Source: a virus
Length of the DNA: 34,197 nt
Reading direction: 5' to 3' (one strand)
Virus record (IMG/VR): IMGVR_UViG_3300024259_000825
Location: 1 to 34,197 of that record
Under the pieces are notes generated by a model. That model ran no database searches, was not told the DNA's origin, and saw only the letters and a list, made by a program, of their open reading frames with translations. The first letter of the stretch is position 1; every line of letters begins with the position of its first letter. The translations under genes and the position numbers were made by a program. Positions 1 to 34,197 of the stretch are shown one piece after another.

Positions 1-738
1 CTCACGGCATGACAGGAACCAGTCCTCTTCGTGTGTCGGCCACCAGCGAGTCAGGTCTAGGATGAGGTCGCCGTTATGCTTCGAGGACCGCATACACGAC
101 GACCAGCAAGCGAAGTCGTTGAGGTAGCGAGCCAAGTCCTCGATCCCTGCCTGCCTTGCTACGTCGCTGGCCCCTCCCCTGATGGCCTTGACCAGATTGC
201 GAACCGACCGACTATCGGGCTTGGACAGTAGCGTCGCCTTCAGCTTATCCCACCGCTTGCCGCCCCACGCCTCGTCTGTGATCTTCATGCCTGCCACGGC
301 TTCCACGTCCTCTCGTGTAGTCAGTTCGCCCTCTGCGCCGTCGTCCTTGTGTGGCTTGTCGTACAGGCTCACAATCTTACGAGCTAACATCTCGTTAGTC
401 TCATGGACCGTCGTACAGTGTAGTAGCTCTATTTGCGCCACTTCTACTCGCCGAAGCTCTCCACTAGGCGTCACACGAGTAAAGATAGCGCTGGCCTGTA
501 TTGGCGATTCCATCACGCTAACCATATCGCGCAGCATAGGATCGAGCGAGACACCTCCGATGGCTAACCGACCTCTTGTCGTGCCCAGTCGCCGAGCGAT
601 CTCGACCCGCGACAGTGGGCACACATCGGGCTCGCTGCTACCCGGCGATGCCGCGTTGTCGTTGTCTTTACAGCGCGCACGTCGTAGCTTACGCCTTAGC
701 GCCCACTGCCTATCCGTGTCGTTATACCGCGTGCTCAT
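1..738 (-). CDS. Unknown protein with possible HTH, cut by the left edge
   Basis: An uninterrupted reading frame starts at ATG 738-736, preceded at good spacing by AGAGGA, and runs off the left edge after 246 codons, so the C-terminus is missing. The protein begins MSTRYNDTDRQWALRRK. It has a basic N-terminus, a stretch around residues 42-60 (LSRVEIARRLGTTRGRLA) that reads like a helix-turn-helix, and a Trp/Cys-containing region near residues 215-245 (DFACWSSCMRS, then LTRWWPTHEEDW). A DNA-binding role is an inference from the HTH-like segment only; I do not recognise the family. The long plus-strand frame over the same bases is its shadow. It is the last gene of the minus-strand series visible here. 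Confidence 0.75.
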   Translation of the reverse strand, partial: MSTRYNDTDRQWALRRKLRRARCKDNDNAASPGSSEPDVCPLSRVEIARRLGTTRGRLAIGGVSLDPMLRDMVSVMESPIQASAIFTRVTPSGELRRVEVAQIELLHCTTVHETNEMLARKIVSLYDKPHKDDGAEGELTTREDVEAVAGMKITDEAWGGKRWDKLKATLLSKPDSRSVRNLVKAIRGGASDVARQAGIEDLARYLNDFACWSSCMRSSKHNGDLILDLTRWWPTHEEDWFLSCRE

Positions 739-1092
739 GATTAAGTCCTCTTGCCCCTATGGCTTCGCCGCCACGACGCCCCCGAAACGTGGGAGCAACG
801 ACACCCGCGATAGCGACTAGGTCGAACGTGGTTAGCCAACGACTGCGATAGTAGCCGCTCGCATGACAACACTCGGGCGTCTAGCCAGTCCCAATCGCCG
901 GCTATATGCGCCCTGGTCGTACTCGTGGGGACCATGAGAGGGGCTACGGGGTGATGTGTGAAGCGAGCAGGCTCTATGTAGTAACTACCCGTGCGGTAGT
1001 TACTCGCCGTTGTGCTATAAGAAAAGCAATGAGTAGTATACGAGGAAGTATCACGCTCCCACGAGTTGTCGTGTCTACGGTCCATACCTGTA
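739..1092. other. 354-bp gap without a convincing gene
   Basis: One minus-strand frame (741-1085) is open, but its product is rich in Ser, Thr, Tyr, His and Arg and unlike the neighbours, and its ATG at 1085 has no clear ribosome binding site. Two short hydrophobic frames also exist: GTG 1054 to stop 974 (26 codons, core ILLIAFLIAQ) and an apparently start-less frame ending near 739 with DLVAIAGVVAPTF. They could be tiny membrane peptides but are not supported enough to call. The strongest structure is the dyad at 980-1004. Confidence 0.4.
980..1004. repeat. 10-bp perfect inverted repeat, possible operator
   Basis: AGTAACTACC, five bases (CGTGC), then GGTAGTTACT. The arms are perfectly complementary. 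No T-run follows on either strand, so it does not look like an intrinsic terminator. It lies in the gap upstream of the left-edge gene, so an operator or RNA hairpin controlling that gene is the simplest reading. On the minus strand it is followed by ACTACATA, which resembles the right half of the two repeated elements at 26557 and 28362. Confidence 0.6.
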
Positions 1093-1305
1093 TTACACCT
1101 CGTCTGCGGCCTTCTCCGGACCTGGGCCGCCCCTATGGCATCCGCCTCCGCTAAACCCGGCTCTATAGCCCTGCGACGTAGCCTTCAACCGACGCAAGCC
1201 GACAGAGCACAGGTTGAATGGTTGCTCACGACAGCGCTTGCACTCGTCCAGGTGTGCGTGGAAATGGGCTATCTCCCCGCGATTAGTAGTCTTATCAGTA
1301 CTCAT
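1093..1305 (-). CDS. Small Cys/His protein, likely zinc-binding
   Basis: This 70-residue protein has the cluster HFHAHLDECKRC followed by FNLC near residues 14-32, that is H-x-H-x4-C-x2-C-x6-C. This looks like a small zinc-binding knuckle of the kind common in phage proteins of unknown function. The C-terminal third is rich in Gly, Pro, Arg and Glu. Its ATG (1305-1303) lies inside the end of the upstream gene (11-bp overlap), which suggests translational coupling; the nearest purine-rich site is a GGGAG about 12 bases upstream. Role unknown. Confidence 0.65.
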   Translation of the reverse strand: MSTDKTTNRGEIAHFHAHLDECKRCREQPFNLCSVGLRRLKATSQGYRAGFSGGGCHRGGPGPEKAADEV

Positions 1306-1507
1306 CGTCTGTCAAGCTCCCTGATGCGCCGCTGTCTTGCGGCTTCTGTAGTATAACGCCCACGATGATGGGCTTATTCGCCTTCTTCGACACGGCCCAC
1401 ATAGCACTCGCCACCATGTAGCCCTGCTCACCGAATGACGCGAGGCGCTCCTCGGTGATGCCGTCCGTGTCGATAATCGTCTCGATGTCTACCTTAAACT
1501 CGCTCAT
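1295..1507 (-). CDS. Small protein of unknown function
   Basis: I chose the start at ATG 1507-1505 (MSEFKVDIETII) because AAAGGAG lies at ideal distance upstream; a longer frame to 1576 has no such site. The product has 70 residues, with an alternating pattern in the middle (GEQGYMVASAMWAVSKK, then PIIVGVILQKP) that suggests a small alpha/beta fold, and an acidic Gly/Ser C-terminus. It overlaps the gene upstream by ATGA and the gene downstream by 11 bases, so it is part of one operon. I do not recognise it. Confidence 0.75.
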   Translation of the reverse strand: MSEFKVDIETIIDTDGITEERLASFGEQGYMVASAMWAVSKKANKPIIVGVILQKPQDSGASGSLTDDEY

Positions 1508-2040
1508 CTTCGCACTCCTTTGGTTCTCTTTACCCATTGATCGTATTGGTATATGGACACTGGCGGCAACCCGCATAGTTTGTTTCGCCTACCGTTCACC
1601 ATCTCAAACCCGTATATAGATACCTCGTCGAACCAATAGCTCATAGGCACAACTACCTCGTTACCGTCTATCGCGTTAATGCGCTCGTATGACGACTTAC
1701 TAGGCGATGGGCCTGGGCCACTAGCCGACCACACAGAAGCGGCCTCCGGGTCTTCCCACTTAACGAGATAATAGTCCAGCGACTTGTAAGCGTGCATACG
1801 CCTAATGCACGCCATACCCTTACCGGCTACCAAACGTCGCACGTTAATCTCGTCAAGACGCGTTAGTGTTTCGTGCGAGGGTGGCTTACCCGCTAACGAC
1901 ATTAGGACGGGCTCGCCATCTTCTATACGCCGCTCTATGTCTTCCTCTGCTTTACGACTAAGGTGCGTTGCTGCATCGCGTACAAAGTGATCGAGCACGG
2001 AAGCCGTAATTAACGATGCACCCGGAAGGGGCTTGCTCAT
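1504..2040 (-). CDS. Unknown 178-aa protein
   Basis: The product begins MSKPLPGASLITASVLDHFV. An N-terminal helical region (AATHLSRKAEEDIERRIEDGE) is followed by a mixed region with many aromatics (SYWFDEVSIYGFEMVNGRR) and a basic end (WVKRTKGVRR). No catalytic motif is apparent. The stop overlaps the following ATG as ATGA. The ribosome binding site is weak (AAGGG about 13 bases before ATG 2040). Bases 2041-2102 upstream are non-coding and contain only a short CCCC/GGGG stem. Confidence 0.7.
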   Translation of the reverse strand: MSKPLPGASLITASVLDHFVRDAATHLSRKAEEDIERRIEDGEPVLMSLAGKPPSHETLTRLDEINVRRLVAGKGMACIRRMHAYKSLDYYLVKWEDPEAASVWSASGPGPSPSKSSYERINAIDGNEVVVPMSYWFDEVSIYGFEMVNGRRNKLCGLPPVSIYQYDQWVKRTKGVRR

Positions 2041-2102
2041 AGCTTCGTTAATACCCTTGAGGTCTACATCTCCCCCAGCCCACGGGGTAGTAAAACGACC
2101 CG

Positions 2103-3254
2103 TTAGCGTTTTAGCGCCGCCCTCGGCTGCCCCGTACCCTTGAAAGGGACGCCAGCCTCGCCACCCTCCTTCTCTACCATCTCGATCAGCATACGAGTAG
2201 TGGGCAACTCGTCGGCGACCAGGCCGTCTCTATCGGCGCACTCTTCCACGGTAGCTATCTCGTATTCAAAGTCGTAGCCCTTGCGAGGCAGCAAGCGAAC
2301 GATGCAACCTCTATACCGGTCGTAAGCGCACACCAAGCCAGCGTCGGTAGTATGCCCGCCCCAATCCGGCACGACCCCCGAGGCTGACCAATACGCGCCT
2401 AGTCCTGCTATCGCCTCTCGCAGAGTCAGGTTCTCGGCGATATAGCTATCAGCGTTGCCAGGCACCAGCGAATCGTCTGAACCACCAGGCGCCGTTGCTG
2501 TCTTGCGGGATAGGTCGCTTACCCATTCCTTACACGCCTTAAGCCCGTCCCGCTCCCACACGCCTACCAGCTTGGCTCGCTCTCTGAACTCGGCTGTAGT
2601 GTACTTAGGCCCTCCCTCACCGCGCCCCTCGGGTGGGAACTCGGCTTCTACGATCTTGTGGATAGCGCGCCTCGCGTACCTCACGCCCTTAATGGTCTTG
2701 ATACGATCCCGCCCAATGGACGACAAGACGATAACCCACGTACGACCAGACGAGATAGCGCCTGCGTGTTGGTCCTTCGCCTTGTTTGCCAATCGGCGAC
2801 GTTTACGGCGTGTTGCGAAGTCCTCGTCTGGGCGATCATACGACGCAACGCCTCGGCCTCGTGTCTTGCCCGCGTCAATGCTTGCGCCCCCGTTCGTGTC
2901 ATACGTTCCTGTGATGTCTTCGGCGACTACAGCGGGCATCCACGACCCCACGGCACTGCTCGTATACTCCGACTCGTTGACAAGCGTACTCGGCTGCCAT
3001 GTCATGGTCTGCCCGCTGTCGTGATTAACCATTACTGCACTACTGGACGCTGATACCACGGTACCCCGACGAGTATTGTTTGCTAGGGTTTCCGACTTAC
3101 TTTGTGATAAGGGATCCGCGATGTTATCGGCGCGTTTGGCCGCCTGTTCCATCACTAGTAAATCGGTGTTAACTCCGGCGACTTTACCCTCGACGAGAGC
3201 ACGCCAAACAGAGTCAACCAACATCACTCGTTCTTTCTTCTCGAACCTCGGCAT
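2103..3254 (-). CDS. Unknown protein with D-E-D-F-x-x-R-R-K-R-R-R motif
   Basis: A 383-residue product with AAAGGAG before ATG 3254. The first 140 residues are polar and low in structure signals. Residues 143-154 form DEDFATRRKRRR, nearly the same as residues 152-163 of the protein at 22937-24223 and related to the start of the protein at 5054-5458. The C-terminal half looks folded (TWVIVLSSIGRDRIKTIKG; DRYRGCIVRLLPRKG). Both longer proteins also contain a GKVAG segment, so they may be diverged paralogs, but this needs a profile comparison. The gene has its own upstream region with a promoter-like element at 3281-3295. Function unknown. Confidence 0.75.
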   Translation of the reverse strand: MPRFEKKERVMLVDSVWRALVEGKVAGVNTDLLVMEQAAKRADNIADPLSQSKSETLANNTRRGTVVSASSSAVMVNHDSGQTMTWQPSTLVNESEYTSSAVGSWMPAVVAEDITGTYDTNGGASIDAGKTRGRGVASYDRPDEDFATRRKRRRLANKAKDQHAGAISSGRTWVIVLSSIGRDRIKTIKGVRYARRAIHKIVEAEFPPEGRGEGGPKYTTAEFRERAKLVGVWERDGLKACKEWVSDLSRKTATAPGGSDDSLVPGNADSYIAENLTLREAIAGLGAYWSASGVVPDWGGHTTDAGLVCAYDRYRGCIVRLLPRKGYDFEYEIATVEECADRDGLVADELPTTRMLIEMVEKEGGEAGVPFKGTGQPRAALKR

Positions 3255-3750
3255 ACGAGTATCTCCTTTACGATTCGTATACGGTTTATAGCGTTACGAG
3301 GCTATCGTACTGTCGTGCATTCACAGGGCCTGCGATTGCCTCGCTCATAGGTCGGTTACGTTGCTCGTCTGTTCGTGTTTGCCCTATGTGTAGGAAACGC
3401 TAAGGGCCTCGCGTGGCCGTCTATGACGGGCTTATCGGGCTGGCCAGGGTCAAGACCTCAAACATCGGTCGCAACGCGAATCCATACATACGATTAAAGA
3501 CGATACAAATAGGGCGATAAAAGAAAGACAATACAAGCATACAACCCATCACTCACACTACACCCCCTACCTCCCATAGCTGCTATTGCATTACATTTAT
3601 CAGGGATAAGGTGGTCGTGGTGGATCAAGGTGCGTTATCGGTCGTTAAGCGAGTGCGCTGGAGTGGGTGGATGCGGGGTGTTGGCGAGTGACTGGACGGC
3701 GAGTATTGGTCGGTGGCGAGGTGCGTCCAGTTCTATGCATGGGCGCGATC
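3255..3750. other. Near 500-bp intergenic region, candidate control or origin region
   Basis: The longest gene-free stretch in the window. Its left end carries the leader and promoter-like element of the gene at 2103-3254. The middle (about 3480-3600) is AT-richer, with plus-strand purine runs such as AAAGACGATACAAATAGGG and a TTATC-AGG-GATAA dyad near 3598-3610. The right part (about 3608-3720) has many GG and GGG runs on the plus strand. A 42-codon minus-strand frame (begins MGCMLVLSFFY) is hydrophobic but has only a weak ribosome site. I cannot tell a replication origin from an ordinary promoter region. Confidence 0.4.
3281..3295 (-). promoter_or_regulatory. Shared 15-nt element AACGCTATAAACCGT
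   Basis: Read on the minus strand it is AACG-C-TATAAACCGT, 27 bases before the start of the gene at 2103-3254. The same 15 bases with one change (AACG-T-TATAAACCGT) occur at 5487-5501, before the gene at 5054-5458. TATAAA may be a -10 box; no good -35 box is visible at 17 bases. It could also be a binding site for a phage regulator. Confidence 0.45.
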
Positions 3751-4611
3751 CTACCTGTTTGACCATGACTTGTGCTGGGCTTTCTTGAGTGCGCTCTCGT
3801 GGTCTGGTGGGTACTCTTTTACTTCGGTGGAAGGAGCCGCAGTAGCCTCACCACGTCGCAGACGCATGATCTTATCGAACTTACGCATTACGTCTTCGTT
3901 CATTAGATGGGCGCGCTCGTCGTCCATGTCGTCGGCGAGGATACGACCAGCATTGGCCGCGACCTCACGGGCGATACGCTCGTACTTTTCCGAGTCGGCC
4001 TTGAGTGACTCACGGTGGGCGTGAGGGACGCGCTCGGTGAGTGTGGCCGCCATGATGTCAGGCCTGCTGCTAGACGGGTCCCAGCCGGCCCTGACCTTGT
4101 TCTCCATGCCCCTGAGGGCCAGATAGCGCTCTGACTTGGTCATGGGGTCTTTGGGGCTTACAGGGGCTCTGCCGACCTCGTGCCGGATACGGTTTACTTC
4201 CCGTACGAGAGCATCATTCGCTGCGACCGCTGATAGAGGATCGTTATGCTTCTTTCCCTTGTAACGATTGCGTGTAACCTTCTGGTAGTATGCTAGTGGC
4301 AGCCATACGACTACACACATACCGTACGGTTCGCCAATACGGCGACCCTCCAACTCGTCTTGTACTATAGCGATAACGGTATCGTCAGTGCCCGTGCCCC
4401 TATACGATGTCGGTAGTGACACACTAACGATACAGTGATCATCACTGATGATCACGCCTACTGGAGGAATGTTGCCGACCCAACCGCCTCGCTGGATGGC
4501 TTGCGAGACCTTGCGAACTAGATACGCCGCATACGTCGCGTCTGCCTTCACGTTGGGTGGCTTGTGCCTGGCAGTGGGCATGCGTCGTTCTCTCTTGTTT
4601 CTGGTGGCCAT
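3751..4611 (-). CDS. Unknown 286-aa basic protein
   Basis: I place the start at ATG 4611-4609 (MATRNKRERRMPTARHK), just after the upstream stop and behind GAGGCGG; a frame extending to 4665 would overlap the upstream gene needlessly. A basic N-terminus is followed by a region with beta-like strands around residues 50-115 (GVIISDDHCIVSVSLP; GMCVVVWLPLAYY) and a long charged helical C-terminal half (SEKYERIAREVAANAGRILADDMDDE). No known motif. It is the last gene before the large intergenic region. No clear terminator follows. Confidence 0.7.
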   Translation of the reverse strand: MATRNKRERRMPTARHKPPNVKADATYAAYLVRKVSQAIQRGGWVGNIPPVGVIISDDHCIVSVSLPTSYRGTGTDDTVIAIVQDELEGRRIGEPYGMCVVVWLPLAYYQKVTRNRYKGKKHNDPLSAVAANDALVREVNRIRHEVGRAPVSPKDPMTKSERYLALRGMENKVRAGWDPSSSRPDIMAATLTERVPHAHRESLKADSEKYERIAREVAANAGRILADDMDDERAHLMNEDVMRKFDKIMRLRRGEATAAPSTEVKEYPPDHESALKKAQHKSWSNR

Positions 4612-4616
4612 GTTGT

Positions 4617-5048
4617 TTACCGCCTCAGTCGCTTTCGGATACCTAGTTCTTCCATCTTTTTCCATAATTGTGCGACCAATGCATTAGGGTCAAGACCTTC
4701 GTTACTGAGAGCCTGATCGATAGCTTCGCTCGGCGCCGTGAATACCGCCTCTGCGTCTGTCCTAATCTCGGACACGAGCTGTATGAACGACTCGGGGAGC
4801 CATGACGCGGTGCCATTCTCCCACCAGCACTCCCACTGCTCTCCCTCGGGATTAATGGTTCTGCGCCTGAATCGTCCGGCGGCTCTCGTCATCTTGTGAA
4901 CGACAGGAGAGTCGATCACAGGCGAGCCCCAGTGTCGTTCGGTGACGATGTTGTAACACCGGCCCTTGTGTCGCTGCGGACGATGGCATACGTCGCCGTG
5001 TACTGGGTGTGGTGTGGCGTCGCCGCACGCGATAGGTCTTCTACGCAT
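4617..5048 (-). CDS. Small protein with N-terminal Cys/His cluster
   Basis: A 143-residue product starting MRRRPIACGDATPHPVHGDV. The N-terminal 35 residues hold C-x9-H-x2-C-x5-H-x3-C (cysteines at about 8, 21 and 31), consistent with a zinc-binding knuckle. A Trp-rich patch (EQWECWWENGTASW) and an alpha-helical end with a basic tail (KKMEELGIRKRLRR) follow. It sits five bases after the preceding stop with a weak ribosome site, so translation is probably coupled. Role unknown; nucleic-acid binding is only a guess from the basic residues and possible zinc site. Confidence 0.65.
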   Translation of the reverse strand: MRRRPIACGDATPHPVHGDVCHRPQRHKGRCYNIVTERHWGSPVIDSPVVHKMTRAAGRFRRRTINPEGEQWECWWENGTASWLPESFIQLVSEIRTDAEAVFTAPSEAIDQALSNEGLDPNALVAQLWKKMEELGIRKRLRR

Positions 5049-5053
5049 AGTCG

Positions 5054-5458
5054 CTAGTCCCAGATTATGAGAATCGTCAGAGTTGGTTTGAGATCTAGGT
5101 GAGGAGGTCGGTTGTTACCTGACTTGAACCTATTACGCCATGCGGTTCTCGTGGGTATCGTATCAACAGAATGCTTGATCGTCATGTTGCATATTACGCC
5201 GTAATAGTCCACGACATACGGCTCGCCCGCTCTCAGGTGCTCTGGGATGGGGGTATGCACCACTACGTCACGGCACTCGTTGATAGGTGTATCGCGCTCT
5301 GCATCCATGAGCATGCGACCCAGCGAGCGCACCCATGGCTGGGCATCGATCCATTTCTGGATAGTCGGGAACGCGCGCCTACTGTCCGCGTCTAGCGCGA
5401 GCTTACGCCTCCTGGCTGCTCGGCGAACTACGAAATCCTGGTCGTCACCGTCGAACAC
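5054..5458 (-). CDS. Small protein starting with an Arg-rich D-x-D-F motif
   Basis: The start is assigned to GTG 5458-5456, because GGAGG lies exactly five bases upstream; a frame from GTG 5488 would begin in the leader. The 134-residue product then begins MFDGDDQDFVVRRAARRRK, which matches the D-x-D-F-x-x-R-R-(x)-x-R-R-R motif of the proteins at 2103-3254 and 22937-24223 with one inserted residue. The rest shows a conserved-looking core (RAGEPYVVDYYGVICNMTIKHS) but no known fold. Its leader carries a promoter-like dyad (5485-5510). Function unknown; the motif suggests a shared peptide for binding nucleic acid or a partner. Confidence 0.7.
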   Translation of the reverse strand: MFDGDDQDFVVRRAARRRKLALDADSRRAFPTIQKWIDAQPWVRSLGRMLMDAERDTPINECRDVVVHTPIPEHLRAGEPYVVDYYGVICNMTIKHSVDTIPTRTAWRNRFKSGNNRPPHLDLKPTLTILIIWD

Positions 5459-5484
5459 GTAAACCTCCAGCGTTACGACGCTGC

Positions 5485-5510
5485 ACACGGTTTATAACGT
5501 TTAACCGTGT
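5485..5510 (-). promoter_or_regulatory. Promoter-like element inside an 8-bp dyad
   Basis: ACACGGTT, ten bases, then AACCGTGT form perfect arms. On the minus strand the TATAAACCGT box overlaps the dyad, so a bound repressor or activator could control the gene at 5054-5458. On the plus strand the dyad is followed by five T residues, but no plus-strand gene leads into it, so a terminator role is less likely. Confidence 0.5.
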
Positions 5511-5526
5511 TTTTAACGTCGCCTCA

Positions 5527-6012
5527 CTATTCCTCGGGTTCCCGCCTGTCGCGTTTCCACGATCCCCACGATCCACGATCAGGAACGTATGTTCGTCGGT
5601 CCCCAGTCTGCCCGTCTATGACTTGTAAGGTCGGCGGGCCAGCGTCGTCCACGTCAGGGGGTAACGCCCACTCTGGATATTGCCTAGCCGCTCGACGACT
5701 GGCTTTATACAGGTGTGCAGCTATGCGCACCTCGGCAGGCCCCCTGATCCATCGTTGGAAGTCCTGCCACATCCAATCGCATACCGCGTCGATTACGTTA
5801 CCGTCGCCCATGTTCCATGACGAATCCCGCCATTCACGAGCAACGCACTCCCCTATGCGGCGACATACGACGTGGCCAGCCTCGCTGATTACCTTGCCGT
5901 GCTCCTGATTAACCCAGCGATCGTACTCGTCGCCCACTAGAATCGTAAGCCCGCATACGTCGCAACGTACGGGTTTAGCAGCTACGATCCTCTTGATTGC
6001 GGCAGGCGGCAC
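5527..6012 (-). CDS. Zinc-finger-like protein of unknown function
   Basis: It starts with GTG at 6012-6010 behind AGGAGA. The 161-residue product carries CDVCGLTI near residue 17 and then HVVCRRIGEC near residues 47-56, giving C-x2-C...H-x2-C-x5-C, a treble-clef style zinc site often used to bind nucleic acid or protein. An amphipathic region with many Trp residues (DAVCDWMWQDFQRWIRG) and a polar C-terminus (DRGSWGSWKRDRREPEE) follow. No enzyme motif is visible. It is separated from the downstream gene by a 68-bp promoter-like gap. Confidence 0.7.
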   Translation of the reverse strand: MPPAAIKRIVAAKPVRCDVCGLTILVGDEYDRWVNQEHGKVISEAGHVVCRRIGECVAREWRDSSWNMGDGNVIDAVCDWMWQDFQRWIRGPAEVRIAAHLYKASRRAARQYPEWALPPDVDDAGPPTLQVIDGQTGDRRTYVPDRGSWGSWKRDRREPEE

Positions 6013-6020
6013 GAGTTCTC

Positions 6021-6596
6021 CTAGAACGGAATACCGTCAACCCAGAACGTATCGGGAAGACCCAGTATATCGGCGGGATCGTGGTTAAATGGTTCGTCAG
6101 GCCATACGCGCCAGGCTCCCACGCTAGGATCGCTACCACACAACAGGGTAAGGTCGCCAGCCCATGGAATGCTAAACGCAGATACGATCTTTTCCTTGTC
6201 TTTTGCTTGTGTCGTAATGGTATGCCTAATGACGAACCCCACAGGACAATCCGTCTTCGCTTTGCTAAACGAGCATTGCGAGTCCACCGTAGCACGAAAC
6301 TTCTTGACAGCTTCCATAAATGCTACATATTGCGGCGACTCTACCGGGTTGTCCTCGGGAACGCCGATATCACGGTGGATGTCCACACACCAAAACAATC
6401 GCCTAGGCTTGCGAGATATCGCATGCTGTAGCGTAGCCGCGAGAGCCATCGCGCATCCTCTAGCCGTCTTCTCTACGTTGACGAGTGGGTCGTACACCTT
6501 GGTATCAAACCACTCGTCGGATCGTTGACTACTAGGAGGCGGCGGGGGCTGCCTCTTGCGACTCCTTGGCGGGGGCGGGGGCGATTTACGGGCCAT
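6021..6596 (-). CDS. Unknown protein with double polyproline-basic N-terminal tail
   Basis: The 191-residue product starts MARKSPPPPPRSRKRQ and continues with a second run of five prolines, then a folded-looking domain (GCAMALAATLQHAISRKPRR, LFWCVDIHRDIG) up to a hydrophobic C-terminus (DTFWVDGIPF). The polyproline plus Arg/Lys tail belongs to a set of similar tails on unrelated proteins of this phage. No catalytic motif is evident. It lies 3 bases after the preceding stop and 8 bases before the next start, so it is within the operon. Confidence 0.7.
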   Translation of the reverse strand: MARKSPPPPPRSRKRQPPPPPSSQRSDEWFDTKVYDPLVNVEKTARGCAMALAATLQHAISRKPRRLFWCVDIHRDIGVPEDNPVESPQYVAFMEAVKKFRATVDSQCSFSKAKTDCPVGFVIRHTITTQAKDKEKIVSAFSIPWAGDLTLLCGSDPSVGAWRVWPDEPFNHDPADILGLPDTFWVDGIPF

Positions 6597-6599
6597 CGG

Positions 6600-7667
6600 C
6601 TACTCCTCGCTACCTGGCTCCTGCCCTGATGCCTCTTCGAGCCCTAGGTCACTTCGCTCTGTTGGCAGGTCAACAGGGAACGTCGCCGGGTCGTCACTGA
6701 ACCCCGCGTGATACGCCATATCGTCCATGCCTTCCACAGGATGCTTACCGTCCTCTCTCACCCAGATAGTACCCTCGAACGTGCGATGTTCCTTACCGGC
6801 CTCCTCGGCCCTGCCCAAGACCCACGATTCGTTAATGCGTGACTCTACGGCATACACGGGGCGGCCCGTGTGCTCTGGTACCAGACGAACGCCGGCCTCC
6901 AGCGAACCAGGTACGGCCTCGGCGATAGGTACTCGGCAAAAGCCCATCTCTACAGGTGCGTTGCTTCTCGCCTCGATTAGACGGCGATTCATGGCCGTAG
7001 ACGCCTGGGCCTTCAGTACGGCTCGCTGTGTCATACGGCGCTCGATCGTTGACTGGCGCATGACTTCGGGACCGCTACGATCTTCGATGATACGCCCACC
7101 GAATCGCTCAATCAACAGGTTACCTAGGGCGATAGCCTCTGACTGTCTAACGATTACGCCACGCAACGACTCGCACGCCGACCACACCACCTTGAGACCA
7201 GCGCTAATGCGAATGGTCATAGCCTGAGGGGGCCCGACTGCCAGGGCTCGCACGGGCCACTCCTGCGCGCCGAACTTGATATAGCCCGTCTTACCGGAGA
7301 TTTGGCGAATACCCGTGAGAATTGCTTGTGTCTTCTCCTCAATCCAGACGAGGTGCCCCTGCCGCTTACACAGCATGATCTCCATTACCGCAGACACCAT
7401 CTCCACGGCCAATTCGTCGTCTGGCGCCGTTCTGGACAGCATGGCGGCGATAGTCGCAGGGTGGGCGTCTAGGTTCGTATACAGCGCGGTAAGCACGATC
7501 TCCCCTACCATGGGGTCCACATCGGGAAGCATTACGCCAATGCTCTGTGCGACCTTGCCTTCTACGTCGGCATCCTTACCCTGCAGCTTCCAATCCCTGT
7601 GGAATGCGTGTCTAGCGCCGATAGCTGCGTCGCGTCTTTCTTGTTTGGCTTTCTTTCCGCTCATCAT
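6600..7667 (-). CDS. Unknown 355-aa protein
   Basis: It starts MMSGKKAKQERRDAAIG; the ATG overlaps the methyltransferase stop as ATGA and sits behind GCGAGGG. The first 100 residues are mainly helical. The middle (ISGKTGYIKFGAQEWPVRAL; RISAGLKVVWSACESLRG) has strand-like segments, and the last 60 residues are acidic. I do not recognise the family. The neighbours (methyltransferase, terminase-small-like protein) give no firm hint to its role. Confidence 0.7.
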   Translation of the reverse strand: MMSGKKAKQERRDAAIGARHAFHRDWKLQGKDADVEGKVAQSIGVMLPDVDPMVGEIVLTALYTNLDAHPATIAAMLSRTAPDDELAVEMVSAVMEIMLCKRQGHLVWIEEKTQAILTGIRQISGKTGYIKFGAQEWPVRALAVGPPQAMTIRISAGLKVVWSACESLRGVIVRQSEAIALGNLLIERFGGRIIEDRSGPEVMRQSTIERRMTQRAVLKAQASTAMNRRLIEARSNAPVEMGFCRVPIAEAVPGSLEAGVRLVPEHTGRPVYAVESRINESWVLGRAEEAGKEHRTFEGTIWVREDGKHPVEGMDDMAYHAGFSDDPATFPVDLPTERSDLGLEEASGQEPGSEE

Positions 7668-8455
7668 ACCCTCGCAAGTAGGTTAGAGTACTGTTCATTT
7701 CTCAACCAATCGTTACCCGATTCTGCCCACCATGGGCGCAACTCGGCCCCGATTACATGCATACCCGCTGTATGCGCTCCGACGAGTAGCGCGCCTGTAC
7801 CCGAATGGGGATCGACGCACAACCCACCTCGCAACCCAAACAGCTTAGCGACCTTTACGGCCAACCATTGCGGCTTCTGCCCCATTACCCGATCGTCACC
7901 GTCTGGGGCGTTGGCTACCTTTCTCTTTTGGGCAGACTGGCCTGCGACTTTAGGCCCACCCCATACGTTATGAGACTCGCGCCCCTGCCCTAGCCAGTTT
8001 TCCGCGAGTCTGCACGGGCCTGGCATACGCGCTACCACGGCGAACTGAGCCGCAGACAGTAGGCGCGACTTCCTGATTACGGGAGTTGGGTTAGATACAT
8101 GCCATACCAGCGAGTCGGCTCTGTCGGCGCCCATGATGTCTACTGCCATCTTCTTAAATGACGACACTTGATCGTCACTGCACCAAATGACGGCCACACC
8201 AGAAGGCGCTAAGATACGCTTCCAACGCCGGAAATGGGCGATAGGCTCGTACGGGATGTCGTCGTACGCACCCACAGATCGCCACCCACTCGGCCGGTCA
8301 CTCATAGCCCCGATAGCCTCAGACCCGAGGTTGTATGGCACGTCGGTATGCAGCAAGTCCACGCTATGATCGGCTAATCGCGGGTATAGGACGGTGAGTG
8401 CGTCGCCAGCCAGGATTACTGGGGAGTCAGATCCCGAAAGATAGCCCCGTTGCAC
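7664..8455 (-). CDS. DNA methyltransferase (N4/N6 type, motif IV before motif I)
   Basis: Transfers a methyl group from SAM to adenine N6 or cytosine N4 in DNA. Near residue 38 is TDVPYNLG, the catalytic motif IV, here D-V-P-Y instead of D/S-P-P-Y. Near residue 215 is DPHSGTGALLVGA with HVIGAEL after it, the SAM-binding motif I. That order matches the beta group of amino-methyltransferases. A frame continues to 8752, but the separate gene at 8416-8649 occupies that space, so I place the start at GTG 8455-8453; this start is uncertain. No restriction nuclease lies next to it, so it is probably an orphan enzyme protecting or marking phage DNA. Confidence 0.8.
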   Translation of the reverse strand: MQRGYLSGSDSPVILAGDALTVLYPRLADHSVDLLHTDVPYNLGSEAIGAMSDRPSGWRSVGAYDDIPYEPIAHFRRWKRILAPSGVAVIWCSDDQVSSFKKMAVDIMGADRADSLVWHVSNPTPVIRKSRLLSAAQFAVVARMPGPCRLAENWLGQGRESHNVWGGPKVAGQSAQKRKVANAPDGDDRVMGQKPQWLAVKVAKLFGLRGGLCVDPHSGTGALLVGAHTAGMHVIGAELRPWWAESGNDWLRNEQYSNLLARV

Positions 8456-8649
8456 CTTTTCGCTGCGTTTTCCACTAGCTTTACGTCCTCGTCGCTTGCC
8501 TCTTGTCGCATTACACGCCCCATCGCCCCTAGCACCTTTCTTACCTGGCGGGGGAGGGACTCGTACGCCTCCTCGGCCTGACCTACTGTCTCTGGCTCGG
8601 GCAATCCGACTAGAGCGAGGCATACCTCGCAATCGCATTTTGTCGTCAT
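8416..8649 (-). CDS. Small protein with N-terminal Cys cluster
   Basis: A 77-residue product starting MTTKCDCEVCLALVGLP, with cysteines in C-x-C-x2-C order at residues 5, 7 and 10, followed by an alpha-helical region (AEEAYESLPRQVRKVLGAMG). The ATG overlaps the upstream stop as ATGA, the typical coupling in this genome, which supports this frame over the methyltransferase frame running through the same bases. It overlaps the proposed methyltransferase start by about 40 bases. Function unknown. Confidence 0.65.
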   Translation of the reverse strand: MTTKCDCEVCLALVGLPEPETVGQAEEAYESLPRQVRKVLGAMGRVMRQEASDEDVKLVENAAKRCNGAIFRDLTPQ

Positions 8650-9335
8650 TCTGCATCCTCAATCCCAGCGCGCTTAGTCGCGACAGCTTTGGCCATTGCC
8701 GCAATATCGGCGTCTGTATAGCCATCTTCAATGAGTGGCATAGCGCCTCCACCTACCGTATCTGTCGCCGTCTCTATTCTCGCTGCGGCGTCTGCAGCGT
8801 CGTTAGCGATTACGCGCCTCTTCTCGCCCATACGCTTGTCCAGTTGCACTAGAGCGCCGATCGCACCTTCAAGAGACTTAGGCTTAACAGCCTCAATACC
8901 AGCCTTATCATCGCCCTGGATATGCTTCATAGCGATAGCACTCGCCAACTCCAAAGAGACCATCTCCTCTATTTCGCGCTGTACGAGTTCTGTTTGCGCA
9001 TGCTCCATGACCGCCGCCCGGATATCTTGCCAGAACTCCTGTCGCCTACTGCGCCATTTATCTTTCTGCGCGACTTTCATTACATACGCTAAACTGCAAC
9101 AGTCCCTGATATACGTCGCCCCTTCGTCTTCTGACATTACGCCAGTAGTCCATACCTGCCTAACGCCCATACCCGGGTTTCGCATATATACATGGTACGC
9201 GCGAAAGATCGCCATGCGTGTTAGCGCGGACTTGTCCAATACGACCACCGAAGTTGCTACCGAGATCGGAGCCTTCTTCTTGGCTTTCTTTTTACGACTC
9301 TTTCGCTTCTTCGGTGGGGCAGGTGGGCGACGCAT
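8646..9335 (-). CDS. Helical DNA-binding-like protein, perhaps small terminase type
   Basis: The 229-residue product begins with a Pro/Lys tail (MRRPPAPPKKRKSRKKKAKK), another member of the recurring tail set. The body is alpha-helical: RMAIFRAYHVYMRNPGMGVR, then KDKWRSRRQEFWQDIRAAVM near residues 90-110, and a long helix (VQREIEEMVSLELASAIAMK). The W-x-x-R-R-x-E-F pattern after a possible HTH recalls small terminase subunits and related phage proteins, but no large terminase lies beside it, so this is a weak family guess. It follows the RuvC-like gene by three bases. Confidence 0.6.
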   Translation of the reverse strand: MRRPPAPPKKRKSRKKKAKKKAPISVATSVVVLDKSALTRMAIFRAYHVYMRNPGMGVRQVWTTGVMSEDEGATYIRDCCSLAYVMKVAQKDKWRSRRQEFWQDIRAAVMEHAQTELVQREIEEMVSLELASAIAMKHIQGDDKAGIEAVKPKSLEGAIGALVQLDKRMGEKRRVIANDAADAAARIETATDTVGGGAMPLIEDGYTDADIAAMAKAVATKRAGIEDAE

Positions 9336-9338
9336 AAT

Positions 9339-9986
9339 CTACTTCTTACGGGCAGGGGGAGGAGGAGGAGCACGGCGTTTAGGGGCCTTGAGAGGCTCCA
9401 AAACGGCCGCGGGGGGCTCAGGGGTAGGCGCGGGTACCTGAGGCGTAGAAACGCGTAGCAACGCCCTCAGGGTGTCGTGGTGCTCTGCTGCGATCACTGC
9501 CCCGCAGGCATCGACGGGGTGCTCCCTTCTGGCCTTGGGTAGCCCTTCCAGGAACTCGCCAATATTGTCGAAGCCGGGGCGAGCACGAAGCCATGTCTCC
9601 ATTTCCACCTTACTCGCTGTCTTCTTGTTACACACGGCGAGCTTAATTTCGCCAGTAGGGATCTGAAGTACGGGCAGACCCATACTCTCGCATTGCATGA
9701 CACACAAGCCCCACGACATGCCAATCATGGCGCAACTAGCCGAGTTGCGCGGCCATGACTGTTCCTCGAACACGACAGCAACGACCTCCTCGAACGGCAC
9801 CTCATTACGCAGATACCGGGCCTGGGCCTGCATACGGCTTACCCGATCTTCAGACGCTCTAATCCGCTTAGTGGTTTTCTTCGTCTGTACAGTTCCCGCA
9901 TGGATAAGGTCGAAACCCTCGTCGGTCATTTCGACTAGACACCAACCAAGGTTAGCGAGTCCAGTATCAATTCCTAGCACTTTCAT
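9339..9986 (-). CDS. ruvC: RuvC-like Holliday junction resolvase
   Basis: Resolves four-way DNA junctions formed in recombination-dependent replication. Acidic active-site candidates are D7 in MKVLGIDTGLANLGW, E74 or E75 in VVFEEQSWPRNS, and D159 in HPVDACGA, in the order and spacing of the RuvC/RNase H fold. At 215 residues it is a little longer than bacterial RuvC (about 170) because of a Pro-rich extension after residue 175 that ends RRAPPPPPARKK. Its start overlaps the SbcC-like gene by 20 bases, and the context of SbcCD, RecA and SSB supports the role. Confidence 0.85.
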   Translation of the reverse strand: MKVLGIDTGLANLGWCLVEMTDEGFDLIHAGTVQTKKTTKRIRASEDRVSRMQAQARYLRNEVPFEEVVAVVFEEQSWPRNSASCAMIGMSWGLCVMQCESMGLPVLQIPTGEIKLAVCNKKTASKVEMETWLRARPGFDNIGEFLEGLPKARREHPVDACGAVIAAEHHDTLRALLRVSTPQVPAPTPEPPAAVLEPLKAPKRRAPPPPPARKK

Positions 9987-11829
9987 GGTACACCTTACTT
10001 CCTTCTTTCTCGCGGACTACACTAATCACACGAGGCAGTGACCCCGATAACGCGGGATCGTGATCGATTACGATTACGTCTGCAACGCCCGACCTGTGTA
10101 TAGCGGTAGCGACGCCTACCTTACCCTGTTCGTCCAACCCAGAGAACACCTCTTCGTCTAGAACCAACAGAGACAACGAAAGCGAACCACCTCGGCTAAA
10201 CGCCGCAGCAACTCCTAGGTCTACCGCGATGTTGATACGTCGGCGCTCGCCGCCACTAAAATTAAGTATACCGCGAGGCCTTACCGTGCCGTCGTCGCGC
10301 TTAAAAGACAAGATAGTCTGTATCTCTCGCTTGTCGATACCTCGTACCGATTTAGTAGGGCGAAACTCCACGGACATACGACCGTCAGACAACACGGCCA
10401 ACCATGCATTGGCCCCAGCTTCGATGGCTGCGAGTACGGCATCACCAATAGACGCGCGCACTCCCTTAGGCGATAGCAACTCCGCCCATGACCCAGCGAT
10501 AATAGCCTCGTAACGGTAGTATGCCTCCAGCTCTCTAAAGCACAGCGCCTCTCGTTTCAATCCGTACAACTGTCCGCGAGCCTGGTCTACCGTTCCCTTA
10601 TGCGGGTTAGTCGCCGCCTTAAGGTCGTCCATGCGGCCAGTCGCCGCCTTCAGTGCAGCATCGACCATCGGGGCCTGGTCTGGGCGTAACACCATGGAAC
10701 CCAGACGGCTCGCCCATTGTTTGTGCTCCTCGGCTAACCACGCCTTAGCCGCCCCTCGAGCTTCGATCGCGTCTCTATGGAACTTCTCCGCCGATTCCGC
10801 GCTATCTCGCAGCCCAGGGATCTTACCGTCCTTGACACCTCTCAAGGCCTTAGCTGCCGCCTTCCCGACCTTCTCACTGCACATAGGGCACGGCTCGCCT
10901 TCCTTGAGGCTCTCTAGTTCTCGTTGTCGTGTTTCAGCCGTTCGTAGTGCGGCCATAGCCCTAGACAGTTGAGACATGGACGCGCCCACAGAGGAGTCGT
11001 ATGGCTCTACGTCGATAGAAGGCTCGTCTGCTTGTAACTGTGCTCGCTCCATAGCGATGTCACACATTCGAGCGTCGGCCTTCTGGGCTTCGTCCAGTTG
11101 CACCATCATAGCGGCGACTTGCGCCTCTGCTTCGGCGACCTGGTGCCGGTGCTCGATAGTCCAGCGTCCCGCCTTTGCTTCTAGGGACGATACATCGTAA
11201 CTAGCAGTGCGGCGCTCGGCGTCCTCGGCTCGCCTACCATACGTGTCCGCCTTGGAATTGTTCTCTCGCGCTCGCAACCTGGCTATATCGTAAGAACCGG
11301 ATAGAACCTCGCTACCAGATATAGCGTCGATGATTTCGCGCTTACGAGTGTCCGTAGCCTCGGCGAAGTTCCATACATCGTTCTGACCACGTACCACCGT
11401 ACGAACGAATGTATCGTATTCCACACCGATCAGAGCGTCCACCGTCTTCTGGTCGTTGCCTATCTTCTTACCCTTAGTGTTCTCGATTGATACATCGTCT
11501 GACTTACTACGGGTACGAGTGCGAGTGATTACATACCCGCGCTTGGGCTTGTCGGCTCTGAACAGGCGAACCGTTACCCGCGCCTCTTTCATGTCCTCGT
11601 TTACGATATCCCGCCCTTTAAGCATTCGGGTACTCGTACCCATGCGCTCAGGCGGGCACTTACCGTATAAGCACCAGGTGAGACCGCGAGACACGCCCGA
11701 CGATTTACCCGACCCATTGATCCCCACTACGGCGACAGGGCCTTGGGCCCCGAACTGGAACGTTTGTGGTAGTTCGCCATAGGACATAAAGCCCTGTAGC
11801 TCGATCGTTGCTAGGACAAGTCCTGCCAT
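9967..11829 (-). CDS. sbcC: SbcC/Rad50-like recombination ATPase (T4 gp46 type)
   Basis: ATPase partner of the SbcD nuclease, processing DNA ends for recombination. Visible parts in order: Walker A GINGSGKS at 36-43, Q-loop RGQNDVW near 149, a long helical middle, zinc-hook EPCPMC with C314 and C317, ABC signature NFSGGERRR near 523-531, Walker B SLLVLDEEVFSGLD with D558/E559, and a switch His in VIDHD near 590. At 620 residues it is shorter than bacterial SbcC (about 1000), close to phage gp46. ATG 11829 has AGAGGA upstream and overlaps the sbcD end by 19 bases. Confidence 0.93.
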   Translation of the reverse strand: MAGLVLATIELQGFMSYGELPQTFQFGAQGPVAVVGINGSGKSSGVSRGLTWCLYGKCPPERMGTSTRMLKGRDIVNEDMKEARVTVRLFRADKPKRGYVITRTRTRSKSDDVSIENTKGKKIGNDQKTVDALIGVEYDTFVRTVVRGQNDVWNFAEATDTRKREIIDAISGSEVLSGSYDIARLRARENNSKADTYGRRAEDAERRTASYDVSSLEAKAGRWTIEHRHQVAEAEAQVAAMMVQLDEAQKADARMCDIAMERAQLQADEPSIDVEPYDSSVGASMSQLSRAMAALRTAETRQRELESLKEGEPCPMCSEKVGKAAAKALRGVKDGKIPGLRDSAESAEKFHRDAIEARGAAKAWLAEEHKQWASRLGSMVLRPDQAPMVDAALKAATGRMDDLKAATNPHKGTVDQARGQLYGLKREALCFRELEAYYRYEAIIAGSWAELLSPKGVRASIGDAVLAAIEAGANAWLAVLSDGRMSVEFRPTKSVRGIDKREIQTILSFKRDDGTVRPRGILNFSGGERRRINIAVDLGVAAAFSRGGSLSLSLLVLDEEVFSGLDEQGKVGVATAIHRSGVADVIVIDHDPALSGSLPRVISVVREKEGSKVYHESARN

Positions 11830-12821
11830 AGTTCCTCTCGCTGTGCGAAAGCGTGCATGTCTGTAGGAGCTGCCGCGGCGTTGCGTTCCATATACGACAC
11901 TACCGCGCCTAACACGTCCCCACTAAAATCGTCGATTGACCTGGCTGTCGGGGTGCTGATCGGCCGATACATAACCGGGGCGATGATACCCGCCTTCTCC
12001 AGCGTCGCTGACATATTGGGCACGTCTGCCCTTGACGCAGACACTATTACGCGAACCTTATCTCGGTCTTCTAGCCAGTCAGGCTTCACAGGGGCACCGT
12101 CGCCTATGTCCCAGTGGATCGTAACATGCCTAGGCGCCCCTAACCCCTTGAACGGCTTACGAATAGGGATCAGCGACTTACTCGCGTCCTTCCACAGTAA
12201 CCAACCCTTGTCCTGCCCTTCCTCGCTAAATGTAAGCTGATACGGTGAGCCGCAATACACGACACGCCCCAGAACTTGAGGCATATGGTAGTGGCCAGAC
12301 ACCACGAGTGTATCAGCCGGGATAGAGCGCACCGACCCGCCACGACGACACTTATACATATCGTTTAGATACGCGCCCTTGAATCCATGATGGCAGAACA
12401 CGAGCTTAGGGGCTACGCCGCTCCGGTCCTTCAGTACGTATTGAAACACACTGTCGAAGTCGTGTGTATACGGGATCGCGCCTCCAATAGTGCCAAATCT
12501 TGGTATCCGCAACTGAGGAGTTGGGTGAGATACGACAATTGAAGAACCGCCGTGCAAACCTTCCAACGCGTTTCGGTACTCGTCGTATTGATCGTGATTT
12601 CCTGGAACCAGTACGATAGGCCCAGGCCAGCTAAACAGAAGGTCTCTTAGGCGATTCCACAAGGGCATATTGGCCGACACACCTTGCTCGAACACGTCCC
12701 CACAGACCACCGTAACACCCCCATACTTACTCGCGTCTTTACGCAACTGCTCTAACGCTGCGAATACATACGGGGCGGTGGCCTGGGTTAGGTGTAGGTC
12801 GCTGGTAGCTCTAATCCTCAA
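11811..12821 (-). CDS. sbcD: SbcD/Mre11-like nuclease (T4 gp47 type)
   Basis: Metal-dependent phosphoesterase that works with the SbcC-like ATPase. The calcineurin-type motifs are complete: MRIRATSDLHL with D8 and H10, GDVFEQG (D42), VPGNHDQYDEY (N75, H76, D77), CHHGF (144-145) and SGHYH (176-179). Length 336 fits phage gp47. The start is TTG 12821-12819; GGAGG six bases upstream decides it, and it overlaps the end of the HNH gene by 11 bases. Being directly before sbcC in the same operon, the two form the usual complex. Confidence 0.93.
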   Translation of the reverse strand: MRIRATSDLHLTQATAPYVFAALEQLRKDASKYGGVTVVCGDVFEQGVSANMPLWNRLRDLLFSWPGPIVLVPGNHDQYDEYRNALEGLHGGSSIVVSHPTPQLRIPRFGTIGGAIPYTHDFDSVFQYVLKDRSGVAPKLVFCHHGFKGAYLNDMYKCRRGGSVRSIPADTLVVSGHYHMPQVLGRVVYCGSPYQLTFSEEGQDKGWLLWKDASKSLIPIRKPFKGLGAPRHVTIHWDIGDGAPVKPDWLEDRDKVRVIVSASRADVPNMSATLEKAGIIAPVMYRPISTPTARSIDDFSGDVLGAVVSYMERNAAAAPTDMHAFAQREELWQDLS

Positions 12822-13302
12822 CGTGCCTCCATGTTTTCCTAGTTACGATTTGAGAAACAGTCCCTATCGCAATTTCAAACTTATTAGCGAGATCTTTGTA
12901 CGTACTTCCTTCCTTTCTCATAGCGCGCAACTGCATCACCTTTTCGCATGTCATTCTAGTATTACCGTTTCTCTCGCCAACTTGCGATGTTCCGTGCTCC
13001 ACCTTACGAGCGTGGTTTCTCTTTCTTGTTTCCCACTTGAGATTTCGCAATCGGTTGTCAAGGCGATTTCCGTTTATGTGCGACGATTCCTTACCTGGAG
13101 GAGGCGGGCCTTTGAACGTAATAAGGACGATTCGATTCCACCTAACCGTTTTCAACCCGCTGTCGTCTTGCATAAGGGTGGCATGTCTATAGCCCCACTT
13201 ATTAACAGAGCCTCGTAGATTACGCCGAAACCCCTTGTGCCGTATGGACCCGTTGGGATGTGCTTCGTACTTACGAAATCCTGGGACAGTTTTCCAACGC
13301 AT
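12811..13302 (-). CDS. HNH homing endonuclease with NUMOD4-like and HTH parts
   Basis: A free-standing mobile gene product that nicks or cuts DNA so that its own gene spreads. Residues 1-45 resemble NUMOD4 (WKTVPGFRKYEAHPNGSIRH). Residues 55-95 resemble HNH_3, with SHINGNRLDNRLRNLKW containing the catalytic His and the N/D framework. A C-terminal HTH (STYKDLANKFEIAIGTVSQI) gives DNA specificity. I start at ATG 13302-13300, since GGAGG lies five bases upstream; a second ATG at 13320 is in the hairpin arm. It is inserted between recA and sbcD and looks AT-richer than its neighbours, consistent with transfer. Confidence 0.9.
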   Translation of the reverse strand: MRWKTVPGFRKYEAHPNGSIRHKGFRRNLRGSVNKWGYRHATLMQDDSGLKTVRWNRIVLITFKGPPPPGKESSHINGNRLDNRLRNLKWETRKRNHARKVEHGTSQVGERNGNTRMTCEKVMQLRAMRKEGSTYKDLANKFEIAIGTVSQIVTRKTWRHVED

Positions 13303-13320
13303 GGCAGCCTCCGCTGCCAT
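13301..13320 (-). promoter_or_regulatory. RBS-sequestering hairpin of the HNH gene
   Basis: On the minus strand ATGGCAGC, loop GGAG, GCTGCCAT form a perfect 8-bp stem. The ribosome site GGAGG lies in the loop and first stem pair, and the start codon ATG 13302 overlaps the 3' arm. Folding would hide the start site. Similar RBS hairpins are known for T4 homing endonuclease genes, where they limit translation of early read-through transcripts. Confidence 0.7.
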
Positions 13321-13342
13321 TATACACGCCTAGAGCATGGGT

Positions 13343-14785
13343 TTACCGGCCTTCCATAAACAATGCCTTAAGCGTCGCCCACAACACAGGATCGTCTGCC
13401 ATCATGTTAGACAACCCCATCCATCCTCTAAACGATTTATCGCTAGTCCCCAGGATCGACGGATCTACGAATCTACTCCAGGCGCCACCAACCCTGATAA
13501 TGCCTCTCGCTTTGAAGTCTTGATACATCGCAAAGGCGTTCTCTGCGCCACGGCCGAATACCAGGCCATACTCCTCTGTTCGAAACGGCGACTCAATCTT
13601 GTTTTTAGGGACCTTGATTCGGACGATTTGGCCGAGTGGCGGTTCCTTGTTCGTCTTCGCTGCCGTTGACTCGAAGATATCGCCGACCTTATCCACTTCA
13701 ATACGAATCGTCGTGTGGTACTTGATACCACCGCCACCATACGTCTCACTCGCCTTGTACCCGCTCCGATTGCCCATTTGCAGTTTTTCGTACCGCTGAT
13801 TAATCAGGACAAACCCGATCTGTTCATCGTCGATAAGCTGCACTAACCGTCTGAGGTTACGACGAATGACCCTAGCCGCCGACGCCGGGTGAATGTCCCT
13901 AGCGTCGCCGTCCAACTCGCCCTCGGTGGGCGTACCCGCTACGCTGTCCCATCCGACGATAATCGGCCTGTCTGCGGACTGTACTAGATCGTGTTCTTCC
14001 CCTGCGTCCCAGGCAGCCAGCGCTTTTTTCATCTCGACAGGGTCGTCTGTATGTACGATTACGGGCCTAAGGAGCTTCCGGACAGGCGCGTCTCGTACAC
14101 TGGTCTGCGGTAGGTTGTGCGCTTTCTGATACTCCAGGATCGCTGCCGCCTGCTCACGACCCCATCGAGACAATACGAACACCTTGATCGGCTTACGATG
14201 CTTCTGTCTATGCGTCGCCGGGTCGAACACTTCGAATCGGTACGTTGGGCACTTCGGGCACTTAGTCCCTGAACGAACTAGGGCGTTTCGCCATGCCTCG
14301 GCTCTATAGTGCGCCACGTTGCGGGCCAGGGTCTCAATCTCGTCAAACATGGTCTCTACAGTGCTACCGTCAATCCAAATCAGCGACTCGAAGTTGATAC
14401 CCAGGCGAGCCATGTACCCACGATTACGAGCCCGCTCCACATCGGCCAGCACACCGATCCCACCCTCTGCCTGGCACTGCGCGATGATTTGGTCCAGCAT
14501 CGTAGACTTACCGGCCCCAGGCCATCCACTAATCTCGGTCATTCGCCCAAGTGGGATCCCGGGAGTTCCGAGCGCGCGGTCCAAAGCAATATTACGAGTA
14601 CCGACGTACCCCCTAGGAGAGCCCATCTCGTCGCATACGTCCATAGTCGCCGCTGCGCCTACTCCGTGACCATCTCGAACATGACCAGCTAGTGCGCGAG
14701 CGTATGGATCGCCCATTGACGGTTTAGGCTTGCGCGGTCGCTTAGGCTTTCGTTTGGGGCGAGGCGGAGGGGGGGCTTTAGCCAT
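13343..14785 (-). CDS. recA: RecA/UvsX-like recombinase with polyproline-basic N-terminal tail
   Basis: Forms filaments on ssDNA and drives strand invasion. It starts MAKAPPPPRPKRKPKRPRKP at ATG 14785, behind GAGGA; the TAATG overlap joins it to the SSB -1 extension. Walker A is GWPGAGKST (87-95). Further RecA features are GVLADVERARN after it, a Walker-B-like PIIVGWDSVAGT, and FVLINQR with the Gly-rich ETYGGGGIKYHTTIRIEV. An inserted CPKCPTYRFEV segment around 180 may bind zinc. Length 480 exceeds bacterial RecA (about 350) because of the tail and inserts. Its neighbours SSB, the UvsY-like protein and SbcCD fit. Confidence 0.92.
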   Translation of the reverse strand: MAKAPPPPRPKRKPKRPRKPKPSMGDPYARALAGHVRDGHGVGAAATMDVCDEMGSPRGYVGTRNIALDRALGTPGIPLGRMTEISGWPGAGKSTMLDQIIAQCQAEGGIGVLADVERARNRGYMARLGINFESLIWIDGSTVETMFDEIETLARNVAHYRAEAWRNALVRSGTKCPKCPTYRFEVFDPATHRQKHRKPIKVFVLSRWGREQAAAILEYQKAHNLPQTSVRDAPVRKLLRPVIVHTDDPVEMKKALAAWDAGEEHDLVQSADRPIIVGWDSVAGTPTEGELDGDARDIHPASAARVIRRNLRRLVQLIDDEQIGFVLINQRYEKLQMGNRSGYKASETYGGGGIKYHTTIRIEVDKVGDIFESTAAKTNKEPPLGQIVRIKVPKNKIESPFRTEEYGLVFGRGAENAFAMYQDFKARGIIRVGGAWSRFVDPSILGTSDKSFRGWMGLSNMMADDPVLWATLKALFMEGR

Positions 14786-14961
14786 TATGGTCCTCGTAAT
14801 TCCTTCTTGAGAGTGTCTATGTCCACGATTTGGGGTAGCTCGTCGCCAGCACAAGAGGCCTTAACGTCGCTACCCCACGGGCATTCCACGCAGACTCGAT
14901 CGTCTGCCCAGTACTTCCCGAAACAGTGACAGTCGCCAGGGGGTGATTCTAGAAGTTGTCC
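14785..14961 (-). CDS. Cys-motif extension of SSB, reached only by -1 frameshift
   Basis: An open frame of 58 codons plus TAA in the -1 frame relative to the end of the ssDNA-binding protein. It reads GQLLESPPGDCHCFGKYW, then DDRVCVECPW and further to KKELRGP, and its stop overlaps the recA ATG. The cysteines C11, C13, C24, C27 and C37 match the C-F-x-x-Y...C-x2-C...C pattern of the small protein at 19647-20078. From the preceding in-frame stop (inside the SSB gene) there is no ATG, GTG, TTG or CTG before the Cys motif. The SSB frame ends over G_GGC_CCG (14967-14961), which allows a slip from GGC CCG to GGG CCC and would give a 482-residue fusion. A sequencing indel in the G5C3 run is the main alternative. 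Confidence 0.6.
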   Translation of the reverse strand, partial: GQLLESPPGDCHCFGKYWADDRVCVECPWGSDVKASCAGDELPQIVDIDTLKKELRGP

Positions 14962-14974
14962 GGGCCCCCTGGCG
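14934..14974. repeat. 10-bp perfect hairpin spanning the SSB stop and slippery site
   Basis: CGCCAGGGGG at 14934-14943 and CCCCCTGGCG at 14965-14974 are perfect complements; allowing one G-U pair the stem grows to 13 bp (14931-14977). The loop contains the SSB stop codon, and one arm overlaps the slippery heptamer. No T-run follows, so it is not a standard terminator. It may affect frameshifting, mRNA stability or re-initiation at recA. Confidence 0.6.
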
Positions 14975-16232
14975 GCTTCGGAGGAGGGGGCGGTGCCTTC
15001 CCACGAGGAGGCGCTGGCGGCGCCTTACGCTGGACGGGAGGCTGAGGGGGCCCCGCGGCCCTAGTCGGGGGCTGAGGAGGGCCAGACGGCGGCTGAGGCG
15101 GCGCAGGAGGGCCTCCCACCTGGTAGCCGCCCCCAGGCTGGTAACCAGGTGGGTTGCGAGCAGGAGGAGCGGCCGGCGCTGGCTTCTGTGCGACGACTGC
15201 CGCGGCAATCTCTGGCACGTTCATAGCGTCCGCCCAGTCGGGCCATCCTTCCACCCATACGGCGTGTCCTTCTTCGCTACCTGAGCCAACGATCAGACGA
15301 GCGATAGAGATCACGTCCAGATCTTGCTGCTGCCCTGTTGGCCCGTCGTAGAAGAAGACATCACCACTCGCTGGGGCCGGGGCACTAGCCGGCGGGGGAG
15401 GCGCCGCAGACCGAGTCGGAGCCGCTGGAGTGGGTGGCGGCGCGTCGCTGTATCCGCCAGTCGTTCGGGCGCTTCCGGCCCTAGGGTCCACTAGCGCCGC
15501 AACATCTCGCAGGGCGTCCGTCGATGTCGACTTTTCCAGACCTTCAAGACCATGCGCCGAGTACAAAACGGGCATGAGGGATTCGTCCAGCGTCTTACGG
15601 TCGCTCGCTTCGCCGATAGCGTACCGAACATCCATCTTTCGCTTACCGACACGCTTCTTGGCGATCTTGAGGTCGCGACCCAGTTCGTGATCCTCTACCG
15701 GTCCCTTGTTGATGCAGATATCGAGGATCGCCGCGTGTACTGTCTGCGAGTAGCCCCACACGAACGGCTGAATCGCCCAGCCGCCCTGGCCGTCGTCAGT
15801 CCAGTGGGAACTAGGGTCGCCCATGTCGATAACGTTGCAGAAACAACGAACCCGCGGATACAGACTCTTAATCAGCTCGTCGTATGACGAATTACGAGCG
15901 TCTTGCAGGTCCTTACGCAACTTGCAAATAGGGCAAGTAGTCTGCGCGGCTGAGTTGGTAGGATCGTCAGGGCAGTTGAATTGCTTGTCTTCGCCGTCCA
16001 CGGTCAAACGATGCACTGCGACGCGCACCCAGAACGCCGGGTAAGGGCGGCTAGGATCGGGCTGCCCGTCGTCACCCTTTGGAAGACGCGGAATGATCCG
16101 AATGTGCTTGATCGTCTCCTGGCCCTTGGATGCCGGGCTCGGGATGTCTAGCCACTTGAAATCGCCACCTCCGCCACCTCCGCGAGGGATTTTACCGAGG
16201 CGTTCTTTTTCCTGTTCGTATACGGACGACAT
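14949..16232 (-). CDS. ssb: gp32-like single-stranded DNA-binding protein, long Pro/Gly tail
   Basis: Coats ssDNA at forks and loads recombination proteins. The core has FWVRVAVHRLTVDG with H74, then C87, C100 and C103 in CPICKLRKD, that is H-x12-C-x12-C-x2-C. This closely follows the zinc site of T4 gp32 (H-x12-C-x9-C-x2-C). Residues 17-23 are a Gly run. After about residue 245 the protein is Pro/Ala/Gly rich with an intervening acidic patch, and from 345 on it is almost purely Pro/Gly/Gln/Arg, ending PGGPDNF. The acidic-aromatic tip recalls the partner-binding tip of bacterial SSB. It is separated by three bases from the UvsY-like gene. Confidence 0.85.
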   Translation of the reverse strand: MSSVYEQEKERLGKIPRGGGGGGDFKWLDIPSPASKGQETIKHIRIIPRLPKGDDGQPDPSRPYPAFWVRVAVHRLTVDGEDKQFNCPDDPTNSAAQTTCPICKLRKDLQDARNSSYDELIKSLYPRVRCFCNVIDMGDPSSHWTDDGQGGWAIQPFVWGYSQTVHAAILDICINKGPVEDHELGRDLKIAKKRVGKRKMDVRYAIGEASDRKTLDESLMPVLYSAHGLEGLEKSTSTDALRDVAALVDPRAGSARTTGGYSDAPPPTPAAPTRSAAPPPPASAPAPASGDVFFYDGPTGQQQDLDVISIARLIVGSGSEEGHAVWVEGWPDWADAMNVPEIAAAVVAQKPAPAAPPARNPPGYQPGGGYQVGGPPAPPQPPSGPPQPPTRAAGPPQPPVQRKAPPAPPRGKAPPPPPKPPGGPDNF

Positions 16233-16235
16233 GCG

Positions 16236-16952
16236 CTATCTCCTAGTCGATGGGGGAGGGGGAGGGGTACTTGTCTTGCGAGGCGGGGGAATCGGGGTTC
16301 TACCCCTAGTGACGGCCTGATCCTCAGACTCGGCCACGTCCGGCCTTTCATGCTCACTATGCCCAGGATGGCGGGTGGTTGTATCGTCATCCGCCTCTGG
16401 ATGGTGAATACGCCTGCTATGGGAAGAAGTGTCGGCCCCTGTGCTGCGCTCCCAGCCCTTGATAGCCCAGGTGCGCGCCTTCGCAGCTTCCAAAGCGGCA
16501 TGTAGAGTCGCCCACACCTCCTCGGCTTCTAGCTTGGCCTCGTACAGCTTTCGGTATTCCGGACGCGTACGCATATACGAATCAGCGTCGCCCTTGGTCG
16601 GCATCTTGGTAGGCTTCTCGTTGCCCTTGGCGTCTAGGCCTGGGTTCACGATACACGCGAACTTAGCCTTACGAGCCGCTCTCTCGTTGTTTACCACCTT
16701 CCAGACTGTCTGCTCGCGCCATACGCGATAGTCGACCTCGGCAAGTTCCTTATCCCGGTATGCCGCAGCGACCAACCGGCCCAACTCACTGATAATGCGA
16801 GGTGTGTTGGCGGCCTCTTGCTCTGGCTGCTCTGGGTCGATGGCGACCAAAGTAGCCAGGTACGCGCCGCTGTATTCCTGCCCCCTAAGCACGACAGGCG
16901 GCATAGCAGCCAACCCGGCGATCATTGCCCTAAACGGTGTTCCACTACTCAT
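16236..16952 (-). CDS. Probable UvsY-like recombination mediator
   Basis: In T4, UvsY helps UvsX displace gp32 from ssDNA. Here the 238-residue protein lies between SSB and DNA polymerase with recA close by. Residues 60-170 are helical: VDYRVWREQTVWKVVNNERA, then KPTKMPTKGDADSYM, then YRKLYEAKLEAEEVWATLHA and AKARTWAIKGWERSTG. The order (Tyr/Trp helix, basic K-P-T segment, Tyr-rich helix, then A-I followed by a helix end) is how I remember UvsY, but sequence identity is low, so this is an inference from pattern and neighbours. The tail is polar and ends with two polyproline runs (TPIPPPRKTSTPPPPPSTRR). It overlaps the polymerase gene by 8 bases. Confidence 0.55.
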   Translation of the reverse strand: MSSGTPFRAMIAGLAAMPPVVLRGQEYSGAYLATLVAIDPEQPEQEAANTPRIISELGRLVAAAYRDKELAEVDYRVWREQTVWKVVNNERAARKAKFACIVNPGLDAKGNEKPTKMPTKGDADSYMRTRPEYRKLYEAKLEAEEVWATLHAALEAAKARTWAIKGWERSTGADTSSHSRRIHHPEADDDTTTRHPGHSEHERPDVAESEDQAVTRGRTPIPPPRKTSTPPPPPSTRR

Positions 16953-19017
16953 ATGATACCTCGTAATCCTTTTTATCTGCCCATGTTGTTTCAGTCACTT
17001 CTGCGTCTACTATGATCGGGATGCTCCCGAAGTAACCATGAAAATCCTCCATAGCGAGTTGTCCCTTGCGTGCGACCTCCACTAAGTCCTTCTTGTCGCA
17101 ATCGAATTGGATTTCGTCGTGGACTGTGTTTGTAGCCTTACCCGGGAATGTGCCGTCGCGTTGCATGATATACGTTCGTACAATACTAAGCCGCGTAAGC
17201 TCGCCAGCTTCGCCCTGGATGAGAGACGCGAACGCCATACGCTCGGCACGGGATCGCATGTCATTACCACGAGACTTAAGCGCGGGAAGATGGCGACAGC
17301 GTCCAGCCCAATTCGTGAAGTAGCACCCACGGCGACCACGCATAGCGGCAAACAGCTTTTCCTTAGTCCGGTCGATCTCTGGGTTCTTCCGGTGGTACCT
17401 TTCGTAAAGCGCCTTAGCCGCCTTCTCGCCCAACATTAGCTCTGGGTTACTCGTAAGCATAGAGTGTCCGCCGCCATATGGAACACCGAAGTTAATCACC
17501 TTGCCCGCTCGCCTCTTGACCTTCCAATCAGAGTCTTCTGGTTTAGAGCCCAGCGTAGCGATAGCCACCTCACCGTGGATATCTCGCCTAGGCTCGTTGG
17601 CGCGCTCCCTCATGTACGCTTCTATGCTGATATCGCCTCTCATCATGGCCTCCCATGATGGAGAACGATACGCAGCAATGAACACCTTTGCAGCCGTTCG
17701 CCAGCCTAGTACACGCAACTCGACCTGCGAGTAGTCCAAGAACAGGCGGACCATTCCGTCAACCGTCATAAACGCCTGTCGCACTCGCTTAGACGCCTCT
17801 TTGTGCCTAAACGGTATGTTTTGCAGGTTCGGGCCTTTCATGGCAAAACGACCTGTGCCAGTGCCGAACTGCATTACGTCGCCGTGTATCTTACCGTCCT
17901 GGTCAACGTAGTACGCCAGCGAATCGCTATACGTTGACCTAATCTTTAACCATACGTTAAACTCGGCTAGATGCTCTATCGCCGAGTGGTGGGGTCTTAG
18001 CTGCATAAGGGCAGAACGCGATACCGACGGCTGGCCCTTTGGGTGCGTCTTGCTGACCTTAGTTCGCTCCTTTACTGGCAGCTTTAGATGGTTGTAAAGG
18101 AAGTCGCGAACATCGTTATCGTTACTCCACGAAATACGAGCGCCAAAGCGCCTAGTAAGGTCGGCCGCTCGGCGCTCTAAGTCTTCGTCCAACTCTACAG
18201 CCATTTTCAGCAAGTACGGCTTATCCACGGGCTGGCCGTTCCACTGCATTTCTGCGAGAGCCCTGACTAGCATCATCTCGTTCCAGTACAGGAACCGACG
18301 GCGATCCTCGTATGGGGTACCAAGCCCCATAGCCCTGTCTCGTTGTGTTCGGTCCAGTAGAAGCGTATGCGCGATATCCCGACAACTGTATTCGGCCTCA
18401 GTACTGACCCATACCTCGCTATGCCCAAACCGTTCGATATACGGCGCCTCCCAATAACCTCGCTTATTAGTGCGCTTCTGGAACAGGAGGCCTCGCTCCT
18501 TGGCCTTGACCTTGAGATACGCCGTTAGCTCATTTTTCATAGACATGGCATCGCCCCATGGCGAAATGCCCTCGTAGTTGACCACCTTCTCTAGTGCGAA
18601 CGGTCGATTTTCGTCTATTAGGTACGCCTGTATCAGTGTATCGTGTAGCGGCGTAAGCAGCGGGATATCGTAACCCCACTTTCTCGCCATGTTTAGGTCA
18701 AACTTGAGGTTATGCCCCACTAACTCGGACGCACTGAACACCGCATCACGAAAAGCCCGTTTCGCAGCGGGCATATCGGCCATGGGCTCAGGCGTAGTGT
18801 GTGCGACCGGCACATACCAGCTATATGGGCGACCGTCAGACGCGAGAAACCCCATCGAGTAGCCGATGGGGTGGGCGCCGTTAAACGGGCGAGATCCGGT
18901 AGTCTCAAAGTCTATACCGATCGTAGTTGCCGACTTTATGGCATTAACCATATACGTCATTTCGTCATTAGTTCGTGCGACGAAATGCCCTGGCGACAGC
19001 TTCGTAGTGCAGAACAT
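16945..19017 (-). CDS. polA: Family A DNA polymerase with 3'-5' exonuclease
   Basis: Replicative polymerase of Pol I type. Exonuclease motifs: IGIDFETTG (D36, E38), VGHNLKFDLN (D107) and YSCRD (Y210, D214). Polymerase motifs: TGRFAMKGPNLQNIPFR (388-404), motif A LFLDYSQVELR (D428, E433), motif B RRAGKVINFGVPYG with R502, K506, F510 and Y514, and motif C VHDEIQFD (H633-E635). F510 sits at the position of E. coli Pol I F762. There is no 5'-3' nuclease domain. I prefer ATG 19017-19015, which overlaps the upstream stop as TAATG; GTG 19038 is possible but has no ribosome site. An extra basic segment lies between Exo II and III (residues 165-200). Confidence 0.95.
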   Translation of the reverse strand: MFCTTKLSPGHFVARTNDEMTYMVNAIKSATTIGIDFETTGSRPFNGAHPIGYSMGFLASDGRPYSWYVPVAHTTPEPMADMPAAKRAFRDAVFSASELVGHNLKFDLNMARKWGYDIPLLTPLHDTLIQAYLIDENRPFALEKVVNYEGISPWGDAMSMKNELTAYLKVKAKERGLLFQKRTNKRGYWEAPYIERFGHSEVWVSTEAEYSCRDIAHTLLLDRTQRDRAMGLGTPYEDRRRFLYWNEMMLVRALAEMQWNGQPVDKPYLLKMAVELDEDLERRAADLTRRFGARISWSNDNDVRDFLYNHLKLPVKERTKVSKTHPKGQPSVSRSALMQLRPHHSAIEHLAEFNVWLKIRSTYSDSLAYYVDQDGKIHGDVMQFGTGTGRFAMKGPNLQNIPFRHKEASKRVRQAFMTVDGMVRLFLDYSQVELRVLGWRTAAKVFIAAYRSPSWEAMMRGDISIEAYMRERANEPRRDIHGEVAIATLGSKPEDSDWKVKRRAGKVINFGVPYGGGHSMLTSNPELMLGEKAAKALYERYHRKNPEIDRTKEKLFAAMRGRRGCYFTNWAGRCRHLPALKSRGNDMRSRAERMAFASLIQGEAGELTRLSIVRTYIMQRDGTFPGKATNTVHDEIQFDCDKKDLVEVARKGQLAMEDFHGYFGSIPIIVDAEVTETTWADKKDYEVSYE

Positions 19018-19382
19018 TAGGCGGCAATCCCGAGCCACGAAAGCACGGTCAACCGATACCCGTCATCACTCAGCATAGGCGCGATGTGGTCAGGCGTGAC
19101 CTCCACCACGTCAGGTCGCCCAGTCAAGTGCCCCACGATCCGCACTTCAACATCGTTAACCATGCAACGAATCTCTCCGATCGGCGTCTCGCCGGCGATA
19201 ACTCCAAACACAGAAAGAGTGAACACGCCTGGATGCACTAATACGGACTCGTCCATAGTATCGGGAGGTGCGCCGGTTTCTCGCCTAAGGTCTAGAGACA
19301 ATGACGGTACTTGGCGAATGTCCACCCGGTCGGGCGGGATATCGCCATACATAGTCATTTGAGCAAAAGGCTCGCCGTGCAT
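19017..19382 (-). CDS. Unknown 121-aa protein
   Basis: It starts MHGEPFAQMTMYGDIPPDRV behind AAGGAGG. The sequence alternates hydrophobic and polar residues (VFTLSVFGVIAGETPIGEIR; VEVRIVGHLTGRPDVVEVTP), suggesting a beta-rich fold, and ends with a hydrophobic segment (LTVLSWLGIAA). No cysteine motif or catalytic signature. It is coupled to the polymerase gene by TAATG and to the DUF2924 gene by a 28-base overlap. Its position suggests a polymerase-associated role, but nothing in the sequence shows it. Confidence 0.7.
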   Translation of the reverse strand: MHGEPFAQMTMYGDIPPDRVDIRQVPSLSLDLRRETGAPPDTMDESVLVHPGVFTLSVFGVIAGETPIGEIRCMVNDVEVRIVGHLTGRPDVVEVTPDHIAPMLSDDGYRLTVLSWLGIAA

Positions 19383-19690
19383 TTACGCCTCCTTCGCAGT
19401 CCGAAGAACCAGTTACCGCTAACAGTAGGGTTTCCGGTAATTCTCCTAGCGACTGCGCTGAGGGTTTTATAGCGCTTGCCCTTATATTCATATCGCCACC
19501 ACCCACGGTCAGCGGCTTTCTGTCGCCTATACTCTTTGGCCGGACGATTTACAGGTGGAGGGGCGAAGGCGTGCCTAACGAAGACCTCGTGAACTTCGCC
19601 CTTCCACAAACGACGGATAGACGCCCCCTCTGGCAGGTCTCTGGAGTCAACGGGTACGGCTACGACCGACTCTCGATTTCTTTTTGCCAC
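19355..19690 (-). CDS. DUF2924-like protein
   Basis: The 111-residue product shows the order typical of DUF2924: a Pro-Gly/Glu-Gly start to a strand (DLPEGASIRRLWKGEVHEVF), then WWRYEYKGKRYKTLSAVARR, ITG and a W-F-F-G-L end. These proteins occur in phages and prophages; the fold resembles a small nucleic-acid-binding barrel plus helix, but the function is not known. GTG 19690-19688 is preceded by GAGGG. It overlaps the upstream gene by 44 bases and the downstream gene by 28. The middle contains APPPVNRPAKEYRRQK, a weak version of the Pro-basic tails. Confidence 0.7.
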   Translation of the reverse strand: MAKRNRESVVAVPVDSRDLPEGASIRRLWKGEVHEVFVRHAFAPPPVNRPAKEYRRQKAADRGWWRYEYKGKRYKTLSAVARRITGNPTVSGNWFFGLRRRRKCTASLLLK

Positions 19691-20078
19691 GGCGAACCCT
19701 CTTTTTCTTGGGAGGAGGAGGCGTAGCCGGGCGACTGGTTACCACTTTGATCCGCTCGTCTACCACTTGGCTCGGAACGCCAAGTGGTGGCGCGACTTTC
19801 CCACTCTTGAGGCGTTCGAGATAGCGACGATCGCCTCGCCAGCAAGACACGCCCACGATACACCCTTGGCACAGCGCACTCGCAGAATCGTACACCCGGC
19901 GGAAACACGACGGGTGGTCTTTGTCGCTATAGTCGCTTCTAAGGGACAGGAGCGCCTGTCCGCCCATTTCTGACATGCTGCTGATCGTACTGCTCGAGAC
20001 TCCGATAGATACCAAACGCTCGCGCGTCTCGTTCGTCAGCGGAATATCCAATGCGGATAACCTAGTCGATCCCATCAT
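19647..20078 (-). CDS. Cys-cluster protein with polyproline-Lys/Arg tail
   Basis: The 143-residue product has C58, C70, C73 and C79 in HPSCFRRVYDSASALCQGC followed by IVGVSC, that is C-x11-C-x2-C-x5-C. This resembles a motif seen in various phage proteins and is repeated in the SSB -1 extension and in the protein at 30806-31378; it may hold zinc or an Fe-S cluster. The C-terminal 30 residues are a disordered basic tail (TPPPPKKKRVRRGKKKSR). ATG 20078 follows GGAGGT and lies inside the sigma factor end. A nucleic-acid role is plausible from the tail; nothing is proven. Confidence 0.7.
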   Translation of the reverse strand: MMGSTRLSALDIPLTNETRERLVSIGVSSSTISSMSEMGGQALLSLRSDYSDKDHPSCFRRVYDSASALCQGCIVGVSCWRGDRRYLERLKSGKVAPPLGVPSQVVDERIKVVTSRPATPPPPKKKRVRRGKKKSRVGRSRTR

Positions 20079-20748
20079 AGACCTCCTCGTCTATCTGGTC
20101 TACAGCTTGTATACCCAAGGTCTTGAGAAAGTCCATCGCTTGCAACTTGGCACTAGCGATACGACCCGCAGCCCTTCGGTACCTTACCGTGTCTGTTTTT
20201 CCTGGTATACCGACCAACTCGGCTATATCGCCGGGGCTCATTTCGTCAACATACCGAAGATGCAGGATGGCGAATGCGGCCGGCGGTAGGTTACGCCGCA
20301 GTGCATACGTCAGACCTTGGATACCGTCGTCACGCTCCATACAGCTAAGAACCTCGTCCACGGGATCGGCGGTATCCGTGATATCGGGGTGTACATCTTC
20401 GCCGTCTTCGTCCGTAACAGGCATTAGCCACTCATGGTCTCGCATACCTGCGTTAATGGCTCGAATGATGTGGAGCTTTCGACGACGGGCTACCACGTTG
20501 ATAAACGGATCAGGCGGGCACTCGCCCTCCTTCCAGGTGTAGCGGCGCACCGCCAACAGAACCGCCTCTCGGATCTCGTTATACACGTCGTCTGCGTCCA
20601 TGCCGACTTTGTGGGTGTGCCATACCCGGCGAGACATGCGGCGAATACGCACATCCCACCTGGTGAGGACATCCAGCTCGTACGGCGACTGTCTGCTATC
20701 CCACCCGGGAGGCGGCGGGGGCTTTCGGGTACGAACTTTATCGCCCAT
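20062..20748 (-). CDS. Sigma-70 family RNA polymerase sigma factor
   Basis: Redirects host RNA polymerase to phage promoters. Region 2 is near residues 45-110 (MDADDVYNEIREAVLLAVRR, then PFINVVARRRKLHIIRA). Region 4 is near 150-205 (LPPAAFAILHLRYVDEMSPG, DIAELVGIPGKTDTVRYRRA), a normal helix-turn-helix for the -35 box. A linker with an acidic stretch (DEDGEDVHPDITDTAD) separates them, and no regions 1 or 3 are visible, so it is ECF-like in size (228 aa). The N-terminus carries the genome's tail type (MGDKVRTRKPPPPPGWDSRQ). It starts with TAATG overlap from the VWA gene. A natural target is the bipartite element at 26557 and 28362. Confidence 0.82.
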   Translation of the reverse strand: MGDKVRTRKPPPPPGWDSRQSPYELDVLTRWDVRIRRMSRRVWHTHKVGMDADDVYNEIREAVLLAVRRYTWKEGECPPDPFINVVARRRKLHIIRAINAGMRDHEWLMPVTDEDGEDVHPDITDTADPVDEVLSCMERDDGIQGLTYALRRNLPPAAFAILHLRYVDEMSPGDIAELVGIPGKTDTVRYRRAAGRIASAKLQAMDFLKTLGIQAVDQIDEEVYDGID

Positions 20749-22940
20749 TACCGCACCTTCCTAGACATGCCATATCCCCTCGTCAGAAGTTCGGTGAGCT
20801 TACGCAGCACACCATAAGTCAGACCTTCGCCAGCCTTGATCTCGACGCTGCCAGTCGGGGCCACGCCACGACCGCCCTTACTATCGGGGTAGTACTTGCG
20901 AAATGTCGCCATGTCGTGAATGCACACGCCAATACCGTAGACCTCGATACCCGCTCCCGCGACCTGCTGGACCACCTGCTCTAGGTGAGCACCTTCTAGG
21001 TGCCAGTCGTCAGCGCCGGCCGGGAGACCGTCGGCAACTACTAACATGATTACACGGTCATAGCTACCGCCATGCTTGGCCGCATACTTGGCCGCCCACA
21101 TAACAGACTCGCCATCTAGGTTGTTAAGGCGCCCTGTCACAAACGGGATCGCCGCGCCGTCGTCACTGATGCCGGGACTAGGCACAAATTCGTGCATTTC
21201 CATACCACAGCTATACCGCGCGTACTCTGCGCCATGTCCGTACGACGGGCGACTCGTATTGGTAGTGTAGCCCAGAACGGCGTGAGGGATGCGGCACCCA
21301 CTCATCGCCTTATGCAGAGCCATTGCCGTCACTGCGGCGTAACCCGCCTTCGAACACATTACCTTGCGATGCACAGTTCGCCCTTCTGCGTCCTTGACCG
21401 GTTCTCCCTTTCCATCGGTGACAGGTCGCTTCCTAGGGGCACTACAGCCCATGGAGCCAGAGCAGTCCACCAGGATACAGACATACGTTGACTCGTCTAC
21501 CGCGCGAAACAGGTCGGAGAAAATATCCGGTCCATTCGTACGGGTAGCAATCGCAGATATAGCGGCGTCGTCGATATCGGGCCCTTCTTCGAGACCCCCG
21601 ACTGCGATACACTGCCTAGACGCCTGTACAGCTCCACGAAGCATGGACATTAGCTGCTGGACTGACTGTCCAGCCGCCTCTACTAGACCCGGAACCATGG
21701 CGCGACCCGCGGCCCTCTCGCTCTCATCGTACTTTTTCACTGTGTCGCACGCCAGCGCCGCTGGGGACGCGATGTATCGCTTCGGGGCCTTACCCGTAGA
21801 GCGAATGTGGTTAGCGATTACGTCGGCCGCGGTGTCTACCTCGCCCCACTCACCGCCAGCCGCCTCAGCCGCGATCTCTCGCGTACCGTCTTCGTCGTAC
21901 ACAAAAGCCGTACCAGCACCGGGCTCGCCGTCCTCACCGTCCACCCCCTCGTGAGGGGTAGTCAGGGAGCCGTCAGGGGCGCTGGACGCGTCACTTGTGG
22001 CATCGGAGCCTTCCTCTCCTTCTTCTTCTCCGGAACCCGTGGACGGGCCCCCAGGCTCCTCGCCGTCACCTTCGGAACCTTCGCCCTCGGACTCGCCTTC
22101 ACCTTCACCTTCACCTTCGTAACCTTCGCCGTCACCTTCGGACTCGCCTTCACCTTCGGAACCTTCGCCCTCGTCCTCGCCGGCTTCCTCGTCCGATTCA
22201 GACTCTTCGGGTTCTTCTGGTGGCGGAGGAGGAGGAGGAGGAGGAGGCTCGGCAGCCAGCTTGATCGCATTGAACAGGTTTTCGGCAGCGTCGCACGCTT
22301 CCTTGGTAGAACTAGCGTCGAACAGGACTCGCACCTGAGGCCATACGGCCTCCAGCAATTGCCGAGGAGTCTCGTGCACGTCCTCGCGCTTCATTTGACC
22401 ACGGCCTAGCCGCAGAAGCGACTGAACCAGAGCACCGAACACGCCCTGAGGGCCTCCGCCATTGGCCGAGAACTCGGGATCGGTCGCTGCGGCTACTCCA
22501 CCAGTACGGCGATACAACCAACGACCAGTAGCCTCGAAATGGTAGCGAGAACCAGGATGGCGAATGGCGTATGTAGGCTCGATCCACAGATCCTCGCCCG
22601 CGTTGGCCAGGGTCGCGATCTTCGACCCAGTATCGGAACCGTGGCGCGCGTGCCACAACCTGACACGGGCTTCGTACTCGGTCATATCCGAGTGTATGAC
22701 GTGCGCGACTTCGTGATCCAGGATACCGCGCCATGCGTCGGCCAGGTCGGGATCTCCACCCAACTCGGTAGCCGAAAAGGCGGGCATATACAGTGTATGC
22801 CTGCTGCCGTCGTACCGGGGCACCTCGCCGCCGGATACGACTACGTTAAGGTCGGGAGACATCGCCAGAGACCGCGCCACCTTTTCAGCGACCGTCTCCA
22901 GAGAGGCCATGCGTTTATTTCGGTTTGCTTCGGGTTTCAT
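20748..22940 (-). CDS. CobT-like VWA protein with HEVAH motif
   Basis: Partner-type protein of the AAA+ ATPase at 24216-25283. Start ATG 22940 overlaps the preceding stop as ATGA; ATG 22952 is an alternative. Domains: an N-terminal part with DHEVAHVIHSD (H76, E77, H80), an HExxH metallopeptidase-like motif; a run of ten prolines followed by an Asp/Glu/Gly/Ser low-complexity linker near residues 235-300; and a C-terminal VWA domain with VDCSGSMG (MIDAS, 492-496) and MLVVADG (D637). CobT-like proteins act with CobS-like chelatase ATPases; what the phage versions do is not known. Codons look more optimised than in the polymerase region. Confidence 0.85.
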   Translation of the reverse strand: MKPEANRNKRMASLETVAEKVARSLAMSPDLNVVVSGGEVPRYDGSRHTLYMPAFSATELGGDPDLADAWRGILDHEVAHVIHSDMTEYEARVRLWHARHGSDTGSKIATLANAGEDLWIEPTYAIRHPGSRYHFEATGRWLYRRTGGVAAATDPEFSANGGGPQGVFGALVQSLLRLGRGQMKREDVHETPRQLLEAVWPQVRVLFDASSTKEACDAAENLFNAIKLAAEPPPPPPPPPPEEPEESESDEEAGEDEGEGSEGEGESEGDGEGYEGEGEGEGESEGEGSEGDGEEPGGPSTGSGEEEGEEGSDATSDASSAPDGSLTTPHEGVDGEDGEPGAGTAFVYDEDGTREIAAEAAGGEWGEVDTAADVIANHIRSTGKAPKRYIASPAALACDTVKKYDESERAAGRAMVPGLVEAAGQSVQQLMSMLRGAVQASRQCIAVGGLEEGPDIDDAAISAIATRTNGPDIFSDLFRAVDESTYVCILVDCSGSMGCSAPRKRPVTDGKGEPVKDAEGRTVHRKVMCSKAGYAAVTAMALHKAMSGCRIPHAVLGYTTNTSRPSYGHGAEYARYSCGMEMHEFVPSPGISDDGAAIPFVTGRLNNLDGESVMWAAKYAAKHGGSYDRVIMLVVADGLPAGADDWHLEGAHLEQVVQQVAGAGIEVYGIGVCIHDMATFRKYYPDSKGGRGVAPTGSVEIKAGEGLTYGVLRKLTELLTRGYGMSRKVR
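22020..22250. repeat. Low-complexity Pro-run and Glu/Gly/Ser linker in the VWA gene
   Basis: A GGA/GGT run encoding ten prolines (about 22218-22248) is followed on the minus strand by repeating GAG-GGC-GAA-type codons giving Glu, Gly, Ser and Asp for about 60 residues. Such repeats can expand or shrink by slipped replication. The protein meaning is a flexible, strongly acidic linker between the metallopeptidase-like and VWA domains. Confidence 0.8.
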
Positions 22941-24223
22941 CGGTTGAACCATGGTGTTTTGAGGGTGTCTACGGCGTAATACCCGCCCGTACCTGTCTTA
23001 GCTCTTACGCGATTGTTAAACGCAGCTCGGGCCGCGTCGAGATCGTGGAACACGTCGGCCGACTTACGACTAAAGTTGGGAGAACCGTACCGGCCATGGG
23101 AGATCGACACTTCGTAAGCACCCGCGACCTTGCCCTTTACCAGCAGAGCGATCAGGCGAACACAGTACCACTTGCCGCCGTGCTTAGTATCGGTTGCCCG
23201 ATGCATCATGAATTCGCACGCAGGATCGAACGGTGGCAAATCGAATTCCTTAAGGTGCGGCGGTGTCGCGTACTTACGACGTACGGATACAGCAGTTTCT
23301 TTACCAGGCCTATCCGGATAGCCGAGTTCTGGGTACACCGGGCGAGGCGTGCTGGGTACGGGCTTACCGTCCAACATAAGCGAGGAGTTGCCGACGTAGT
23401 ACAGAGAACCGTCTTCGACGAATGCCCACGCCACGACCTGAGCTTGGTTGACACACCGCTCATAGTCGTTATCTCCAATCAACTTGATCACCGAGCGAGT
23501 AGTGCCACTCTGTACCATCGTGGCCACGATCCCATCCTTGATCTTCCCACGCTCGGCCAACTCGGCTCGCATCAGTGCCGGGGCAGTCCGCATATCCAAC
23601 GTGGAGTCGTAAGCCCGACCCACGAGCACCGTACCGGTTTCGATTTCCGAGGAAGTCGCTGGATGGTACACGTTGACCAGGTTCTCCGGTTCTTCGGATG
23701 CTTCCGAGATAGACTCGTACGCCTTGCGAGTCTTACGGCGTCGCTTACGTCGAGAGGCGAAGTCGTCGTCAGTACCGGAGAAAATCCGAGGCTCTTCGAC
23801 CTTGGGTACGTCTCCGATCACCGGGTTATCAGACACGTCTGGAGCCGCGACCTTACCCGTGAGGACGGCAAAACTACGATGACCGAAGTATACCTCGCGC
23901 CAACCGGAGTACGACGGACCGTCTAGCAGGTTGCCGACAGCGCGATAGCCCAGCTTGATAGCCGACGAGATTGACATAACAGTGCCGATATTACTCGGGT
24001 TTACCGTGTCACCGATCCATTCTCGGAACCCGCCAACAGACGGCACTGCGACAGTCTCGAAGTAGTTGAGAGTCTCCATCGCGCCACTGACCATACGCAC
24101 GACCCACACCTCATATGGATCGTCGGCTGGATCGTGAGTCACGAAGATAACGAAAGCCCGTCGATTGTCTTCGTCCGGTCGGCAAACCGACGCAGCTACG
24201 ATTTCGTGGTTTACGTCACTCAT
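22937..24223 (-). CDS. Unknown protein between the CobS- and CobT-like genes, with RRKRRR motif
   Basis: A 428-residue product overlapping the ATPase gene by 8 bases behind GAGGT. The N-terminal part looks folded (AFVIFVTHDPADDPYEVWVV; GYRAVGNLLDGPSYSGWREV). Residues 152-163 read DDDFASRRKRRR, nearly identical to residues 143-154 of the protein at 2103-3254. The C-terminal part contains KWYCVRLIALLVKGKVAGAY and ends DTLKTPWFNR. No known motif otherwise. Being inserted between the two partner genes in a tightly coupled operon, it may be their substrate, adaptor or regulator; this is inference. Confidence 0.8.
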   Translation of the reverse strand: MSDVNHEIVAASVCRPDEDNRRAFVIFVTHDPADDPYEVWVVRMVSGAMETLNYFETVAVPSVGGFREWIGDTVNPSNIGTVMSISSAIKLGYRAVGNLLDGPSYSGWREVYFGHRSFAVLTGKVAAPDVSDNPVIGDVPKVEEPRIFSGTDDDFASRRKRRRKTRKAYESISEASEEPENLVNVYHPATSSEIETGTVLVGRAYDSTLDMRTAPALMRAELAERGKIKDGIVATMVQSGTTRSVIKLIGDNDYERCVNQAQVVAWAFVEDGSLYYVGNSSLMLDGKPVPSTPRPVYPELGYPDRPGKETAVSVRRKYATPPHLKEFDLPPFDPACEFMMHRATDTKHGGKWYCVRLIALLVKGKVAGAYEVSISHGRYGSPNFSRKSADVFHDLDAARAAFNNRVRAKTGTGGYYAVDTLKTPWFNR

Positions 24224-25283
24224 CGTTGACCTCGCCCTTGATATCGAACAGACGCCGAATCACCTCGACCACTGCATCGCGATCAATCTTGGAACGCATT
24301 TTGCGAAGGAAGGCGGGATACGCCGCCTCTAGGATGAAAGAATCGTATCGCTCGTCGGGAAGTACGATGGCGTTGCCGTCTGCGTCGATATAGCCCGCAG
24401 ACACTCGGCGAGCCCACGCGACCAACATACGGAAACTGAACGAGATACCGTGATCGGTACCAGTCCGGATTTTCTGTGCGACTCGGACCATGCCCTCCAG
24501 GTCCTCGGGGTCGATGCTGGGCACTTTGGACATAATGGCCTTATGCTCGTCGTGGACGCCCATATAGCCGACCTGGACACAGGAATCGAAGCGGTCCAGC
24601 AGAGCCTCGTTCATCTCGGGATTCGTACCGCCGTACGAGAACCGCGACTCTTCCTGGGCGGCGCCGATCGTGTTGTCGGTGGCGAAGATCCGAAAGTCGC
24701 CATGGCGAACGGCGTATCTCGCTGGCTGCGCCTCTTCGAGGTATACCTCTCCGTCGGGCTCGAGGATCGGGAACAGGGACAACGACACTGGCGGGGTAGC
24801 GCCAGACACCTCGTCCAGCAAAAGCCAGTCTCCGTACTCCATCGCCATAGTAGCGACACCAGGGACGAAAATGGTAGAACCGTCAGACGCACCGATTCGA
24901 CCTTTGAGGTGCCGCACGGTCGTACCGACATTGAGATTCACGCGATGAACGCGAATGTTGCAGTGCGCCGCGATCTGTCGAATCAGGGAGGTCTTGCCGC
25001 TGCCCTTGGGACCGACGACCAGGGACGGGCTAGACAGGCTTCCATCATGCGGCCAGGCGGCCCATGCGACTTCGCGGACCATATCCTCTCGGAACACATA
25101 GTCGGGATCGATAACGGGCACACCCTCGCGGCGTGGACCGGCGATCCGGTACAGACGCACGTTTACGCCTGGGATTCTGTACGGTTCCCAAGTACGCGAG
25201 GCCTTGCGGGCTGCCGGCTTACGGCGCTTGGCGACGGACTTCTTGGACTTGGGAGCGGGAGGGGGAGGGGCTTTACGAGCCAT
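24216..25283 (-). CDS. CobS/MoxR-like AAA+ ATPase with polyproline-basic tail
   Basis: Walker A GPKGSGKTS (91-99), Walker B WLLLDEVSG (D157, E158), sensor FATDNT (N204) and arginine finger LLDRFD (R231) give a complete AAA+ site of the MoxR/CobS branch. The family remodels proteins or drives metal insertion together with a VWA partner, here the CobT-like protein two genes on. The first 30 residues are a tail of the recurring kind (MARKAPPPPAPKSKKSVAKR). ATG 25283 follows AGGTGA, 10 bases after the preceding stop. Phage CobS/CobT pairs are known, but their target is not. Confidence 0.88.
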   Translation of the reverse strand: MARKAPPPPAPKSKKSVAKRRKPAARKASRTWEPYRIPGVNVRLYRIAGPRREGVPVIDPDYVFREDMVREVAWAAWPHDGSLSSPSLVVGPKGSGKTSLIRQIAAHCNIRVHRVNLNVGTTVRHLKGRIGASDGSTIFVPGVATMAMEYGDWLLLDEVSGATPPVSLSLFPILEPDGEVYLEEAQPARYAVRHGDFRIFATDNTIGAAQEESRFSYGGTNPEMNEALLDRFDSCVQVGYMGVHDEHKAIMSKVPSIDPEDLEGMVRVAQKIRTGTDHGISFSFRMLVAWARRVSAGYIDADGNAIVLPDERYDSFILEAAYPAFLRKMRSKIDRDAVVEVIRRLFDIKGEVNDE

Positions 25284-25293
25284 GTCGTTTCAC

Positions 25294-26445
25294 CTAGAAC
25301 AGCATCCCGTCATCGACGGGCTTGGCGGGAGTGGGGGATGACTTGCGAGGGGCAGAGGTGGTCTTTCCGCGGCGCTTGCGGCGAGCACTGCGCGAGGGCT
25401 TGGCGGGGGCTTCGGTCGCCTTGGACTTGGTAGCCTTGGCACCTGGCGCCGAAATGATCGCGTTGCCGTCGTCGTCGCGAGCGGGGTTACTGCCCGTCCG
25501 GTTCACGAGAACGCGAACGGTATCGGCGACTTGCCACACGGGGTAGTCGGGGTCCATCTTCCAGCGGCGAGCGTAGCGCAGCGAGTTCAACTCGTGGGTA
25601 CTAGCCGAGGTCGCCCAATGGATAAGAAGGGCATCCCAGTAGTAGCAGAACGAATCGACGATATCTTCTGCGTGCCTGCGTTCGTTGTAGTACACGGTAC
25701 CGCTCGACACCAACTTGACCAGGTCGTCGGTGCGCTTCTGGGTCAGGAAGCCCTCTCGGTTGTAGTACTTGAGAGTGGCTTTCGCCTTCTTCTGCCAGGG
25801 GCCGACCCGTCGATTCCAGCCAGCCTTGAGGTACGACCACAGGGACCGGACGTTGATCGGGCGGCGGACGTATTCGTATGCGTCCTTCAGCATGGCCATA
25901 TCGGCTACGTGGCATGGGTTCGCTTCCTGCCACTTCTCGCGCTCCTCGGCACGCTTCATACGGGAGATCGCGGCTCGCAGTCGCTTGAGAGCTTCTTCGG
26001 CGCTGATCTCGCCATCGACGGACAGAGCGTATTCGATGATGCAGTGCGATCCCGTCTTGACGCTGGTTCCCCCTGCGACGTTCTCCAGGGTGAACTCCCA
26101 GCGGCATCCCTGGTGTCCGCACAAGGAACAGGTCCAGTCGTTGCCGCGGTGGTCGACGATGGACGCGGTATCCGCCGTAAACTCGGCCTTGGCGCGCTCG
26201 GCCAAGTCGTCGTCAACGTGCGCGTAGACGGTATCGAGTTCCTTCGCCGTCAGGGCGTCCATGTCCCAGTCGATCTTCGCGAGTCGGTTGATCACTCGCT
26301 TGAGAGGGCGCGGACAGCAGGCGGCGTGCCTGACGAGATTTAGGGTAACCCGGCGAATGTGCGCTCGCTGGGTTCGGGAAGCGGTGGGCGCCTTTCGGCG
26401 AGTCGGGGGCTTGGGTGGGACTCGGACGCGGGAACGGACAGCCAT
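25294..26445 (-). CDS. Zinc-ribbon protein with basic N- and C-terminal tails
   Basis: ATG 26445-26443 is chosen because AAGGAGG precedes it; a frame from 26532 would run through a structured leader. The 383-residue product starts MAVRSRVRVPPKPPTRRKAP. Residues 104-136 hold WTCSLCGHQGCRWEF and then GSHCIIEY (C106, C109, C114, C135), like a zinc ribbon found in several phage proteins, where C-x2-C is followed by a GSxCI segment. A long helical part follows (LKRLRAAISRMKRAEEREKW). The C-terminal 50 residues are Lys/Ala/Pro/Ser rich and end VDDGMLF. A nucleic-acid-binding role is likely but unproven. It heads the CobS/CobT operon. Confidence 0.78.
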   Translation of the reverse strand: MAVRSRVRVPPKPPTRRKAPTASRTQRAHIRRVTLNLVRHAACCPRPLKRVINRLAKIDWDMDALTAKELDTVYAHVDDDLAERAKAEFTADTASIVDHRGNDWTCSLCGHQGCRWEFTLENVAGGTSVKTGSHCIIEYALSVDGEISAEEALKRLRAAISRMKRAEEREKWQEANPCHVADMAMLKDAYEYVRRPINVRSLWSYLKAGWNRRVGPWQKKAKATLKYYNREGFLTQKRTDDLVKLVSSGTVYYNERRHAEDIVDSFCYYWDALLIHWATSASTHELNSLRYARRWKMDPDYPVWQVADTVRVLVNRTGSNPARDDDGNAIISAPGAKATKSKATEAPAKPSRSARRKRRGKTTSAPRKSSPTPAKPVDDGMLF

Positions 26446-26556
26446 TTGATTGCCTCCTTGCGATCGTGCGACTGTTATTGTGGCGTGGCCTAGGTGCAAA
26501 GCACCGATACGCATTGGACAACGATCCAACACGTATCGGCGTCTTGCCGCTCACTC
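26446..26556 (-). promoter_or_regulatory. Structured leader of the zinc-ribbon/CobS/CobT operon
   Basis: About 110 non-coding bases between the element at 26557 and the start at 26445. They hold a strong hairpin at 26504-26539: CCGATACG pairs with CGTATCGG, then two G-U pairs, then TTGGA with TCCAA and a 6-nt loop. A smaller hairpin, GGTGC-AAA-GCACC, lies at 26493-26505. The ribosome site AAGGAGG lies just before the ATG. A regulatory RNA or mRNA-stabilising leader is plausible; no known riboswitch class is recognised. Confidence 0.5.
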
Positions 26557-26592
26557 TATATGTAGTGGCGAAAGTATAACCCGTGATCGCGG
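26557..26592 (-). promoter_or_regulatory. Bipartite promoter-like element, copy A
   Basis: On the minus strand it is CCGCGATCACGG, nine variable bases, TCGCCACTACATATA. It shares 12 + 14 bases with copy B (28362-28396), with the same 9-base spacing. It lies between two genes and ahead of the structured leader of the gene at 25294-26445. ATCACG and TACATA would be 17 bases apart, like -35 and -10 boxes for a non-standard sigma factor, perhaps the phage's own. Confidence 0.6.
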
Positions 26593-26610
26593 GCTTCTAC
26601 GGACACACGA

Positions 26611-26640
26611 CGCCCCCGCTAGGCGAACCCAGCGGGGGCG
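26611..26640 (-). terminator. Strong GC hairpin after the acidic/H1-like gene
   Basis: CGCCCCCGCT, 10-base loop, AGCGGGGGCG: a perfect 10-bp GC-rich stem 26 bases after the stop at 26666. No U-run follows, so termination may need a factor, or the hairpin may protect the mRNA 3' end. With copy B upstream it makes the 26666-28294 gene a likely single-gene transcription unit. Confidence 0.6.
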
Positions 26641-26665
26641 AATGTCAGCAGAGGTGCGCAGTCGT

Positions 26666-28294
26666 CTAGCGCTTGGCCTTGCGCTTGCCCTTGCCCTTCT
26701 TCGCGGGCTTGGCGGCCTTGGCGGCGGGCTCGGGCTTGGCGGTGGCCTTGGCCTTGGCCTTCTTCGCGGGCTTGGCCTTCTTCGCGGGCTTGGCGGCATC
26801 GGCCTTGGCCTTGTCGTCGGCCGCCTTCTTCGCCTTGGCCTCGGCCTCGCGCTTGGCCTTGGCCTTGGCCTTGCGCTCCTCGTCGCGCTTGGCCTTGCGC
26901 TCGGCCTTCTCCTCGACCTCGCGTTCGATCCGCTCGGTGGCCGCATCGGGGGTTTCGTACTTCGTGGGCTTGCCGTCGTCGTCGCGCTCGAGGACCTGCA
27001 GTTCGGAACGGTTGAACCAACGACGGATGATGTTGTTCGGACGCTCACGACCCGTCAGGACCCGGAACATGGCCGTGGCGTTGTCGAACTCGTCACCGAC
27101 CGCGATGTCGTCACGGCTACCCGAGAACTCGACGACCTTGAACCGGGCGCCTTCCAGGCATTCGATCTTGTACTCGCAACGCCCCCAGGGCTCACGGTGG
27201 TTCTTGAGGGCATGGAGGACGCGTCCCGTCTCGTGACCCGTCTGGGCACGACCCTTGCGGGAACCAGTGGACTTGGCCTTGGCGGGCTTCGTCAGCCGCT
27301 TGTGGCGCGACTCGAGGGACTTGAGAACCCCCGTGCGAGCCTTGCCGTCGTTCTCGGCGTCGATGAGGGACTGGACGAACTCGGCATCCTCGGTCTCCTT
27401 CAGACCCTTACGGATGTCGGGGGCCGACTGCGCCAGGAACGTGGCGACCTCGGAAGCGCCCTCGTCCTCGCTGAACTCGATGTCCAGGATGGCGGCGATC
27501 ATCTTCTTCTTGCCCATGCCGGTCACCTTGATCCCCAGGGGCTTGGCGATCGCCTTCAGGGCCTTGATGTCCATGCCGCCCAACTCGCCCTCGCGGTTCT
27601 CGCGGGCGTCCTCGCTGGTGTCGTCATCGTCGCCGTCCTCGTCATCGAAGGACCACTCGGCCTCCTCGGCCGTCTCCTGCAGAGCGGCCCAGTCGGTGTC
27701 GTCGTTCTCGAGGAGCGCGGCGAGCTTCTTGCGGGCATTCTTGGCCTTCTTCGCCTTTTTGATGCCGAGGTCCGCGGCCAGCTCGACGACGGACTCATCG
27801 TCAACGTCGGCGAGTTCTTCGACGTAGGAACGCAGGCCAGCGCCAGGCTCGGGGGCCTCGTCCTCATCTTCGTCGTCCTCGTCCTCGTCCTCATCTTCGT
27901 CGTCCTCGTCGTCCTCGTCGTCCTCGTCGTCCTCGTCGTCCTCGTCGTCCTCGTCCTCGTCTTCGTCTTCGTCTTCGTCTTCGTCCTCGTCGTCGTCTTC
28001 GTCCTCGTCGTCGGGGAGGAAGTTGTGGAGCCACTCGAGGTACGCGGCGTCTTCTTCGTCTACGGTCACGTCGCCCTCTTCCCAGGGGGTCACGCAGGCC
28101 AGGATCTCGTAGAGGCCTTCGGTGTCGCTGTCGGGGATCACGATGTCGCGGTGTCCGCGCTTGCCCTTGGTGGCCTTGCCCTTGTAGTCCTTCGGCAGGT
28201 CGCCGGCTTTGCCCTTGAGGGTGAGGGTGAGAGAGTTACCTTCGTCGACTGCGACGACGGCGAGAGCGATGAGAGTCAGCATGATGGCTGGCAT
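26666..28294 (-). CDS. Protein with 52-residue Asp/Glu tract, SAP-like parts and histone-H1-like tail
   Basis: A 542-residue product, ATG 28294 behind a full AGGAGGT. In order: a short beta-like start (MLTLIALAVVAVDEGNS; SLTLTLKGKAG); an uninterrupted Asp/Glu tract at 95-146; two helical segments resembling SAP/Rho-N type DNA-binding motifs (VVELAADLGIKKAKKAKNAR; MDIKALKAIAKPLGIKVTGM); a folded-looking middle (FKVVEFSGSRDDIAVGDEFD); and from about 455 a Lys/Ala/Pro tail like histone H1 (KPAKKAKPAKKAKAKATAKP). Codon use is very uniform with GC-ending codons, suggesting high expression. A DNA-organising or chaperone-like protein is my inference; I know no family with this layout. Confidence 0.82.
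   Translation of the reverse strand: MPAIMLTLIALAVVAVDEGNSLTLTLKGKAGDLPKDYKGKATKGKRGHRDIVIPDSDTEGLYEILACVTPWEEGDVTVDEEDAAYLEWLHNFLPDDEDEDDDEDEDEDEDEDEDEDDEDDEDDEDDEDDEDDEDEDEDEDDEDEDEAPEPGAGLRSYVEELADVDDESVVELAADLGIKKAKKAKNARKKLAALLENDDTDWAALQETAEEAEWSFDDEDGDDDDTSEDARENREGELGGMDIKALKAIAKPLGIKVTGMGKKKMIAAILDIEFSEDEGASEVATFLAQSAPDIRKGLKETEDAEFVQSLIDAENDGKARTGVLKSLESRHKRLTKPAKAKSTGSRKGRAQTGHETGRVLHALKNHREPWGRCEYKIECLEGARFKVVEFSGSRDDIAVGDEFDNATAMFRVLTGRERPNNIIRRWFNRSELQVLERDDDGKPTKYETPDAATERIEREVEEKAERKAKRDEERKAKAKAKREAEAKAKKAADDKAKADAAKPAKKAKPAKKAKAKATAKPEPAAKAAKPAKKGKGKRKAKR
26669..26932. repeat. Lys/Ala/Pro codon repeats (H1-like tail)
   Basis: GCC-AAG-GCC-AAG and GCG-AAG type codons repeat with variations across about 260 bases and encode the basic C-terminal tail of the acidic/H1-like protein. 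The regularity produces long antisense open frames, which are artefacts. Confidence 0.8.
27857..28012. repeat. GAC/GAG trinucleotide repeat encoding the Asp/Glu tract
   Basis: About 156 bases made almost only of GAC, GAG and GAA codons on the minus strand (GTC, CTC and TTC on the plus). The internal order (GAC GAC GAG repeated) points to tract growth by slippage or unequal recombination. Length variation among related phages is expected. Confidence 0.85.
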
Positions 28295-28342
28295 TTTCGT
28301 ACCTCCTATGGGGGTATCAGGGGTCGTTCGGGTTGCGGAAAA

Positions 28343-28356
28343 GGCGGTTACCCGCC
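28343..28356 (-). promoter_or_regulatory. GNRA hairpin plus U4 in the leader of the acidic/H1-like gene
   Basis: On the minus strand GGCGG-GTAA-CCGCC-TTTT: a 5-bp GC stem closed by a GUAA tetraloop and followed by four T residues. It lies shortly after the copy B element and 49 bases before the start codon, so it could be a weak attenuator or a 5' mRNA stabiliser. Confidence 0.45.
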
Positions 28357-28361
28357 GTCTG

Positions 28362-28396
28362 ATATGTAGTGGCGACTGGACAGTCCGTGATCGCGG
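28362..28396 (-). promoter_or_regulatory. Bipartite promoter-like element, copy B
   Basis: On the minus strand CCGCGATCACGG, nine bases, TCGCCACTACATAT, directly after the primase stop codon and ahead of the acidic/H1-like gene. The two conserved blocks and their spacing match copy A at 26557-26592, while the nine bases between differ, as expected for a two-part binding site. Confidence 0.6.
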
Positions 28397-29515
28397 TCAG
28401 TTTAGAGAGCCGATAAACGGTTTTAGACGCGTAGAACGCCGCTTTTCGTCGGATGGCTCAAAAGTCTGTAAAGGATCAAGCTGCCAATCGGCACGGGCGA
28501 TTCCTGCAATCGCAATGCACCTATGCCGCCCTATAGACCCGGGATCATCGTCTTTCGGCAGTCGGCCCACGCGGACCGGCAGGATACGCGAAAGCATAGT
28601 CGCCGCTTGCAAAGACCCGCGGTAGCCCTGGCGATCACCGTCAAACAGGATCACCGCTTCCGATGCCCCTGATCCCCCGATCAGTGCCGCCTGTTGCGGG
28701 CTCACGTTAGCCCCCAGCACCGATACGAAACCAGGCCCGCATACGATCGCGTCCATGGGGCCCTCCACTACATACACCGCCGTTCCGTGCTGGACTAGGT
28801 GCAAACCGATTACTACGTCGTTAGCTGTAGCACAACCAGCGACAGGCCTCAGACCCCACTCGCTATGGTAGCAAGTACAGTTAGCAGGGTGCCCGACCTC
28901 GCGACATGGCCGAGGAAGATTGACCACCTTTGGACCGCGATCCTTGATAGCCCTAGTCACCCAGAACACGAAACGACCACCAGGGTTCCAAGCAGGTACG
29001 ATAATCCTATTTTTCAAGGCAAAGTTAGCCTTAGTCCTTTGCCCATCGCCGTGGACCGTACCCAACGAGAATAGCCCGATATGCTCCTCAGGGACCTTAC
29101 GCTTACGAAGATACGATCGCTGCGGACCTTTAACCGCCCATTCCGTGCCAGGCGGCATCGGGGCCTCGGGTAGCTTGTACGGTCGCCTAAACGTAACACT
29201 GTTAAGAGCCGCGATCGGGCCAATCGCCTGGCCTGCTGCGTATGCGGCGATAATCTGTATCGCGTGCTCTAGTGGTACCCCCGCGATCGCGGACACTAGG
29301 AGCACTGGCGACCAGCCCTTAAAAGAACACGTCCAGCACTGCCATACTTTCCGCTCGACGTGGACAGCGAGTTTACCGCGCCCGCACATCGGACATTCGC
29401 AGACCCACTCAGGGCCCGAGATCGATACTACGTCGCCGTGCTCCCTCAGCCACGTCCCAAGGCGAAAGCGAGACTCGGAACTAGTAAGGGGTACAGGGCG
29501 GCCACGCCTAGACAT
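28397..29515 (-). CDS. dnaG: DnaG-like primase
   Basis: Makes RNA primers at the fork. An N-terminal zinc finger has CPMC (41-44) and CWTC (60-63). The TOPRIM domain shows VVEGPMDA (E251) and VILFDGDRQG (D292, D294). The middle has the basic primer-template part (SYLRKRKVPEEHIG). An extra Cys/His cluster, PCREVGHPANCTCYHSEW, at 203-220 just before TOPRIM is unusual and may bind another zinc. At 372 residues it is shorter than bacterial DnaG (about 580) because the helicase-binding domain is missing or reduced. It starts two bases after the DnaB-like stop, so the two are co-expressed. Confidence 0.88.
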   Translation of the reverse strand: MSRRGRPVPLTSSESRFRLGTWLREHGDVVSISGPEWVCECPMCGRGKLAVHVERKVWQCWTCSFKGWSPVLLVSAIAGVPLEHAIQIIAAYAAGQAIGPIAALNSVTFRRPYKLPEAPMPPGTEWAVKGPQRSYLRKRKVPEEHIGLFSLGTVHGDGQRTKANFALKNRIIVPAWNPGGRFVFWVTRAIKDRGPKVVNLPRPCREVGHPANCTCYHSEWGLRPVAGCATANDVVIGLHLVQHGTAVYVVEGPMDAIVCGPGFVSVLGANVSPQQAALIGGSGASEAVILFDGDRQGYRGSLQAATMLSRILPVRVGRLPKDDDPGSIGRHRCIAIAGIARADWQLDPLQTFEPSDEKRRSTRLKPFIGSLN

Positions 29516-29517
29516 GC

Positions 29518-30867
29518 TTAATCCTCGTACGATGGAGGCTCAGGCTCGCACTCCTCGCCCAGTACAGAGAAAGCCCCATGATCATAGTCAGTAGAAACGC
29601 GCACGATAACACCGTCAACACTATCGCGATACTTGCCCAAAAATACGCGGGCTTGGTTCGCTTCTTTCTCTTGCCTCGTGCGATTAATCGAAATGATAGA
29701 GTCAGCGACACGGACCTTTTCATAGCTATCGGCAATCTCCTGGGGCCTGAGTACGTGCTCGCGCTCGTCAGCGCCGCTGGACGGACGCTGGGCCTGGCTC
29801 GGGGATGATACAGCGTATCCGGGGTGCCCTTTGTACTCGGTGCGCTCTGACAGCGCCTTAAGCTGCCTAAACGCTGTGCGCTGCCTAAGGTATTCGTTGT
29901 CGCCATCGGCCCGCATTAGATCACCGTAATCGACGACAATCATATCAGGCACCCATCCATGGGCGCGCCTTAGCTCTGCGAGTTCCCCTAGGATGTCATC
30001 GAACGTAATGTGCCACGCGTCACGATCGTTAAACCCGCGAACTACCATGTTATGGCGCAGAATATCGTATTCTCGCCTTAGCGCAGACTGTACCTTGGCC
30101 CCGAACTCACCTCGCCGTACGAACCCATACATCTCGCCGCTAAACCGGGCCTCGTACCTATCCTCGGTTTTTGAACGCCCACCCTCAAGTACGAAATGCA
30201 AGGCGCGACGCCTCATGCGAGTACACACAAAACCCCGCTGAACACACCAGTATGTCTTACCAATACCGGAATACGCGATCGGAACTTCCAGTTCACCGTA
30301 CGATAGCCCACCGTGCATGGCCTTATCAATAGGGGCGATTCCGATGGGGAAAAAGTCCATTTGCGACGCGATCAATTGCCGCCTTGCTTGTCGCTCGTGG
30401 AAATCCTCGAAGAACCAGCCGCGATCCGTCGTAGATATCTGAATCGCCTGTAACTCCTCGATACGATGCATCATCTTACGCTCTGCATCGTTGTACTTAC
30501 CCGCGTTCCACGCCTCTCTGGCCTCTTCAAACCCTAGGCGAAACACTTGTCGGCGAGACCACTCTATGATCTTCTCACGTACATACGAATCCTCTCGCCA
30601 GTCAGGCGCACTAGCCACAATAGCGGCGACACCTGCTCTAGATGGATCTTCAGACGGCAAAGACGCCGACTCGGTGGTCAGCTCCATAGTAGTCGGGTAC
30701 TTGCTAGTAGCCACGACATTCCACGCCCACAACGATGCCGGATCCGTAAACCCCAGGCGTCCTTCCGTTACGAACCGCTTGACCAGGAATAGCAGAGAGG
30801 GATCGTCAATACAGGCGTGAATCAGCACTCTCTGAAAGTCGGGGCCGAATTCTTCCGCTCCTAACAT
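29518..30867 (-). CDS. dnaB: DnaB-like replicative helicase
   Basis: Unwinds DNA ahead of the polymerase. I start at ATG 30867 (MLGAEEFGPDFQRVLI), which has GAGGA at good spacing; an upstream in-frame ATG at 30927 lacks one. The N-terminal domain (1-150) is helical. The RecA-fold domain has Walker A AYSGIGKT (198-205, first Gly replaced by Ala), Walker B DMIVVDYGDLM (D313), and SSPSQAQRPSSGAD in the H4 position near 370. The protein ends with a short acidic tail. It overlaps the upstream gene by 62 bases, the longest overlap in the window. Confidence 0.88.
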   Translation of the reverse strand: MLGAEEFGPDFQRVLIHACIDDPSLLFLVKRFVTEGRLGFTDPASLWAWNVVATSKYPTTMELTTESASLPSEDPSRAGVAAIVASAPDWREDSYVREKIIEWSRRQVFRLGFEEAREAWNAGKYNDAERKMMHRIEELQAIQISTTDRGWFFEDFHERQARRQLIASQMDFFPIGIAPIDKAMHGGLSYGELEVPIAYSGIGKTYWCVQRGFVCTRMRRRALHFVLEGGRSKTEDRYEARFSGEMYGFVRRGEFGAKVQSALRREYDILRHNMVVRGFNDRDAWHITFDDILGELAELRRAHGWVPDMIVVDYGDLMRADGDNEYLRQRTAFRQLKALSERTEYKGHPGYAVSSPSQAQRPSSGADEREHVLRPQEIADSYEKVRVADSIISINRTRQEKEANQARVFLGKYRDSVDGVIVRVSTDYDHGAFSVLGEECEPEPPSYED

Positions 30868-31378
30868 GACGATTCCTCGCAGCTTTACTACATTCGGCGC
30901 TAACTGGACACGAATTACACCAATCACTATCGGCGCAATATCCGCCGGTCATATAGCCAGACGATCCTAGGCATGCGTCGTAAGCCCGTGCTCGGTGCAT
31001 TGCCGCCCTAAACGCCTCTTCGTGCGGGCGAAGTCCGCCAAGCGGCGCCCCGACCGTATCGTCCACAATACCCTCGGTTACGATCTCTTCCCCAGAAGCT
31101 CTAGCGGACAAGTCGCCCACGAACTCCCGGTATTTATCCAAAAACATAACACTCGCCAACTGAGCGGCGGGTATCTGCCTAACCCACTTAATCGCACCGT
31201 GGCGAGCCCTAATCCATGTCGCTGGATTTACGCGGTATCGCCTACAGAACAAACCGAACAAACGAAGATCCCCTCGCAGTTCGTCCGTAAGTACCATGTT
31301 ATCGTAGAACCGGAACTGAGCCGTTTCTCGCTTGTACGTTACGAACAACGCGTGAGAATCGTAATTCGGTTTACCCAT
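30806..31378 (-). CDS. Unknown protein with Cys cluster near the C-terminus
   Basis: ATG 31378 lies inside the end of the upstream gene (ATGGGTAA overlap), with GAGGA before it. The 190-residue product has aromatic-rich helical parts (LRLFGLFCRRYRVNPATWIR) and C136, C148, C154, C157 and C163 in GYCADSDWCNSCPVSAEC, a C-x5-C-x2-C-x5-C pattern shared with the protein at 19647-20078 and the SSB extension. It is placed between an unknown gene and the DnaB-like helicase; a helicase loader or primosome role is possible from position only. Confidence 0.7.
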   Translation of the reverse strand: MGKPNYDSHALFVTYKRETAQFRFYDNMVLTDELRGDLRLFGLFCRRYRVNPATWIRARHGAIKWVRQIPAAQLASVMFLDKYREFVGDLSARASGEEIVTEGIVDDTVGAPLGGLRPHEEAFRAAMHRARAYDACLGSSGYMTGGYCADSDWCNSCPVSAECSKAARNRHVRSGRIRPRLSESADSRLY

Positions 31379-31865
31379 TATCGACAGTCCTCGCCCTCGC
31401 CGTCTGAGAGGCTTTTGGAGGCTCGCATACGCCAGTAATGTCCTGGTGCATGGTGATAGGATCGTATACTGTGTGCTCCCCACCTACGAACGGGTGGAAA
31501 TCAATAGCGATAGGGGGTTCGCCTTCCATAACTGCCTGCATATGGTACGCCTGTAGGATCTCCTGTAGACGAGGAAGAAGCGGACCAGCTACGGCGCGAC
31601 ACAATACGTTGATATTCAGTAGCAGCCACCCGTGCCCACGAGATTTCCAGAAGTGGAGGAGACCGCCGGCCGTAAGGCCTGGCACCCCTGCCGGCCACAT
31701 AATCGTGCGGCCCTCTGGATCTACCTTAGGTGGGCGAGTGGGCATGATAGCCCCGATTTCCGATGCTCGGGTTAGCACTTGTGCGACCTTTTCCGGGTCC
31801 ATGTCCTTAGCAACATGAGACCACGCCGAATCGCCCAAAGTACGCATCCATGTTTGGCTATTCAT
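31371..31865 (-). CDS. Unknown protein, first gene behind an extended -10 promoter
   Basis: The 164-residue product starts MNSQTWMRTLGDSAWSHVAK after GGAGGT. The middle (TIMWPAGVPGLTAGGLLHFW; GWLLLNINVLCRAVAGPLLP) is hydrophobic but interrupted by polar residues, more like a folded core than membrane helices. No cysteine or catalytic motif. It opens the transcription unit that continues through the Cys-cluster protein, DnaB and DnaG. Function unknown. Confidence 0.72.
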   Translation of the reverse strand: MNSQTWMRTLGDSAWSHVAKDMDPEKVAQVLTRASEIGAIMPTRPPKVDPEGRTIMWPAGVPGLTAGGLLHFWKSRGHGWLLLNINVLCRAVAGPLLPRLQEILQAYHMQAVMEGEPPIAIDFHPFVGGEHTVYDPITMHQDITGVCEPPKASQTARARTVDNG

Positions 31866-31883
31866 CGCTTACCTCCGACCGTG

Positions 31884-31892
31884 ATTATAGCA
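31884..31892 (-). promoter_or_regulatory. Extended -10 promoter TGCTATAAT
   Basis: On the minus strand TGC-TATAAT, a perfect extended -10 box for host sigma-70. No good -35 is seen at 17 bases (upstream is TTGTATTGTGTGC, 14-base spacing to TTGTAT). Transcription would begin near 31877, leaving about 12 bases before the ATG at 31865, which still includes GGAGGT. It lies in the 49-bp gap after the helicase stop. Confidence 0.6.
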
Positions 31893-31914
31893 CACAGCAC
31901 ACAATACAATATCG

Positions 31915-33501
31915 CTAACCAAGCCCACGCAACCAACTATCAAACTGTGTTGGTTGCATTACGTCGGCTTGGAATTCTCTACGATACAGATCAAGCCTAT
32001 GCGCAGCTTGTTTAAGAAGTGCCTCGTTATGGTTGTCTGCGAAGTCTACAATTACCCCAAATTTCTTACCCTCGCTCGCTGTCAACACGCGATAGAAGTC
32101 TTGGACGACCTTTACCTTTGACCGGCCAGCAGCCGCATAGATCAGGGCGTCGGCCGCTGGTACGTCGATACCTTCGCCAATTACGGATGTCCCGATGATA
32201 ACCTTGACTTTACCAGACTGCATAGCTGCGATCGCGTCTGCCACGGCCTGGTGGTTGCGTCCGTCTACTTGCACACTGTTAGCCGTAATCTCGTATAGAC
32301 TTTCTGCGTGCTTGATCTCCTTGACCAACACCAGCACACGGCGACCAGCGGCAACCAACTTAGCGCTTGCCTGTGCAATCAACTTGTTACGATCGTCGTT
32401 CTCGACAACGCCGTTAACGTAATACGTCCTAAAACCGCAATCGTCTACGCGACCAGGTACGCGCAGCATAGCCACGAATGCCGGAACCAACCTACTAGCG
32501 GCGATCATGTCAGACACACTACGGCGATACACTGTCCTGGACACAACAGATCGCATTAGCATGTCTTTTCCATCCGCTCTGTAGTTCGTACCGGTCAAGC
32601 CTAGGCGATAATACGCGTTATTAGCTGACAGCGATATGTCTTGCCAGGTGTTAGCCGCGGAGTGGTGGAATTCGTCAATAATCAAAAGATGCCGGCTACC
32701 AATGCCCGTAATACCTCGGCGATGCTGCCCTTTGCGCTGAGGCCTCGGCCCGGCAGCCGTTCCTGGCGTTACCACCCATACGCGAGTACCAGCCATAAGG
32801 CGCTTTCGCTTAGCGTTAGGCGCGCCACCCGTGATTTGCATTACGTCGCCGTGAGGCATGTATCTACGCAATGCTTTTACCGTTTGTGTTGCAATACCCA
32901 CAGTTGGCACGACATACAACGTAGGGACAGACAGCGTAATAATAACTGCGATGGCTATGTGTGTCTTACCAGATCTAGGCGGCAACTCCACGATCCCTCG
33001 ATCGTTCTGCACAAATGCGTCTAGTGCTTCCTTCTGGAAATCGTAAAGAGGCGGAACTGGTACGATAGAGAACGCCGCTGTCGGCGGCGCTACCCTTTCG
33101 TCGAACACATCCGCGATTAGCCCTAATCGTAAGCGCAAAGCCCGCACGACATGAGGCAGGAGACCCGTTTGGAATCCTCCGTCTGCCCCGACCATACGAA
33201 TCCAACCATCCCACGACCCTCGTTGCCTTAAAACCTGCTCGATCATGTCCGGCGACAGATACCCGTATGGGCAGCCTACCGCCTCTAGCTGGCGATGTGT
33301 GTCAAGGTCGGCGTAAAGTCGTTCTATATCCTTATACGGCCCATGCCTCTTACGCCGCATAAAGAACGATTTGATAATCGCCTGCGCTGGCGGAGGCGGT
33401 AACTCAATCTCTCGGTAGGCTACTAACCGGCGAATATCCGAAATGACGCCCCTATCCGCCAGGAGCCTAGAAGTCGAGTTGTTTACGATTATTTGAGCCA
33501 T
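31915..33501 (-). CDS. SF2 helicase of UvsW type
   Basis: Branch-migration helicase that remodels recombination intermediates and R-loops. Motifs in order: YDFQKEAL (Q-like, about 153), ELPPRSGKTH (Walker A, 174-180), LLIIDEFHH (DEFH, 276-279), LGLTGTNYRADG (motif III, 303-305), VIIGTSVIGEGIDVP (motif V, about 435) and DFYRVLTASEG (motif VI, Q-x-x-R changed to F-Y-R). Length 528 fits T4 UvsW (587). There is no strong ribosome site before ATG 33501; the GGGAGG upstream is held in the hairpin at 33510-33537. A PPPP segment (35-38) lies in the N-terminal part. Confidence 0.9.
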   Translation of the reverse strand: MAQIIVNNSTSRLLADRGVISDIRRLVAYREIELPPPPAQAIIKSFFMRRKRHGPYKDIERLYADLDTHRQLEAVGCPYGYLSPDMIEQVLRQRGSWDGWIRMVGADGGFQTGLLPHVVRALRLRLGLIADVFDERVAPPTAAFSIVPVPPLYDFQKEALDAFVQNDRGIVELPPRSGKTHIAIAVIITLSVPTLYVVPTVGIATQTVKALRRYMPHGDVMQITGGAPNAKRKRLMAGTRVWVVTPGTAAGPRPQRKGQHRRGITGIGSRHLLIIDEFHHSAANTWQDISLSANNAYYRLGLTGTNYRADGKDMLMRSVVSRTVYRRSVSDMIAASRLVPAFVAMLRVPGRVDDCGFRTYYVNGVVENDDRNKLIAQASAKLVAAGRRVLVLVKEIKHAESLYEITANSVQVDGRNHQAVADAIAAMQSGKVKVIIGTSVIGEGIDVPAADALIYAAAGRSKVKVVQDFYRVLTASEGKKFGVIVDFADNHNEALLKQAAHRLDLYRREFQADVMQPTQFDSWLRGLG

Positions 33502-33509
33502 GTCGATGG

Positions 33510-33537
33510 GCGGCGGGAGACCGAAGCCTCCCGCCGC
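33510..33537 (-). terminator. 10-bp GC hairpin between the membrane protein and UvsW-like genes
   Basis: GCGGCGGGAG, 8-base loop, CTCCCGCCGC. It begins immediately after the stop of the -1 extension (33538) and ends nine bases before the helicase ATG. There is no T-run, so termination would be partial; it may also lower helicase translation. It marks the boundary between the structural/lysis side and the replication side. Confidence 0.55.
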
Positions 33538-33645
33538 TTACTTCTCCGCTTCACCGAACACCCCTGAGCCCGCCTCAGAGGCATTTTCCGGGTCCATCAT
33601 GCCCGGAGCACGTCTTAGCCGTTTCGCGGCCCTTAGTCCGTACCA
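33538..33645 (-). CDS. Possible -1 frameshift extension of the small membrane protein
   Basis: The frame has 35 codons plus TAA and reads WYGLRAAKRLRRAPGMMDPE, then NASEAGSGVFGEAEK. Upstream of the double ATG in the middle there is no start codon, yet the W-Y-G-L-R...R-R stretch looks coding. The membrane protein frame passes over G_GGC_CCT (33651-33645), a classic X_XXY_YYZ heptamer, and a short GCCG-cgaaa-CGGC stem follows. A slip would replace GTD-stop with this basic tail and give 119 residues. Alternatively translation starts at ATG 33597 or so for a 20-residue peptide, or it is non-coding. Confidence 0.4.
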   Translation of the reverse strand, partial: WYGLRAAKRLRRAPGMMDPENASEAGSGVFGEAEK

Positions 33646-33896
33646 GGGCCCTCGTCCTTCGGAACCTCAGGGATCGCCTTGGCGCCCTGGGCTAGTCCAC
33701 CGACGACAAGGTCGATAACGCTTTGAACGCCTGTTCCTCGCACGGACTTTCCAAGAATAAACGCGACCACTCCGTAAGCAATCAACTCAAGTTGTTCTTG
33801 ATTGATGCCCATGTCAAACGACGCATTAGCCGCGATAACACCGATAAACAGAATGAGCGCCCACAGGCGATCCGACTTGAACTTAGACAGGTCCAT
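33633..33896 (-). CDS. Small two-helix membrane protein, holin-like
   Basis: The 87-residue product starts MDLSKFKSDRLWALILFIGV behind GGGAGA. Two hydrophobic helices are seen at about 11-27 (LWALILFIGVIAANASF) and 36-52 (LELIAYGVVAFILGKSV), followed by a soluble tail (AIPEVPKDEGPGTD). Size, layout and position next to a virion gene fit a holin or a related phage membrane protein. No endolysin is in the window, so the lysis role is not established. The end overlaps a possible -1 frameshift site. Confidence 0.7.
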   Translation of the reverse strand: MDLSKFKSDRLWALILFIGVIAANASFDMGINQEQLELIAYGVVAFILGKSVRGTGVQSVIDLVVGGLAQGAKAIPEVPKDEGPGTD

Positions 33897-33910
33897 GGCT
33901 TCTCCCGATT

Positions 33911-34197
33911 TTAGTAGACCATTCCTACAGTAAGAACGTTCGCGTATACAGTACCGCCGTACAGAAGAGGGGTCGAGCCGCCCGCGCCTCGCGTAAGTGT
34001 CAACTTAAGGCGGAGATCGTCATCCTTAGTAGGCGTAATGGCGATGACACCAGTAGTAGACGATGTGGGAGGCGTAGCCCCGCCTACCTGAGTCGCTACA
34101 TTCCAGTTGCCACTAGCCACAGATACCCACGTACCTAGCGGATCCGCCTTATCTCGCTGTTCGATCGACCACTGGATAGAGCCGTCTACAGCCGCAG
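33911..34197 (-). CDS. C-terminus of a probable virion protein, cut by the right edge
   Basis: The frame is open to the right edge (about 95 codons), so the N-terminus is missing; an internal GTG at 34120 is not needed as a start. The sequence is rich in Ser, Thr, Gly and Val with beta-strand alternation (SIQWSIEQRDKADPLGTWVS; LRLKLTLTRGAGG; YANVLTVGMVY), typical of tail or appendage proteins. It ends 14 bases before the membrane protein gene. Confidence 0.65.
   Translation of the reverse strand, partial: AAVDGSIQWSIEQRDKADPLGTWVSVASGNWNVATQVGGATPPTSSTTGVIAITPTKDDDLRLKLTLTRGAGGSTPLLYGGTVYANVLTVGMVY

Follow-up and report, generated by a model that had tools for sequence, protein, structure and literature searches.

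A candidate -1 frameshift near the end of a phage gp32-like SSB gene, followed by a four-cysteine module in the overlapping frame

The lambda G/GT-type tail chaperones are among the nearest described counterparts of the arrangement reported here: they present a start-less -1 overlapping ORF, a heptamer near the zero-frame stop and a minority fusion product, and this arrangement is kept although the heptamer sequence changes from one relative to another. In dnaX (tau/gamma), a DNA-replication protein is made in two C-terminal forms through -1 slippage, and this gene is also an example of orthologous genes that differ in their recoding route (PMC3711429). A different solution is seen in NTGA-overlap coupled gene pairs, where a four-base start/stop overlap places the two ORFs in a -1 relation. 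With respect to the slip sites, C_CCA_AAG reportedly shifts very readily in E. coli and the haloarchaeal tailed virus HCTV-1 has its shift site at G_GGA_AAC (PMC5009743), and a survey-tool paper reported XXXYYYZ motifs without base restriction at annotated phage frameshifts (PMC10885494).

The locus that we describe shares features with each of these systems. It has the general arrangement of the lambda G/GT type; however, the proteins involved are a replicative single-stranded-DNA-binding protein (SSB) and a four-Cys extension, and in some relatives the downstream ORF has its own start. While the dnaX shift truncates the protein, the SSB shift would add a new domain to it. The four-base overlap and -1 relation of NTGA pairs are seen in the outgroup and in a number of relatives, whereas the analysed DNA and three other lineages have no start at the overlap. 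The core SSB region is like that of gp32-like phage SSBs (SPO1 gp32.4, phrog_1192, PF08804), but here a GYF_2 domain and a Pro-rich tail are added, the C-terminal residue is an invariant Phe, and a Cys module follows out of frame. In a limited search of the open-access literature we found no SSB frameshift, in agreement with the original prediction made from this DNA, which knew of none.

The DNA analysed (hereafter the window, 34,197 nucleotides) corresponds to positions 1-34,197 of IMG/VR record IMGVR_UViG_3300024259_000825, a phage metagenome contig. The features relevant to this work are the following.

14949 to 16232, minus strand: gp32-like SSB gene; zero-frame product of 427 aa, ending PDNF
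15183 to 15365, minus strand: GYF_2 domain inside the SSB, then a Pro-rich tail with PPGY; PF14237 is matched in relatives
14985 to 14991, minus strand: possible alternative slip site G_CCC_CCT, imperfect, suggested by the sequence; the 5' arm of the hairpin begins 10 nt downstream
14961 to 14967, minus strand: candidate slippery heptamer G_GGC_CCG, zero-frame aligned, three codons before the SSB stop
14934 to 14974, minus strand: perfect 10-bp hairpin around the SSB stop, with arms 14974-14965 and 14943-14934
14949 to 14951, minus strand: TAG stop of the SSB; the -1 codon lying over it, CTA, is no start
14785 to 14961, minus strand: -1 frame extension of 58 codons plus TAA, an approximately 50-aa four-Cys mini-domain with a C-terminal helix
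14851 to 14931, minus strand: Cys motif CHCFGKYWADDRVCVECPWGSDVKASC, C-X10-C-X2-C-X9-C
13343 to 14785, minus strand: UvsX/RecA-like recombinase (phrog_97, E 7e-44; Pfam RecA, 1.3e-35), downstream of the extension

The SSB gene is flanked by genes for a family A DNA polymerase, a UvsY-like protein and the UvsX/RecA-like recombinase, and therefore the locus is a phage replication and recombination operon. Between its ATP-binding and DSVAGT regions, the RecA/UvsX homologue (13343-14785, minus strand) carries an insertion of about 100 residues (residues about 160-265), common to close relatives and missing in the other phage RecAs of the alignment. Directly downstream of recA, before an SbcD-like gene, an HNH homing-type endonuclease (NUMOD4 + HNH_3) is encoded at 12811-13320, minus strand.

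Judging from profile matches, the upstream protein is a gp32-like SSB. The window copy matched phrog_1192 in a profile search (E 8.6e-5), reached only E 0.099 against Pfam gp32 (PF08804), which fails the cut-off, and showed a distant tblastn similarity to SPO1 gp32.4. For the nine-member SSB family, Pfam gp32 was matched by all nine (best 6.1e-10) and phrog_1192 by seven (best 6.3e-18). PF14237 (GYF_2) was matched by 8 of the 9 members (best 4.2e-8); the window copy itself was unmatched at E<1. The domain was modelled at pLDDT about 92, with the GltJ GYF domain as best PDB match (prob 0.95, but E 0.064). The SSB of one lineage, L131, apparently has two GYF_2-like repeats. Among named phages there was no DNA match to the window and no SSB protein match at 1e-5, and a relaxed-E search returned only SPO1-type and Lysinibacillus SSBs, all of them without the Cys motif.

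In many proteins of this phage the N- or C-terminus is drawn out into a PPPP-plus-Lys/Arg tail, such as MAKAPPPPRPKRKPKRPRKPK and KRRAPPPPPARKK.

RecA N-terminus at 14785; 24216 to 25283; 16236 to 16952; 19647 to 20078; 9339 to 9986; 8646 to 9335; 6021 to 6596, all minus strand: proteins with PPPP-plus-Lys/Arg tails

GYF_2 is a binder of proline-rich peptides and, since the SSB carries this domain, the tails could be docking tags for the SSB.

On the minus strand, the 3' end of the SSB gene reads ...CCG AAG CCG CCA GGG GGC CCG GAC AAC TTC TAG. The original prediction had placed a zero-frame G_GGC_CCG at 14967-14961, followed by a 58-codon -1 frame, and direct reading of the DNA agrees. This heptamer is one of only two in-frame X_XXY_YYZ heptamers in the 427-codon SSB gene of the window. 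Open from 15024 onwards, the -1 frame closes at the TAA at 14787-14785, whose last base is shared with the recA ATG (CCATAATGG), the overlap that had been foreseen. Before the Cys motif, the -1 frame of the window has no ATG, GTG, TTG, CTG or ATN codon, confirming that no possible start precedes the motif; likewise, no start codon for the Cys ORF was found within about 10 nt of the SSB stop.

A first RecA profile search gave 80 loci, of which only two belonged to close relatives (about 61% RecA identity), both with the SSB and then, in the -1 frame, a Cys motif. Further searching with profiles and patterns derived from the two relatives led to ten distinct lineages: the window, L106 (=L112), L107, L108 (=L109), L025, L110 (=L111), L026, L131, L132 and the distant L130, used as outgroup. 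The RecA proteins of the nine further lineages are about 37-63% identical to that of the window. In all ten, the Cys ORF lies in the -1 frame relative to the SSB, with its beginning no more than a few codons from the SSB stop and its end at recA or close to it. Searching viral contigs with the pattern CxCFGKYW gave chance matches only, besides the window's own virus; the Cys motif was absent from the other UvsX loci searched, and no relative was found in the genome contigs searched.

Nucleotide identity at positions 1/2/3 of the -1-frame codons was 0.52/0.53/0.33 over the ten lineages, a pattern that clearly points to protein-coding selection on the extension. The 10/10 lineages agree in the alignment at the residues CF and DR and at the first three Cys, and 9/10 at the fourth Cys; in the window the fourth Cys is shifted by 3 residues with respect to the relatives. 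The expected resemblance to two other proteins of the window was also found: similar modules are present at 19647-20078, minus strand (SCFRRVYDSASALCQGCIVGVSC), and 30806-31483, minus strand (YCADSDWCNSCPVSAEC), each with an hhalign P of about 0.002 and with the C-Xn-C-X2-C-X5-C spacing of the SSB extension. Because of this similar spacing, the Cys module seems to recur within this phage. It had no family match in Pfam, PHROG or NCBIfam. A WhiB-like [4Fe-4S] identity, which has a similar C-Xn-C-X2-C-X5-C spacing, was rejected, as the ten members gave no WhiB match in Pfam/NCBIfam with E up to 10. The AlphaFold model of the extension was of low confidence (pLDDT 59) and was set aside; the spacing of the cysteines suggests that the module may bind a metal or an Fe-S cluster.

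A base error or a decayed gene could be suspected in a metagenome contig with a G/C-rich hairpin junction, which is difficult for sequencing; the Cys domain would then truly be joined to the SSB or stand on its own, and the frame break would stem from the assembly or be the remnant of a dead gene. The sister record IMGVR_UViG_3300022916_000439 shares 23,982 bases with the window, with 8 mismatches and none of them near the junction. That a second, non-identical contig has the same junction bases argues against an assembly error, and the junction as originally read was thus upheld. Furthermore, the -1 relation is shared by nine other lineages, and the Cys residues and the -1 frame are under coding constraint. 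By these comparisons the explanation appears largely refuted, and we regard it as very improbable.

Where the last codon and stop are TTY TRR, the -1 codon YTR falls on the SSB stop. In the lineages with the stop TGA this codon is TTG (L106, L108, L132) or CTG (L026, L131); L106 also has an ATG overlapping the SSB stop (TTTTGATGG), and the outgroup L130 has GTG at the overlap. In those with the stop TAG it is CTA (window, L107) or TTA (L025, L110), neither of them a start. These are the four start-less lineages; the window and L107 have no start codon at all, and L025 and L110 only ATC or ATT.

Each start-less lineage carries a perfect in-frame heptamer at most 10 codons from the SSB stop: G_GGC_CCG in the window, G_GGA_AAC in L107, C_CCA_AAG in L110 and C_CCC_CCA in L025. 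The CTG-only lineages L026 and L131 have near-stop heptamers too (C_CCC_CCT and C_CCC_CCG), and L106, L108, L132 and L130, in which an ATG, GTG or TTG overlaps the stop, have none at this distance; A_AAA_AAG of L108 and C_CCC_CCT of L132 are located farther upstream, yet within the -1-open overlap. A heptamer in the last 12 codons was thus present in 6/6 lineages without ATG/GTG/TTG versus 0/4 with one (exact test 1/210), a value that serves as a guide, the lineages being few and related and the limit of 10-12 codons for near-stop heptamers having been picked after the data were seen.

The background of such heptamers is low. Each SSB gene has 0-3 in-frame X_XXY_YYZ; among ORFs listed mechanically for the same loci, 5/147 have one in their last 12 codons, and among internal SSB segments 9/327 have one. 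None was found in the other two phases at the near-stop site, nor in frame in other Pro-rich windows of the SSB gene in the four start-less lineages. In 8/10 lineages a heptamer lies inside the -1-open overlap (P 1.1e-5 with uniform placement, 0.003 with tail-codon shuffles that preserve composition, again as guides). The lineages without a start are dispersed over the RecA tree, with four changes (e.g. L107 groups with L106 and L108), and so the association between heptamer and missing start codon is replicated. The original prediction had asked whether the heptamer and the -1 frame are conserved together; the frame is in 10/10 lineages and a heptamer in every start-less relative, but its sequence and position differ between lineages, and what persists is its presence near the stop.

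In translational coupling, the Cys ORF would be a separate small protein, and termination at the SSB stop would be followed by re-initiation on the overlapping YTR codon. This fits the ATG of L106, the TTG of L108 and L132, the GTG of L130 and the CTG of L026 and L131, all of which overlap the SSB TGA; in addition, the window has AGGGGG 12 nt upstream of the CTA, and the extension and recA overlap as well. However, CTA and TTA are no known initiators, yet four deep lineages have them and retain all four cysteines. Were a start required, TGA-to-TAG changes should be selected against, and slip heptamers are present in all four start-less lineages. For the window we consider coupling unlikely. 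The original prediction had held that relatives with a separate start would refute frameshifting; such starts do occur in L106 (ATG), L108 and L132 (TTG) and L130 (GTG), and not in the start-less lineages. As an interpretation frameshifting is well supported for the virus of the window, but it is not the universal mode in the clade, because these four relatives have usable starts at the stop.

Transcriptional slippage, in which the RNA polymerase adds a base in short G/C runs (G5, C5-C6) and some of the mRNA encodes an in-frame fusion, could act on the C6 runs of L025, L026, L131 and L132 and on the G5 and C5 runs of the window. Against this, L107 (GGGAAAC) has no run longer than 3, and the longest in L110 is C5. 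For slippage by bacterial polymerase, five or six bases make a short run, and we find this origin of the fusion decidedly improbable.

The hairpin put forward in the original prediction does span the site with a perfect 10-bp stem; however, it is not a classical downstream stimulator at G_GGC_CCG, because the heptamer overlaps its 5' arm. Folding 5 nt downstream of the heptamer was ordinary (z 0.8 and -0.35), and no classical stimulatory structure was found there by folding in the window, so that this role of the hairpin was rejected. Across the family, stop-enclosing hairpins are somewhat stronger than at random positions, a modest effect (combined Fisher p 0.002-0.005). They would fit either coupling, since in several lineages they could hide a start and SD, or slippage.

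Taken together, -1 frameshifting near the end of the SSB gene probably gives, in the window, a minor SSB-Cys fusion beside the Phe-ended SSB. A minority of the ribosomes finishing the SSB would step back one base near the gene end. Tandem slippage on G_GGC_CCG, while the Pro/Gly-rich tail is read slowly, is the likeliest route, and polyproline pausing may be the stimulus. By theoretical pairing this heptamer is the weakest of the set, as the P-site change from GGC to GGG has a poor third pair. The Phe-stop codons (TTY TRR) were rejected as the slip site because the P-site tRNA would mispair. Slipped ribosomes would read past the TAG and produce an extended SSB in which the Cys domain replaces the -Phe tip. 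Most ribosomes would terminate and give the short SSB, probably functional too, since its Phe end is shared by all nine close lineages. The acidic-aromatic tip proposed earlier holds in its aromatic part, with Phe invariant, but the preceding residues are acidic in few members only (PDNF, DMPF). In the filament, the minority subunits may carry a metal- or cluster-binding, protein-contact module, which perhaps recruits the co-transcribed recombinase or polymerase. In relatives with a start overlapping the stop, the Cys module would be a separate, translationally coupled protein.

For the clade as a whole we suggest, tentatively and at somewhat less than even chance, that it switches over evolution between a frameshift fusion and a free coupled protein for this SSB accessory module. 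With the same reserve, start codon and slip site may replace each other, and slippage might determine the proportions in which the SSB forms are present on ssDNA, a fixed minority of the subunits bearing a metal-binding tip in place of the Phe tip. The clade would then be a natural experiment on start codon and slip site substituting for one another, in a little-known phage group with an out-of-frame Cys module behind the SSB. If the frameshift reading is true, a replicative SSB is made in two C-terminal forms via ribosomal slippage. The C-termini of SSBs are docking points for replication and repair partners, and for this reason slippage would be a translational means of fixing the proportion of a specialised SSB subunit.

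Follow-up and report, generated by a model that had tools for sequence, protein, structure and literature searches.

Long aspartate/glutamate (D/E) repeats have, to our knowledge, been studied almost solely in eukaryotic DNA-binding proteins, in connection with target search and self-inhibition. HupB, an HU protein of actinobacteria, carries a Lys/Ala/Pro tail that binds DNA. The actinobacterial HU protein HupS likewise has a Lys/Ala-rich tail (PMC11229371), and in HMGB1 and engineered homeodomain fusions D/E repeats lead to dynamic autoinhibition and to a faster target search among decoys (PMC10250230). Here we analysed a stretch of viral DNA of 34,197 nucleotides (IMG/VR record IMGVR_UViG_3300024259_000825, positions 1 to 34,197; hereafter the window), in which a minus-strand gene (26666-28294) encodes a 542-residue protein combining a long D/E tract with a Lys/Ala-rich tail. 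We tentatively favour the view that this protein would be made in abundance, bind nucleic acid in association with replication and use its D/E tract to mask its basic tail and domains dynamically, in the manner of HMGB1.

The protein is built of blocks, all encoded on the minus strand. Residues 95-146 (27857-28012) are exclusively Asp or Glu, which makes exactly the 52 consecutive acidic residues counted in the preliminary description; D/E runs in the other genes of the window do not exceed 3 residues. This tract is preceded by an N-terminal region that falls in no known family (residues 1-94, 28013-28294) and followed by a helical stretch with the basic patch KKAKKAKNARKK, possibly forming degenerate SAP-like or PWI-like helices (residues 147-220, 27635-27856), by a Rho_N/SAP-like helix-extension-helix (residues 237-275, 27470-27586), by a predicted beta-beta-beta-alpha-alpha-beta-beta domain (residues 355-446, 26957-27232) and by the C-terminal tail (residues 455-542, 26669-26932). 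The tail, first described as 88 residues of Lys/Ala/Pro, has this length and is rich in Lys and Ala, with some Glu (29 K, 27 A, 10 E and 8 R), but its prolines number only 5 and are confined to the last ~40 residues. In total, acidic residues number 149 and basic ones 96, giving the protein a net charge of -53, and local windows outside the D/E tract reach up to +18 per 60 residues.

The long D/E run thus lies beside basic segments, the arrangement by which D/E-repeat autoinhibited DNA-binding proteins are recognised as a class. HMGB1-type proteins share with the 542-residue protein an acidic repeat adjoining basic DNA-binding parts, electrostatic autoinhibition being the proposed mechanism; they differ in being eukaryotic, in possessing HMG boxes and in having a C-terminal tract of 30 residues, and the two are not homologous. 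The tail resembles the Lys/Ala-rich DNA-binding tails of HupB and HupS, but the phage protein lacks their HU domain (no Pfam or NCBIfam match), and HupB and HupS lack a long D/E tract. The charge layout had also been likened to eukaryotic histone chaperones fused to an H1 tail. This likeness proved to be compositional only, and the D/E-tailed phage single-stranded DNA-binding proteins (SSBs) and primase-neighbour proteins described below are a nearer comparison. Linker histone H1 combines a winged-helix domain with a K/A/P tail; Pfam gave no linker-histone match, and the tail is alike in composition alone. Nor did Pfam detect the nucleoplasmin or NAP fold of an acidic histone chaperone core, and residues 148-455 had no relevant sequence match in the PDB.

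SAP/Rho_N-like helices had been part of the same proposal. A degenerate motif of this type is probable at residues 237-271, but its Rho_N scores (17.3-18.9 bits, the highest with E 0.0015) stay below the curated cut-off of 24.9, and Pfam gave no SAP match. At this site, a profile derived from SAP-like motifs found elsewhere in phage proteins scored 7.2 bits, compared with 7.1 for the highest-scoring of 1000 shuffles, and AlphaFold, used with a single sequence, predicted helices with a pLDDT of about 50-60. The PWI profile reached 16.7 bits with residues 147-220 (cut-off 22), where the low-confidence model also has helices. Residues 1-94 had no Pfam, PHROG or NCBIfam match above chance, and their single-sequence model (pLDDT 60) had no significant fold match; the top Foldseek match for the N-terminus, the C-terminal domain of T4 MotA, was discarded (E 0.29). 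The core strands of the beta domain were modelled from the single sequence with a pLDDT of about 60-70, and no Pfam or PHROG family matched residues 355-446; a RAMA domain was considered for them and rejected, as nothing in the window matched PF18755 at E ≤ 10. The mean pLDDT of the single-sequence models was 48.9 and 60.4, and Foldseek returned nothing significant. All structure models are of low confidence because homologues to align do not exist. No domain with proven DNA binding was found above the curated Pfam cut-offs, and no gp32/SSB core was matched in PHROG or Pfam.

Viral contigs, GTDB genomes and 50,697 phage records were searched with the whole protein, its N-terminal part and its central and beta domains, and the only match was a sister contig, IMGVR_UViG_3300022916_000439, which is 99.95% identical without gaps and has the gene at unchanged length. 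Searches guided by the neighbouring genes (primase, DnaB, MoxR and a primase alignment) returned the sister contig, contig L010 and the distant contigs L003-L006. The DnaB of L010 is 58% identical; this fragment stops 38 codons into the gene at the corresponding position, with no visible similarity there. In the distant relative L003, the gene after DnaB (14153-14863) encodes a protein rich in Lys, Ala and Glu that lacks a D/E tract and may have a winged helix at its C-terminus.

The gene had been described as standing alone with its own expression signals, and most of these were confirmed. A perfect ribosome site, AGGAGG, lies 7 nt ahead of the ATG start codon. With an ENC of 30.7 (GC3 0.88), the gene is by far the most codon-biased of the 35 in the window; the next gene (25294-26445, minus strand) has an ENC of 39.8 and all others 46-61. 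Omitting the D, E, K and A codons gave an ENC of 30.8, so the bias is no by-product of composition. Past the stop codon lies a GC-rich terminator-like hairpin (26611-26640, minus strand; 13-bp stem, -34.8 kcal/mol, z -3.7, without a T-run). The proposed leader hairpin did not stand out from chance (z -0.62, 44 of 200 shuffles folding equally well). The promoter-like element corresponds to a block of 35 bp, CCGCGATCACGG-N9-TCGCCACTACATAT, found ahead of this gene (28362-28396, minus strand) and again ahead of the next one (26558-26592, minus strand). The two copies agree at 26 of 26 core positions, a repeat found in 0 of 100 shuffles, and neither the window nor the sister contig contains a further copy. 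No sigma-70 consensus was found in the block; its left half is near-palindromic, which makes a combined operator and promoter plausible. Based on the promoter-like block, the hairpin past the stop and the codon bias, we conclude that the gene is most likely its own, strongly expressed transcription unit, and its product would be abundant. A 639-residue plus-strand ORF over the same DNA (26450-28369) was rejected as a gene: it mirrors the GAC/GAG/AAG/GCC codons and is an antisense frame held open by codon bias. The next gene, second only to this one in codon bias and likewise preceded by the 35-bp block, encodes a protein with a CxxC motif and a basic Pro/Lys tail; no relatives of it were found among annotated phages, and its match to phrog_27072 is weak.

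The contig is a fragment, on which the gene is located within a replication module. Directly upstream on the same strand lies the DNA primase gene (28397-29515, minus strand; zinc and TOPRIM parts; phrog_47, E 2e-32), preceded by a DnaB-like helicase gene (29518-30927, minus strand; phrog_19, E 9e-30). The minus-strand order is UvsW-like helicase, DnaB-like helicase, primase, the 542-residue protein, the CxxC protein, MoxR ATPase, WGR-like protein, CobT-like VWA protein, sigma-like protein, DNA polymerase A, gp32-like SSB, RecA-like recombinase, SbcD, SbcC and RuvC-like protein, where RecA, SbcCD and RuvC were assigned by reading the sequence. The SSB of this phage (14949-16232, minus strand) has a proline-rich and not an acidic tail; its assignment is new and came from an HMM made exclusively of D/E-tailed SSBs of other phages (E 1e-13), the Pfam gp32 profile giving only a subthreshold match (E 0.1).

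To see how this architecture is distributed, viral contigs were scanned for runs of at least 45 consecutive GAN (D/E) codons. Such runs are common (at least 119 stretches listed, L016-L134), and many belong to phage SSBs with Lys-rich tails. The matches listed include 79 distinct complete ORFs, which were chosen by the D/E tract itself. At least 23 of these 79 among the matches listed are SSBs, 16 of them gp32-like and 7 OB-type (with an OB seed set picked by eye), and four further proteins among the matches listed appeared SSB-like by eye (L055, L098, L097 and L118:10209). A 40-residue window with at least 40% K/R within the last 120 residues was present in 28 of the 79 listed D/E proteins versus 42 of the 755 remaining ORFs in these loci, a set that includes non-genes. 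Outside the SSBs, a gene for replication or recombination lies within 6 kb of 25 of the 56 listed D/E proteins, which is a raw count without a matched control, a few of the 56 being SSB-like. We conclude that the combination of poly-D/E and basic tail is a recurrent phage architecture.

The D/E-tailed phage SSBs (L027, L033, L042, L118:10209-11399, L005:13820-15229 and Hiddenleaf gp47) resemble the 542-residue protein in their long D/E tracts and their place in a replication or recombination module; often they have Lys-rich tails, and some have SAP/Rho_N motifs. In the L005 protein, for example, a gp32-like SSB is combined with long acidic tracts, a C-terminus rich in Lys and SAP/Rho_N motifs, of which there are three. 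They differ in having a recognisable SSB domain, which is lacking in the 542-residue protein, whose phage encodes the separate Pro-tailed SSB. Gp47 of Microbacterium phage Hiddenleaf (L011:4392-5435), annotated as 'hypothetical protein' beside RecA, resembles an SSB of the OB type that carries acidic tracts together with a pair of SAP/Rho_N-like motifs.

A second group comprises stand-alone proteins of six contigs (L125:3072-4166, L121:8113-9117, L118:2756-3850, L022:2990-3985, L043:8325-9386 and L128:3460-4290), which share with the 542-residue protein a poly-D/E tract, a basic linker or Lys-rich tail and a same-strand place downstream of primase/helicase. In L125, the protein (95 D/E; K/A/P tail) is encoded 56 bp after the primase on the same strand, with DnaB further upstream. 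It also lies downstream of the primase on the same strand in L022, L118 and L121, as well as in L128, where the primase was identified by eye; in L043 and L018 the protein is encoded further downstream. L118 has both a stand-alone protein of this type and a D/E-tailed SSB-like protein, the latter adjoining RecA, SbcD and SbcC. The nearest in layout is L121, with a SAP-like N-terminus, acidic tracts, a K-rich linker, a globular domain and a K/A tail; its gene has an ENC of 39.7 (neighbours mostly 53-61), and codon bias of such strength is absent from the analogues of L125, L118, L022, L018 and L043. The analogues differ from the 542-residue protein in their globular parts, which have no detectable sequence homology to it, and belong to families without a name or a tested function. 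The only sequence match to them spans 41 SAP-like residues of the L043 protein (E 0.14), and tblastn of two analogues against annotated phages gave no match. The likeness therefore appears to be one of architecture and place, possibly due to convergence.

In the reading that we tentatively prefer, the Lys/Ala-rich tail, the basic patches and the SAP/Rho_N-like and beta domains would touch DNA (or RNA), and the D/E tract would fold back electrostatically onto these basic parts, masking them until DNA displaces it. The acidic tract may in this way regulate the basic tail. The preliminary description had further suggested that the protein might compact or shield phage DNA, or remove nucleoid proteins of the host. 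Masking would permit high protein levels without sticking to all cellular nucleic acid (RNA, host DNA), and the protein would load preferentially onto exposed phage replication intermediates beside primase, helicase, SSB and recombinase. A module of acidic tract and Lys-rich tail that is fused to the SSB in many other phages would here be a separate, separately promoted gene, next to a Pro-tailed SSB. Action on replicating phage DNA is suggested because of the gene position and the module shared with SSBs, and, given the look-alikes at similar places in unrelated phages, the protein would probably coat or organise newly copied phage DNA while restraining its own tail. Against this reading, the surplus of 53 acidic over basic residues may make the net affinity for DNA low, Pfam recognised no domain of proven DNA binding above a curated cut-off, and the analogues resemble the protein in layout and place but not in detectable sequence. 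A broader proposal, possible but doubtful in our view, is that phages repeatedly and independently evolved replication-locus proteins of poly-D/E and Lys-rich tail, near primase or as SSB tails, which would serve as a chromatin or condensate factor organising replicating phage DNA, with a stand-alone, strongly expressed version carrying a new beta domain here. If true, this would suggest that phages encode their own chromatin-like factors that are unnamed in current family libraries. The recurrent D/E repeats in phage SSBs and primase-neighbour proteins would offer a small, tractable system for studying the role of such repeats in DNA replication.

In a rival explanation, the protein acts as a DNA mimic or sink. 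Its working part would then be the poly-D/E tract in the free state, which would titrate basic proteins of the host away from DNA, such as nucleoid proteins of the HU/HupB type and restriction or other DNA-binding defence proteins, and the tail would only tether the protein to DNA. The uniformly negative 52 residues, the net charge of -53 and the high predicted expression fit such a stoichiometric competitor; however, the 88-residue basic tail and the SAP-like helices would be superfluous in a pure mimic, and the recurrent fusion of such tracts to phage SSBs favours replication over counter-defence. We therefore regard this explanation as unlikely.

Similarly unlikely is a high-copy virion or head-maturation protein (internal, scaffold-like or genome-associated). 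Genes expressed at capsid level typically have a strong codon bias, and this gene has its own promoter-like block; the tail and baseplate genes of the sister contig have ENC values of 46-61, a comparison that does not include the major capsid gene, which is seen on neither contig. Short segments of the protein match connector or unknown PHROG families (E 0.0005-0.1), among them residues 290-340 with phrog_32210 and phrog_29632 (E 0.0005-0.001; families of unknown function, picked from several fragments), but such weak matches do not hold up as evidence. Moreover, the gene lies inside the replication module and not in the block of tail and baseplate genes that the sister contig shows, and the syntenic analogues likewise adjoin primase.

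It is improbable that the architecture merely reflects low-complexity drift, in which slippage-prone GAC/GAG and AAG/GCC repeats would have lengthened a modest DNA-binding protein, the tract doing no more than keeping a Lys-rich protein soluble. A 9-bp register (GACGACGAG) is discernible in the DNA of the tract, so DNA-level repeat expansion probably contributed, and among the 79 D/E proteins listed tract length is uncorrelated with local basic charge (rho 0.07). On the other hand, the tract codons are mixed (29 GAC, 14 GAG, 7 GAA and 2 GAT), the tract length is identical in the sister contig and the layout recurs across unrelated phages. Finally, we consider it very improbable that the protein regulates transcription or termination, whether it bears Rho_N to antagonise host Rho or RNA polymerase or to serve them as an adapter, or acts as an RNA chaperone: Rho_N is the strongest family hint and the analogue directly follows a sigma-like gene in L118 and L043, but the hint is under the cut-off, phage SSB-like and endonuclease proteins make wide reuse of Rho_N, and no RNA-binding family matched.

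Several other genes of the window deserve mention. The replication module includes a CobT-like VWA protein with an acidic low-complexity stretch of its own (20748-22952) and a MoxR/CobS-like AAA ATPase (24216-25283); the gene at 22937-24223 encodes a subthreshold C-terminal WGR-like domain (17.7 bits, cut-off 22). A subthreshold WhiB-like cysteine cluster at 30806-31402 hints at an actinobacterial host, no more. A run of 4-5 prolines, mostly beside K/R (for example MARKAPPPPAPKSKK and RRAPPPPPARKK-end), lies no further than 60 residues from one end of the protein in 9 of the 35 genes of the window, as a shared terminal tag: 6021-6596, 9339-9986, 13343-14854, 14949-16232, 16236-16952, 19647-20078, 20062-20748, 24216-25283 and 31915-33501.
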